Positions 1 to 57,529 of a stretch of 57,529 nt of DNA are shown here, piece after piece (positions within the stretch are counted from its first letter, which is position 1; each line of letters begins with the position of its first letter). The position numbers and the translations under genes were made by a program. The notes beneath the pieces were generated by a model that was not told where the DNA came from, made no database searches, and saw only the letters and a list, made by a program, of their open reading frames with translations. Source of the DNA: Mesorhizobium sp. 61-13. Its GTDB lineage: Bacteria > Pseudomonadota > Alphaproteobacteria > Rhizobiales > Rhizobiaceae. The DNA lies in NCBI GenBank assembly GCA_001897075.1, contig MKRZ01000135.1, forward strand, positions 95,827 to 153,355, in the 5' to 3' direction.

Positions 1-75
1 ATCCCCGCCATGATCCTCGGCATGTGGGCCGCTCGCCTTCTTGGCGAAGGCAGCGCGTCACCCCGTACCGTCTGA
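1..75 (+). CDS. C-terminal end of an unidentified protein (partial)
   Basis: Reading frame 1 is open from the window edge to a TGA at 73-75, giving 24 residues with a short hydrophobic stretch (IPAMILGMW) and a polar tail. It ends 33 bases before the sulfate permease on the same strand, so the two may be co-transcribed. Too little is present to name a family; a membrane protein is a guess. Confidence 0.35.
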   Translation: MPAMILGMWAARLLGEGSASPRTV

Positions 76-108
76 AACGCGCAAGACAAAAATCGAAAGA
101 CCACGACA

Positions 109-1839
109 ATGAGCCGGCTGGCAGATTATCTGCCGATCCTTGATTGGGGTCGGCGCTATTCCCGCGCGACCCTGACCAACGACATGGTCGCAGCGATTAT
201 CGTTACTATTATGCTGATTCCGCAATCGCTCGCCTATGCGATGCTGGCAGGCCTACCGGCCGAGATCGGGCTCTACGCCTCGATCTTGCCGCTGGTCGCC
301 TATGCAGCGTTCGGCACCAGCCGGACGCTTGCGGTGGGTCCAGTGGCCGTCGTCTCCTTGATGACCGCCTCTGCCATCGGGGAGATCGCAGCTCAGGGCA
401 CGCCCGCCTATCTTGCTGCCGCCATGCTGCTGGCCTTCCTGTCCGGCGCTATGCTGATCGCTATGGGCTTGTTCAAGTTGGGCTTTGTCGCGAATTTCCT
501 GAGCCACCCGGTGATTTCCGGCTTCATCACCGCCTCGGGACTGCTGATTGCGGCCGGCCAGCTCAAATATCTGCTTGGCATCCCTGCCGGCGGCCACACC
601 TTGCCGCAGATCGCGACCGGCCTCGTCGAGAATATCGGCTCGATCAATTTGCCGACGCTCGCCATCGGCACGTCGGTGCTGGCATTTCTCTACTTCGTGC
701 GACTGCGCCTCAAGCGCGTCTTAGTCGCGCTCGGCCTTTCGGCGCGCATGGCCGACATCACGACCAAGGCCGGACCGGTTGCGGCCGTTGCCGCGACGAT
801 CCTCGCCGCAACGATGCTCGACCTCGGCCCGCAGGGCGTCGCGCTCGTCGGCGCCATCCCGCAAGGCTTGCCCGTCCCTGCTTTGCCTGTCTTCGATCTC
901 GAACTCATCCGCATGCTCGCCGTCCCTGCTCTGCTGATCTCGCTGATAGGCTTCGTGGAATCGGTCTCGGTCGCGCAGACGCTGGCCGCCAAGCGCCGCC
1001 AGCGCATCGTGCCGGATCAGGAACTGATCGGGCTTGGCGTGGCCAACATCGCCTCGGCGATCTCGTCGGGCTATCCGGTCACGGGCGGCTTTGCCCGTTC
1101 GGTCGTCAATTTCGATGCCGGCGCTGAAACGCCTGCCGCCGGCATCTACACCGCCATCGGCATCGCGCTCGCCACATTGTTCCTCACGCCGCTTCTCGCC
1201 AGCCTTCCGCAGGCGACACTGGCTGCAACGATCATCGTCGCTGTCCTATCGTTGGTGAACGTCGCCGCCATCCGTCGTGTCTGGGCATATTCCAAGGTAG
1301 ACTTCTCGGCCATGGCCGCGACCATTCTCGGCACGCTGTTTGTCGGCGTGGAGATCGGCGTCGTCATGGGCGTTGTGCTATCGCTGCTGCTCCATCTCTA
1401 CCGCACTTCGCGCCCGCACATGGCCGTCGTCGGCCAATTGTCCGGCACCGAGCACTTCCGCAATGTCGAGCGCCACGTGGTGGAAACATCACCTGAAATC
1501 CTGTCCGTGCGGGTTGATGAAAGCCTTTATTTCGCCAATACCCGCTATCTGGAAGATCGTATCGCCGCGCTTGTCGCCGAGCGGCCGCAGCTCAAACATG
1601 TCGTGCTCATGTGCTCGGCCGTGAACATAATCGATGCCTCGGCGCTCGAAAGCCTTGAGGAGATCAATCATCGCCTGAAGGACGCGGGCATCACTTTCCA
1701 TCTGTCCGAAGTCAAGGGGCCAGTGATGGACAGGCTGAAGCGGACCCATTTCCTCGAATGCCTGACTGGCAAGGTATTCCTCAGTCAGTATGACGCGCTG
1801 CGATGCCTGGACACAACTGATCGGCCAAGCACGAGATGA
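109..1839 (+). CDS. SulP-family sulfate/anion permease with STAS domain
   Basis: A 576-residue inner-membrane transporter. The N-terminal three quarters is a run of hydrophobic segments with the SulP hallmark near residues 30-60 (MLIPQSLAYAMLAGLPAEIG) and another conserved stretch around 315-330 (SGYPVTGGFARSVVN). The last roughly 120 residues form a soluble STAS domain (VLMCSAVNIIDASALESLEEI). Length and domain order are normal for the family (TC 2.A.53). SulP proteins import sulfate or exchange anions such as bicarbonate; the substrate cannot be read from sequence. It stands alone before the ars genes; the next gene in the same direction starts about 630 bases later. Confidence 0.9.
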   Translation: MSRLADYLPILDWGRRYSRATLTNDMVAAIIVTIMLIPQSLAYAMLAGLPAEIGLYASILPLVAYAAFGTSRTLAVGPVAVVSLMTASAIGEIAAQGTPAYLAAAMLLAFLSGAMLIAMGLFKLGFVANFLSHPVISGFITASGLLIAAGQLKYLLGIPAGGHTLPQIATGLVENIGSINLPTLAIGTSVLAFLYFVRLRLKRVLVALGLSARMADITTKAGPVAAVAATILAATMLDLGPQGVALVGAIPQGLPVPALPVFDLELIRMLAVPALLISLIGFVESVSVAQTLAAKRRQRIVPDQELIGLGVANIASAISSGYPVTGGFARSVVNFDAGAETPAAGIYTAIGIALATLFLTPLLASLPQATLAATIIVAVLSLVNVAAIRRVWAYSKVDFSAMAATILGTLFVGVEIGVVMGVVLSLLLHLYRTSRPHMAVVGQLSGTEHFRNVERHVVETSPEILSVRVDESLYFANTRYLEDRIAALVAERPQLKHVVLMCSAVNIIDASALESLEEINHRLKDAGITFHLSEVKGPVMDRLKRTHFLECLTGKVFLSQYDALRCLDTTDRPSTR

Positions 1840-2446
1840 ACTCAATGCAACCGTGCGGGCACCCCTCACCGCGACCGTCGCAGCCAGCAAGTCAACCGAT
1901 CCACGAATCCTTAGTATTGACCGTTCGAGCGGTATTTTTGTGTGTCACGAAATGCGTTTTCGGTCCCTTGGAAGTGGAAATGAGCGACAGTCTGGTGAAA
2001 CGCAGCGGAGGGCGATCAGGCCTTCCGTGTCGAACAGCTCTCGTTGCCGTGCCGATCGGGCGTTGCCCTCGAGGCCTGCGAGATGCGTCTGTGCCTGGGC
2101 AGGCAGAAGGTGAGACACTCCTTGTTTGGTGCAGATGAGTTGATCCTGGCTCTTCATCATCGTCCACGCGAAGCGGTGATGGGTGTTGATCTCGATGCGA
2201 AACATCAGTGCGCGCAGCGAGCGTGGCGCTCGCCTGTTCAGCGACCCGCGCCACAGTCGCCCGCGCAACACTGAGGAGGAATGCTTTACCCAGCGGTTCG
2301 GACGGGCTGCCGTACCTCAGCTAGCCTGCGGGCGATTTCCCCACCGAGGGCATCGCACTGCTGCTGGCCGAAGAGGCGGGGACCTGTCTTTCTTTTGAGG
2401 CAAACCAGGCCTTTTCGTCGGCAGCGTCTCATGCTATCTACCGCGT
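1840..2446. other. Gap without a convincing intact gene; possible decayed regulator
   Basis: About 600 bases between the sulfate permease and arsR. A short dyad (ACCG-TTCGAG-CGGT, 1920-1933) overlaps a TTGACC hexamer. Downstream, an ATG near 1980 opens a frame beginning MSDSLVKRSGGRS, which resembles the start of a TetR-type regulator but loses any resemblance after about 15 residues. The remaining frames here look like noise. I see no promoter or RNA I can support beyond this. Confidence 0.3.
1920..1933. promoter_or_regulatory. TetR-operator-like dyad
   Basis: ACCG and CGGT arms flank TTCGAG and overlap a TTGACC hexamer at 1917-1922. The shape resembles TetR-family operators, but the only candidate regulator next to it is a decayed stub, so function is speculative. 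Confidence 0.25.
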
Positions 2447-2478
2447 GTCGTTATATCGAGAAGGGCAGATTTATGGAC
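2447..2478 (+). promoter_or_regulatory. Candidate ArsR operator of ars operon 1
   Basis: Two 11-base arms (GTCGTTATATC at 2447-2457 and GATTTATGGAC at 2468-2478) form an imperfect inverted repeat (8 of 11) around a 10-base spacer. The spacer holds the GAAGGG ribosome site and the right arm covers the arsR start codon. The second ars operon has the same geometry with a better match, which supports a real operator. Confidence 0.6.
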
Positions 2479-2805
2479 AAGAAAGCGTCTCTGGCCGCCT
2501 TAGCCGCGTTGGGGCAGGAAACCCGCCTGGACATTTTCCGCCTCCTTGTGCGCGCGGGGCCAGAAGGGGTTGCAGCGGGAGAGATTGCGACGCGAGTGGG
2601 AGCGGTTCAGAACACGACATCCTCCCATCTGAAGATCCTGACGCATGCGGGCCTCATCCGCCCCGAGCGGGATGGCCGGACCGTGCGCTACGTCGCCGAC
2701 ATGACCGGATTCCGTGACCTGCTCGCTTACCTGATGGAAGACTGCTGCAACGGCGCGCCCGAACTCTGCCGTCCAGTCATCAATGCCGTGACCTGCGATT
2801 GTTAG
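2473..2805 (+). CDS. arsR: ArsR-family arsenite-responsive repressor (operon 1)
   Basis: A 110-residue SmtB/ArsR winged-helix repressor. The DNA-binding helix lies around residues 43-56 (GAVQNTTSSHLKIL). A C-terminal cluster Cys91-Cys92 and Cys99 (DCCNGAPELC), followed by CDC at the end, is the likely As(III) site, comparable to the C-terminal three-cysteine type known from Acidithiobacillus ArsR. The ATG at 2473 is chosen because it aligns with the paralogue at 17016 and follows GAAGGG; a longer frame upstream is not supported. First gene of arsR-arsC-arsC-acr3-arsH', probably autoregulated from the overlapping dyad. The C-terminal half is almost identical to the operon 2 copy. Confidence 0.92.
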   Translation: MDKKASLAALAALGQETRLDIFRLLVRAGPEGVAAGEIATRVGAVQNTTSSHLKILTHAGLIRPERDGRTVRYVADMTGFRDLLAYLMEDCCNGAPELCRPVINAVTCDC

Positions 2806-2817
2806 GAGCGATTTTCT

Positions 2818-3336
2818 ATGTCCGACAGGCTCTACAACGCACTCTTCCTCTGCACAGGAAACTCCGCCCGCTCGATCCTTGCAGAAGCGATCCTGCGGAA
2901 TCTCGGCGCTGGGCGCTTCCAGGCCTTCTCGGCCGGATCGCAGCCGAATGGCGAGGTCCATCCGTTTGCCATCGAACTCCTTCGGAACCTGAAGCTGGAT
3001 ACGTCTTTCGCGCGTTCGAAATCCTGGAACGAGTTCGCGGCGCCCGGTGCTCCGAAGATGGATTTTGTCTTTACCGTCTGCGACAACGCGGCAAACGAAT
3101 CCTGCCCGGTCTGGCCCGGACAGCCGATGACAGCGCATTGGGGCATTCCGGATCCCGCCGCCGCTGAAGGCACGGATGCCGAGAAGCACTTGGCTTTCGC
3201 CGATGCCTATCGGCAGCTATCGAACCGCATTTCCGCCTTCCTGGCACTGCCGCTAGCTTCGATCGACCGGATGTCGCTCCAGTCCAGGTTGCGCGAGATC
3301 AGAAAGCTCGAAGTCTCGGCGGCCGCAACAGCATGA
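2818..3336 (+). CDS. arsC: Arsenate reductase, low-molecular-weight phosphatase type
   Basis: 172 residues. The P-loop CTGNSARS near residues 13-20 is the CX5R(S) signature of LMW protein tyrosine phosphatases and thioredoxin-linked arsenate reductases. Further conserved blocks are FVFTVCDNAANESCPVWPGQ and the acidic loop HWGIPDPAA. It would reduce As(V) to As(III) in the cytoplasm for export by Acr3. It starts 12 bases after arsR and its stop overlaps a possible start of the next gene. It is closely similar over its whole length to the protein at 17362. Being in an ars operon argues for arsenate reductase rather than a phosphatase. Confidence 0.9.
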   Translation: MSDRLYNALFLCTGNSARSILAEAILRNLGAGRFQAFSAGSQPNGEVHPFAIELLRNLKLDTSFARSKSWNEFAAPGAPKMDFVFTVCDNAANESCPVWPGQPMTAHWGIPDPAAAEGTDAEKHLAFADAYRQLSNRISAFLALPLASIDRMSLQSRLREIRKLEVSAAATA

Positions 3337-3344
3337 GACCCGGC

Positions 3345-3764
3345 ATGGACGTGATCATCTACCACAACCCCAAATGCGGGACCTCGCGCAACACGCTTGC
3401 GATGATCCGCAATGCAGGAATCGAACCGCATGTTATCGAGTACCTGAAGACACCGCCGACGCGAGAGCTGCTGCGTCAGCTGGTGGAGCGGATGGGCACG
3501 TCGCTCCGCAGTATCCTCCGCGAGAAGGACACGCCTTACGGGGAGCTCGGCCTTGGCGATCCCGCCCTGACAGACGAGCAGCTGTTCGATGCGATTGAGA
3601 AGCATCCGATTCTGATGAACCGTCCGATCGTCGTCTCGCCGAAAGGCGTGAAGCTTTGCCGCCCGTCCGAGACGGTCCTCGACCTCCTACCTGCCCAGAA
3701 GGGCGCCTTCGCCAAGGAAGATGGCGAGCAGGTGACCGATGCGGCAGGCAACAGGCTCGCCTGA
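3345..3764 (+). CDS. arsC: Arsenate reductase, glutaredoxin-linked ArsC type
   Basis: 139 residues from ATG 3345. It carries the ArsC signature [14 protein letters not shown] with the catalytic cysteine near residue 11, then EYLKTPPTR and the conserved [18 protein letters not shown] block. This family reduces arsenate with glutathione and glutaredoxin and is unrelated in fold to the LMW enzyme before it, so the operon has two kinds of arsenate reductase. ATG 3333 overlapping the previous stop is also possible; 3345 is preferred because it matches the start of the copy at 18988. Confidence 0.9.
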
Positions 3765-3781
3765 CAACCACAGGAATTCCG

Positions 3782-4876
3782 ATGTCGAACGCAACACCTC
3801 CGGCACGCCGGCTGTCCTTCCTCGATCGCTACCTCACGGTCTGGATCTTCGCGGCGATGGCGCTCGGCGTCTTCCTCGGAACCGCCTTCGAGACCCTTCC
3901 GGCCTCGCTCGACGCCATGTCGGTCGGCACGACGAACATCCCGATCGCCATCGGCCTAATCCTGATGATGTATCCGCCGCTCGCCCGGGTGCGTTACGAG
4001 GAGCTGCACCGCGTCTTCGCCGACAAGCGCGTGCTGGTCCTGTCGCTGGTCCAGAACTGGATTATCGGTCCAACGCTGATGTTCGGGCTCGCGGTGATCT
4101 TCCTGCGCGACCACCCCGAATACATGACGGGCGTGATCCTGATCGGATTGGCGCGCTGCATCGCCATGGTGCTGGTCTGGAACCAGTTGGCCAAGGGCGA
4201 CAACCAGTATGTCGCTGGCCTCGTCGCGTTCAATTCGATCTTCCAGATCCTGTTCTTCTCGACCTATGCCTGGTTCTTCCTGTCCGTCCTCCCGCCGCTG
4301 TTCGGCCTGGAAGGCAGCGTTGTCGACGTCGGCTTCTGGACGATCACCAAGGCCGTCCTGATCTACCTCGGCATCCCCTTCGCAGCCGGATACCTCACGC
4401 GGCGCTTCCTGATCTCCAGCAAGGGGAGCGATTGGTACGAGGGCGTGTTCCTGCCCAGGATCAGCCCGATCACGCTCGTCGCGCTGCTCTTCACCATCGT
4501 GGCCATGTTCAGCCTCAAGGGCGGCGATGTCGTGCGGCTACCCTCCGATGCGCTTCTGATCGCCGTTCCTCTGGTGATCTACTTCGTCGTGCAGTTCGTC
4601 ATCAGCTTCCTGATGGGCAAGTTGATCGCGGCTGACTATCCTCGCACGACGGCCATCGCCTTCACGGCCGCAGGCAACAATTTCGAACTGGCGATCGCGG
4701 TTGCCATCGCCGCTTTTGGTCTTGCTTCCCCGGTCGCGTTCGCGGCGGTCATCGGACCGTTGGTCGAAGTCCCCGTGCTTGTACTGCTGGTGCACGTGGC
4801 GCTCAGGTTGGGCAGGCGCTGGTTCGCCGATACTGCGCCTGATGCAGTGCCGGCGGCCGCGACAGCCAGACCGTAG
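3782..4876 (+). CDS. acr3: Acr3-family arsenite efflux permease (operon 1)
   Basis: 364 residues with about ten membrane segments. Diagnostic Acr3 stretches are [20 protein letters not shown] and the cysteine-containing [13 protein letters not shown], where the conserved Cys is needed in characterised Acr3 proteins, and [16 protein letters not shown] near the end. It exports As(III) using the proton gradient. It resembles the Bacillus-type Acr3 more than the second permease at 17891, so the two operons carry different Acr3 subtypes. The ATG at 3782 follows AGGAATTCCG and comes 17 bases after arsC; the open frame extends upstream but without homology. Confidence 0.92.
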
Positions 4877-4886
4877 GAGCCGCACC

Positions 4887-5032
4887 ATGCGTTTGCGTGA
4901 ACTCAATGATCCCGACCATCTGCCGGCGCTCGATCTCAGGTATGCCGAGGATCGGCCCGGCCTCGGACTGGGGCCGGAGGAGCACGCCCCGCGAATCCTG
5001 CTGCTCTACGGCTCGCTGCGGCCGCGTTCCTT
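4887..5032 (+). pseudogene. arsH: arsH 5' fragment cut by the Tn3-family transposon
   Basis: The frame begins MRLRELNDPDHLPALDL and reaches the flavodoxin-like ArsH motif ILLLYGSLRPRS, then runs straight into the left inverted repeat at 5033. About 48 codons remain against about 240 in the intact arsH at 19403. The missing part does not appear beyond the right end of the transposon, so this is more than a simple insertion. ArsH is an NADPH-FMN enzyme that oxidises trivalent organoarsenicals; this copy is dead. Confidence 0.85.
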
Positions 5033-5071
5033 GGGGTCGGTTCCGGCTGGGGGCGGAATGACACCCTAAGC
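5033..5071 (+). repeat. Left terminal inverted repeat of the Tn3-family element
   Basis: 39 bases starting GGGGTCGGTTCCGG and ending ATGACACCCTAAGC. It matches the reverse complement of 16741-16779 at 35 of 39 positions; differences lie at positions 15-17 and 24. The tnpA stop codon falls inside it. Confidence 0.9.
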
Positions 5072-7963
5072 GTTTGCCTCCGTGGGCCAAAGATATTCGC
5101 CGGTCAGCAGGATATGCGCCCAGCCCAGAGGAGAGATGTGGGCTAAAAGTTCGGGTGGCACATCGAGGCCTTCGTTTCGCCGTTCGGCGACGGCGTGGCC
5201 AAGGTGGACGGTATTCCAGTAGATGATGATCGCCGTCAGCAGATTCAGCCCGGCGATCCGGTAATGCTGCCCCTCAGTGGTTCGATCACGGATTTCACCT
5301 TGACGGCCGATGCGCAGGGCACTCTTGAGGGCATGGTGGGCTTCGCCCTTGTTGAGGCCAATCTGGGCGCGGCGCTGCATATCGGTATCGAGGATCCACT
5401 CGATGATAAAGAGAGTGCGCTCGACGCGGCCGACTTCCCGAAGCGCGGCCGCAAGATCGTTCTGTCGGGGATAGGATGCGAGTTTCCGGAGCAACTGGCT
5501 CGGTCTGATCTTTCCGGCGGCCATCGTGGCAGCACAGCGGAAGAGATCAGGCCAGTTTGACACAATCAGTTCTTCGCGGATTTTGCCGCCCACCAGCTTG
5601 CGTAAATCTTTGGGTGTCCCCGCGGGATCGAAGACATAAAGCCGTTTCGACGGTAAGTCGCGGATGCGCAAGACGAGCCGGTAGCCGAGCATGGCACTGG
5701 TCCCGAACAAATGATCGGTAAACCCCGCCGTATCGGCGTATTGCTCGCCGACCTGCCGGCCGACTTCATTCATCAGCAGGCCATCGAGGATGTACGTAGC
5801 TTCACTGACGGTTGCGGGAATAGTCTGTGAGGCGAACGGCGCGAACTGGTCATTGACGTGGGTATAAGCCTTGAGCCCAGGCTCACTGCCGTACTTGGCG
5901 TTGATCATGTTCATGGCCTCGCCCTGTCGTGCCGAAGGGAAAAACTGACCATCGCTTGATGCGGTTTTTCCCATGCCCCAGAACCGGGACATCGGCAGCT
6001 TGCCCTGCGCGGCCACGACCATCGCCAGCGCCTGGTTCATGCCCTCGCTTTCGACATGCCAGCGGGCAAGGCGCGAGAGCTGCCAGTAATCATGCGTGTT
6101 CGAGGCTTCCGCCATTTTTCGAAGGCCTAGGTTCAGCCCTTCGGCGAGCAGAACGTTCAGCAAGCCGACCCGATCGCTGCATGGCGCTCCGGTTCTGAGA
6201 TGGGAAAAGGCGTCCGAGAATCCGACCGCCGCGTCAACTTCCAGCAAGATGTCAGTGATCCGCACAGGCGGCATTCGACGATAAAGATCGAGGACCAGTT
6301 CCTCTGCGCTTTCGGGAACGTCTGCGGTCAACCGGTCGATCCGCAACGTTCCATCTTCAATGCTACCATGGGGGATGGTCCCGTCGCGAGCGGCACGTGC
6401 CAGCCGCTTCAGACCATCCGCAAGGCGACCCTTGCGGTCAGCCAGCCAAGCTTGAGGATCGAGAGGAACAGCCATCCTGGCATTCGCCTGCGCCGAGGTC
6501 ATCGGAACAAGCACCTGCTTGAGATCGCCGTAGCGGCGGGAATGATCCAGCCATATGTCTCCAGACCGGAAAGCATCGCGAAGATGAAACAGCACCGCGA
6601 CCTCCCATAAACGACCATCGCCTCGGTCTTGCGCTCGGAGATGGCGATGCCATTTCGAATTCGGCCGCAGGAATGATATACCTGTTGATGTCGGCGCACG
6701 TGTTTCGCCGATGGCTTTCGCGGCTGCAATCAATGGCTCCGCCACCGACGCAGCCTTGAGCTTCAGGCATCGCAACATCCGCGGCGCATATCGGCGAAAA
6801 CGATGATACCCTTGTCCGACGTGAGCCAACGGCTCGTCTGCCAATGTACTGGTGAGTTGCGTCCCTACGGCAACCAGCTGTTCAAGCTGATGCCATTCGG
6901 CCGACCGTGCCAACACATTGTCCAACGGAACACCATCGTCGCGAGCTTCCAGCAAAGAGGCTCCCAATGCCGTGAAAGCGCGAAGCGTATCGGTGACTGC
7001 GGCCTTGGAACCGGCAATCCGCTCGTCATGTAGCCGTTTCGCCTCTCGCCAAGTTTTCCCAACGATGCGGTCGTGGGTTTCGATGATGGCATCGGCGATC
7101 GCGGCTTCCCATTCGACGACGCAAACGGCGAGGATCGCCCACCGCCGATCCGAACTGATGTCGCGCAGGCCATCCGTGAAGTAACGCTCGCCCTGCCGAC
7201 GCAGGCGCGCGATGCGGTGTGGCGGTACGCCTAGGAGGATCTGGGGATCGACTTCCAGACCGCGCAGGAACTCCAGCCGATCAAGCAAGCGGTTCGCTGA
7301 TGCGGAATTGCTGCCGACTTCGAACTGGCGAAGCCAGATGAAACGGCTGATGTTTCCGTCAACCATTTCGGTCAGAAGCCCGTCCAGTTGCTCGCGCACA
7401 CTAAAGTCGAGCCTTTCCGCTATCCGTGTCTCAATGCATCGCTCGGCGGCAACAAGGGCATCGGCGCACAGACGCTCGATCGTTGACGCCGCCGGCAGGA
7501 TGGTCACCATTTTCCTGCATTGCGCGACGAAGCGCCGCGCCAGATCTTCGTTCGACCTGGCATCTTCAGCCTGATCGAAAAGCCAATCCCGCAGATCACG
7601 GGCCCCGCGCCCCGTGAATGTCTTGTAGCCGTAGATCTCGCGCAACGCCTCCATATGTTGCTGGCGGGTCTGACGCCGGGCGGCATAGGTGAGAAGCGCA
7701 TCGGCCGGAACGCCGAGCTGAGCTCCGATGAAGGAAAGGACTTCATGCGGAATCATTTCGCCCGGAGCCAGCGCGCGCCCTGGATAGCGTAGTGCACAAA
7801 GCTGCAGGGCGAAACCCAGCCTGTTTTCTGGTCTGCGGCGTTCCTGAATGTTTGCCAGATCGTCGTCGCCCAATGTGTAATGCTTCAGCAGTGATAACTC
7901 GTCCGTCGGCAGGTCGAGCAACGCCGAGCGCTGTCGCTCGGCGAGAATATGTCGTCTTGGCAT
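5066..7963 (-). CDS. tnpA: Tn3-family transposase TnpA
   Basis: 965 residues from the ATG at 7963 (MPRRHILAERQRSALLDLP), a typical start and full length for Tn3-family TnpA; the frame is open 19 codons further upstream but without homology. An N-terminal DNA-binding half is followed by the catalytic half, where SSDGQFF supplies the first Asp, YILDGLL the second, and NEVGRQVGEQYADTAGFTD lies before the catalytic Glu region. It catalyses replicative transposition at the 39-base ends and is transcribed away from tnpR. No frameshift is visible, so the element may still be able to move. Confidence 0.93.
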   Translation of the reverse strand: MPRRHILAERQRSALLDLPTDELSLLKHYTLGDDDLANIQERRRPENRLGFALQLCALRYPGRALAPGEMIPHEVLSFIGAQLGVPADALLTYAARRQTRQQHMEALREIYGYKTFTGRGARDLRDWLFDQAEDARSNEDLARRFVAQCRKMVTILPAASTIERLCADALVAAERCIETRIAERLDFSVREQLDGLLTEMVDGNISRFIWLRQFEVGSNSASANRLLDRLEFLRGLEVDPQILLGVPPHRIARLRRQGERYFTDGLRDISSDRRWAILAVCVVEWEAAIADAIIETHDRIVGKTWREAKRLHDERIAGSKAAVTDTLRAFTALGASLLEARDDGVPLDNVLARSAEWHQLEQLVAVGTQLTSTLADEPLAHVGQGYHRFRRYAPRMLRCLKLKAASVAEPLIAAAKAIGETRAPTSTGISFLRPNSKWHRHLRAQDRGDGRLWEVAVLFHLRDAFRSGDIWLDHSRRYGDLKQVLVPMTSAQANARMAVPLDPQAWLADRKGRLADGLKRLARAARDGTIPHGSIEDGTLRIDRLTADVPESAEELVLDLYRRMPPVRITDILLEVDAAVGFSDAFSHLRTGAPCSDRVGLLNVLLAEGLNLGLRKMAEASNTHDYWQLSRLARWHVESEGMNQALAMVVAAQGKLPMSRFWGMGKTASSDGQFFPSARQGEAMNMINAKYGSEPGLKAYTHVNDQFAPFASQTIPATVSEATYILDGLLMNEVGRQVGEQYADTAGFTDHLFGTSAMLGYRLVLRIRDLPSKRLYVFDPAGTPKDLRKLVGGKIREELIVSNWPDLFRCAATMAAGKIRPSQLLRKLASYPRQNDLAAALREVGRVERTLFIIEWILDTDMQRRAQIGLNKGEAHHALKSALRIGRQGEIRDRTTEGQHYRIAGLNLLTAIIIYWNTVHLGHAVAERRNEGLDVPPELLAHISPLGWAHILLTGEYLWPTEANA

Positions 7964-7970
7964 GCGCGCG

Positions 7971-8004
7971 TTGTCCCTGTTGAAGTACAGTCTGTTTTGG
8001 ACAA
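7971..8004. promoter_or_regulatory. Candidate res/promoter site between tnpA and tnpR
   Basis: TTGTCC (7971-7976) and GGACAA (7999-8004) form a dyad with 22 bases between, inside the roughly 95-base divergent gap. In this arrangement the gap normally holds the resolution site bound by TnpR and both promoters. Other subsites were not resolved by eye. Confidence 0.5.
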
Positions 8005-8058
8005 CAATCGCCCCATGCAAATCAAGGCTTTGCGAGCCACAAAACCACGAGGGTTCAA

Positions 8059-8685
8059 TTGGGACAGCGCGTGGCCATCTATTGCCGGGTTTCGACGGCT
8101 GATCAGTCCTGCGAACGACAGGAGCGAGATCTGACCGCCTTCGCCGGACGTGCCGGATATAAAATTGCCGGCATATATAAAGAGACGGGCTCGGGCGTGA
8201 AGCTGGACCGGGCCGAGCGCAAGAAGATCATGGCGCTCGCTCAGGCTAGACATATCGACGCCATCCTGGTCACAGAACTCTCCCGCTGGGGACGCTCGAC
8301 GATCGATCTCCTCAACACGTTGCGCGAGCTGGAAAGCTGGAAGGTCTCAGTCATCGCCATGAACGGCATGACCTTCGATCTGTCATCTCCTCATGGCCGT
8401 ATGCTGGCGACTTTCCTCTCCGGTATCGCTGAATTCGAACGCGATCTTATCAGCGAACGGGTCAAATCGGGCTTGGCCGTTGCCAAAGCGCGCGGCAAGA
8501 AACTCGGTCGACAGCGGGGGCAGCGCCCGAAGTCGGACCGTCTGGCTCCGCGAGTTCTGGCGCTCGTTGCTGAAGGCCGCAGCTATCGGCTCATTGGTCG
8601 CGAACTTGGGCTCAGCAAGAACACCGTCTCCGATATCGTGCAACGTAACCGCAACGCTATCGTCGCTCGCGAGCCAAATCGTTGA
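8059..8685 (+). CDS. tnpR: Serine resolvase TnpR
   Basis: 208 residues, a small serine recombinase. The catalytic serine is in YCRVSTADQ (Ser12); the E-helix and dimer region follow (FLSGIAEFERDLISERVKSG), then a C-terminal helix-turn-helix (YRLIGRELGLSKNTVSDIVQ). It resolves cointegrates at res and usually represses its own and tnpA promoters. The TTG start at 8059 follows CACGAGGG; GTG 8071 is an alternative. Divergent from tnpA as in the Tn3 subgroup rather than the Tn21 order. Confidence 0.9.
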   Translation: MGQRVAIYCRVSTADQSCERQERDLTAFAGRAGYKIAGIYKETGSGVKLDRAERKKIMALAQARHIDAILVTELSRWGRSTIDLLNTLRELESWKVSVIAMNGMTFDLSSPHGRMLATFLSGIAEFERDLISERVKSGLAVAKARGKKLGRQRGQRPKSDRLAPRVLALVAEGRSYRLIGRELGLSKNTVSDIVQRNRNAIVAREPNR

Positions 8686-8817
8686 GCCCGATAAAGGTCC
8701 CGATGACATCGAGCGAGAACCGGAACGCCGGTTGATCGCCGGGCAACGCCGGCTCCATGACCAGAGATACGCCTACATCGTCTCCCGTTCGCCAAAAGCG
8801 AACTGATTGTTTCGGTG

Positions 8818-9216
8818 TTACCGGCTCCTTAGCTGGCGTACTCTGAGCCAGACATTGAGAAAACTGGCGGCGATCAAACCAGAGATGCCGACGTAGGCCA
8901 GGACAAGGCTTGGCATGAGACCGAGAAACACGACCGCTATCGCCAGCGTACTGAGCCCCCCGATGATGAGAGCCCACGGTTGATGATGGCTGCGTGTTCC
9001 AAGATATAGCCCGAGTAGGGTGACGGCCAGAAACGCTGCTAACAATGGGAACAGGATCGCATCTCTTTTGATGAAGCCAAGCCCGACGGCCGATACAATC
9101 GAAAGGAGTACCGGGGAACCGAGGCAGCAGAGCGCCGCGAAGACCGATCCGGCGGCCCCGAATTTGTCCAGGTGCCGTTTCCAAAAGGTACTTTGCTCGA
9201 TGGTGTTCGCGGCCAT
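8818..9216 (-). CDS. merC: MerC-like mercury uptake membrane protein
   Basis: 132 residues with four hydrophobic segments. The first carries a vicinal cysteine pair (FAALCCLGSPVLL) as expected for Hg(II) transport proteins, and VGLGFIKRD resembles the MerC family. It would carry Hg(II) across the inner membrane to the reductase. It follows merT and merP on the same strand with a gap of about 150 bases that contains a GC hairpin, so it may be a separate or attenuated unit. MerC is preferred over MerT because of the four-helix layout and length. Confidence 0.72.
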   Translation of the reverse strand: MAANTIEQSTFWKRHLDKFGAAGSVFAALCCLGSPVLLSIVSAVGLGFIKRDAILFPLLAAFLAVTLLGLYLGTRSHHQPWALIIGGLSTLAIAVVFLGLMPSLVLAYVGISGLIAASFLNVWLRVRQLRSR

Positions 9217-9367
9217 AGCTGCAGTCTCCTACACACCTGCAACTTCGCACCCGCCGGGTGGATATTTTCGACGGCGCCGTTCACCCTTTGAGGCAGCAGC
9301 GTGCCGATGTGGAGCAGCGAAGAGAGGTGATACCGCTCTCCGCCCGCCGCCGCCAATCAGCCGGCGG

Positions 9368-9661
9368 CTATTGCGCCACATGCGACGGATAGCCGGCGTT
9401 GGTCGTCGCAGCAATGAGGGTCGGTACGCCGGTGACTGCGTCATCGAAAGAGACCGTGGCGACAGCACCCGACATTGCGTCGGCTTCCTTTACCTGGACC
9501 GCTGTGACACCCGAGACACGAGAGAGGGCCGTTTTGACGATGGGGGCGCAGAGCGCGCAGGTGGCGTTGTCAACGTTCAGTATAACAGTCTTCTCGCCGG
9601 CCACGGCGGCGAGCGGGGAAAGCAGAGCGAGGAGAACGGCAACTGCGACAGGGCGGATCAT
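9368..9661 (-). CDS. merP: MerP periplasmic mercury-binding protein (first mer module)
   Basis: 97 residues. A signal peptide (residues 1 to about 22) precedes a heavy-metal-associated domain with Cys35 and Cys38 in NATCALCAPIV. The classical MerP motif is GMTCAAC, so the middle residues differ. It binds Hg(II) in the periplasm and passes it to MerT. The start at 9661 follows AAAGGAG; it lies 19 bases after merT. Confidence 0.85.
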   Translation of the reverse strand: MIRPVAVAVLLALLSPLAAVAGEKTVILNVDNATCALCAPIVKTALSRVSGVTAVQVKEADAMSGAVATVSFDDAVTGVPTLIAATTNAGYPSHVAQ

Positions 9662-9680
9662 GGGATCATTCTCCTTTGGC

Positions 9681-10103
9681 TTAGAGGAACAGGGGCGCAA
9701 GTCTCGGGAACCCTAGTCCGACGATGACGAGGACGGTGGCAACCCAGAGGCCGGCTTTGGCGATCCGTCCCGACTTGGGCTGGGCGCAATAGGAGCCCTC
9801 AGCGCAGGCGACCTTTGGCTCGCGATAGACGAGATAGAACCCGTAGCCGAGGATACCGAACGTCATGGCGGCAAAAATCGGTTGATACGGTTCGAGGGCG
9901 GTGAGGTTGCTGATCCAGGCTCCGCCGATGCCCACGGTGAACAGGGCAAACGGGATGACGCAGCAACTCGAGACGGCGATCGCCCCGAGAATGCCGCCGG
10001 CGGCGAGCAGTTGCTGGCGTCCGCCCCGCTGGTGTTCCGATGTCACGTGGATGGCGGCGGTCGCCGACGTTCGGGATCCTTTGAGACCTGATGATGCCTC
10101 CAT
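9681..10103 (-). CDS. merT: MerT mercury transporter (first mer module)
   Basis: 140 residues with three membrane segments. The vicinal pair Cys47-Cys48 (AVSSCCVIPFALF) in the first helix and the loop pair Cys100/Cys106 (VACAEGSYCAQ) are the two Hg(II) relay sites of MerT. An N-terminal extension of about 30 residues precedes the first helix. It is preceded by a MerR-type promoter at 10146-10176 and followed by merP. Confidence 0.88.
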   Translation of the reverse strand: MEASSGLKGSRTSATAAIHVTSEHQRGGRQQLLAAGGILGAIAVSSCCVIPFALFTVGIGGAWISNLTALEPYQPIFAAMTFGILGYGFYLVYREPKVACAEGSYCAQPKSGRIAKAGLWVATVLVIVGLGFPRLAPLFL

Positions 10104-10145
10104 AATTGCTCACTTTCTGCATCGTTGAACAGCGATTTGCGAAGT

Positions 10146-10176
10146 AGCCTACGCCTTGTAGTCACTACAGACTCAA
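10146..10176 (-). promoter_or_regulatory. MerR-type promoter of merT-P(-C)
   Basis: On the minus strand TTGAGT and TAGGCT are separated by 19 bases that contain the dyad CTGTAGTGACTACAAG. The overlong 19-base spacer with a central dyad is the hallmark of promoters untwisted by MerR. No regulator gene is adjacent; the merR at 16322 could act here because the second promoter shares the TTGAGTCTGTA half. Confidence 0.82.
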
Positions 10177-10350
10177 GGGGGATTTCAACGATTTGCGATC
10201 ACGCTTCTGTGAGGGCGTTGGAAAGTGGAACCCGTTGAGCAGTCGCTGTCGTCTGAAGACCGTAGCTGGGGTTTTCAAGCATCATGAACCGTGGCGCTAC
10301 CAATCTCTGTTTCCGCAGTGCCTACGTGGCCAAGCGATCAAGATTTTGTC

Positions 10351-10381
10351 TTGACCCTGTACCGAGTACAGGGTGTAACGA
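10351..10381 (+). promoter_or_regulatory. Orphan MerR-family promoter driving the CC-protein and hisI
   Basis: TTGACC, then a 19-base spacer, then TAACGA. The spacer is part of a strong dyad CCCTGTACCGAGTACAGGG. The arms resemble PbrR/CadR/ZntR-type operators more than the two mer operators in this element. No MerR-family gene lies next to it. Expected transcription start is about 100 bases before the next gene. Confidence 0.72.
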
Positions 10382-10490
10382 ATCTCTTTGGCAGCGATCG
10401 CGTCATCGGGATACCCGACGCGGTCGTGCTTGTGATTAATGGACCGCGCCGCAGCGATGCTATGGATCTGCGATCAGAACGGAGAGCGCC

Positions 10491-10784
10491 TTGGACGACA
10501 AACCGACCGCCGGCATCGTGACCGCGATCATCATCGCGCCTTTAGTCGCGCTTTGCTGCCTTGGACCGGTAGTCATCGGCTCGGCGGTGGGCGGCGTTTT
10601 GGGCTGGTTCAGCGGGCAAGGTCTCGTGATAGGGGGTGTGCTGACACTCCTGGCTGGAGCCGCCGGCTATGCCCTCATGCGCTGGCGCCGGGCTTCATCT
10701 CGTCGGGAAGATGCCTCCCCGACATGCACATGTGACGAGCCCAAAGCACGGCCCGGCAGCCGCCAACCACCAACCATCCTTTGA
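10491..10784 (+). CDS. Small MerF-like membrane protein with CC motif
   Basis: 97 residues starting at TTG 10491 after CGGAGAG. Two hydrophobic helices; the first has a vicinal cysteine pair ([14 protein letters not shown]) like MerF, where such a pair moves Hg(II) through the membrane. A polar C-terminal tail adds CTC (SPTCTCDE), unlike normal MerF. It sits between a MerR-family promoter and hisI. A metal transport role is inferred; the metal is not known. Confidence 0.6.
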
Positions 10785-10839
10785 GCCGGCACACTCCAAT
10801 CGCGAAATACCCCGTACACTCGGAGATACGCCCTTGCCC

Positions 10840-11256
10840 ATGACCACGCCGGCCGCGGACCTCGCGGAAACGATCGAAGAAAACTCCATTCTGACGCCGC
10901 AATTCAACGCGGATGGGCTCATTCCTGCAGTCGCCACGGATGCGGCGAACGGTGTGGTGCTAATGCTGGCGTGGATGAATGCGGAGGCGCTGGAAAAGAC
11001 GATCGAGACCGGTCAGGCCTGGTACTGGAGCCGGTCCCGCAAGTGTCTTTGGCATAAGGGCGCGACGAGTGGGCAAGTCCAGCAGGTCGAGGAACTGCGC
11101 ATCGATTGTGATCAGGACGCGGTGTGGCTCAAGGTGCGCGCTGGCGGAGACGGCGGATGTTGCCATACCGGCCGGGCGAGTTGCTTCTATCGCCGGATCG
11201 TTACGGCGCCGGGTCGCCCGACGCTCCGCCGGGTGCCGGATGCCCCGCCGAGATAG
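10840..11256 (+). CDS. hisI: Phosphoribosyl-AMP cyclohydrolase paralogue
   Basis: 138 residues. Family hallmarks are [23 protein letters not shown], and the metal-binding stretch [11 protein letters not shown] with Cys90, then Cys107-Cys108-His109 and Cys115 ([13 protein letters not shown]). HisI is a Zn/Mg enzyme opening the ring of phosphoribosyl-AMP in histidine synthesis. Here it is far from other his genes, inside a mercury transposon and behind a MerR-family promoter. I infer a spare, metal-tolerant or metal-induced copy that protects histidine synthesis when the zinc site of the housekeeping enzyme is poisoned. TTG 10834 is an alternative start with better spacing to GGAG. Confidence 0.85.
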
Positions 11257-11852
11257 GTCCTCAGGGTAATATCGATGTTTTCGAGCGCGACCAGGCGCTC
11301 CAGTATCACGGTCAGAAGACCGACCAGCCGCCGAAAACCCTCCAAAGCCACCTCCGGAAAGCCGTTCCGCCGGCGTGTCGCGATGGAGAGAGTATTGATC
11401 GTGCCATCACCGAAGCGCAGCGGAACGATAAGATAGTCGGTAAAGCCGTCAGCCCTAAGTTCGCCGTAGAGGTCGCACCGAAACGCTCGGACGTCCTGCA
11501 GGCGAGGAACGCGGAGCTCCGTGCGCGTCGTGTGCACATGATGATCCGGGGAAGCGAGATAGCCCGGTCGGTTCTTCAGACCATGCGGCCAATCGATGAC
11601 ACGAACTCTGTCGTCGTCGGCAAGCCAGAGATAGGTCCGGGCACGGAAGGCCGGATGCAGCGGCTGCGCGCTCACAAAGATGCGATCGACGCGAAGCGTT
11701 GCCGCGGACAGCAACCGTCCGATATCGCGGATCACCGCACGCGCGTCGGTCGACGCAGCGGCGCTGTCGGAGAGACCGAGTGCGAGGCGGCCGAGATGCA
11801 TGCCCGGATCGCCGTAGGGTGCCTCGGAATCACAGACCCGGCGCTTGGTCAT
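11187..11852 (-). pseudogene. 5' part of an adenylate/guanylate-cyclase-type regulator, cyclase domain lost
   Basis: 221 codons with a GAF-like sensor region (HPAFRARTYLW, VDWPHGLKNRPGY, SPDHHVHTTR, LRVPRLQDVRAFRCDLYG, TINTLSIAT, GLLTVILER). From memory this block precedes a class III cyclase domain in rhizobial proteins. Here it stops about 30 residues after the GAF region, where the frame runs into the end of convergent hisI (overlap 11187-11256). The break is near 11229-11250. No cyclase catalytic domain is found nearby. Confidence 0.6.
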
Positions 11853-12071
11853 GGGCGTAATCCTGCTGAACGGGCAGGACTAAGACGCTCGACCGTCGGG
11901 AATCGCTGACTGGGGGACATTCCTTTGCTCATGCTGTCCTCGATGGTAAGGCCGTTGGCCGTTCGAAACGATCGTGTGTCTGCCGGTGGGGCGCCTCCCA
12001 AACTCTGCTCCCCGTCGCGTCGAGCGTTTTCAGAGACGCCCGCAATCGAAATGCCAGCCTTGCCGCATCAG

Positions 12072-13427
12072 CTACACCATCGAACTGATGTCCGACGCAT
12101 AGCTGGGATAGGCGAAGATGATGCCCTTGATCCTGTTCGCGGTCAGCCCTGCGCCCATAGCCATGGCAAAGAGATTGATTTGTTCCTCCGCTCCGGGGCC
12201 GATCAGATGTGCACCAAGAATATGGCCGGTCCCGTTCTCGACCAGAACCTTGTAGGCACTGTAGCGCGCCCCGACCCGCAGCGACGAGTACCAGCCGGCG
12301 GTCTTTTCGAAATGCGTGTCAAAGGCCAGCCCCTTGTCGCGTGCTGCGGCTTCGGACAGGCCGACCGAGGAAAGCTGCGGCAGCGTGAAGACAACGCTTG
12401 GGATCGGCGGATAACTGACCGCGCGCTCATCCTTTCCTGCGAGCAGGTTCTTGCCTGCAATCCGGCCTTCGTTGGCCGAAACCGGGGTCAGATTAGGCCC
12501 ACTGTCGGCACAGTCGCCGGCTGCAAAAATGGCGGAATTTGTGGTCCGCATGTAGGGGCTGACCTTGATGCCTTTGCGGCCGTATTCCACGCCCGCGGCC
12601 TCCAGGTTGAGATGCTCGATGTTGGGCACGCGCCCGGTGGCATGAACCACCAGATCACAATTGATCGTCTGCTTTCCTTCCGGCGTCTTATAGGTAACGG
12701 TGAAATCCGACCCGTCTTTCTCGATCTTCAGAACCTTGGCCTCGGTCCGCAGGTCAATCCCCAGATCGGCGGTCGCCTCGGAAAGGATACCGACCAGGTC
12801 GGGGTCGAAATTGCCCAGCGGTCGCTCCATCATCTCCAGAACCGTGACTTCCCGCGCCCCTGCGCGTTTGGAGATATGGGCAAATTCCATCGCAATGAAT
12901 CCGCCGCCGACGAACACGACCCGGTCCGGCCGTTCGGGCAGCTCGAGAAAGTCGGTGCTAGTCGCCAGCAACTCCTCGCCGGGGATATTCAGCGTCATTG
13001 GCCGAGCGCCGGTGGCGATATGAAAGTTCCGGGACGACAAGATCTCGCCATTCACCTCGATCTTGTCTCGCCCGGTGAAGCGTGCCTCGCCATGCAACAC
13101 GGTGATACCGGCTTTCTCCAGCCCGCCCTCGATGCGACCAGGCATCGCGTCGGTGAACGTGCGCTTGAAGGCGATCATGTCCGCCCAGTCGACGGATGTC
13201 TGTGCTTCCAGCCCCTTGCCGCTCAAGTTGCGGGCCCAGTCAATGCCCTCAGTCACGGCGATCAGCATCTTTTTGGGATCGCAGCCTCGCAATGCACAGG
13301 TGCCGCCGAAAGGAAGGGCGTCGATGCTGGCGACCTTCCAGCCAGCGTCAGCGGCCATCCGGGCGACACCATTTCCACCCGTCCCACCTCCGATCACGAT
13401 CAGATCGAAGCTTTTGTTATCGCTCAT
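12072..13427 (-). CDS. MerA-like flavoprotein disulfide oxidoreductase of unusual type
   Basis: 451 residues of the glutathione reductase/dihydrolipoamide dehydrogenase superfamily: FAD site VIGGGTGGNG, redox pair Cys44/Cys49 in GGTCALRGCDPKK, second nucleotide site VFVGGGFIAMEF, and FAD segment IFAAGDCADSG. The CALRGC spacer differs from the usual CVNVGC. The C terminus ends YPSYASDISSMV and lacks both the His-Glu pair of disulfide reductases and the CC tail of MerA. The start at 13427 follows GGAGAGGAG. It is downstream of a CC membrane protein and merA, so a role in Hg or thiol redox handling is inferred; the substrate is unknown. Confidence 0.75.
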   Translation of the reverse strand: MSDNKSFDLIVIGGGTGGNGVARMAADAGWKVASIDALPFGGTCALRGCDPKKMLIAVTEGIDWARNLSGKGLEAQTSVDWADMIAFKRTFTDAMPGRIEGGLEKAGITVLHGEARFTGRDKIEVNGEILSSRNFHIATGARPMTLNIPGEELLATSTDFLELPERPDRVVFVGGGFIAMEFAHISKRAGAREVTVLEMMERPLGNFDPDLVGILSEATADLGIDLRTEAKVLKIEKDGSDFTVTYKTPEGKQTINCDLVVHATGRVPNIEHLNLEAAGVEYGRKGIKVSPYMRTTNSAIFAAGDCADSGPNLTPVSANEGRIAGKNLLAGKDERAVSYPPIPSVVFTLPQLSSVGLSEAAARDKGLAFDTHFEKTAGWYSSLRVGARYSAYKVLVENGTGHILGAHLIGPGAEEQINLFAMAMGAGLTANRIKGIIFAYPSYASDISSMV

Positions 13428-13557
13428 GCAATTCTCCTCTCCTAAAAGACTACTTTTCCCCCTGACAAAAAACCTAACCCCCACAGCAAGGTTTGCAACG
13501 CCCTGCCTGCAATAATACCCTTCTCAACATGACATCCGGCGACGCTTTTGAGCAGAA

Positions 13558-13818
13558 CTACTTGCGCCGACCGTATATCGGTTGACCGACGGGGCCTTTG
13601 CCGTCGGTCTTGCCATTTGCCCGCGCGCGGTGCCGCCACAAGTAGATTCCGACAATGGCCAAGACGGCCGCTGCCAGCCAGAAGTAGCCGCCGCCGACCA
13701 GCCAACTGGCAAGGCCGGCAAAGCTGATCGCGCCTGTTGCTGCCAGTACAATCGCGCCGCAGCAGACGATCTTAGCCGCGAGCAATCCCGCAAGGCCGTA
13801 TCCGTTCGAAGGTTCCAT
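13558..13818 (-). CDS. Small membrane protein with CC motif in mer operon
   Basis: 86 residues, two hydrophobic helices. The first has LLAAKIVCCGAIVLAATGA, with a vicinal cysteine pair placed as in MerF/MerT; the C-terminal tail is basic and polar. It starts 10 bases after merA on the same strand. It probably moves Hg(II) or assists transport; sequence similarity to named Mer proteins is weak, so no symbol is given. Confidence 0.6.
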   Translation of the reverse strand: MEPSNGYGLAGLLAAKIVCCGAIVLAATGAISFAGLASWLVGGGYFWLAAAVLAIVGIYLWRHRARANGKTDGKGPVGQPIYGRRK

Positions 13819-13827
13819 CGAAGCCTC

Positions 13828-15258
13828 CTATCCGGCGCAGCATGACAGCTTCGCCACGTCCTTGCCGAAGCCCTGCGCCGCCAGTTTCAACCCTTCGACC
13901 GTGGTGAGATAAGGGAAGATTGTCTCGCCGAGCGCCTTCGCCGTCATGCCGTGCTTGATGGCCAACACCACCGTCTGGATGCTGTCGGCGCCCTCGGGCG
14001 CGAGGATCTGTCCACCAAGCAATCGGTCGCTTTTGGCGTCGGCAACCAGTTTGATGAGCCCGCGCGTGTCGCGCGCGGCCAGCGCCCTCGGCACCTGGTC
14101 AAGAGATACGATCGAAGTCTTGGTCTCGAAGCCGGCGTCGCGAGCCGCCTGTTCGGTCAGGCCGACGCCCGCGACCTGCGGATCGGTGAACGTCACCCAC
14201 GGCATGGCCGCATTGTCATAGACAAGGCTGTCACCGTTCAGTGCGTTTTGGGCAGCGAGCTTGGCGCCATAGGCTGCCATATAGACGAACTGGTCGCGAC
14301 CGGTGACATCACCTGCCGCATAGACGCCAGGCTTTGAGGTGCGCATCCGCTCATCAACCAAGACGCCGCCATTACCGCATAGCTTAACTCCCGCCTCGGC
14401 AAGGCCAAGACCGCCGGTGTTCGGGGACCGCCCAGTGGTCAAAAGCACCTGCTCGGCCGCGATCACTTCGTCCGCTCCGTCGATGGCGACCGTCAGTTCG
14501 ACACCGCGGTCCGTGCGCGCGATCCGGCGATAGGAGAGGCCGGTTAGGACGGTAATGCCCTCGTCGCGAAGATAACCGGTCAATGCTGCGGAGATTTCCG
14601 GCTCGGCTTCCGGCAACAGGCGGCGGCGGGTTACAAGTGTCACTTCCGCCCCGGCACGGGCGAACATCTGCGCCAGTTCACAGCCGATATAGCCACCGCC
14701 GATCACCAGCAGCGAACGCGGCAGCTCGGAAAGCTCGAGCGCGGTCGTGCTGGTGAGGTAAGGCACATCCCCAATGCCGGGAATGTCCGGCAGGGCCGGC
14801 GCTGATCCGGTAGCAATGATGATTTTGCCAGCCATGATCGGATCGCCGTTCACAATCAGAGCGCCCTGACCATTCAGGCGCGCTTTCCCTTCCAGATAGG
14901 CGACGCCGTTGTATTGTGGCAGAAGGTCGACATATTTCTTCTGCCTGAGCGTGGTCACCAGGTCGTCCTTGGCGGCGACCAAACGGCCCCAGTCAGCGAC
15001 GTTGGCTTCCCCGGCAAGACCGGGAAAGCGATGCGCGGCGCGTGCACCATGCAGCGCCTCGGCAGCGCGGATCATCGTCTTCGACGGTACGCAGCCGACA
15101 TTGACACAGGTGCCGCCGATCGTGCCGTGGCCGATCAGGGCGACATTCGCCCCCTGCTCAGAGGCCGTGATTGCGGCCGAGAACCCGGCCGAACCGGCAC
15201 CGATCACCGCAAGATCGTAGCGGCCATTGCCTTTTTGGGGCGCACAGCAGTCAGACAT
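13828..15258 (-). CDS. merA: Mercuric reductase MerA
   Basis: 476 residues. FAD-binding VIGAGSAGFSAA, redox-active Cys51/Cys56 in GGTCVNVGCVPSK, second nucleotide motif VIGGGYIGCELAQ, and the C-terminal Cys473-Cys474 pair (LSCCAG) that hands Hg(II) to the active site. It reduces Hg(II) to volatile Hg(0) with NADPH. The N-terminal HMA (NmerA) domain of many MerA proteins is absent; only a short leader with its own CC (MSDCCAPQ) precedes the core. It lies in the order merT-P-F-A on the minus strand with 9 bases to merF. Confidence 0.95.
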   Translation of the reverse strand: MSDCCAPQKGNGRYDLAVIGAGSAGFSAAITASEQGANVALIGHGTIGGTCVNVGCVPSKTMIRAAEALHGARAAHRFPGLAGEANVADWGRLVAAKDDLVTTLRQKKYVDLLPQYNGVAYLEGKARLNGQGALIVNGDPIMAGKIIIATGSAPALPDIPGIGDVPYLTSTTALELSELPRSLLVIGGGYIGCELAQMFARAGAEVTLVTRRRLLPEAEPEISAALTGYLRDEGITVLTGLSYRRIARTDRGVELTVAIDGADEVIAAEQVLLTTGRSPNTGGLGLAEAGVKLCGNGGVLVDERMRTSKPGVYAAGDVTGRDQFVYMAAYGAKLAAQNALNGDSLVYDNAAMPWVTFTDPQVAGVGLTEQAARDAGFETKTSIVSLDQVPRALAARDTRGLIKLVADAKSDRLLGGQILAPEGADSIQTVVLAIKHGMTAKALGETIFPYLTTVEGLKLAAQGFGKDVAKLSCCAG

Positions 15259-15267
15259 GAAAATCTC

Positions 15268-15486
15268 CTAATGTTTCCTGGTATCGATGTGTGAACGATG
15301 TCGCCACAGCAGGTAACCGGCTGCGGCAATGATGAGGATGAGAATTGGCACCAGACCGTAGACCGCTGTTGTCAGCGCTCCCACGCCGATCAAACCTGCC
15401 GCCACCAGCAGGATCGGCACCAGACAGCACAGCGCCGCGATCAAGACGCCAACCACTCCGACGCCAAGCATGGACCGGTCAGGCAC
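15268..15486 (-). CDS. merF: MerF-like mercury transporter
   Basis: 72 residues from GTG 15486, with GGGAG inside the end of merP as ribosome site; ATG 15471 is an alternative. Two membrane helices, the first with LIAALCCLVPILLVAAGLIG matching MerF layout. A short basic tail (WRHRSHIDTRKH) follows. It sits between merP and merA and would give a second Hg(II) entry route beside MerT. Confidence 0.75.
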   Translation of the reverse strand: MPDRSMLGVGVVGVLIAALCCLVPILLVAAGLIGVGALTTAVYGLVPILILIIAAAGYLLWRHRSHIDTRKH

Positions 15487-15490
15487 GGAC

Positions 15491-15829
15491 TCAACTCCCG
15501 ATCGCCTTGGCAGGATAGCCAACATTGGTGGAAGCAGCGGCAATGGCCGCGACCGTCGCGGTCGACGGGTCATAGGCAACCGTCGCCGTCTTGGCCTCGA
15601 AATCCACCTTGACCGACTTCACGCCCGCAACGCCTTCCATGGCCTTGCGCACGGTGACCGGACAAAGGGCACAATACATGTTCTCGATTGCGAAGGTCTG
15701 CGTCAGCTCCTTGACGGTAACCGTTTCCGACGCGGATTGTGCGGACGCGGGAAGGGCAAGTGGCAGCATAATAGTACCGCTCAAGCCAAGCGCAGCCGCG
15801 GCGACCAGATGTTTCGACAGGTATTTCAC
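15491..15829 (-). CDS. merP: MerP periplasmic mercury-binding protein (second mer module)
   Basis: 112 residues from GTG 15829 after GAGGAG. A signal peptide ends near ALPASAQS (about residue 31). The HMA domain has Cys53 and Cys56 in NMYCALCPVTVRKAM, again CALC rather than CAAC as in the first copy. GYPAKAIGS closes the domain. It begins 17 bases after merT. Confidence 0.87.
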   Translation of the reverse strand: MKYLSKHLVAAAALGLSGTIMLPLALPASAQSASETVTVKELTQTFAIENMYCALCPVTVRKAMEGVAGVKSVKVDFEAKTATVAYDPSTATVAAIAAASTNVGYPAKAIGS

Positions 15830-15846
15830 GTGGTTATCTCCTCGTT

Positions 15847-16245
15847 TCAATAGAACAGCGGCGCCCACCAGCCGATGGTGCTGGCGAGCACGATGAGGAT
15901 CGTTGCGATCCAAAGCGCGGTCTTGGTGATGATGGCGGAGCGCGGACGGGCGCAGTAGGAACCCGGCTCGCACGCGGCTTTGGGCTTGAAATAGACCTGC
16001 CAGAAGCCAAACCCGAGCGGCACGAGTGTCGCCGCCGCGATATAGGGCTTATAGGGTTCGAGCATCGTCAGGTTGCCGATCCATGCGCCCGATACACCGA
16101 GTGTCACCAGGAGCAGCGGGACGATGCAACAGGCCGATGCCAGAAAAGCGCCGATAACGCTTATCGCCGCGAGCCCGCCCTCGCGCCGATCCGGTTCGGC
16201 GGCCGCCTTCGAAGAATTCAATGTCTTGCTACCAATTTCGTTCAT
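15847..16245 (-). CDS. merT: MerT mercury transporter (second mer module)
   Basis: 132 residues from ATG 16245. Three membrane helices, the vicinal Cys39-Cys40 pair (FLASACCIVPLLL) and the loop pair in AACEPGSYCARP. The overall form is close to MerT of the first module but the sequences have diverged, which argues for two separately acquired modules rather than a recent duplication. It is divergent from merR with the operator between. Confidence 0.88.
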   Translation of the reverse strand: MNEIGSKTLNSSKAAAEPDRREGGLAAISVIGAFLASACCIVPLLLVTLGVSGAWIGNLTMLEPYKPYIAAATLVPLGFGFWQVYFKPKAACEPGSYCARPRSAIITKTALWIATILIVLASTIGWWAPLFY

Positions 16246-16276
16246 CGCAAACCATCCTCGATTTCTGACTGAAAAC

Positions 16277-16307
16277 AGGATAGGCTCTGTAGCCAGTACA
16301 GACTCAA
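16277..16307 (-). promoter_or_regulatory. MerR-type promoter of merT-P-F-A
   Basis: On the minus strand TTGAGT and TATCCT are 19 bases apart with the dyad CTGTACTGGCTACAG between them. It lies between divergent merT and merR and overlaps the merR promoter, the standard arrangement for MerR control. Confidence 0.88.
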
Positions 16308-16321
16308 GAGGTATTTTCACC

Positions 16322-16735
16322 ATGAATTCTCTTCTTTCCGCCAAGGGACTGCAGCGCCACCAATTGGCCCGTGCGACCGGCTGCCATCTGGAGACCATCC
16401 GCTATTACGAGAAGATCGGCCTGCTACCCGACCCGCCGCGCAGCGCCAGCGGTTATCGCATCTATGACGAAACCGACGTCCGCCGCCTGCGCTTCATCCT
16501 CAGGGCGCGCGAACTCGGCTTTGGCATCGACGAGGTCCGCGGCCTGCTTCATCTTGTCGATTGCAGAAGCCAGACCTGCGCGGAGGTGCAGCGCCGGACC
16601 GAACCGCATCTAGCCGAGGTTCGCGCCAAGATTGCCGACCTCCAGCGCATTGAAGCGGTGCTCGTGACAATGATCTCGCAATGCTCTGGCGAAGACGTGC
16701 CGGAATGCCCGATCCTTAACGCGCTCGCCGCTTGA
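16322..16735 (+). CDS. merR: MerR mercury-responsive regulator
   Basis: 137 residues. N-terminal winged helix (HLETIRYYEKIGLLPDPPRS), a long dimer helix and a C-terminal metal loop. Candidate Hg ligands are Cys86 (SQTCAEV) from one subunit and Cys121/Cys129 (QCSGEDVPEC) from the other; the loop is one residue shorter than in Tn501 MerR. It activates merTPFA and represses itself. It ends 6 bases before the right inverted repeat. It is the only regulator in the transposon although three MerR-type promoters are present. Confidence 0.92.
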   Translation: MNSLLSAKGLQRHQLARATGCHLETIRYYEKIGLLPDPPRSASGYRIYDETDVRRLRFILRARELGFGIDEVRGLLHLVDCRSQTCAEVQRRTEPHLAEVRAKIADLQRIEAVLVTMISQCSGEDVPECPILNALAA

Positions 16736-16740
16736 CGGGC

Positions 16741-16779
16741 GCTTAGGGTGTCATTTCGCCCCATACCGGAACCGACCCC
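16741..16779 (-). repeat. Right terminal inverted repeat of the Tn3-family element
   Basis: 39 bases; the reverse complement begins GGGGTCGGTTCCGG and matches the left end at 35 of 39. The base triplets just outside (CTT on the left, AAG on the right) are also complementary, while no direct repeat is present. Confidence 0.9.
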
Positions 16780-16989
16780 AAGTGCAGCCCGGCAAGCCGG
16801 GTTGCAGGGATGCTCCATTCGACCGAAGCCGACCGCGATCGCAGTCGCTGCTTTGTAAGGGCGGTAGCCCCGCATCGGTCCAGCCGAAACACTTCGGCCT
16901 GTCTTGCGACGTATTGCGAATGGCAGCATGGCGCGGGACAGAATGCCCAAGATGGACTTTACAGGCCGTCCAGCCTCGGATAGTAAACC

Positions 16990-17021
16990 ATCAATATATC
17001 CAAGGATGACGATATATGGAT
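16990..17021 (+). promoter_or_regulatory. ArsR operator of ars operon 2
   Basis: ATCAATATATC (16990-17000) and GATATATGGAT (17011-17021) are inverted copies matching at 10 of 11 positions around a 10-base spacer holding the AAGGA ribosome site. The right arm covers the arsR ATG, so bound ArsR would block both promoter clearance and the start codon. The roughly 200 bases between the transposon end and this site show no gene. Confidence 0.75.
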
Positions 17022-17348
17022 AAGAAATCATCATTGGCGGCGCTTGCCGCGCTCGGTCAGGAAACCCGGCTGGACATCTTTCGCCTGCTGGTCAAGGCCG
17101 GCGGCGCGGGCATCCCGGCCGGGGAGATTGCAGCGCATCTGGGTGCGGTCCAAAACACGATTTCGGCCCACCTGAAGATTCTGGACCACGCCGGTCTGGT
17201 CCGCGCCGAGCGCGAAGGGCGCACGATCCGCTACGTTGCCGACATGACCGGATTCCGTGACCTGCTGGCCTACCTGATGGAAGACTGCTGCAACGGCGCG
17301 CCTGAACTCTGCCGCCCCGTCATCAACGCTGTCACCTGCGACTGCTAG
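17016..17348 (+). CDS. arsR: ArsR-family arsenite-responsive repressor (operon 2)
   Basis: 110 residues, the same length as the operon 1 copy and identical over the last third, including Cys91, Cys92, Cys99 and the final CDC. Recognition helix GAVQNTISAHLKIL. Starts at ATG 17016 inside the operator dyad, 9 bases after AAGGA. First gene of arsR-arsC-acr3-arsC-arsH. Confidence 0.93.
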   Translation: MDKKSSLAALAALGQETRLDIFRLLVKAGGAGIPAGEIAAHLGAVQNTISAHLKILDHAGLVRAEREGRTIRYVADMTGFRDLLAYLMEDCCNGAPELCRPVINAVTCDC

Positions 17349-17361
17349 GAAAGACTGGCAC

Positions 17362-17871
17362 ATGAGCAACCAACCATTCAACGCGCTATTCCTGTGCACG
17401 GGAAACTCGGCACGCTCTATCCTCGCCGAAGCAATCCTCAACCGGGTCGGCGAGGGGCGTTTCAAGGCCTTCTCCGCCGGGTCGCAGCCCAAAGGCACGG
17501 TCCATCCCTATGCGATCCAGCTCCTGCAGGGGCTGAACTACGACACCGCCTTTGCGCGTTCAAAAAGCTGGGAGGAATTTGCCGCCCCCGGTGCGCCGGA
17601 GATGCACTTCGTCTTCACCGTCTGCGACAGTGCAGCCAATGAATCCTGCCCGGTTTGGCCGGGCCAGCCGATGACGGCGCATTGGGGCATCCCGGACCCA
17701 GCAGCCGCTGGCGGGACCGACCCCGAAAAGCACCTGGCCTTCGCCGAAGCCTACCGGATGCTGAACAGCCGCATCGCGCTCTTCACAAGCCTGCCCATGG
17801 CGACGCTCAACCGACTGTCGCTTCAAAGGCGTCTGGACGAGATCGGCGGCAATCTGCCTTCGGCCAGTTGA
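17362..17871 (+). CDS. arsC: Arsenate reductase, low-molecular-weight phosphatase type (operon 2)
   Basis: 169 residues with P-loop CTGNSARS and the blocks FVFTVCDSAANESCPVWPGQ and HWGIPDPAA. Close homologue of the protein at 2818. It starts 13 bases after arsR. Expected to supply As(III) to the permease encoded next. Confidence 0.9.
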   Translation: MSNQPFNALFLCTGNSARSILAEAILNRVGEGRFKAFSAGSQPKGTVHPYAIQLLQGLNYDTAFARSKSWEEFAAPGAPEMHFVFTVCDSAANESCPVWPGQPMTAHWGIPDPAAAGGTDPEKHLAFAEAYRMLNSRIALFTSLPMATLNRLSLQRRLDEIGGNLPSAS

Positions 17872-17890
17872 ACGAATACGAAAGACAATC

Positions 17891-18991
17891 ATGACGGACC
17901 ACGCTATCGCCACGGCCGAGCCCACCGGCATTGGTTTCTTCGAAAAGTATCTAACGGTGTGGGTGGCGCTCTGCATCGTGGCCGGCATCGCGCTCGGCCA
18001 CCTGTTTCCGGGTGGTTTCCAGAGGATCGCGGCGGCGGAAATCGCCAAGGTCAACATTCCCGTAGCCGTGCTGATCTGGCTGATGATCGTGCCGATGCTG
18101 TTGCGCGTCGATTTCGCGTCTTTGGCCAAGGTCGGCACCTACTGGCGCGGCATCGGCGTCACGCTGTTCATCAACTGGGCGGTCAAGCCGTTCTCGATGG
18201 CGCTGCTCGGCTGGCTGTTCATCGGCTGGCTGTTCCGGCCATATCTTCCTGAGGTACAGATCGATTCCTACATCGCCGGCCTCATTATCCTGGCGGCGGC
18301 ACCGTGTACGGCGATGGTCTTCGTCTGGTCGAATCTGATGCGGGGCGAGCCGAATTTCACGCTGTCGCAGGTGGCGCTCAACGACGCGATCATGATCGTC
18401 GCCTTCGCGCCGATCGTCGGCCTGCTGCTCGGCCTGTCGGCGATTACGGTGCCTTGGGACACGCTGTTGCTCTCGGTCGTGCTCTACATCGTGCTGCCCG
18501 TGGTCGTGGCCCAGATCGTGCGCCGACGGCTTTTGGTGGCCGGGGGACAGGCGGCGCTCGGTCGACTTCTGGGCAGGCTGCAGCCTGTCTCGCTGATTTC
18601 CCTGCTGGCAACGCTGGTTCTGCTGTTCGGCTTCCAGGGCGAGCAGATCATTGCCCAGCCAACCGTCATCGCGCTGCTGGCAGTGCCGATCCTTATCCAG
18701 GTCTATTTCAATTCGGGCCTCGCCTATCTGCTCAACCGCATGTCCGGCGAGCGGCATTGCGTGGCGGGGCCATCGGCCCTGATCGGTGCATCCAACTTCT
18801 TCGAACTCGCCGTCGCGGCAGCCATTGCGCTGTTCGGCCTCAATTCGGGTGCTGCCCTGGCAACAGTTGTCGGCGTGCTGGTCGAGGTGCCCGTGATGCT
18901 GTCGGTTGTCTGGATCGTGAACCGCAGCAAGGGCTGGTACGAAGCCGGCATCCCGGCCCATGCAAAATCAATCAGGAACCCCGCCGAATGA
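17891..18991 (+). CDS. acr3: Acr3-family arsenite efflux permease (operon 2, second subtype)
   Basis: 366 residues with about ten membrane segments. Motifs: FEKYLTVWVALCIVAGIALG, VNIPVAVLIWLMIVPMLLRVDF, and the cysteine motif AAPCTAMVFVWSNL. It is clearly of a different Acr3 branch from the operon 1 permease (which has [13 protein letters not shown]). Its stop overlaps the next start by ATGA, indicating translational coupling to arsC. Confidence 0.92.
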   Translation: MTDHAIATAEPTGIGFFEKYLTVWVALCIVAGIALGHLFPGGFQRIAAAEIAKVNIPVAVLIWLMIVPMLLRVDFASLAKVGTYWRGIGVTLFINWAVKPFSMALLGWLFIGWLFRPYLPEVQIDSYIAGLIILAAAPCTAMVFVWSNLMRGEPNFTLSQVALNDAIMIVAFAPIVGLLLGLSAITVPWDTLLLSVVLYIVLPVVVAQIVRRRLLVAGGQAALGRLLGRLQPVSLISLLATLVLLFGFQGEQIIAQPTVIALLAVPILIQVYFNSGLAYLLNRMSGERHCVAGPSALIGASNFFELAVAAAIALFGLNSGAALATVVGVLVEVPVMLSVVWIVNRSKGWYEAGIPAHAKSIRNPAE

Positions 18992-19410
18992 CGATCACCA
19001 TCTACCACAATCCCGCCTGCGGCACGTCGCGCAACACGCTGGCCATGATCCGCCAATCGGGCGAGGAACCGCAGATCATCGAGTACCTGAAAACGCCGCC
19101 TGCGCGCGAGACGCTGATTGAACTGATCGCGGCGATGGGGATCACCCCGCGTGCCTTGCTGCGCGAGAAGGGAACGCCCTATGCCGAACTTGGCCTCGGC
19201 GATCCCAAATGGACCGACGACGAGATCGTTGATTTCATGTTGGCGCATCCGCTCCTGATCAACCGCCCGATTGTCGTCACACCACTCGGCGTTGTCCTGG
19301 CGCGCCCGTCGGAAGCCGTTCTCGATGTCCTCCCCAATCCGCACATCGGCTCGTTCACCAAGGAAGACGGTGAGGTTGTCATCGACGGGGAGGGCAAGCG
19401 CCTTGCCTGA
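18988..19410 (+). CDS. arsC: Arsenate reductase, glutaredoxin-linked ArsC type (operon 2)
   Basis: 140 residues with [17 protein letters not shown] (catalytic Cys near residue 11), EYLKTPPAR and [18 protein letters not shown]. It overlaps acr3 by 4 bases and arsH by 8. In operon 1 the same gene comes before acr3, so gene order has been rearranged between the two clusters. Confidence 0.92.
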
Positions 19411-20137
19411 CATTCACGATTTTCCCGATGATCCGTTGCCGAACATCGACGAAGACCAGTTGCTGCCGATCGACGGAAAGGCGCTGTTCGACGGACCGCG
19501 CGCCATCCACAGGCCCCGGGTGCTGATGCTGTACGGGTCGCTGCGCGAACGGTCCTATTCCCGCCTTGCTACGGAGGAAGCCGCGCGCATCCTGCGCCGG
19601 CTCGGTGCCGAGGTGCGCATCTTCAATCCTTCAGGCCTGCCGCTTCCGGATTCGACATCGGCCGATCATCCCAAGGTGCAGGAACTGAGGGACCTCTCGA
19701 TCTGGTCAGAAGCCCAGGTCTGGTGTTCACCGGAACGGCACGGCTCCATGACCGGCGTGATGAAGGCCCAGATCGACTGGCTGCCGCTGTCGATGGGTGG
19801 GGTTCGCCCGACACAGGGCCGGACACTCGCCGTCATGCAGGTGTCGGGCGGCTCGCAAAGCTTCAATGCCGTCAACCAGCTTCGGATTCTTGGACGCTGG
19901 ATGCGTATGTTCACGATCCCCAACCAGTCGTCGGTGGCCAAGGCCTTCAACGAGTTCGACGAAGCCGGACGCATGAAACCGTCTTCCTATTACAACCGGG
20001 TCGTCGACGTGATGGAGGAATTGATGAAGTTCACGCTGCTGCTGCGCGATCGTTCGGACTATCTGACCGACCGGTATTCCGAGCGGGTCGAAAGCGCGGA
20101 GCAGGTCGCCAAGCGGGTGAATCAGCAGTCGATTTAA
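19403..20137 (+). CDS. arsH: ArsH NADPH-dependent FMN organoarsenical oxidase
   Basis: 244 residues from TTG 19403, which overlaps the arsC stop and follows GGGGAGGG; the open frame upstream is only arsC in another phase. The flavodoxin-like fold motifs are [16 protein letters not shown] (FMN phosphate loop), [20 protein letters not shown] and [16 protein letters not shown]. ArsH oxidises trivalent methyl- and aromatic arsenicals to less toxic pentavalent forms. This is the intact counterpart of the fragment at 4887. Confidence 0.9.
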
Positions 20138-20275
20138 GGTCGGTATCTGCCGCGAACAGGATTGCTTGCGCAGCGTGGCCGGCAGATCGTATCCTGGGTC
20201 GTAACGACGCTTGTCATTTTCGGGGCATCTCATGGCGGCTGGATCATCCGAAGACCTTGACGGGGAAGCGTCGGT

Positions 20276-21142
20276 ATGAGGCCTTGCGACGTTGCCTTGG
20301 CCGTCATGCCTCCCGCTTTGTGGGCGATCGCCTACACGATCGCCAAACCCACCATGCAGAGCTTCCCGCCCTTGTTCCTGATGAGCATCATCTACGGAAT
20401 AACGGCGATCGCCTTGTATCGCCCGGCCCTGAAGCGGCAGACGCCGTTCTGGGTCATCTTCGTTGGGTCGGTGCTGGGCGGTAGCGTGCAAAGCGGCCTG
20501 ATCTTCAGCGGTATCGCGCTCGTTCCCGCCAGCACGGCGGTCATGACGGTTCAATCCCAGGTCCCCTTCGCCGTTCTGGCCGCTTGGGCGATCGGCCTGG
20601 AACAGATCAATCGCCGCCGACTTGCTGGGATCATCCTCTCGCTTGGCGGCGTTGCCCTTGTCGTGGGATTGCCGAATTCCGTTGGCGAAATCCGCGGCCT
20701 GGTGATGATCGTTGCCGGAACCCTCTGCTGGGGGATCGCGCAGGCGATCATCCGCGCCAAATCGACGGAGGCGGGTGGCTATCTCATGGGGGCCATGTCC
20801 GCACTCGCGGTGCCGCAGATGCTGGCGATGTCGTTGGTGTTGGAAACCGGGCAACGCCAGGCCGTGCTCAATGCAAGCCTTCTGGACTGGGGCGCGATCC
20901 TCGTGTTGTCGGTAGGCGGTTTCGCAATTGCGTACAAGATTTGGTACGGGCTGCTCCGCAGCTACCGCGTTGACCAGGTCGCCCCGTTCATTTTGTTGAT
21001 GCCTGTCATCGGCGTGCTTCTGGCGTTTCTGTTCTTGAACGAACAGCCGTCGGCGTTGGTGCTTTGCGGAGGCGCGATTATTTTGGCAGGCCTCGCCCTC
21101 GTTGTTCGTGCGCCAAGGGAGATGAGCTTCCAAGCAGCATAG
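20276..21142 (+). CDS. EamA/DMT-family permease in ars cluster
   Basis: 288 residues with ten predicted membrane segments arranged as two five-helix EamA repeats (LWAIAYTIAKPTMQSFPPLFL, TLCWGIAQAIIRAK). The start at 20276 follows GGGGAAGCG. The DMT superfamily exports metabolites and drugs; no arsenic role is known to me for this subfamily. It lies 138 bases after arsH and 88 bases before the third arsR, on the same strand, so a place in arsenic or organoarsenical export is only a context inference. Confidence 0.8.
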   Translation: MRPCDVALAVMPPALWAIAYTIAKPTMQSFPPLFLMSIIYGITAIALYRPALKRQTPFWVIFVGSVLGGSVQSGLIFSGIALVPASTAVMTVQSQVPFAVLAAWAIGLEQINRRRLAGIILSLGGVALVVGLPNSVGEIRGLVMIVAGTLCWGIAQAIIRAKSTEAGGYLMGAMSALAVPQMLAMSLVLETGQRQAVLNASLLDWGAILVLSVGGFAIAYKIWYGLLRSYRVDQVAPFILLMPVIGVLLAFLFLNEQPSALVLCGGAIILAGLALVVRAPREMSFQAA

Positions 21143-21170
21143 GAAGTGGCGGCGGTTTCAAGTTGCCAGT

Positions 21171-21190
21171 ATTTCGATGATTGTCGAAAT
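21171..21190 (+). promoter_or_regulatory. Palindromic operator upstream of third arsR
   Basis: Perfect dyad ATTTCGA-TGATTG-TCGAAAT, 20 bases, ending 40 bases before the arsR start. Placement suggests autoregulation of arsR and the flavoprotein and MFS genes behind it. It differs in sequence from the operators of the other two arsR genes, so this repressor probably has its own specificity. Confidence 0.7.
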
Positions 21191-21230
21191 TCTGTTGACG
21201 GCCGGAACTCCGACGAGTATTCATACTTCC

Positions 21231-21551
21231 ATGAAACTCGAAAAAGCAGCAGCTCAGCTCGAAGCCCTCGGCAACCCAACGCGGCTCCAGCTCTATCGCA
21301 TTCTCGTCCGCGCCGGCGACGACGGGCTTCCGGTCGGTAGTGTCCAGGAGAAGCTGGCCGTTCCGGCCTCGACCCTGTCGCACCACCTCAAGCGGATGGT
21401 CGACACGGGTTTGGTGACGCAGGAGCGTCAGGCGACCACCCTGATCTGCCGCGCCAATTATCCCGGCATGGACGCGCTGATCGGTTATCTCGCGGACGAA
21501 TGCTGCGCCGACGCCAAATGTACCGCAGCCGTGCTGGAAACGATTGTGTGA
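21231..21551 (+). CDS. arsR: ArsR-family repressor, third copy
   Basis: 106 residues; winged helix with recognition helix VPASTLSHHLKRM and a C-terminal Cys91-Cys92/Cys97 cluster (DECCADAKC). Only distantly like the other two ArsR proteins. ATG 21231 is used because the family starts at MKLEKAAAQLEALGNPTR. It begins the unit arsR-flavoprotein-MFS. Confidence 0.88.
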   Translation: MKLEKAAAQLEALGNPTRLQLYRILVRAGDDGLPVGSVQEKLAVPASTLSHHLKRMVDTGLVTQERQATTLICRANYPGMDALIGYLADECCADAKCTAAVLETIV

Positions 21552-21602
21552 CCGCCCCTTTTTTTGCCTGATTTATTCGAAGATGCCAGAAGGACCGAAG
21601 AT

Positions 21603-23036
21603 ATGGAGATGACGGCAAACCTTCCCGTAGCCGTGATCGGTGCAGGCCCCGTCGGCCTGGCCGCCGCTGCGCACCTCGTGGAACGTGGCATTCGTCCCGT
21701 TATCTTCGAATGCGGCCCGAGTGTTGGTGCCGCCCTTCTCGAATGGGGCCATGTCCGGGTCTTTTCGCCATGGGCCTACAATATCGACGCGGCGGCACGC
21801 GCTCTGCTCGATCGCTCCGGTTGGATCGCCCCGAACGAAGGCGGCCTCCCTACTGGTGGCGAGATCGTGCAGGACTATTTGAATCCGCTCGCGGCCCTGC
21901 CGGAGATCGCTCCTAACCTTATGCTCGGGGCGACAGTCACGGCCGTTACGCGGCAGGGACACAACAAGGTCTCGAATGAAGGCCACAAGGATTCGCCCTT
22001 CGTCATCCGCTATGAGGATGCCGGCGGCGAGCATCGTGTTCTGGCCCGCGCGGTGATCGATGCCTCCGGCACATGGTCACGACCGAACCCGATCGGTATC
22101 GATGGGCTGGCTGTTCCAGGCGAACGCCAAGCGGCAGAGCGTATCGCTTACGGCATTCCAGACGTGATCGGCCGCGCGAGGGACGACTACGCCGGAAAGC
22201 GCGTGCTTGTCATCGGCGGCGGGCATTCCGCGATCAACGTGGCGCTGGCACTCATGGAACTCCAGCGCGAGGTCCCTGACACGAAAATCTTCTGGGCGCT
22301 GCGCCACAGCAGCGTCGAAAAACTTCTCGGCGGCGGCCTCAACGACCAGTTGCCTGAACGCGGCGCGCTCGGCCTTGCCGCCAAGCAGGCGATGCAGGAC
22401 GGGCGATTGAACATGCTCACGGCCTTCGCCGTCGATGGTATCGAAACCGAGCAGGACGGCCTTCTGGTCGAAGCGGTGCTTGGCGGAAAGCCGTTCAGCC
22501 TTGCCGTCGATCGGATCGTGGTAACGACGGGATTCCGGCCCGATCTTTCGTTCCTCGGTGAGCTTCGCATCGCACTCGACCCGGTTGTGGAAGCGCCGCC
22601 TGCATTGGCACCCTTGATCGATCCGAACTTCCATTCCTGCGGGACGGTGCCGCCGCACGGTGTCGACGAACTTACCCATCCCGAACCGGGCTTTACGATC
22701 GTTGGCTCGAAATCTTACGGCCGCGCTCCGACATTCCTCATGGTGACAGGCTACGAGCAGGTCCGTTCGGTCGTTGCCGATATCGCCGGAGACCACGACG
22801 GCGCGCGCGAGGTAAGGCTGGTCCTGCCAGAAACTGGGGTGTGCAGTGGTGTCCCTGTCACGGACCCCGAAGCCGTCGCCTGCTGTGGCGGCCCCGCTCT
22901 CGCCGAGGTCGATGCCTGCTGCGTCAAGGACGCGGAGGCGAAGGGGAAAGGCAGAGCAGGTTGCGGGTGTGCTTCGTCCGAAGTGGTTGAGATCTCGTCT
23001 GTGGCCGACGCCGAATGTTGCCAGAGTGCCGCGTGA
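21603..23036 (+). CDS. ArsO-like FAD/NAD(P)-dependent monooxygenase with Cys-rich tail
   Basis: 477 residues. FAD site VIGAGPVGLAAAAHL near the N terminus and a second nucleotide site VLVIGGGHSAINVALAL mid-protein place it among flavin-containing monooxygenase-like proteins; ArsO of ars operons is of this kind. The last 70 or so residues carry nine cysteines in pairs and CGC (VCSG, ACCGG, DACCVK, GCGC, ECCQ), joined to a normal-length enzyme. The tail probably binds As(III) or another soft metal. The start at 21603 follows AGAAGGA. The next gene overlaps by GTGA. Substrate unproven. Confidence 0.8.
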   Translation: MEMTANLPVAVIGAGPVGLAAAAHLVERGIRPVIFECGPSVGAALLEWGHVRVFSPWAYNIDAAARALLDRSGWIAPNEGGLPTGGEIVQDYLNPLAALPEIAPNLMLGATVTAVTRQGHNKVSNEGHKDSPFVIRYEDAGGEHRVLARAVIDASGTWSRPNPIGIDGLAVPGERQAAERIAYGIPDVIGRARDDYAGKRVLVIGGGHSAINVALALMELQREVPDTKIFWALRHSSVEKLLGGGLNDQLPERGALGLAAKQAMQDGRLNMLTAFAVDGIETEQDGLLVEAVLGGKPFSLAVDRIVVTTGFRPDLSFLGELRIALDPVVEAPPALAPLIDPNFHSCGTVPPHGVDELTHPEPGFTIVGSKSYGRAPTFLMVTGYEQVRSVVADIAGDHDGAREVRLVLPETGVCSGVPVTDPEAVACCGGPALAEVDACCVKDAEAKGKGRAGCGCASSEVVEISSVADAECCQSAA

Positions 23037-24280
23037 CCTCCACGGTGATCGATGACGAGACGCGAAAGCGCAACGCCGGAGCAGGGCGGCTGATCACCGC
23101 TCTCGGCATCGCCCAGATCTGTTCCTGGGGAACGCTCTACTATTCCTTCGCGCTGATGGCCGAAGCGATGCGTATCGATCTCGGCTGGTCGAAGACCGAG
23201 ATTTATGGTGCGGCGACACTCGGCCTGACGCTTGCGGGGCTTGCCGCCTATCCAATCGGCGCCGCCATCGACCGTGGACAAGGCCGCACCGTCATGAGCC
23301 TCGCCTCGGTTGGAGCAGGCCTTCTGCTGTTCGCCTGGTCGCAGGTGTCGAATGTCTTTGTCTTCTACGCCATCTTCGCCGCCATCGGTTGCCTGCAGGC
23401 CGCAACCTTTTACGAGCCCGCCTTCGCGGTGATCGCCCGCCGCGTCGGTTCTGGAAATGCGCGGCGCGGCATCACGACCCTGACGTTGTGGGGCGGGTTC
23501 GCCAGCACCGTCTTCATCCCGCTCATCCAATTCCTCATCGATGCCATCGGATGGCGGGATACGCTCATGGTTCTCGGCGCAATCAACATTATCGTTTGCG
23601 GCGGGCTTTACTTCGTCGCGATCGACACCGCCAAGGACCATGTGGTCCCGGCCCGGCAGCCGCACGAAGCGCCGCCGCTGGCGGGCCGCAAAGCGGTCGC
23701 ATGGGCGATGCGCCGCCCGGTGTTCTGGGCGCTCATGGTCGCACTCATCGGCTATGAAGCCGCCTTTGCCGCGCTGACTTTCCACCTCTATCCACTGCTG
23801 CTCGAACGCGGGCTCGACACCGCTGGTGTCGTCACCGTACTGGCGGTGATCGGCCCCGCGCAGGTGGCAGGGCGCATCCTGATCATGGTGTTCGCGCCCA
23901 ACGTCCCGATCCGCAGGGTTGGTTCCATGATTGTCATCGCCTTTCCGCTCGCCGTCCTTGGCTTTGCGCTGGCCCCACCGAACGTGGTGATCATCGCGGG
24001 GATCGCTGCCTTTTACGGCGGAGCCAACGGCATGATCACCATCGTGCGCGGCCTCATGGTACCGGAAATGATCAGCAAGGATGCCTATGGGGCGATCAAC
24101 GGCGCGCTGGTTGCCCCGATGAACATCATGCTGGCAGTCTCTCCACTGGCGGCGGCCTGGATATGGTCAGCGACAGGCGGCTACGATGCCGTCCTGATCG
24201 CAATCGGCGTGGGCGCGTGCGTTTTGTGTCTTGGGTTCTGGATAGCGGCAGCGATTAACGTCCGGAAGGTGCAAAGCTAG
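23033..24280 (+). CDS. arsK: MFS transporter, ArsK-like arsenite/organoarsenical efflux
   Basis: 415 residues from GTG 23033, overlapping the preceding stop by four bases; TTG 23015 is an alternative. Twelve membrane segments: SWGTLYYSFALMAEAM, the loop YPIGAAIDRGQGRTVMS between helices 2 and 3, and TAGVVTVLAVIGPAQVAGR in helix 7. The layout and the partners (arsR, ArsO-like) match ArsK clusters described in Agrobacterium, where ArsK exports As(III), Sb(III) and trivalent organoarsenicals. The symbol is given on that resemblance. Confidence 0.7.
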   Translation: MTSTVIDDETRKRNAGAGRLITALGIAQICSWGTLYYSFALMAEAMRIDLGWSKTEIYGAATLGLTLAGLAAYPIGAAIDRGQGRTVMSLASVGAGLLLFAWSQVSNVFVFYAIFAAIGCLQAATFYEPAFAVIARRVGSGNARRGITTLTLWGGFASTVFIPLIQFLIDAIGWRDTLMVLGAINIIVCGGLYFVAIDTAKDHVVPARQPHEAPPLAGRKAVAWAMRRPVFWALMVALIGYEAAFAALTFHLYPLLLERGLDTAGVVTVLAVIGPAQVAGRILIMVFAPNVPIRRVGSMIVIAFPLAVLGFALAPPNVVIIAGIAAFYGGANGMITIVRGLMVPEMISKDAYGAINGALVAPMNIMLAVSPLAAAWIWSATGGYDAVLIAIGVGACVLCLGFWIAAAINVRKVQS

Positions 24281-24570
24281 AAATCTACCGCTTGTACGAC
24301 CAAAACGGTGAAACTGCTATCTTTCAGACGCTGGTTGATATGAAAGGCCACTTCCGACCGCAAATCGGCCGCTATGACGCTCATTGCCGTTGCCCAAAAG
24401 CAGACCCTCGGCTGTAGCCGGGTCGGCCGCATATCGCAAAGCGAGCCGTCTGCCGGAACCATCGGGAAGGCGCCCGGCGCTCGAGATCGACAGGAACGAA
24501 CTGCAGAAGTGCGAGCCGCGCGGTGCACTTCCACCGTGCGAGCGGTCATCAAAAACGTCGCTGCAGTTTG
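24281..24570. other. Non-coding or degraded stretch after the ars cluster
   Basis: About 290 bases with short frames only. None has a recognisable domain or a good ribosome site. It begins the mosaic that ends at the IS3 fragment. Confidence 0.4.
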
Positions 24571-24837
24571 CTACGCTGCTACCGCATCCACTAAGTAGGT
24601 AACCAAGTCAGGTACGATCCGTGTGGATTCACCCGCTGTCCGACGAAGCTCAAGGGCCAGAAGGCGGTCCTTCTCGAACGCCGGACTTAGCTCTAGCTTC
24701 AGGTAGTCGAACAGCGTCCGCTCATGCACGGCTATGACCACCTTCGTGCCGTGAGAACGCGAGATCGTTCTCAGCAACGCCGCGAACTGCGCAATATGGA
24801 CCGCCGTTGACACGGCTCGGTTGTTGCGGGTGGACAA
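24571..24837 (-). pseudogene. C-terminal remnant of an AAA/SbcC-like ATPase
   Basis: 88 codons containing FAALLRTISRSHGTKVVIAVHERTLF and LSPAFEKDRLLALEL, a pattern like the C-terminal end of SMC/RecF-type ATPases after the Walker B strand. The upstream part is missing; the frame begins at a hairpin (24832-24867). Assignment is tentative. Confidence 0.35.
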
Positions 24838-24867
24838 ACTGGGAGTATTCCTTTTGGGAGTTTGTCC
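24832..24867. repeat. Inverted repeat at a breakpoint
   Basis: GGACAAACT and AGTTTGTCC are perfect 9-base inverted arms with an 18-base loop. It marks the edge of the ATPase remnant and may be an end of a lost insertion element. Confidence 0.5.
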
Positions 24868-25084
24868 GGATCTGAGTTGAAGACGGTGCCGCTACGATCG
24901 CAGGCAATCCGGGCTTGTCATTAATGAGAACTGAGGCGAAGGCAGTGTATATTGGGCTTCTGGCGCGGACCACCGCTAACTGCTCGGACAAACCGGTATC
25001 TAACGTGTGTAACGGCCCAAGCGCGCGACGCGAATGTCCGAAATGTTAGGATCAGGATCTGACTGAAGATGAATAGAAACTGGA

Positions 25085-25564
25085 TTATGTAGCAGTTGCC
25101 ACCAAGTCTCGTTTCGAGACCCTATCGGGTCTTTTGCCACGCCGTGTGTCCAGACGCTTTGAAAGACCATAGCCGACAACCTTGCGGCTGCATGCATCGA
25201 GAATGACGGCTAGGTAACAGAAGCCGGCGGCAATGCGAATGTATGTGAAATCGGCGACCCAGACCATGTCGGATCGATCAGGGATCAGATTTCGATGCAA
25301 TTTCGGGTAGATCGGTGAAACGTGGCCGCTATCCGTCCTGCGAACATAGCGTTTGCGTGGCTTGATCCCCAAGCCGTTGGTCCGCATTACGCGCGCCACA
25401 CGACGAGATCGGAATGGATAAGGCGATTGGCAATCTGTCCTGCCCGACCCTGTGTCATCGCAATTCTCCTGTTTCCTGCGGATCCGGCCCAGTGCCGCCT
25501 TTGAGATGTTCGAAGACTTCTGCTCGATTTGGCCGTGCGAGGGACGGCGAAAGTTTTTCGCCAT
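25085..25564 (-). pseudogene. IS3-family transposase OrfB fragment
   Basis: 159 codons. The central part is a good IS3 integrase core start: SRRVARVMRTNGLGIKPRKR, YPKLHRNLIPDRSDMVWVAD with the first catalytic Asp, and YLAVILDACSRKVVGY. It breaks after SKRLDT (about 25130), losing the second Asp and the Glu, and the N-terminal part is also scrambled. No terminal repeats are visible. A dead remnant. Confidence 0.75.
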
Positions 25565-25573
25565 CGCCCATTG

Positions 25574-25867
25574 TCACGAACAGAAAGCCGAGTGAAGCGC
25601 TTCGACGACCGTGAGCACTTCCGGCCGGGTAATGCGGTAGTAGGCAGTCGTGCCATCGCGGCGCGACACGACCAAGCCGTCAGCACGCAACCGCATGAGT
25701 TGCTGCGACATCGGCACTTGGTCGATGCCCAGCAACTCGCGCAGTTCCGCAACGGAACGTTCATCCTTCCCTAAAGCGCAGAGGACCAGAAGCCGTTGCG
25801 GATGGGACATGCTCCTGAGCAGGTCCGCTGCCTTTCCCGAAGCCGGGATCATCTCTTTTACATTCAT
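25574..25867 (-). CDS. BigR/SqrR-type persulfide-sensing ArsR-family repressor
   Basis: 97 residues from ATG 25867. Winged-helix fold with recognition helix IDQVPMSQQLMRLRADG. Two cysteines, Cys30 (LLVLCALG) and Cys96 (HSAFCS), occupy the positions that form a disulfide or polysulfide bridge in BigR, SqrR and YgaV; metal-site cysteines of classic ArsR are absent. It is divergent from sulfide:quinone reductase, the usual target, and an ATTC-N8-GAAT site overlaps its start codon. Expected to release the operon when sulfide or persulfide rises. Confidence 0.85.
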   Translation of the reverse strand: MNVKEMIPASGKAADLLRSMSHPQRLLVLCALGKDERSVAELRELLGIDQVPMSQQLMRLRADGLVVSRRDGTTAYYRITRPEVLTVVEALHSAFCS

Positions 25868-25877
25868 ACTCTTGAAT
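25862..25877 (-). promoter_or_regulatory. SqrR/BigR-like operator
   Basis: ATTC-ATACTCTT-GAAT fits the ATTC-N8-GAAT pattern I recall for SqrR. It spans the start codon of the repressor gene. A related GAAT-rich segment continues to about 25894. Autoregulation is likely; effect on sqr, 160 bases away, would need another site or looping. Confidence 0.55.
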
Positions 25878-25961
25878 TTAATATCCTTGAATGTTAATTG
25901 CAAGCCCATCGGCAGGCCTGCGAACGGCGCAACCTTACGACCGCGCTCCCCGGATTAGGAA

Positions 25962-25975
25962 TTGAGCCAGATCAA
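25962..25975 (+). promoter_or_regulatory. FixK/FNR-type box before sqr
   Basis: TTGAG-CCAG-ATCAA matches the TTGAT-N4-ATCAA consensus in 9 of 10 positions. A TTTACT at 26002-26007 could be the -10, which puts the box about 44 bases before the start of transcription, a class II activator position. Nearly the same box precedes clpB. Confidence 0.7.
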
Positions 25976-26034
25976 TATAAGCCTGCGGCTTTGCTGTCAG
26001 GTTTACTCGAACAAGAAACATTGGGAGAAACCCT

Positions 26035-27327
26035 ATGTCACATGTCGTCGTCCTTGGGGCCGGCCTTGGTGGAACCATCATGGCCTACGAAGTGCGAGAG
26101 AAGCTGCGCCATGAGGACAGCCTCACCGTGGTCAATCTCGGCACATCCTTTTCCTTCGTGCCTTCCAATCCCTGGGTGGCCGTCGGCTGGCGCAAACGCG
26201 ACGACATCACTGTCGACCTCGCCGCAACTTTCAAGCGGCTCAACATCGCGCTCAAACCCGAGGGCGCCAAGAAAGTGTATCCGAAGGAAAACCGGATCGA
26301 GCTCAATGACGATACGTTTGTCGACTACGACTATCTGATCATCGCGACCGGGCCGGACCTCGCGTTCGATGAGGTACCCGGCCTCGGACCTGCTGGATAT
26401 ACGCAGTCGATCTGCCATATCGACCATGCGACCGCCACGAAGGCAAAGGTCGATGAACTCGTCCGCAATCCGGGCCCTGTGATCGTCGGCGCCGTCCAGG
26501 GGGCATCCTGCTACGGACCCGCCTATGAATTCGCCTTTATCCTCGATACCGCGCTGCGCAGGGCCAAGGTGCGCGACCGGGTGCCAATGACCTTCGTGAC
26601 GCCGGAGCCCTATATCGGTCATCTCGGCCTGGATGGCGTCGGCGATACCAAGGGTCTGCTCGAGAGTGCCATGCGCGATCGCCACATCAAGTGGTTCACG
26701 AATGCCAAGGTGACTTCAGTTGATGCCGGAACCATGCATGTCGAGGAAGTGAACGAGGATGGGGCGCTGAAGGCTAAGCACGACCTGCCATTCGCATTTT
26801 CGATGATGCTTCCGGCCTTTCGCGGCGTGGCGGCGGTGAAGGACATAGAGGGTCTTGTCAATCCGCGCGGCTTCGTCACGATCGACAAGCATCAGCGAAA
26901 CCAGGTTTATCCGAACATCTTTTCGATCGGCGTCTGCGTCGCCATTCCCCCAGTCGGCAAGACGCCGCTGCCGGTCGGCGTTCCAAAGACCGGCTTCATG
27001 ATCGAATCCATGGTCACGGCGACGGCGGAAAACATTGGCGCACTGTTGCGCGGCGAGGAACCGCGGGCTGTCGCGACCTGGAACGCGGTCTGCCTAGCAG
27101 ACTTCGGCGATGAGGGCATCGCCTTCGTGGCGCAGCCGCAGATCCCGCCACGCAACGTCAACTGGTCATCGCAGGGTAAGTGGGTGCACGCGGCCAAGGT
27201 CGGGTTCGAGAAATACTTCCTGCACAAGATTCGTCAGGGCAAAAGCGAGACCTTCTACGAGGGACTGGCACTCGACTTGCTCGGTATCAAGAAGCTTAAG
27301 GCCATTCACACGGAGCCAGCCGAATAG
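26035..27327 (+). CDS. sqr: Sulfide:quinone oxidoreductase
   Basis: 430 residues, an FAD protein attached to the inner membrane that oxidises sulfide to polysulfide and reduces quinone. FAD site VVVLGAGLGGTIMAYEV; redox cysteines by my count at 127 (SICHID), 159 (GASCYGPAYE) and 353 (AVCLADFG), the same numbers as in the Rhodobacter capsulatus enzyme. A C-terminal amphipathic stretch (GFEKYFLHKIRQG) fits membrane binding. It heads an operon with DUF2892, an RND pump and DUF302. The start follows GGGAGAAA. Confidence 0.93.
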   Translation: MSHVVVLGAGLGGTIMAYEVREKLRHEDSLTVVNLGTSFSFVPSNPWVAVGWRKRDDITVDLAATFKRLNIALKPEGAKKVYPKENRIELNDDTFVDYDYLIIATGPDLAFDEVPGLGPAGYTQSICHIDHATATKAKVDELVRNPGPVIVGAVQGASCYGPAYEFAFILDTALRRAKVRDRVPMTFVTPEPYIGHLGLDGVGDTKGLLESAMRDRHIKWFTNAKVTSVDAGTMHVEEVNEDGALKAKHDLPFAFSMMLPAFRGVAAVKDIEGLVNPRGFVTIDKHQRNQVYPNIFSIGVCVAIPPVGKTPLPVGVPKTGFMIESMVTATAENIGALLRGEEPRAVATWNAVCLADFGDEGIAFVAQPQIPPRNVNWSSQGKWVHAAKVGFEKYFLHKIRQGKSETFYEGLALDLLGIKKLKAIHTEPAE

Positions 27328-27356
27328 GCACGGCGCAGATTTCAGGAGACAAGATT

Positions 27357-27560
27357 ATGACGATCGACAAGGCAGTTCTGATGTTCGCGGGGTTCATGGT
27401 GTTGATCTCCGTCGCACTCGGCTATTACTATTCTCCCTATTGGTTCCTGATAACCGCCTTTGCCGGGCTTAACATGGTGCAGGCTTCGCTTACTGGCTGG
27501 TGCCCGGCAGCCATTGTCTTCAAGAAAGTTGGCTGCAAGAGCGGCGTCGCCTTCAAGTAA
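27357..27560 (+). CDS. DUF2892-family small membrane protein
   Basis: 67 residues, two membrane helices (AVLMFAGFMVLISVALGYYY and ITAFAGLNMVQASLTGWCP). Cysteines in GWCPAAIVFKKVGCK are typical of this family, which is often fused or adjacent to rhodanese domains. It sits 29 bases after sqr and may take part in sulfur transfer across the membrane. Confidence 0.85.
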   Translation: MTIDKAVLMFAGFMVLISVALGYYYSPYWFLITAFAGLNMVQASLTGWCPAAIVFKKVGCKSGVAFK

Positions 27561-27646
27561 CACCCGACTTTGCAGTACCGGCGTCCCATACGGGACGCCT
27601 TCGCGCCTCCCGTCTCTTCAATTCGTTCCGAGATCGGCACATAGCC

Positions 27647-28657
27647 ATGAGATACGTACGATACCATCCGGCCACCGGGCTTCTGCTCGCCATCACGCTG
27701 CTCGTCAACGCCAGCGCATTTGCGGGGGACTTCACTGTCAAGGCGGCCACCATCACCGAGATGAAGGCCGTTTTCGGCCAGGTCGAGAGCCGCACGATCG
27801 TGCCGGCGCGCGCGCGCCTTTCCGGTACCATCACCGAGGTGCGGGTGACGGAAGGCCAGGTCGTCAAGAAGGGTGATGTGGTCGCTACCGTCGTCGACGA
27901 CAAAATCGCTCTGCAGCTTCGCGCAGCCGATGCCAAGATCGGCGCCCTCAATTCTCAGATGGAGAATGCCAAGACCGATCTGCAGCGCGCGCAGGACTTG
28001 CTGGCCAAAGGCGCCGCGACCCAGAGCCGGGTTGATGCAGCCCAGACCCAGTTTGACGTCATCACGAGCCAACTGGCGGCCGCGGTTGCCGAAAAGGCCG
28101 TTACCCAGCAGAGCGCCAAGGAAGGCGATACCCTGGCTCCGGCCGATGGTCGGGTGCTGACGGTTCCAGTGACGGCCGGCTCGGTGATCATGGCAGGCGA
28201 AACGGTCGCCCGGATCGCTTCGGGACAATACTATCTGCGTCTGTCGCTGCCGGAGCGGCATGCGACGGAGATCACGGAGGGGGCCCAGGTCGATATCGCC
28301 GAACGCGGCGTGGGTGCGGATGGCGGGTTCGTCAAGGCCCGCCAGGGCAGGGTCGCCAAGGTCTATCCGGAGATTGAGAACGGCCGCGTCATCGCCGATG
28401 TCGAGGTCGCCGACATCGGCAGCTTCTTCGTCAACGAGCGCACGCTGGTGTCGATCCCAGTCGCGAAGCGAACCATGCTGGGCGTGCCGCCGCAGGCGAT
28501 CAACACGGTACATGGGATCGACTACGCCACAGTCAATACGGCGGACGGGCCGCTCGGTGTGGCAGTCGTGCTGGGCGAGCGGTACCAGGATGGCGGCCAG
28601 CCGCGGGTCGAGGTCCTGACCGGGCTCGCCGAAGGCGACAAGGTCGTCGTGCCATGA
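27647..28657 (+). CDS. RND efflux periplasmic adaptor (HlyD/membrane fusion family)
   Basis: 336 residues. Signal peptide about residues 1-25 (TGLLLAITLLVNASAFAG), lipoyl-like half motif (GTITEVRVTEGQVVKKGDVVATV), a coiled-coil hairpin around 90-150 (ALNSQMENAKTDLQRAQDLLAKGA), then barrel and membrane-proximal domains. It links the inner-membrane pump encoded next to an outer-membrane channel not encoded here. Its stop overlaps the pump start by ATGA. Confidence 0.88.
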   Translation: MRYVRYHPATGLLLAITLLVNASAFAGDFTVKAATITEMKAVFGQVESRTIVPARARLSGTITEVRVTEGQVVKKGDVVATVVDDKIALQLRAADAKIGALNSQMENAKTDLQRAQDLLAKGAATQSRVDAAQTQFDVITSQLAAAVAEKAVTQQSAKEGDTLAPADGRVLTVPVTAGSVIMAGETVARIASGQYYLRLSLPERHATEITEGAQVDIAERGVGADGGFVKARQGRVAKVYPEIENGRVIADVEVADIGSFFVNERTLVSIPVAKRTMLGVPPQAINTVHGIDYATVNTADGPLGVAVVLGERYQDGGQPRVEVLTGLAEGDKVVVP

Positions 28658-31600
28658 AACTTGGCATCGCCGGCGGGCTCACCCGCTCTTTCATAGCCTC
28701 GCCGCTGACGCCGCTCTTCCTGTTGGCTGCGCTGGCACTCGGGCTTGTCGCCCTCGCCACGCTGCCACGCGAGGAGGAACCGCAGATTTCCGTGCCCATG
28801 GTGGACATCCATGTCGTGGCCAACGGGTTGAAGGCGGAGGATGCCGTCAAGCTCGTGACCGAGCCGCTGGAAACCATCATCAAGGGCATCGACGGTGTTG
28901 AGCACGTCTACTCGCAAACCGTGGACGACGGTGCGCTGGTGACTGCCCGCTTCAAGGTCGGCACCAGCTCCGACGCCGCCGTTTTGCGTGTTCACGACAA
29001 GGTGCACGCCAACATGGACCGCATCCCGGTCGGCATACCCGAGCCGCTCATCGTCGGGCGTGGCATCGACGACGTGGCGATTGTGGTGGTGACGTTGACC
29101 CCGACGCCCGAAGCGGCCAGTCGCTATTCCTCTGCCGGTCTGACGCGGCTGGCGCACGAACTGCAAGTCGAGGTCGCCAAGCTGCCGGATATTGGCTTGA
29201 CTTACATAGTCGGCGAACAGCCGGAAGCGATCCAGGTCGAGCCGGACCCGGAAAAACTCTCTCTCTACGGCATCACGCTGCAGCAGTTGACGGCCAAGAT
29301 CACCGGGGCCAACAGGTCCTTCCAGATCGGCACGGTGCGCGACGAGGGCAAGCAGCGCGTGCTGGTCGCCGGCCAGACCCTGCAGACGCTCGCCGACATC
29401 GGCAACCTGCTTTTGACTGCGCGCGACGGGCGGCCTGTCTATGTGCGCGACGTGGCCAGAATTGTGTTGGTGACGTCACCGGCCGAGAACCGGGTCACCA
29501 ACATCATCAAGTCCGACAAGGGGCTTGAACGGGCGCCGGCCGTGTCGCTGGCGGTCGCCAAGCGTCCGGGCACCAACGCCGTTGTCATCGCGGATACGAT
29601 CGTCAAGCGCCTTGACCAGGTGCGAGGGGAAATTTTCCCGAAGGACGTCGACATGGTCGTGACCCGCGACTACGGCCAGACCGCGAACGAGAAGGCAAAC
29701 GAACTGCTCTTCCATCTCGGCCTCGCGACGATCTCAATCGTCGTGCTCGTAGCGATCGCCATCGGCTGGCGCGAGGCGCTGGTGGTGGCCGTCGTCATCC
29801 CGACGACCATCCTGCTTACATTGTTTGCCTCGCGCGTCATGGGCTACACCCTGAACCGCGTCAGCCTGTTCGCGCTCATCTTTTCCATCGGCATCCTCGT
29901 CGACGATGCGATCGTGGTAATCGAGAACATTGCCCGGCATTGGGCCATGGATGACGGGCGGTCCCGCAAGCAGGCGGCCATCGACGCCGTGGCCGAGGTC
30001 GGCAACCCGACCATCGTGGCGACGCTCACCGTGGTCGCGGCGCTCCTGCCGATGCTGTTCGTCTCGGGCCTGATGGGCCCGTATATGAGCCCGATCCCGG
30101 CCAACGCCTCGGCCGCGATGCTGTTTTCCTTCTTTGTCGCGGTGACGCTCACGCCGTGGCTGATGATGAAGTTGGGCAAGAAGGACCACGCCTCGGCGCA
30201 CGCCCATGATGCCGGTAGCCCCGGCGGCGCGCTCGGTCGCGCCTATATCGCGGTCGCAAGGCCCATCCTGAAGTCGCGGTTTCGGTCGTGGACCTTCCTG
30301 GTTGTCGTCGGCGCTGCGACCATGGCTTCGATGGTGCTCATCTACACCAAGCACGTCACGGTGAAGCTCCTGCCGTTCGACAACAAGACCGAATTGCAGG
30401 TGGTTGCTGACCTGCCCAAAGGCTCCTCTGTCGAGGACACCAACCGGCTGTTGCAGGCTATGGTGAACCGCCTCGCCGACGTGGCCGAGGTGGTCTCGTT
30501 CCAGACCTATGCCGGTACAGCAGCGCCTTTCGATTTCAACGGCCTGGTGCGCCATTACTATCTTCGCTCTGGATCCGAGCAGGGCGACGTCGCAGTCAAC
30601 TTAGCGGGGAAGGGAGAGCGCAGTCGTCCAAGCCATGCCATCGCCCTCGATATCCGCGAACGGCTGAACGGCATTGCCATGCCAGAAGGCACCGTGCTCA
30701 AAGTGGTCGAGCCACCGCCTGGTCCGCCGGTGCTCGGGACCCTGCTGGCGGAGATCTATGGGCCTGACGCCGAGACGCGCCGCGCGGTGGCGACAAAGGT
30801 GCGCGAGACGTTCGCCTCTATTCCGTTCATTGTTGACGTCGATGACAGCTTCCACAACCAGCCGCAGCGTGTGCGGTTGGCGATCGATCAGGATAACCTC
30901 GAATATTACAAGGTCGAGCAGTCCGACGTCTACGATACGCTGAACTACCTCTACGGCGGCACGACGGTCGGCTACTCACACCGAGGTGGCGGCCGTCAGC
31001 CGATCCCGATCCGCGTGGCGCTCTCGAAGAGCGACGGCGTCGTAGACCAGCGCGCCCTTACGACGCCGGTTCCGGCGAACGCGCTGCCTGGCGCGCGCGA
31101 TGTGGTGGAACTCGGCGACGTCGTGCGGATGACGCGTGAGCCGGCATCCTACCCGATCTTCCGCCACAATGGCCGGCCCGCCGAAATGGTGATGGGTGAA
31201 CTCGCAGGCGAGTTCGAGGCGCCCGTTTACGGCATGCTCGCCGTCGACGAGGCCATCGCCAAAGCGGATTGGGGTAACCTGCCGAAACCGACGATCGCAC
31301 TGCACGGGCAACCGGACGACGAATCCAAACCTACACTTCTGTGGGATGGGGAGTGGGAAGTGACGTGGGTCACCTTCCGTGACATGGGCGCGGCCTTCAT
31401 AGTGGCGATCCTGGGCATCTACATTCTCGTTGTCGCGCAGTTCGGTTCGTTCAGGCTGCCGCTGGTTATCCTGACGCCGATTCCGCTGACCCTGATCGGT
31501 ATCATGCTCGGCCATTGGGCCTTCAATGCGCCTTTCTCGGCCACCTCGATGATCGGCTTCATCGCGCTCGCCGGCATCATCGTGCGCAACTCGATCCTGC

Positions 31601-31920
31601 TGGTGGATTTCATTCGCCATTCCAAGGGTACCGACAGGCCGCTGGTCGACGTGTTGCTCGAGGCCGGCGCCATCCGCTTCAAGCCGATCCTGCTCACCGC
31701 GATCGCAGCGATGATCGGGGCGGCGGTCATCCTGACCGACCCGATTTTCCAGGGGTTGGCGATTTCGCTGCTGTTTGGCCTCGCCTCATCGACGCTGCTA
31801 ACGGTGCTCGTCATTCCCGCCATCTACGTGGCTCTTCGAGGCGGCTCGAAGCCGCGCACCGACAGCGACGCGCCGGCAGAGCCGACAACGACCAATGAAC
31901 CAGCCTCAGTTCCCGGCTGA
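28654..31920 (+). CDS. RND-family efflux permease
   Basis: 1088 residues, full AcrB-like length with twelve membrane helices and two large periplasmic loops. Proton-relay aspartates are present in helix 4 (SIGILVDDAIVVIEN), and the C-terminal half has FIALAGIIVRNSILLVDFI. Not of the CusA heavy-metal type by eye. Placed between sqr and DUF302 in a sulfide-responsive operon, so its substrate may be a sulfur compound or a toxic by-product; this is inference. Confidence 0.9.
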   Translation: MKLGIAGGLTRSFIASPLTPLFLLAALALGLVALATLPREEEPQISVPMVDIHVVANGLKAEDAVKLVTEPLETIIKGIDGVEHVYSQTVDDGALVTARFKVGTSSDAAVLRVHDKVHANMDRIPVGIPEPLIVGRGIDDVAIVVVTLTPTPEAASRYSSAGLTRLAHELQVEVAKLPDIGLTYIVGEQPEAIQVEPDPEKLSLYGITLQQLTAKITGANRSFQIGTVRDEGKQRVLVAGQTLQTLADIGNLLLTARDGRPVYVRDVARIVLVTSPAENRVTNIIKSDKGLERAPAVSLAVAKRPGTNAVVIADTIVKRLDQVRGEIFPKDVDMVVTRDYGQTANEKANELLFHLGLATISIVVLVAIAIGWREALVVAVVIPTTILLTLFASRVMGYTLNRVSLFALIFSIGILVDDAIVVIENIARHWAMDDGRSRKQAAIDAVAEVGNPTIVATLTVVAALLPMLFVSGLMGPYMSPIPANASAAMLFSFFVAVTLTPWLMMKLGKKDHASAHAHDAGSPGGALGRAYIAVARPILKSRFRSWTFLVVVGAATMASMVLIYTKHVTVKLLPFDNKTELQVVADLPKGSSVEDTNRLLQAMVNRLADVAEVVSFQTYAGTAAPFDFNGLVRHYYLRSGSEQGDVAVNLAGKGERSRPSHAIALDIRERLNGIAMPEGTVLKVVEPPPGPPVLGTLLAEIYGPDAETRRAVATKVRETFASIPFIVDVDDSFHNQPQRVRLAIDQDNLEYYKVEQSDVYDTLNYLYGGTTVGYSHRGGGRQPIPIRVALSKSDGVVDQRALTTPVPANALPGARDVVELGDVVRMTREPASYPIFRHNGRPAEMVMGELAGEFEAPVYGMLAVDEAIAKADWGNLPKPTIALHGQPDDESKPTLLWDGEWEVTWVTFRDMGAAFIVAILGIYILVVAQFGSFRLPLVILTPIPLTLIGIMLGHWAFNAPFSATSMIGFIALAGIIVRNSILLVDFIRHSKGTDRPLVDVLLEAGAIRFKPILLTAIAAMIGAAVILTDPIFQGLAISLLFGLASSTLLTVLVIPAIYVALRGGSKPRTDSDAPAEPTTTNEPASVPG

Positions 31921-31938
31921 ACCAATAAGGACAAGATC

Positions 31939-32325
31939 ATGAGCTACTATTTTTCCAAGACACTGGACTCCAGCTTCGATGCGACGGTCGAACACACGAC
32001 GGCCGTTCTGAAGGATGCCGGCTTCGGCATCATTACCGAGATCGACGTCAAGGAGACGTTCAAGGAGGAGCTGGGGATCGACTACCGCAACTATCGTATT
32101 CTTGGCGCCTGCAATCCCGGAATGGCGTTTGAGGCACTGTCGATCGAGGACAAAGTCGGCACCATGCTCCCCTGCAACGTGATTGTGCAGGACCTCGGCG
32201 GCGGCAAGGTCGAGGTCGCGGCCATCGATCCTGTGGCCTCAATGTCTGCGATCGAGAACAAGGCGTTGCGCGGCCCGGCGGAGCATGTGCGCACCATGCT
32301 GCGAGGCGTGATCGAAAGCCTCTAA
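31939..32325 (+). CDS. DUF302 family protein
   Basis: 128 residues, small soluble DUF302 domain (VLKDAGFGIITEIDVKETFKEELG, YRILGACNPGMAFEAL, MLPCNVIVQ). The cysteines in GACNPG and MLPCN are typical of the family. Function unknown; DUF302 genes often accompany sulfur-oxidation or RND genes. It follows the pump by 18 bases. Confidence 0.85.
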   Translation: MSYYFSKTLDSSFDATVEHTTAVLKDAGFGIITEIDVKETFKEELGIDYRNYRILGACNPGMAFEALSIEDKVGTMLPCNVIVQDLGGGKVEVAAIDPVASMSAIENKALRGPAEHVRTMLRGVIESL

Positions 32326-32334
32326 GGCATTGTG

Positions 32335-32429
32335 ATGTATGCACACCTGCTAGTCGCCACGGACGGATCTGAAGCCAGACCGCCGAGGTACTTTCGTACA
32401 TCGATATCCCGATCCTGGTGGTTCGCTAG
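32335..32429 (+). pseudogene. Universal stress protein gene with internal deletion
   Basis: The first 13 codons read MYAHLLVATDGSE, the standard UspA start, and the last 16 codons in another frame read AEVLSYIDIPILVVR then stop, the standard UspA end. The middle (about 110 codons) is gone, with the junction near 32372-32382. Confidence 0.7.
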
Positions 32430-32545
32430 GAAGTTTGGCGGCCAGCGGCGATCTGATCTCGATCAATACCGGGCACCCGATTTGGCGCCAGAAAAGCTCA
32501 GGCATCCCTACTAAGCAGGCAAGCGCCTGCGAGAAAGGCCACGGA

Positions 32546-32950
32546 ATGTTCGAGTACAGCGTTGAAGCCAGACGGACCGATGCAAGCGGCAGCGTCGCCA
32601 CGACCAAAAACGCAGCGCTTGTTCTCGACACCTGTCTCGAAGGCCGGGCCGATGCCTTCAACCCAGCCGAACTGCTTCTCGCGGCGATCGCGGCCTGCAT
32701 GATCAAGGGCATCGAGCGCGTCACGCCGATGCTCGGTTTCAAGCTGCGCGGCGTTCAGGTGGCGTTGCACGCGGTTCGGCGTGACAGTCCGCCGGGGATT
32801 GCCTCCATCAGCTATAACCTCGTTGTCGACACCGATGAAACCGACGCGCGGCTGGAGCTGCTGCACAAGAACGTCCGCAAGTACGGCACGATTTCCAACA
32901 CGGTCGCGGCAGCCACAAAACTCGAAGGCACGATCAGGAGAAAAGAATGA
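32546..32950 (+). CDS. OsmC-family peroxide/thiol protein
   Basis: 134 residues from ATG 32546 (MFEYSVEARR); the open frame before it is the usp debris. OsmC features: FNPAELLLAAIAACM with the reactive cysteine, and a C-terminal helix of the thiol-peroxidase fold. Second cysteine position (DTCLEG) is unusual in place. It reduces organic hydroperoxides in typical members. Its stop overlaps the next start by ATGA. Confidence 0.82.
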   Translation: MFEYSVEARRTDASGSVATTKNAALVLDTCLEGRADAFNPAELLLAAIAACMIKGIERVTPMLGFKLRGVQVALHAVRRDSPPGIASISYNLVVDTDETDARLELLHKNVRKYGTISNTVAAATKLEGTIRRKE

Positions 32951-33642
32951 GCCGCCTGCATGTCGAAAACCACCTGGTGTCGCGCATCGGCTGGCTGCGC
33001 GCCGCTGTGCTGGGGGCCAATGACGGGATCGTTTCGACCGCGAGCCTGATCGTCGGCGTGGCGTCGGCCGCGGCGCCAAGTTCGCAGGTTCTGGTTGCCG
33101 GGATAGCAGGGCTGGTGGCTGGCGCCATGTCGATGGCGGCCGGCGAGTATGTCTCGGTCAGTTCCCAGTCGGACACCGAGAATGCAGACCTCGACCGCGA
33201 GCGCGAGGAGCTCAAGACCCAGCCCGAATTCGAGCGCGAGGAGCTGGCGCAGATCTACGTCAAGCGGGGGCTGGAATTGGGCCTGGCGCATCAGGTCGCC
33301 GATCAGCTGATGGCCAGGGACGCGCTGGCCGCGCATGCCCATGACGAACTCGGCATTTCGGAAATGACCACGGCGCGGCCGATTCAGGCGGCGTTGACCT
33401 CGGCGGCGACCTTCAGCGTAGGCGCGGCGATGCCGCTCATCATGGTGCTGGTGTCGCCGGCATCCATGCTGGTGTTGGCGGTTTCGGTGGCGTCCCTGCT
33501 TTTCCTCGCTTTGCTCGGCGCCATCGGTGCCAAGGCGGGCGGCGCCAACATCCTACGTGCAACGCTGCGCGTCACCTTCTGGGGCGCCTTCGCCATGGCG
33601 CTCACCGCCGGCATCGGCGCGCTTGTAGGCACCGCGGTGTGA
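32947..33642 (+). CDS. VIT1/CCC1-family Fe/Mn transporter
   Basis: 231 residues. Begins HLVSRIGWLRAAVLGANDGIVSTASLIVGVA, the family signature, followed by AGAMSMAAGEYVSVSSQSDTE and a cytosolic helix rich in acidic residues, then three more membrane helices. Members move iron or manganese out of the cytoplasm. It is coupled to osmC and may limit Fenton chemistry during sulfide or oxidative stress. Confidence 0.9.
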   Translation: MSRLHVENHLVSRIGWLRAAVLGANDGIVSTASLIVGVASAAAPSSQVLVAGIAGLVAGAMSMAAGEYVSVSSQSDTENADLDREREELKTQPEFEREELAQIYVKRGLELGLAHQVADQLMARDALAAHAHDELGISEMTTARPIQAALTSAATFSVGAAMPLIMVLVSPASMLVLAVSVASLLFLALLGAIGAKAGGANILRATLRVTFWGAFAMALTAGIGALVGTAV

Positions 33643-33843
33643 ACAACTGTCAGGCCTTCAGTTGCTTGCGCCAGAGTGGCTTCAGCAACTCCAGGCATGC
33701 CAACACGGCAAATCCCGCCGCAATCGTCACCAGCCCTTGGCAACTGAAAGCGCTGCGGTTCACCGACTTCCTGCCCTCCAAACAGAAACCGCATTTTGAT
33801 CCACGTCATTGCGAGTGCCACGGTCAAGGCGCAGCAATACAGC

Positions 33844-34578
33844 ATGAGCCGTCCCCATCCCAACCGTAGGGAAATGCAGATGCTTGAGGTTCCAAAGCCG
33901 ATACTGAAGGAGGCTGCTTCCAGCGCGGGAACGCGGGGCAAGGTCGTGGGGAAGACACGGCGACCAACAACCGCGCGCATTCTCGCGTCGGTCATTGCGC
34001 TGGCCGTTGCCATTGGCGCAGGTGTCAGCGCCTGGGAGATATTCCTGCGCCCAATCGAGGTTCAAGTCGCGGCTGTCGAGCGAGACGTGCCGGTGCAGGT
34101 CTTCGGCCTCGGGACAGTCGAGGCGCGCGTGACGTCTAGGATCGGCTTCAAGGTGTCCGGCGTGCTGATTGACCTCCGCGCCGATGTCGGCAACTTTGTC
34201 GCCAAAGGCGCGATTCTAGCCCGCCTTGATGACCGCGAGCAGAGTGCACAGGTCGCCCGGACAAACGCGACAGTCCAACTGGCGGACGCCAATCTTCAAA
34301 GGGCTGCGGCGAGCGTCGAAAAGGCCCAGGCGAACTACGCGAACGCCAAGAGCATCAACGAGCGTCGGCAAATGCTGTTAAAGGGCAACAGCACCTCTAT
34401 CGAAGCTGCACAGACGGCACAGGCCGCCCAGGATGCCGCGCTTGCCGATGTGAATCTGGCGCAAAGCGACGTCTTGGTGGCTAAGGCCAATATCGGCGAC
34501 GCCATAGCTCAACAGCAGCTGCAATCAACCATTCTGGACTTTTACACCCTTGCTGTCGATCTGAGGCGCTTCCGTTGA
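33844..34578 (+). pseudogene. HlyD-type efflux adaptor, 3' part missing
   Basis: About 244 codons. A single N-terminal membrane helix (ILASVIALAVAIGAGVSAWEIF), lipoyl half (GFKVSGVLIDLRADVGNFVAKG) and coiled coil are intact. It stops after STILDFYTL, just where the second lipoyl half (normally RAP..G.V) should start, and ends in an unrelated short tail. No pump gene follows. The start codon is uncertain; ATG 33871 is an alternative. Confidence 0.65.
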
Positions 34579-34880
34579 CGTCGGCGCACACAAACCCGAC
34601 GCTATGGGACGGTGGATCCGGCGTTTGGCTAAGACCAACCACTATTACGCAGACCAGCGCATGTTCCATGGGCTCGGTATTTAGTGACGTCCTTCGTTTC
34701 GCATATGCGTATTCGTGACGTGCCACTGGCTCCCAGTGGTCTGAGTGTCGTCTGCCTGGCTCGATACGACGAACGGCTCGGCTCAAGGAGCAAGCGACAG
34801 CTAACATCCGCCTAAGGCGCCCCTCCGGCGGATTCAATCGTAATCGTGGAGCTGTTAGTGATTGTTCTCTTCTGGCAGTT
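34579..34880. other. Non-coding stretch before the chaperone operon
   Basis: No credible gene. Contains a small hairpin CCACTGG-CTC-CCAGTGG at 34723-34739, without a T run, and a weaker TCCGCC/GGCGGA pair near 34808-34835. Likely remains of the broken adaptor operon plus upstream control DNA. Confidence 0.4.
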
Positions 34881-34922
34881 TTGCGCCAGATCAAGGCGGG
34901 TTCGCTTCCTCGGTGGAATTAA
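34881..34922 (+). promoter_or_regulatory. FixK/FNR-type promoter of clpB
   Basis: TTGCG-CCAG-ATCAA at 34881-34894 with an AATTAA -10-like element at 34917-34922. The box centre would lie about 41 bases before the start of transcription. The right half and spacer (CCAGATCAA) are identical to the box before sqr. No sigma-32-like promoter was recognised. Confidence 0.6.
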
Positions 34923-35018
34923 GCTCAAGCACCAAAGGTCGCAAAATCTGCCAACCTTAAGCCGGCAGTCTACTTTCGGCGACGCTACGGGCTGCGCCGC
35001 AAGGAAAGGGAGCTACGT

Positions 35019-37625
<2,607 letters not shown>

Positions 37626-37765
37626 CAGATCACTGCAAGGGTAGGCGCCAGATGAACCGAATCATGCATCAGATAGCGGACGCTATCCGACTTACTCCGC
37701 TAAAAGCATGAACCTTAGCAATCGGTTCTAACGTAAGTGAGCAAGCCCGGAATGGGATTAGGTGG

Positions 37766-38683
37766 ATGAGAGACCCTTACCAAACGCTCGGCGTAACCCG
37801 CACCGCCAGCGACAAGGAGGTCAAGGAGGCGTTCAAGAAGCTGGCGCGCAAGTTCCACCCCGACCTGCATCCAGACGATAAGGCCGCCGAAGAGAAATTC
37901 AAGGACATTTCGGCTGCCAACGATCTGCTTAGGGACAAGGAGAAGCGGCGTCGTTTTGATGCAGGTGAGATCGACGCCGACGGAGCGGAGCGACCGCAGG
38001 AGCGGTTCTATCGCGACTTCGCCGACGGCGGTGCCAACGCCTCGCACGCAGCACGGGAAGGGTTCGCCAGCAACGAAGATCTGGAAGAGTTTCTTAGGCG
38101 CGCGTTTGCAAGCGGGGGCCCGCGGGGACCCGAGACTTTTCAGACGCGCGGCCAGGATGTGAGCTATGTGCTGCCTGTGCAATTTATGGAAGCGGTCAAT
38201 GGCGCCCAGCGCACGGTCACGCTGCCTGAAGGCAAGACGCTGCAGGTGACAATCCCCGAGGGAGCCGAGGACCGGCAAATGCTGCGACTGAGGGGCCAGG
38301 GCATGGCCGGATTCGGTGGCGGAATGGCGGGAGACGCCTATGTTGAACTGCATGTAGAGCCGCATCCTTTCTTCCATCGCAAGGACGACAACATTCACGT
38401 TGAGGTTCCCGTTACGCTAAAGGAGGCGATGCTAGGTGCTCGCATTGAGGTTCCGACCATCAGCGGCCCTGTTACGATGACCATCCCGAAGGGGTCGAAC
38501 ACCGGCACGACGCTTCGACTGCGCGACAAAGGCATTCGGAACCGCAAGACCGGACAACGCGGACACCAGCTGATTACTCTGAAAGCTGTTCTGCCCTCGG
38601 CCGAAGAGCTCGATCTCGTCGCGTTCCTCGAAACTTGGCAGCCGAAATATCCTTATCATCCACGCAAGGAGATGTCGGCATGA
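37766..38683 (+). CDS. cbpA: CbpA-type DnaJ co-chaperone
   Basis: 305 residues. J-domain at 1-70 with the HPD motif (KFHPDLHPDDKAAEEKF), no cysteine-rich zinc domain, then two beta-sandwich substrate domains (VEPHPFFHRKDDNIHVEVPVTLKEAMLGA). This is the DnaJ class II/CbpA layout. Stop overlaps the next gene by ATGA. It stimulates DnaK ATPase. Confidence 0.92.
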   Translation: MRDPYQTLGVTRTASDKEVKEAFKKLARKFHPDLHPDDKAAEEKFKDISAANDLLRDKEKRRRFDAGEIDADGAERPQERFYRDFADGGANASHAAREGFASNEDLEEFLRRAFASGGPRGPETFQTRGQDVSYVLPVQFMEAVNGAQRTVTLPEGKTLQVTIPEGAEDRQMLRLRGQGMAGFGGGMAGDAYVELHVEPHPFFHRKDDNIHVEVPVTLKEAMLGARIEVPTISGPVTMTIPKGSNTGTTLRLRDKGIRNRKTGQRGHQLITLKAVLPSAEELDLVAFLETWQPKYPYHPRKEMSA

Positions 38684-39033
38684 TGCGCGTCGATGACCTT
38701 GTTGAGCGGATAGCTGCGCTGCAGCGGAGCGATCTTGAAGACTGGATCCGAGACGAACTTGTCGCGCCGGGCCGGGACGCGGAAAGCTTGCTCTTCACCG
38801 AAACTGAATTCGCACGCGTCCGTCTGATCTGCACACTTCGCTATGAATTGGAAATCGATGCCGACACGCTGCCAGTCGTTTTGTCGCTGATCGATCAGCT
38901 GTACGACACTCGGCAGCGCCTGCGATCGCTGACCGCGGCAGTAGCAACGCAGGACAAGCCCATTCAGGCCGCAATCATCGCTGCCATTGAGAAGGATAGA
39001 GAAAGCACTGCACCCGGGAAGGAGGAGATATAA
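38680..39033 (+). CDS. cbpM: CbpM-like modulator of CbpA
   Basis: 117 residues from ATG 38680 (MMRVDDLVERI); ATG 38683 is equally possible. Helical MerR-like family with FTETEFARVRLICTLRYELEID and LPVVLSLIDQLYDTRQRLRSL. CbpM binds the J-domain of CbpA and inhibits it. Coupled to cbpA. Confidence 0.85.
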   Translation: MMRVDDLVERIAALQRSDLEDWIRDELVAPGRDAESLLFTETEFARVRLICTLRYELEIDADTLPVVLSLIDQLYDTRQRLRSLTAAVATQDKPIQAAIIAAIEKDRESTAPGKEEI

Positions 39034-39892
39034 GCGTGCGGATGGTCGCGACATTTCGGACACGATCGGGGCCCCACATCGGTAGGCATCACCGCCTGGC
39101 GGTGACGCGCCTACCGCACCGATCCAGCAAGGGAACAGTAATCCGCAGGAAGTGCCGGGGAACCATTCGCCCTTGCCTGCCAGGAGACCGCAGGATGACG
39201 AAGAGTTTCCAGGTTGGCGTCTGCTATCTAGGCGAACCTGCGGCGGCACAGCCCTGCGCGACCGGACGGACTATCTGACCGTGCGCTATGCGGAGTGCGT
39301 GGAGATTACCGACAAGGTTTCCAGGCACGTTCCAGTCACCGTATGGTCGAACCAACTTGTTTTTCGCACTTCCTGCACTTCCCATGCCGCTTCCTGCGCC
39401 GTGCAGGGAGCTTGCCGTGACACCGCCCAGCGGTTTTGCAGCGCGCCTTCATTACAGCGTCCACGGCTGTGACGGCACGGGCAGCGCGCCCCTCGCGATC
39501 GCTCAATTCATGTCCGTCTCGAGGGCGCGGCGCACTCGACGAATAGTTGCTGCGCGGCTCCGTTCATCAGCTGCGGCGTTCACACTTTCGGTGACATCCA
39601 TCAGGAGTTTGGTCAGGTCGTTGTGCCAATCAAGCCGGGCGACCTTTTCGGGCTTAAGAGGATGTTTCCGCGCGATAACGATCTTACGCGTCCATATATT
39701 GACGGCTGGATGCGTGCCGGCACAAAATGGTTTGTTCTTCGACTGCCCGCAACTTCGGCGTCCGACAATGCCTCGTCATCGAACGCATTGGCGCCCGTCA
39801 GTTTCAAGCCCACGCATTTCGTCTAATTGCCGGGATGTCACGGCGGTTGTGGGCTCTCGGTTTGACGGCGTGCCGATGTTGGCGGAGAATCA
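39034..39892. other. Degraded region between cbpM and a dnaJ 3' fragment
   Basis: About 860 bases with only short frames. One (39623-39826, plus) reads PGDLFGLKRMFPRDNDLTRPYIDGWMR, looks protein-like but is not recognised. Since a DnaJ C terminus follows, the region probably replaced the rest of a second cbpA. Confidence 0.4.
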
Positions 39893-40051
39893 ATGAGTAC
39901 GGGCGATCCTTATGAGATTTTAGATGTCAGGGGTGACGCGTTTGCAACGCTCAAGATCGTCTTGCCGGACAAACCCGATCCCGATCTGAAGGAATTTGTG
40001 TCGCGCTGGCCGGCGGGAACGTACGATCCCAGGCAATTGGTGGGAGTGTAA
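39893..40051 (+). pseudogene. C-terminal remnant of a second CbpA/DnaJ gene
   Basis: 52 codons reading GDPYEILDVRGDAFATLKIVLPDKPDPDLKEFVSRW, with only a generic ATG start. The part GDAFATLKIVLPDKPDPDL corresponds to the last beta domain and tail of CbpA-type proteins. It ends one base before the next CbpM-like gene, as an intact cbpA would. Confidence 0.6.
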
Positions 40052-40465
40052 ATGTCGCGTGAAGAGGAGTTCGCTGGCCGCGTCCGCATCGAGATGACCA
40101 CGCTGCGCGTCTGGCTCGACAAAGGCTGGATTGTACCGAGCCAGGTCGGCGATAGTGCCGTCTTTCGCGATGTTGACGTTGCTAGGGCGGCTTTGATCCG
40201 CGATCTGGACGATCTGATGGGTATCAACAACGAAGGCATCGACGTGGTGCTGGGATTGGTTGATCAACTCCACATGCGTCGCCACGACTTCGACATGATG
40301 GTCGAGGTGCTCAGGGCAGCCGGGACGGAGCAAGACAGCGCCCGCAGCCAACCCCGACGCTGCGCCGATAAATTCAGCACAAGTCCGAAATCCAAGGTAG
40401 CAACGTTAGAGCTTCCGCATGCGATCCAGCGCGTGCCTGATGCTTCGTGCGCTCTCCACGAGTAG
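40052..40465 (+). CDS. Second CbpM-like protein, C terminus probably altered
   Basis: 137 codons. MTTLRVWLDKGWIVPSQVGDSAVFRDVDVARAALIRDL and IDVVLGLVDQLHMRRHDFDMMVEVLRAAG match the CbpM layout. The tail after about residue 95 runs antisense through the 3' end of ldh, so the natural stop was probably lost. Follows the dnaJ remnant directly. Confidence 0.65.
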   Translation: MSREEEFAGRVRIEMTTLRVWLDKGWIVPSQVGDSAVFRDVDVARAALIRDLDDLMGINNEGIDVVLGLVDQLHMRRHDFDMMVEVLRAAGTEQDSARSQPRRCADKFSTSPKSKVATLELPHAIQRVPDASCALHE

Positions 40466-41358
40466 CTGATGTTCCTCGTCCGACAATTCCGGTTCCGCTA
40501 TCTTGACCACGCCGCTCCGACCCACAACGCTCGGGAGCGATAGGGTAACGCCGAAGTTTTTCTGGAAACTGCCAATTGGAATGACCGCATGCTCATCGGC
40601 AAGCACCATCTCGCCGATGCGCGCCGACGCGATACCAATGCCGTATTGACTTGCGTCATGTCCCTCGATGATCGTGATGTTTGCATAGCGAACGGCCTTT
40701 TCGAGCGCGGGACGCACCTGATCGAGTTTTTCGCCTCGCTGCTTGAGGAGTGCCGTCACGGTGGCCCCTCCGATCCGCGCTGAAGACCAGAGAAATACCT
40801 GCGACGTGCCGTGCTCGCCGATCACCTGCGCCTCGACAGACGCGGGGTCGACACCAAAATGCCTGCCCAGATGTGTCCGGAAGCGCAGGCTGTCCAGGAA
40901 GGTTCCGGCACTTAACACCCGTGTGTGTCCAGCAATCTCGCGGGTGACGTCGGCTAGCGGGTCGGTCACGACAAGCAGCACCGCATCACCCGCCGCATCG
41001 ACGATCCTTGGTACGATATCGCGATAAATCACGGCGTTATTTTCGAGCAGCTTCAGCCGCCCTTCCGGATCGTTACGGTTGGCTGCACCCCGGCTTTTTC
41101 ATTCATTCCGGAGGTGATCAAAACGATGCCTGCGCCTTTCAGGGCGTCGTAGTCGCCGGCAACGATGTCAACCTTGCGTCCGAGCAGAGCGCCATACTGG
41201 ATATCTGCTGCTACTGCTTCAGCAGTCTTACGTGTCCGGTTGACAAGCACGATCTCCCGGGCGCTTCTGCGAACCGCAGCGGCCATGGCACATGCGCAAC
41301 CTACATTTCCGGTACCGATTATTCCTATCTTCAAGGAGGCGGCTCCACGAGCTTCCAC
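40406..41358 (-). pseudogene. L-lactate/malate dehydrogenase gene with frameshift
   Basis: Two frames together make a full NAD-dependent 2-hydroxyacid dehydrogenase of the LDH/MDH family: LKIGIIGTGNVGCACAMAA and ITSGMNEKAG in one frame, then GRLKLLENNAVIYRDIVP, VLSAGTFLDSLRFRTHLG and the catalytic histidine in VIGEHGTSQVF in the other. Reading resumes in phase if one G is added to the run at 41089-41092 (CCCC on the plus strand). Either a one-base deletion or a sequencing error. Start uncertain (GTG 41358 or TTG 41334). Confidence 0.75.
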
Positions 41359-41398
41359 GTGATCGAATTGGCTGCGATAGCGCCGTTGCGACAGGCTT

Positions 41399-41930
41399 TC
41401 AGGATTCACGCGGACCGGCGACGCCAACCATCGCGGGTCGGAGCAGGCGGTCATGAAGCATGTATCCGAACTGTAGAACTTCGATGATCCTGCCTTCCTC
41501 TTCGTCGGGCCTTTGGAATACAGCCTGATGGCGATGCGGATCGAATGTCTCGCCCAGAGGGTCGATCTTTTGCACGCCATGACGGGAAAGGGCCACCAGC
41601 AGGTTCCGTTCTGTCGCCTCCACGCCGGAGACGAGTTGCTTCATCTCGGCATCGCCGGATTCGGTCGCCGAAGCGCTCTCGATCGCCCGACGCAAATTGT
41701 CGAGCGTTTCAAGAAGGTCCTTTGCCAGTTGCGATGCGGCGAATTTTACCGCTTCCTCGCGCTCACGCTGCATCATGCGCCGGATGTTCTGCTGCTCGGC
41801 CAGGGAGCGCAGCAGTTTATCCTTCGTATCGGCAAGTTCCGTTTCCAGATCCTTCGAAACCTCGTTCGCGCCGGAGGCCTTGGGTTCCCTCTCCGCTGGG
41901 GCTGGTTGTCCTGCCTCGTTGTCCCGCGCT

Positions 41931-41938
<8 letters not shown>
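41399..41938 (-). CDS. grpE: GrpE nucleotide exchange factor
   Basis: 179 residues from ATG 41938, overlapping the dnaK stop by 8 bases. An acidic polar N terminus, a long helix ([30 protein letters not shown]), and the GrpE signature region [20 protein letters not shown] and [17 protein letters not shown]. Releases ADP from DnaK. Gene order dnaK-grpE is unusual compared with the common grpE-dnaK order. Confidence 0.92.
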
Positions 41939-43844
<1,906 letters not shown>

Positions 43845-44054
43845 TACAGCCTCCATGGAAACTCAAGTGCGGCGCAAGCGGATCGCTTCGCCCTCCCGTT
43901 ACCGTCGGGCCTAGTGGCGCGACCTGCAGCATCCACAAAAACGCACGTATCGACATTTGGTTCATTTTGTCGGGCTGAACTTCTTGGCTGCGCGCGCGTT
44001 GTAGGCGTGCATAGGAGGTTGCGATGGTCGACAGTGTGGTACTTACGGATCACG

Positions 44055-44306
44055 ATGCAATTCGAGATTGAGCAGCTGCGCGGACAGGCAGTGCGGCTAT
44101 TGTCGATGTTTCGCCGGAGACGGGCATCCAGCCCCAGCTTCGGAGACCGACCTGAGCGACCCCCAGGTGCTGGGGTCTTCGAACCGGTTGAGTGGGACGA
44201 GTGGTTTGCTCTTTTCGATGCCGCTGATCTTGCATTGGTTGTGCCCCCAGAGCAGCCAGGGGTTCTCGACAGCACTCATGAATGCATAAGGCGAGATCAT
44301 AGCTAG
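44055..44306 (+). CDS. Small acidic protein, unrecognised
   Basis: 83 codons. The second half (FEPVEWDEWFALFDAADLALVVPPEQPG) has an amphipathic, acidic pattern seen in short alphaproteobacterial hypothetical proteins. Start ATG 44055 lacks a clear ribosome site. It may be a real small gene or a remnant. Confidence 0.35.
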   Translation: MQFEIEQLRGQAVRLLSMFRRRRASSPSFGDRPERPPGAGVFEPVEWDEWFALFDAADLALVVPPEQPGVLDSTHECIRRDHS

Positions 44307-44373
44307 ATCGCCAGTCTCGTGACAGAGGTTGGCAACTGCCAAACCGGCAACTTCGTTTCGCCGTTACCTCGAC

Positions 44374-44511
44374 TTAATCGGGATCAACCGGTGGGAGCAT
44401 TTCTACCGTAGAGTTTGTCGTCGTAGAAGGCGTCAAACCAATTGCTTCTATGAAAGAAGTGACCAATAGGGCGGCGAAAATCGTACCTGTTATCGCAGCG
44501 ACCCATATCAT
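44374..44511 (-). CDS. Possible 45-residue single-span membrane protein
   Basis: Reads MIWVAAITGTIFAALLVTSF then a polar tail ending LPPVDPD. One strong membrane helix. The frame continues upstream without an ATG back to a stop, with GGAAGGAC followed by a possible rare ATT start. Not recognised; could be the end of a longer lost gene. Confidence 0.35.
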   Translation of the reverse strand: MIWVAAITGTIFAALLVTSFIEAIGLTPSTTTNSTVEMLPPVDPD

Positions 44512-44872
44512 GATTTTTCTGATGCGGCGTAGGTCCTTGCGAGATAAGTCCTTTGCAATGGCGACTGTCCTTCCTGCGGCGGGCGCTCAGCCACAGCGGC
44601 GCTCGGATTTGTGCTCAAGCCCTTTTTGGTAGATTTTCCGCAGGATCAGGCTCGCGGCCTCGGCATCCGTCCGACCCCGGCCAACCAGTGGATTGCCGTC
44701 AAGTTTTGCAGGCTTGCCGGTTTGTAGACGAGGACGTTCCAATACGTTCGGTAGCTATCAGGTCGCCAATCTCGCTGAAGAGGCTGGCGGCGTGTGGAGC
44801 GCGGGCCATCTGCACAGTCGAGGAACAAAACCCTGCCCGCCGGCTTTCTGATGAGAAATCAGGAGCAGTACG

Positions 44873-45407
44873 ATGAAGGTACGCAAACTTATATTGGGCG
44901 CAGCGACCCTGACGTTTGGTTACACGGCCCTGCGCCAGTTAAGCTTGACGCGGCCAAACGGCATCACGCCGGAAAGGCAATTGGATCTCGGTGGTTATCT
45001 TGGATGGCATGAGGTGGGTCGGATAGAAAACCGCTTCGAACGAGGTCTCATCCGCACTACAGCCGAGTATTTGCTTAATCCCGACGGGTGAGTTCGTGTC
45101 GTGAACCGAGGATTTGATCCTTGGTCTGAGCGCGACAAAGAAGCGGTCGGGCTTGCGAAATTCAAAGGCGACCCGACTGTAGGAGCTCTCAAAGTTTCGT
45201 TTTTGTGGCCATTCTACGGTGGTTATAACGTTATCGACCTGGACCCCGATTATGGTTGGGCAATCATCATCGGAATCAAGCCGAAAATATTTTTGGGTGC
45301 TTTCTCGCAATTCAACTCTGACGGACGATCTCAAATCCAGGGCTAAGATTACGGCGATCGCCGCTGGGGTTAACCCGGAGCGCATTTACTGGGTTCCCCA
45401 AGGGTGA
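44873..45407 (+). pseudogene. Blc-type lipocalin, broken by a stop and a frameshift
   Basis: Sequence reads as a bacterial outer-membrane lipocalin: leader KVRKLILGAATLTFGYTAL, then GGYLGWHEVGRIENRFERGL, TTAEYLLNPDG, an in-frame TGA at 45089-45091 where a serine is expected, VRVVNRGFDPWSERDKEAVG, GALKVSFLWPFYGGYNVIDL and DPDYGWAIIIG. Near 45280 the frame shifts and the end YFWVLSRN to NPERIYWVPQG is found one phase over. The lipobox cysteine is also absent. Confidence 0.8.
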
Positions 45408-45438
45408 GAGGCCCCAGCCGCCAGAATGCGACAACAAA

Positions 45439-45811
45439 TCAGGACCGTTCGGCAATTCTCGCCTTTGTTGAGAGCAATGGCTTCCGGCGTCGAAATCCAG
45501 TCTTGGCACCATTCGACCGGTAAGGCGTCAAGAAGCGACAATGTATTGGCGTATTGCGGCTGATAGCCCCGAGATTCCATCTCCGGCACCAGCGACGCCT
45601 GCCGATGGGCGAGATAGCCAAGTCGACAATAGAATCACCGAACATGGCCCGCACCAAGTCGATACTCCAGCGGGTTGCGCGGGTCATTCGGCTGTTCGCC
45701 TCTAACAATCGCCGCGCATACTAACGCAAACACACGTGGCAACTCACGATATTCAGCCACCAGATGTGGACCGCTCAATTCGGTCGGCGGGATGCAGTTT
45801 ATACGGGTCAT
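45439..45811 (-). pseudogene. Pyrimidine-dimer DNA glycosylase (T4 endonuclease V family), broken
   Basis: From ATG 45811 the minus strand reads MTRINCIPPTELSGPHLVAE, YRELPRVFALV and LEYRLGAGHVR, then an in-frame TGA where Phe is expected, then FYCRLGYLAHRQASLVPEM. The N-terminal Thr used as the catalytic nucleophile and the HL.AEYRELPR motif are clear. Near the 3' end a frameshift moves the tail to KARIAERS. The enzyme repairs UV dimers. Confidence 0.8.
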
Positions 45812-45937
45812 TGTGCGTTCGCGGTGTGCAAGATATCTGACGTCCTAGCCTGCCAGCCAAGTCCTGTCGCCCCTTTCAGATCATTGTCGCGATGTTGCAG
45901 GCGCCTGGCTGGCAATGCCTGAGCGCGGAAAGGTTGG

Positions 45938-46138
45938 TTAAACGCTGCGCACGCACTCGTCGCAAAGCCTCTCTCGGCGCGCAGACGTCGCGCTAGCGTG
46001 GAACAGTCTCCCGCACTGGACGCACTCGACGTCCCCGGCTTCCTGCCTTACTCGGGTGCGGTCGTGCTGATGCTTTTCGCTTTTCCTCCCCTCTAATTCC
46101 TCAGAGGCGTTCTGTTCCGTGAACCTGGACACCTTCAT
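45938..46138 (-). CDS. Small zinc-ribbon-like protein
   Basis: 66 residues from ATG 46138 after GGAG at good spacing. Charged N terminus, then VECVQCGRLFHASATSARRERLCDECV with two CxxC pairs 16 residues apart, a zinc-ribbon pattern. No closer identification. It lies on the opposite strand to the cyd remnants. Confidence 0.45.
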   Translation of the reverse strand: MKVSRFTEQNASEELEGRKSEKHQHDRTRVRQEAGDVECVQCGRLFHASATSARRERLCDECVRSV

Positions 46139-46231
46139 CTCGGTCGCTCCAATAGCCCTTCCGAAGCATCTCACCAATGCCTCTAACCGACAAGGTACAG
46201 CGCGCAAGGCGCTACGATCGGCAACCAGAAG

Positions 46232-46597
46232 ATGAAGCTCGCCGCCATGGAATCGATGTGGGAGACCGAGCCGGCGCCGGCTTCCTTCGCCGTGTTCGGC
46301 GTTCCCAGCATGAGCGATCGCACGACCCATTTCGCGGTGCATATTCCCTGGGTCACGGGCCTGATCGGCACCCGCTCGATCGACAAGGAAATCCCCGGCA
46401 CCTTCGAGATGGTCGACAAGGCCGAGGGGCGCATCCGCGACGGCCAGACCGCCTATGATGCGCTGGAAAAGATCAAGGCCGGCCGCTGCGAGTCGGCATC
46501 GCGGATAAGCTTCGACGCGACGAGCAAGGAACTCGGCTACGCCCTGCTGCTCAAGCGCTATATCAAGGTTCAGACCTGCAAGGAACAACGAGGATGA
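46232..46597 (+). pseudogene. cydA: Cytochrome bd oxidase subunit I, internal fragment
   Basis: The frame reads MKLAAMESMWETEPAPASF, FAVHIPWVTGLIGTRSIDKE and LGYALLLKRYI, matching the Q-loop and following helix of CydA (roughly residues 245-345 of the E. coli protein). The N-terminal haem helices and most of the C terminus are missing. Its TGA overlaps the cydB ATG as in an intact operon, so an internal deletion joined this segment to the true end. Confidence 0.82.
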
Positions 46598-47743
46598 TCG
46601 ACTTTCTTTTCAGCTACGAAACGCTCCGGATTATTGTGGTGGGGGCTGCTCGGCGTCCTGCTGATCGCCTTTGCGGTGACCGACGGCTTCGACATGGGCG
46701 TCAGCGCGCTTCTGCCCCTCGTGGCCAGGACCGACATCGAGCGGCGGGTCGCCATTGAGGCCATCGGCCCGGTCTGGGAAGGCAACCAGGTCTGGTTCGT
46801 CCTGGGAGGCGGCGCGATCTTCGCCGCCTGGCCGGCGCTCTATGCCGTCAGCTTCTCCGGCTTCTACCTTGCCATGTTCCTGATGCTGTTTGCGCTGATC
46901 CTGCGTCCGGTCGGTTTCACATACCGCTCCCAGCGCGACGATCCCCGCTGGCGTTCGCTGGGACTGGGCGCTGTTCGTCGGCGGTGCCGTGCCGGCGCTC
47001 ATCTTCGGCGTCGCCGTGGGTAATGTGCTGAGGGGCGTGTCGATCCACTTCGCGTCCGACCTGCGGCCATTCTACGAGGGCAGCTTTTTCGGCTTGCTCA
47101 ATCCGGGGGCGCTTTATTACGGGCTGGTTTCGCTCTGGATGCTCGTCATGCAGGGCGCGGCGTGGCTGGTGTTCAAGGCGGAAGGACCGGTTGCCGTGCG
47201 CGCCACGGTCATCGGCGGCACGGCAGCGCTGGTCGCTTCCATCCTGTTTGCCGGCGGCGGCGTGCTGGTCTGGCTCGGGTTGCTCGGCGGCTGCGAGGTG
47301 ATCAGCCAGATCGTCTGGGACGGCCCCTCAATCCCCTGACCAAGACGGTAGTCGCGAATTCGGGCGCCTGGCTGCGCAACTTCCAGGCCACGCCGGCCCT
47401 GTTGCTGGTTCCCACTCTGGGCGTCGTGGCGCCGCTGGCCGCCGCCATCGGCTTCCGCGCGCCGCGAAGGCCTTACCTTCCTCGCGTCGAAGCTTGGCGT
47501 GATCTGCATCATCGCCACCGTCGGCCTGGCGATGTTCCCGATCATCCTGCCGTCAAGCAGCACTCCGGGTCACTCGCTTGCCGTGTTCGACGAGTCGTCC
47601 AGCCGCACCACCCTGCGCAACATGCTGTTCGCGACCGCGATCTTCCTGCCGCTCATCCTGGTCTACACGGCCTGGGTCTACAAGGTCCTCTGGGCAAGGT
47701 CAGCGAAGCCACCGTGCGCAAGGCCGGTTCTCCGGCATATTGA
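46594..47743 (+). pseudogene. cydB: Cytochrome bd oxidase subunit II with several frameshifts
   Basis: All of CydB is readable but in alternating frames: MIDFLFSYETLRII, then WWGLLGVLLIAFAVTDGFDM (shift near 46633), GPVWEGNQVWFVLGGGAIFAAW, VPALIFGVAVGNVLRGV (shift near 46963), GALYYGLVSLWML, LTKTVVANSGAWLRNF (shift near 47335), IIATVGLAMFPIILPSS (shift near 47465) and GKVSEATVRKAGSPAY (shift near 47695). At least five one-base indels, mostly beside short repeats. Confidence 0.85.
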
Positions 47744-47766
47744 AACAACCCCTGGAGATTGCAACG

Positions 47767-47898
47767 ATGTGGTACTTTGCTTGGATATTCGTCCTCGGAC
47801 TGGCCGCCACGGTCGCTATATTGAACGCGCTCTGGTACCAGTTGCGTGCAGTTCGGGCGCAGCCCGCCGAACAAACGGAACATCTCGACACGCCCTGA
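47767..47898 (+). CDS. cydX: CydX small subunit of cytochrome bd oxidase
   Basis: 43 residues, one membrane helix: MWYFAWIFVLGLAATVAILN then ALWYQLRA. The MWYFAWI start and placement right after cydB are diagnostic of CydX/YbgT. It is intact while cydA and cydB are broken, so it is probably without a partner here. Confidence 0.82.
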   Translation: MWYFAWIFVLGLAATVAILNALWYQLRAVRAQPAEQTEHLDTP

Positions 47899-47967
47899 TC
47901 TGGAGCATGCCGGGCACCTGTTGGGACATCGCGGGCGAACAAGAGACATTAGAAGGAGTGTGCGGAC

Positions 47968-48312
47968 ATGCAAGGCATCTCGACAGTCAGGCGGAGCCTC
48001 TCAATAATGGGGCTTGCCGTTGCAGTGTTGTCGACGGCCGGTCCCGCAAGCGCGGAGTCGGCCGTGGATCGTGGAAAGCTGTTGGTTGAAACCAATTGCG
48101 CGCGCTGCCATGCGGTCGGCCCGCACGGCGCAAGCCCGCATCCCGATGCTCCTGCATTTCGCACTCTATCTCAACGGTATCCTCTTACCGATCTTGAAGA
48201 GGCGCTTGCCGAAGGCATTTCGACCGGACATCCGGATATGCCTGAATTCATCGCCAATCCCGATCAGATTGCGGCAATCATTTCCTACCTGCAGAGCTTG
48301 CAACGTCCATGA
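47968..48312 (+). CDS. Periplasmic c-type cytochrome
   Basis: 114 residues. Signal peptide to about residue 29 (LAVAVLSTAGPASA), haem-binding CARCH near residues 44-48, and an axial methionine in GHPDMPEF. Small class I cytochrome c. It overlaps the following usp remnant by ATGA. Electron donor and acceptor unknown; the neighbouring bd oxidase is dead. Confidence 0.88.
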   Translation: MQGISTVRRSLSIMGLAVAVLSTAGPASAESAVDRGKLLVETNCARCHAVGPHGASPHPDAPAFRTLSQRYPLTDLEEALAEGISTGHPDMPEFIANPDQIAAIISYLQSLQRP

Positions 48313-48717
48313 ACGCCAAGAGGAGCTCCCATCCGTCGATCGCCACAACATGCCTGCTGTTGGCCATCCCTGCGCAGGATCCCTTCCGCGTCTCCGCTGC
48401 CCTGCGCTACGCCACTGGGCTTGCGGCAAGAAACGGGACGGGGGATTGTCGCTCCATGTCTTCGATCCGCCAGTCGCGTCCCCATTCCCGATTACGACGG
48501 ACGCCGCCTTCGATTGGGTCGCATGGGAAATCGCCAGAGAAGAGAAACTGATTGCCTCGACGGCTACGGCAGCCGCCGAGTTCATGGGTGGGGCAGGGGT
48601 GGAACTGATAGCAGATCACGCGGGCTCGCCGCTCGAACGCAGGAAAATCCCGTTTCTGCACCTTGCCCGCCTTCATGATCTGACTGTGCTCGATACGGCA
48701 GACAGGGCGGACACTAT
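48309..48717 (+). pseudogene. Universal stress protein gene, frameshifted and cut by an IS
   Basis: Begins in one frame (FRVSAALRYATGLAARNG), shifts near 48440, continues LSLHVFDPPVASPFPITTDA and ARLHDLTVLDTADR, as in two-domain UspA proteins, and then is cut at 48718 by the ISKra4 end. The 3' part is not found on the other side of the element. Confidence 0.65.
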
Positions 48718-48742
48718 CGAGACCGGTAATTTCTCTGGGGTC
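48718..48742 (+). repeat. Left inverted repeat of the ISKra4-family element
   Basis: Perfectly matches the reverse complement of 50267-50291 over 25 bases. Confidence 0.9.
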
Positions 48743-48801
48743 GAATACGGGTTGTTAGGCCCGCGCAGTCCATCAACGTCGCTTTGTTTGGAGGGAGAGC
48801 G

Positions 48802-50268
48802 ATGGCGGTGGAATGGACGATCACGATCGAAGGGAAGAACGAGTTCGGTGACGTTTGCCGGAAAGCGGTCCGTATCGACAAGAGCTGGGAACGTCTGTTT
48901 GACGGCGACCTTGGCCTGTCGATCGAGGACGGCAAGACGATCATGACGGCGCTGCAGAGCGCGGTCGTGAACCACGAGGCGGAGACGTATGCCCTTTTCC
49001 GTCGGGTTTGCCCGGACTGCCACACGTTCCGGCCGGTAAAGGACTACACGACGCGCCAGATCCGGACCGTCTTCGGCACCGTGGAAGTGCGCAATCCTCG
49101 CTGGATGATTTGCCGAGATTGTTACCCGGGCATGGTCGTTGCCTTCGCGCCGCTGAAGGAAATCTGCCCGGATCGAGCAACATCCGAGCTGATGGAACTG
49201 ACGGCGCGGCTGGGAAGCATGATGCCGTACCGGCAGGCGGCGAACGTGCTCGCCGATTTCCTGCCCATTGAGCCTACCGAGACGCACGCGACCGTGCGCA
49301 AGCGGACCATCAGGATCGGCGAGCGGCTCGACGACCAGAGTGCAGAGGAAGAACGGCGCGCGAGGATGGCGACCGAAGTGACCGAGGAGCGGCGTCAATT
49401 CGAAATGCAGCTTCCCGGCGATCGCCGCAAAGAGTTCGTCATCAGCATCGACACAGCGCATGTTCGCAGCGCCGATCTCAATTCAGCGCGAAACTTCGAG
49501 CTCGTTGTGGCCAGATGCGGTCGCGGCGGTCGGGGCGAACCCGGTGGCCGCTATTTCGTAACCAGCAGCACCGACCAGACCGCAATCCGGGATCGAGCGC
49601 TCCATGCGCTTCAGCAAGAAGGATATTGCGGCTTTGGCCACGTCACCGTGATCTCGGATGGCGCCGAAATCCTGAAGCGGCTACCCCGCGCCATGCCGAA
49701 GCCGACGGCACACATCATCGACTGGTTCCACATCGCCATGAAGATCCAGCCGATGCAGCAGATCGCCGACCATATGGCTCGATCCCGATCGGGTCTCTCT
49801 GAAGCGCTTCCCACCATCAACCGGGACATCAGGGCTGTGAAGTGGCGTCTGTGGCATGGGCGGGTCGATCGCGCGATCCGCAACCTGGAGCAACTCCTAG
49901 CGAGACTGAAGGCTTCGCAAGGAGACGGCGAGTTCTCCGTCGCCCGTCTTCACAGTCTTGGCTCGCAGCTCCTGACCTATGTCAGATCGAACCGCGGTGC
50001 GATCGTCAACTATGGCAAGCGCTACCGGGCCGGGCTTCGCGTCGCGACAACCCTCGCCGAGTCAGCAGTGAATTCACTGGTCGGCAAGCGGATGGTCAAG
50101 AAGCAGCAGATGCGATGGTCGCTCCACGGCGCTCACATGCTCATGCAGGTTCGGACGGCAGATCTGAACGGCGAGCTTCGCGATCGATTGCGGGAACCGT
50201 TCCGACAGCCAGAGCCGAATGTGCCACCACTATTCAAGCCCAAACCGCCTCTCCTGCGCGCCGCCTGA
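48802..50268 (+). CDS. ISKra4-family transposase
   Basis: 488 residues from ATG 48802 after GGAGGGAGAG. N-terminal zinc-binding pairs CPDCHTF and CRDCYPG, a helical region, then the DDE-type core with FVISIDTAHVRS (first Asp), VISDGAEILKRLP (second Asp) and HIIDWFHIAMKI. The stop overlaps the right inverted repeat. Intact. Confidence 0.88.
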   Translation: MAVEWTITIEGKNEFGDVCRKAVRIDKSWERLFDGDLGLSIEDGKTIMTALQSAVVNHEAETYALFRRVCPDCHTFRPVKDYTTRQIRTVFGTVEVRNPRWMICRDCYPGMVVAFAPLKEICPDRATSELMELTARLGSMMPYRQAANVLADFLPIEPTETHATVRKRTIRIGERLDDQSAEEERRARMATEVTEERRQFEMQLPGDRRKEFVISIDTAHVRSADLNSARNFELVVARCGRGGRGEPGGRYFVTSSTDQTAIRDRALHALQQEGYCGFGHVTVISDGAEILKRLPRAMPKPTAHIIDWFHIAMKIQPMQQIADHMARSRSGLSEALPTINRDIRAVKWRLWHGRVDRAIRNLEQLLARLKASQGDGEFSVARLHSLGSQLLTYVRSNRGAIVNYGKRYRAGLRVATTLAESAVNSLVGKRMVKKQQMRWSLHGAHMLMQVRTADLNGELRDRLREPFRQPEPNVPPLFKPKPPLLRAA

Positions 50269-50291
50269 CCCCAGAGAAATTACCGGTCTCG
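50267..50291 (-). repeat. Right inverted repeat of the ISKra4-family element
   Basis: Reverse complement of the left end, 25 of 25; begins inside the transposase stop codon. Confidence 0.9.
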
Positions 50292-50448
50292 TCTGGGCCG
50301 AACGGGACAAATAGAGCGCTTCGACGCCTGGCCGGTTGAAACGACCGCCGTCGATCGCCGCGCCTGCACCGCTTGTCGGCAGAAAAGCCCATTTTGGCGT
50401 CAGATAGCGATGGAAGATCTCGTCCGAACCGATGTGGGTGACCTTCAC
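50292..50448 (-). pseudogene. RES-domain toxin, N-terminal part only
   Basis: From GTG 50448, overlapping the antitoxin stop by GTGA, the frame reads IGSDEIFHRYLTPKWAF and GGRFNRPGVEALYLS, the start of a RES-type NAD-degrading toxin with its conserved Arg (GRFN). It is cut by the IS after about 52 residues. The rest is absent from the window. Confidence 0.75.
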
Positions 50449-50831
50449 CCGCGCACCCCGTTTTCGAGATCCCGGATGAAGGCCAGGACTGCTTCGACCT
50501 GGCCGTCGGCGACGAGCTCGGCCGCCGTGCGATGGCCATAGTCGGCGATCGGTTCGTTGCGATACCAGTAGATCGCCTTGTCGACGTCACCGGTGAGTTC
50601 CGTCGCGGCCGAAATCACTTTCACCATCTCGCGCATCCGCCCCTGCAGGCGCTCCGATGACGGGTTACGAAGCGTGTTTCTGTGAACCCCCGTCAATTGC
50701 GCCAGGTTGGCCACCTTCACGCCCAGCGCCTGCGACAGGCGCTTCGGCGAGATATAAGGTGTGCGTGGTTCCTGCAGGCTATCGACAAAACCTGAAATCG
50801 CCGTGGAATGTGCGAGCTGTGCTTGGGTCAT
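50445..50831 (-). CDS. Xre/MbcA/ParS-type antitoxin of a RES toxin
   Basis: 128 residues from ATG 50831 after TCGGAG. An N-terminal helix-turn-helix part (SPKRLSQALGVKVANLAQLTGVHRN) and the C-terminal toxin-binding DUF2384 region (AIYWYRNEPIADYGHRTAAELV, AVLAFIRDLENG). It would neutralise RES and repress the operon. Now an orphan because the toxin gene is truncated. Confidence 0.85.
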   Translation of the reverse strand: MTQAQLAHSTAISGFVDSLQEPRTPYISPKRLSQALGVKVANLAQLTGVHRNTLRNPSSERLQGRMREMVKVISAATELTGDVDKAIYWYRNEPIADYGHRTAAELVADGQVEAVLAFIRDLENGVRG

Positions 50832-50852
50832 ACCAAAACTCCGACCTGTCTC

Positions 50853-50872
50853 ATATGCACAATATATGCACA
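50853..50872 (-). promoter_or_regulatory. Tandem operator half-sites before the RES antitoxin
   Basis: ATATGCACA occurs at 50853-50861 and 50864-50872, an 11-base step equal to one DNA turn, about 22 bases upstream of the antitoxin start. Each half is close to a palindrome (TGCATATATTGTGCA on the minus strand). A likely antitoxin autoregulation site. Confidence 0.5.
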
Positions 50873-51085
50873 TTTCAGCGCATAGCAAGTGAACTGGGAA
50901 TTGGCAGTTTCACCGCAAGCTCGTCGAGTACTCGGGGCTGTTGTCGCGGCTGCTTTGCGCCTTCATGCACGAACCCGCTTCGCGGGAGGGGCGCCTCGGC
51001 CTGAGATGGCATAGTATAAACAGCCTTTGAGCGGGTCGGGGCGCGCGCCGACCATGGGAGTTCCCTTTAACGAGAGGAACTTACC

Positions 51086-51175
51086 ATGACGACCTTTCAG
51101 ACTGATGCCCCGATCACACCGCTGCGCCAACGCATGCAGCAAGACATGATGATGCGGGGTTTGGGATCTCATACC
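51086..51175 (+). pseudogene. N-terminal stub of a tyrosine recombinase/integrase
   Basis: MTTFQTDAPITPLRQRMQQD and MMMRGLGSHT resemble the first 30 residues of site-specific integrases with the core-binding SAM-like domain, where a QxxY segment should follow. Instead homology stops at about 51175, where the AbiEii gene ends on the other strand. No catalytic part remains. Confidence 0.55.
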
Positions 51176-51177
51176 GA

Positions 51178-52233
51178 TCACGACCGATGCTGTCCGAGAT
51201 TATTCGCCATCCGCTCGATAGCCTCCATCGACGTCAGTATGTCCTCGAAGCGTGGTGGGTTCCCGAAGATCATGGATGCCGTATTTTCGTAGTCGCGGGC
51301 CAACGCCTCGATCATTTCCGCAGTTGGGACGAGTGCGAACGATCCCGTCACGGCAGAGGCAAGATCATAGTCAGGCCGATTGAAGAACATGAGGGCATGA
51401 CGAACACAGTCGGCCCCCAACTTTTCATCCGCGACCGCCGACCGGCCAACTTCGGATGCGAAGAGGCAATGGAGATCGTAGAAATGTCGCGAGACGCGCT
51501 GGCCAGCCTGCCGGAGTTCGCCACGCCGTTCGAACCAGCGCCGCAAGCCGTGGGCGATCACGACCTTGTCCCAGAACGTGCGCTCTGCATCGATCGTCGT
51601 CACCTTGGGCACCGTCAGTTCAAGGCCGGATATTTCGTCGGCGATGTAGGGACGGATGTCCTTGGGACGGTTCGGGTCGAGAGCGGATTTCGCTCCGGCC
51701 TCAATTCGCACCGCCGGCCGCACATAAGCCTCATCGCGCGGCTCAACCTCGGGATACCAGACCAGAAGGGTTTGTCTGTCAGGATCTGCTTCGTCGATCT
51801 CGACACGGCCACGCCCACCCGTGGCGTCGGCAAGATGTTTCGTCAGGAAATCGTGCAGTGAGCCGGTAATATAGCTGTGGCAGGCGTCGCGGATAGCGTC
51901 GAGTCGTGCGCGGCGCTTCTTGTTCGATAGCGCCTCGAGCTCTTCGACGGAAGCCGGTTCGTCGAGATCGCCACGAAATACCGTCACGTCGATGTCCTCG
52001 GAGAAGCGCTCGATCAGCCCGTAGGCCTTCGACAACGATGTTCCGCCCTTGAACAGGAGGCGCGGTCCTCCGGCTGGTCGTTCATGGTAGAGTGCGTTGA
52101 GGGTCCAGCAGACCCAAAAATCCTTCTCGATGTTGCCAATCGGCACACCAAGCCTGTTCGCTGTCGTCAAGAAAAGATCGAGCTTCTCTCCGGGCGCCGC
52201 GGAGATGATTCCCTTATAAGTCGCACTGCTCAA
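51178..52233 (-). CDS. AbiEii-type nucleotidyltransferase toxin
   Basis: 351 residues. The nucleotidyltransferase motif GGTSLSKAYGLIERFSEDID supplies the GS and DxD residues; KVTTIDAERTFWDKVVIAHG and SRHFYDLHCL are conserved blocks of the AbiEii/AbiGii family. Such toxins inhibit growth, giving phage abortive infection or plasmid upkeep. Its start overlaps the antitoxin stop by ATGA. Confidence 0.88.
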   Translation of the reverse strand: MSSATYKGIISAAPGEKLDLFLTTANRLGVPIGNIEKDFWVCWTLNALYHERPAGGPRLLFKGGTSLSKAYGLIERFSEDIDVTVFRGDLDEPASVEELEALSNKKRRARLDAIRDACHSYITGSLHDFLTKHLADATGGRGRVEIDEADPDRQTLLVWYPEVEPRDEAYVRPAVRIEAGAKSALDPNRPKDIRPYIADEISGLELTVPKVTTIDAERTFWDKVVIAHGLRRWFERRGELRQAGQRVSRHFYDLHCLFASEVGRSAVADEKLGADCVRHALMFFNRPDYDLASAVTGSFALVPTAEMIEALARDYENTASMIFGNPPRFEDILTSMEAIERMANNLGQHRS

Positions 52234-52898
52234 GAGCGATCCTCCGGTATGGTGTCGGCAGGTTCGATCAAGGGCCTCAGAAAATCTTGCATCCAGATCG
52301 GCATAGCCGACAGGCCCGCGCGAAGATCATCGCATAGCTCCTTTCCGTGCTTCGGATCGGCGAAGAGTTTGCGCAGGGTGTTCTCCATGGCCTTTCCACC
52401 CTCTTCCTCCGCCATCATGTCCTGCATCCAGTAGAGCGCCTGGACGACGCGCATGCCTGGGCGTCCCGCCCAATAAAGACGGCTGGGCGCCGCTGACTTG
52501 AAATGGATGACCTGCTTTCCGAGCGAGATGGGTTTCAGACGAGCGTCTATAAGAACCTCGATGCGTGCGGGGACGGCCGTGGTGAGGCCGAGATCGTTCG
52601 CAGCGGTCATACCGTCTATCAAGACGCGAGCCTGGTCCCGCCGAGTTACGGCTCTGATGACGGCACGATAGTCGGGGACCATCGGCTTGCCGGTGAGGTC
52701 GCTCTTGCGTGGCCGGTCGTAGAGCCCGCGATCAATCCGTCGCAGCTCGCCGGCCGCGACAAGGCGTTGAAGCGTCTTGTCGACCGCCGCGCGACTGCCC
52801 AGATCGGCGAAATCGCTTGGCGTCCACACCTCTGTCGGTGTCGTGTCGATACGCGCCAGGAGCCGGGAACGAAGATCGGAGGTCGATTGGTCGAGCAT
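52230..52898 (-). CDS. AbiEi-type antitoxin (DUF6088-like)
   Basis: 222 residues from ATG 52898; a TTG at 52916 would add six residues but lies inside the operator. N-terminal winged helix (VWTPSDFADLGSRAAVDKTLQRLVAAGEL and RIDRGLYDRP), C-terminal half with PARIEVLIDARLKPISLG. Acts as repressor and type IV antitoxin to the nucleotidyltransferase. Confidence 0.82.
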   Translation of the reverse strand: MLDQSTSDLRSRLLARIDTTPTEVWTPSDFADLGSRAAVDKTLQRLVAAGELRRIDRGLYDRPRKSDLTGKPMVPDYRAVIRAVTRRDQARVLIDGMTAANDLGLTTAVPARIEVLIDARLKPISLGKQVIHFKSAAPSRLYWAGRPGMRVVQALYWMQDMMAEEEGGKAMENTLRKLFADPKHGKELCDDLRAGLSAMPIWMQDFLRPLIEPADTIPEDRS

Positions 52899-52967
52899 GT
52901 CCGAAGTATGATGCAAACTTCGGACATCGGCAAGAGCTTGTCCGAACGATGCTGTATTTTTCGGACA
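52898..52967 (-). promoter_or_regulatory. Four-half-site operator of the AbiE pair
   Basis: TGTCCGAA at 52898 and 52939 alternates with its inverse TTCGGACA at 52919 and 52960, steps of 21, 20 and 21 bases. The first pair extends to an 11-base perfect inverted repeat (ATGTCCGAAGT, 52897-52927). AbiEi is known to repress by binding two inverted repeats; the two-turn spacing fits cooperative binding on one face. Confidence 0.75.
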
Positions 52968-53128
52968 GACTCGCCTGATCGTACGTCACAGTGGAAGCCG
53001 AGACCGGGGGCATTGAACACGGAAGCATCGACCGAACCAAACTCACATTGCCAAATCGGGGCCTGTTTGCGAAGCTTGAGCCAGGGAGAAGCGGGCGGAC
53101 AGGCGGTGTCTCGCCTGTCGGTACCGGG

Positions 53129-54355
53129 ATGTTCGCAGGACACAATCCTTATTTGGTCGCGCTCTCGGTGATGATCGCGATCATAGGAGGCTATACTGGG
53201 TTCGGGCTTGCCGCGCGCGTACGTGGCACCCCCGGCGTGGCTCGCCGGGTCTTGCTCGCCGGCGCGGCGGCCTTCCTGGCGGTGAGCATCTGGACGATGC
53301 ATTTCACCGGGATGATGGCCGCCCCCATCCCGCCCGATGCAGCTTATCTCGTCCTGCCGACGATCCTCTCCTTTCTCATCTGCGTGCTCGTGGTGGGCGT
53401 GTCGCTGTTCTTCGTTTCGATCGGCCAGCCGACAGACCGTCGCGTCCTGGCGTCGGCCGTACTGCTCGGCGCGGGCATCGTCTCGATGCACTATGTCGGC
53501 GTCGAAGCTTTGACGGGCAATTTCCATATGGAGCACGACCCCGTCTTCATCGCACTGGCAGTGCTCATTGCCATTGGTGCCGCCTATGGCGGGCTGCGCA
53601 TATTCCTCGCCCGGCATGGCGGCGCTCGTCTGGCTTTCAGCGCGATTGCATTCGGCATTGCCGTTTCCGGCATGCACTATACCGCGATGGCGGGCATGCG
53701 CTTCGCGCCGGGACGGCAATATTGCTTTTTTGCCTCGGATGGTCTGGTTGCATCGCCGCAGATACTTTCCCTTGTCGTGATGCTGTTATGTTTCGCAATA
53801 GGAGGGGGCTTTCTGCTGCTTCTCGTGCCTGAGCCGAGATCGCAGGTTTCAGTCCAATTGGCCGGCAGTGGGCCCGCGGGAGTGTTTCCCGGCTGGAATG
53901 AGACATTGGCCGAAGCAACGACCGGCGATTCCGGACCGATTTCGGCTCATGCGCAAAGGCCGTTACCGCTCGGCGGTCTCGGGCAGCCTCCGCCGCAACT
54001 GGCAGCACGCCTGCCAGTCGAAGGGGCCGATGGCATTCACTTCATCGAGGCAGCGCACATCCGCAGCATCAGGGCCGACGCCCACTACACGAAGGTGCAC
54101 GACGGCAGCCGCGAACGCATGTCACCCTGGTCCATTTCGGAAGCGGAAGAAAATCTCGACCCGGCCTTCTTCATGCGGGTTCATCGCAGCCACATCATCG
54201 CCATTTCGCACGTCGCTTTCGTTCGCAAGGAAGGCGAGGGCGCGGTGGTCGAACTGGATGGGCCGGTTCGGCATCTGGTTCCGGTAAGCCGTGCCAGGAC
54301 AGCTGAGCTCCGGGCCCGGCTGGGCCTTACCCGTCGGAACGTCGATTCGGCTTGA
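53129..54355 (+). CDS. coxC: CoxC-like MHYT-LytTR membrane regulator of CO oxidation
   Basis: 408 residues from ATG 53129 (MFAGHNPYLV); the frame is open upstream to 52991 without homology. Seven membrane helices with three MHYT-type motifs (TMHFTGMM, SMHYVGVEA, GMHYTAMAG), proposed to bind copper and sense CO, O2 or NO. The C-terminal 100 residues are a LytTR DNA-binding domain (DGIHFIEAAHIRSIRADAHY, RVHRSHIIA). The domain order and the following coxM-S-L match CoxC of Oligotropha, so it is probably their regulator. Confidence 0.85.
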   Translation: MFAGHNPYLVALSVMIAIIGGYTGFGLAARVRGTPGVARRVLLAGAAAFLAVSIWTMHFTGMMAAPIPPDAAYLVLPTILSFLICVLVVGVSLFFVSIGQPTDRRVLASAVLLGAGIVSMHYVGVEALTGNFHMEHDPVFIALAVLIAIGAAYGGLRIFLARHGGARLAFSAIAFGIAVSGMHYTAMAGMRFAPGRQYCFFASDGLVASPQILSLVVMLLCFAIGGGFLLLLVPEPRSQVSVQLAGSGPAGVFPGWNETLAEATTGDSGPISAHAQRPLPLGGLGQPPPQLAARLPVEGADGIHFIEAAHIRSIRADAHYTKVHDGSRERMSPWSISEAEENLDPAFFMRVHRSHIIAISHVAFVRKEGEGAVVELDGPVRHLVPVSRARTAELRARLGLTRRNVDSA

Positions 54356-54528
54356 TGGCCGACAGGACAGGATTGCTGTCACAATTCGTGCGGAAATACC
54401 GGTGTTTAGTGCGAAAACCCAGCACTCGTGAGACTTAACCGTCCATCTGCTTGCCTGACATAAGATGCTCGCGACAGCATTGACCCAACATCCGTGCCTT
54501 GTAAGGCGCAAGGATGAAGGGAGGAAGC

Positions 54529-55392
54529 ATGATACCGGGACACTTTACCTATCATCGTCCGGCTTCGGTGGCTGACGCAATCAAGCTACTGTCGAACCTT
54601 GGCGACGAGGCGCGGCCGCTGGCCGGCGGTCACAGCCTTATCCCGATGATGAAGCTGAGGCTCGCGACGCCTGAACATCTGATTGACCTTCACGGCGTCG
54701 AGGGGCTGAAAGGCATTACCCGCGAAGGCGACAACATCGTCATCGGCGCGATGACCACACAGCACGAGCTGCTTGCCGCCGACGTGATCGCATCCTCCCT
54801 GCCCATCCTGCGAGAGACGGCATTACTCATCGCCGACCCGCAGGTACGCTATCGCGGCACGATCGGCGGCAACGTGGCTAACGGCGATCCCGGCAATGAC
54901 ATGCCGGCACTGATGATGACGCTGGGCGCGACCTATCGCCTCGAAGGACCAGACGGCGTGCGGCAGGAGGCTGCAGGCGACTTCTATCAGGGCGCCTATT
55001 TCACGTCGCTGGAGCCCGGCGAAATACTCACCGCGGTGTCCGTGCCGGCACAGCCTTCCGGCCATGGCTACGCCTATGAGAAGCTGAAGCGCAAGGTCGG
55101 CGACTATGCGACGGCCGCCGCAGCGGTCGTGCTCACAATGTCCGGCGGCAAGGTTGCCACCTGCTCCATCGGCCTCACCAACCTGTCGGAAACACCTCTG
55201 CTCGCCGAAGAGGCCGCGCGGGCGACGATCGGAACCAGCCTCGACGAGGCGGCCCTCAGGAACGCGGCGGCGGCGGCTGAGGGCATCATGTCGCCGGCCG
55301 CCGACGGGCGCGGCCCGGTCGAATATCGAAAGAGCGTCGGCGGCATCATGGTGACGCGCGCGCTGAAACGCGCCGCTGCCAGAGCCGGCTAA
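54529..55392 (+). CDS. coxM: CO dehydrogenase medium (FAD) subunit
   Basis: 287 residues from ATG 54529 after AGGGAGGAAGC. FAD motifs [13 protein letters not shown] and [14 protein letters not shown], then the C-terminal flavoprotein domain. It passes electrons from the iron-sulfur subunit to quinone or cytochromes. The 170 bases before it hold the likely cox promoter but no motif I can name with confidence. Confidence 0.93.
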
Positions 55393-55403
55393 GGAGGAAC
55401 GAC

Positions 55404-55912
55404 ATGACACCCCAGGCAAAAAAGACCCAGGTGAGCATGACGGTGAACGGGGTCGAGGTTGACGGCCTCGTCGAGCCGCGTACCCTGCTCGTTCATTTCA
55501 TCCGCGAGAATTTGCAGCTAACCGGCACCCATATCGGCTGTGAGACGACGCATTGCGGCGCCTGCACCGTCGACATCGACGGATTGTCGGTGAAGAGCTG
55601 CACAATGTTCGCAGTACAGGCCGACGGCTCGCAAATCACCACGGTCGAGGGCATCGCCAATGCCGACGGTACGCTTTCCGCCCTTCAGGAGGGATTTCGG
55701 CAGATGCACGGCCTGCAGTGCGGTTTCTGCACGCCGGGCATGATCGTGCGGGCGCACCGTCTGCTTCAGGAGAACCCGAGCCCCACCGAAGAAGAAATCC
55801 GCTTCGGCATCGCCGGCAATTTGTGCCGCTGCACCGGCTACCAGAACATCGTCAAAGCGATCCAGTACGCGGCCGCCAAGATCAATGGCACGGAATTTCA
55901 GGAGGCCGCGGA

Positions 55913-55916
<4 letters not shown>
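55404..55916 (+). CDS. coxS: CO dehydrogenase small (2Fe-2S) subunit
   Basis: 170 residues with two [2Fe-2S] sites: Cys46, 51, 54, 66 ([15 protein letters not shown]) and Cys106, 109, 141, 143 ([17 protein letters not shown]). It starts 11 bases after coxM and overlaps coxL by ATGA. Confidence 0.95.

Positions 55917-57529
<1,613 letters not shown>

Follow-up and report, generated by a model that had tools for sequence, protein, structure and literature searches.

A MerR-type promoter before a hisI unit in a mercury-resistance transposon and the possible replacement of a mercury-poisoned enzyme

The presence of a gene for a histidine-pathway enzyme inside a mercury-resistance transposon raises the question of what controls the gene, whence it was recruited and what use it might be to a cell exposed to mercury. 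The gene, hisI, lies in a stretch of 57,529 nucleotides from Mesorhizobium sp. 61-13 (the window), where it forms a unit with the gene for a small membrane protein, here called CC, inside a transposon of 11,747 bases (5033-16779, Table 1). Membership of this transposon in the Tn3 family was indicated by tnpA, a resolvase gene and terminal inverted repeats near 38 bases; the 5-base flanks of the window copy do not form a direct repeat. The transposon was found at 99.97% identity or higher in an Agrobacterium plasmid, Aquamicrobium defluvii and Shinella lacus, and a search of a plasmid collection showed the stretch 8800-12000 at 99% identity or higher in 10 plasmid records, which indicates that a single transposon has spread recently. 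Two similar arsenic-type gene sets (2818-4876 and 17362-19410), judged by eye from their open reading frames to consist of a phosphatase-like arsenate reductase, an ArsC-like protein and a transporter, flank the transposon. A heat-shock island with ClpB-, DnaJ- and DnaK-like frames and a GrpE-like frame, likewise assigned by eye, lies near the metal genes at 35019-43856.

Table 1. Features of the mercury transposon, in window coordinates
Feature	Positions	Strand	Basis
left terminal inverted repeat	5033..5070	+	34/38 bases match
right terminal inverted repeat	16742..16779	-	paired with left end, 34/38
Tn3-family transposase gene	5066..7963	-	annotation on identical copy L006
resolvase gene	8059..8685	+	annotation on identical copy L006
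MerC-domain protein	8818..9216	-	PF03203
merP	9368..9661	-	HMA and MerP matches
merT	9681..10103	-	PF02411
mer operator of divergent merT-merP-merC unit, shared dyad design	10150..10176	-	pattern search and dyad comparison
MerR-type promoter/operator of cc-hisI unit	10351..10381	+	TTGACC, 19-base spacer, TAACGA; dyad 10355-10373
CC, MerF-like small membrane protein	10491..10784	+	open reading frame, profile match; start TTG
hisI, phosphoribosyl-AMP cyclohydrolase	10840..11256	+	PF01502, NF000768; three zinc-site Cys present
unnamed protein, convergent with hisI, overlaps hisI 3' end	11187..11852	-	no Pfam or NCBIfam match
MerA/glutathione-reductase-like FAD disulphide oxidoreductase	12072..13427	-	family-model matches; accompanies cc-hisI in relatives
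merA	13828..15258	-	annotated merA on identical copy L006
second merT	15847..16245	-	PF02411
operator between second merT and merR, shared dyad design	16281..16307	-	pattern search and dyad comparison
merR, presumed to regulate all three operators	16322..16735	+	PF13411 and PF09278

The promoter of the cc-hisI unit has the design of a MerR-controlled mer promoter, as an earlier note on this DNA had claimed. Thus, the hexamers TTGACC (10351-10356) and TAACGA (10376-10381) are separated by 19 bases, and the central dyad, which has arms of 8 bases about a centre of 3, is shared with the operator between merR and merT. MerR activates from over-long spacers of 19 bases, and no ordinary sigma-70 promoter (spacer of 16-18 bases) was found in 10100-11300. 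A 27-base operator pattern, with up to three mismatches allowed, matched the window four times as opposed to 0.02 times expected from 100 shuffles; two of these matches are the 10351 palindrome read on both strands and the other two precede the two merT genes. Cores of the CTGTA-N5-TACAG type were noted at 10357 and 16287 and, with one arm base off, at 10156, the centre being common to all. Given three operators of like design and a single MerR-type protein identified in the transposon, the 10351 promoter is most simply a third operator of that MerR, acting in trans, and mercury rather than some other metal is its expected inducer since MerR and two like-designed operators are carried on the same transposon. 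The earlier remark that no regulator gene adjoins the unit therefore stood, whereas the description of the promoter as an orphan did not, with merR about 6 kb off in the same 11.7 kb element; an orphan promoter answering to a metal left unnamed is ruled out by this MerR and the two other operators of common design. MerR-type regulation of cc-hisI is well supported by these motifs, from which we also infer induction by Hg(II) through this MerR.

The hisI product, read from the ATG at 10840, scored 162.7 bits with the equivalog model NF000768 (cut-off 126) and 116.9 bits with PF01502 (cut-off 27), by which its identity as HisI is well supported. Its residues Cys90, Cys108 and Cys115, which we take to be the zinc ligands, align with conserved cysteines of the solved HisI 1ZPS, in agreement with the previous description of an intact enzyme, and both the zinc-site cysteines and the DCDQD segment were retained in all 15 alpha-type HisI proteins of mer clusters. 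P29, A30 and W45, each likewise present in 15 of 15, differ from most of 81 compared non-mer rows and presumably occur also in ordinary gammaproteobacterial HisI (the P. aeruginosa sequence). The window HisI contains 5 cysteines in 138 residues; a mercury-hardened enzyme with fewer thiols was rejected, HisI from mer clusters being no poorer in cysteine. As noted before, no other his gene was present among the open reading frames of the transposon.

The partner protein CC, of 97 residues, carries a CC pair in its first hydrophobic stretch and CTC near its C-terminal end, and its gene begins with ATG or GTG in relatives instead of the TTG of the window. Alignment with the MerF profile gave an hhalign probability of 95.8% over 72 columns that included the CC segment, so that its first characterization as a MerF-like protein with these two motifs was confirmed. 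The Pfam and NCBIfam matches of CC (MerT and stannin) were under curated cut-offs, that to MerT at 21.6 bits against 150, and no MerF model matched; CC is thus termed MerF-like and not MerF. It belongs to a small family of its own with 17 members, and nothing useful was found among solved structures. Pairwise dN/dS, which is a rough measure here with several dS values above 1.5, ranged from 0.10 to 0.48 for eleven mer-linked hisI genes (0.30 or less in 50 of 55 pairs) and from 0.12 to 0.87 for seven cc genes, the three values above 0.4 all belonging to pairs whose dS did not exceed 0.06. These values indicate purifying selection on both genes.

Recurrence of the unit was evident when genome contigs were scanned with HisI, 206 of them encoding relatives. 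Among the best 80 of these, mer homologues within 8 kb were noted for 14 (L007-L020) and not for 66, and every match of at least 73% identity was one of the 14. Copies of the window transposon account for three (L007-L009), while the others (L010-L020) are from Rhizobiales, Bradyrhizobium, Sphingobium, Sphingomonas, Novosphingobium, Erythrobacter, Microvirga and Methylobacterium; altogether, mer-linked cc-hisI or hisI was found in Rhizobiales, Sphingomonadales, Methylobacteriaceae and the Pseudomonas plasmid pMR68. The pairing of hisI with a merF-like gene, for which a search of mer elements had been proposed, does recur, cc being located directly 5' of hisI in L010-L019. Alpha-type loci carry hisI at five different positions relative to mer genes. 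Two different hisI genes occur in one mer locus of the Methylobacterium aquaticum plasmid pMaqPC1, before merT and after merB, and the order on pMR68 of Pseudomonas K-62 is merR, lyase-like gene, hisI, merT, merP, merF and merA. The reduced Sphingomonadales loci L014, L015 and L017 contain merR, the FAD protein, cc and hisI, with no match to merA or merB in the flanks examined. The MerA/glutathione-reductase-like FAD protein (12072-13427 in the window) accompanies the hisI cluster in all 11 of L010-L020 and may belong to the same accessory module as cc-hisI.

The operator 5' of cc was retained in all eight readable loci (the window and L010-L016), the flanks of which diverge; L010 differs by one base, three centre bases vary and L017 is a run of N. 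The exact 27-base pattern was present in 21 of 136 loci compared, all copies or relatives of this cassette, and absent from the 115 others, including non-mer hisI loci; no match was found in viral contigs. An operator precedes the hisI unit on the Methylobacterium plasmid, in Methylobacterium sp. 2A and on pMR68, with a second operator before merT in the Methylobacterium and pMR68 clusters, and in Microvirga a single operator before merT leads a mer operon that cc-hisI closes. HisI as a random passenger lacking the promoter in related elements, the case that the earlier note had set against its own reading, was looked for and not seen. A mer-type hisI pseudogene with in-frame stops was noted at about 7971-8320 of L004, a Microvirga sp. 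VF16 plasmid with no mer homologue in the flanks examined; this is a single case of decay after parting from mer.

The phylogeny of mer HisI suggests recruitment from two lineages. Placement of all mer HisI in one clade, with the Pseudomonas copy among them, was rejected (AU p 0.0069), while alpha-type mer HisI grouped together, a single clade of these (AU p 0.195, 42% of bootstrap trees) being neither shown nor rejected. The different lineage sits after merD on Pseudomonas plasmids p12969-2 (L117) and pPSA00476_5, the surroundings having been read in 2 of 8 near-identical plasmid records, and no near match to this merD-hisI stretch was found in E. coli genomes. Twelve phage records contained hisI, all at less than 60% identity. 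These trees cover the set less 37 non-mer rows, mostly Methylobacterium and Bosea, and both trees and rates omit near copies of the window element as well as a Brucella oryzae pair. The tree of HisI from zinc cassettes excludes a Phaeobacter protein labelled as cyclohydrolase that is not HisI. An annotated phosphoribosyl-AMP cyclohydrolase at 258-731 of L133 (WP_260084994.1) is not HisI by sequence, which is probably a label error.

Plasmid hisI genes away from mer, where their surroundings were opened, lay mostly in zinc cassettes marked by a COG0523 GTPase (zigA or another), a Fur-type repressor, thrS or folE (L005, L131, L132, L133, L134, L136 and its sister L089); L003, L004 and L135 were not clearly assignable. 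HisI of L005, L131, L132, L133 and L134 has DDDQD as opposed to DCDQD elsewhere, possibly a metal-site change under zinc starvation. Neither the transposon nor those mer-linked relatives that were read have zigA/COG0523, Zur or zinc uptake genes beside hisI, as a Zur cassette would. These plasmid cassettes, together with published cases (PMC2770081 and PMC6103462, as far as their available text goes), bear out the claim that extra hisI copies occur in zinc-stress regulons.

Most mer elements do without hisI. In a census that took in 385 genomes from the class and 398 from the phylum, merT was present in 33 and 65, respectively, or 96 together, and hisI was searched for in 72 of these, including that of the window, the 24 with weak merT matches being omitted. 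In the 71 other genomes hisI never lay within 40 kb of merT, about 43 kb being the shortest distance, so that hisI as a general mer trait was rejected and the gene is confined to a minority of mer elements. Hosts of the unit generally have a hisI elsewhere. Of the 14 genomes of L007-L020, 13 had a second hisI on a different contig and the other had a single hisI. The transposon hisI was the only one found in the metagenome-assembled genome of the window (90.64% complete), but a single native hisI is present in 29 of 30 congeners, and contig C11 of this assembly starts within the gene located next after hisI in a congener; the chromosomal gene is therefore probably in an assembly gap, and replacement of a lost chromosomal hisI by that of the transposon is unlikely.

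The likeliest role of the unit is the one proposed in the earlier note, metal-induced replacement of a poisoned histidine enzyme, to which the retained operator, the low dN/dS, the second host hisI, the rise of E. coli his genes after HgCl2 (PMC5769350) and the parallel of an extra HisI in zinc-starvation regulons point; the metal, which that note had left unspecified, would be mercury, as indicated by MerR and its operators. We give a little better than an even chance to the reading that cc-hisI is a mercury-inducible accessory operon that replaces the Hg-poisoned zinc enzyme HisI. The promoter design, the common operators, the intact and conserved enzyme, the conserved cassette and the second host hisI were directly observed; from these we infer the Hg sensitivity of HisI and the benefit of its replacement. 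MerR on the 10351 operator would open the over-long spacer in response to Hg(II), and CC and HisI would be produced together with the two mer operons, CC in the membrane probably handling Hg(II) and HisI serving as a functional phosphoribosyl-AMP cyclohydrolase whose zinc site is unaltered and which would be made only under mercury. A block at HisI would lead to histidine starvation, release the attenuated his operon and draw ATP and PRPP into a dead end. Were Hg(II) to displace zinc from the host HisI, the transposon HisI would restore histidine synthesis and also stop the drain of ATP and PRPP into the blocked pathway. The recurrence of cc-hisI in mer elements suggests that mercury poisons HisI in bacteria.

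Counted against replacement were the rarity of the trait, the missing hardening signature, the three reduced loci without merA or merB and two published results. Thus, in the available text of PMC3737084, Hg(II) resistance conferred on E. coli by the pMR68 mer clone, which contains hisI, was nearly equal to that conferred by the pMR26 mer clone, for which the genes listed there do not include hisI; the growth medium of this comparison was probably rich. Under nickel plus copper, deletion of hisG or hisD in E. coli was without effect on growth and hisI alone of its operon was not induced, according to the accessible part of PMC12724342.

Capture of hisI once by an alphaproteobacterial mer element, followed by spread without benefit for resistance, is unlikely but still the most probable of the alternatives. 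In its favour are the rarity of the trait, the identical copies on 10 plasmids left by one recently spread transposon, and a single alpha clade of mer HisI that was not rejected. Retention of the operator across divergent elements, the variety of positions relative to mer genes, the low dN/dS and the separate gamma recruitment of HisI all argue against it, as does L004, where the sole alpha mer-type hisI whose flanks, as far as examined, contained no mer homologue is a pseudogene (one case). A copy-number or buffering use of HisI, as an abundant zinc-thiolate protein that would take up Hg(II) or give off zinc with catalysis irrelevant, is quite improbable: three clustered cysteines plus Cys107 and Cys69 and the predicted co-induction with other Hg-binding proteins would suit it, but DCDQD and the zinc cysteines occur together in every alpha-type copy (15/15), selection extends along the whole protein, and an enzyme of this size would be a poor sponge next to MerP.

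Two further readings retain the enzyme but alter its purpose. Hydrolysis of a different nucleotide, for instance in making a thiol or cofactor of use during metal stress, might be read from P29, A30 and W45, which set the alpha mer copies apart from most non-mer rows, yet the equivalog model is satisfied and the same residues presumably belong to ordinary gammaproteobacterial HisI; we regard it as very improbable. Fainter still is the prospect that extra flux supplies histidine as a soft ligand of Hg(II), since HisG rather than HisI is the controlled step of the pathway and no hisG accompanies hisI. The strong binding of Hg(II) to the imino nitrogen of histidine, described in the available text of PMC5769350, speaks for such a supply.

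Replacement of the poisoned enzyme might extend to a broader reading, tentative and held at less than even confidence, in which mercury has HisI as one of its main targets in the cell. On this reading a spare HisI was placed under mercury control at least twice in mer elements, from different HisI lineages, much as zinc-starvation regulons have one under Zur, and histidine synthesis would be a metal-vulnerable point guarded on mobile resistance elements by target replacement. If true, this would explain why his genes of E. coli rise strongly 30-60 min after HgCl2, for a reason that the authors call unclear in the available text of PMC5769350, and would join that response to two other facts, hisI beside mer genes and HisI paralogues in zinc-starvation regulons. 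Operons of the mer type are taught as transport and detoxification systems, to which an operator-led zinc biosynthetic enzyme would add the replacement of damage, and a conserved hisI copy would point to a specific enzyme disabled by mercury.

The claim that such a strategy is not usually ascribed to mer elements held in part: hisI beside mer genes had already been printed as an open reading frame, while no explanation for a hisI or phosphoribosyl-AMP cyclohydrolase gene in this position was found in literature outside subscription papers. In their available text, PMC3737084 names orf5 and describes its analysis as still in progress, and PMC7765201 shows praC next to merR in a drawing; an explanation is given there by neither of these papers (2013 and 2020). 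The pairing is thus known as annotation. As far as our searches go, what is new is that the operator is conserved, that cc accompanies hisI, that recruitment was repeated and that replacement is proposed.

Compared with MerF and MerT transporters, CC is likewise a short two-segment protein with a CC pair in its first membrane segment but forms its own family below the family cut-offs. The nearest published cluster is mer cluster 1 of pMR68 (merR-orf4-orf5-merT1-merP1-merF-merA-merB1; PMC3737084), where orf5 is an alpha-type HisI between merR and merT with operators around; it differs in the virginiamycin-B-lyase-like orf4 in place of CC and in having hisI within the main operon, whereas cc-hisI of the window is a divergent unit. 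The praC of Tn6604/Tn5041 mer2, drawn in the available text of PMC7765201, is also a phosphoribosyl-AMP cyclohydrolase gene beside a mer module and probably represents the merD-hisI arrangement of p12969-2, a type that differs from the window in its gammaproteobacterial HisI lineage, the lack of CC and the location at the end of an operon. Zur-regulated HisI paralogues (PMC2770081; hisI2 of P. protegens, PMC6103462) are similarly metal-stress copies beside a housekeeping copy and, in the text available, keep the zinc residues and are proposed to raise copy number, but they answer to zinc starvation and Zur as opposed to MerR for the mer copies. In the alpha zinc cassettes, Asp replaced the first zinc cysteine in 5 of 5 HisI proteins, whereas mer copies keep Cys, a difference in sequence that fits different needs: the former would have to manage with scarce zinc, and the latter to provide new enzyme that uses the same metal.
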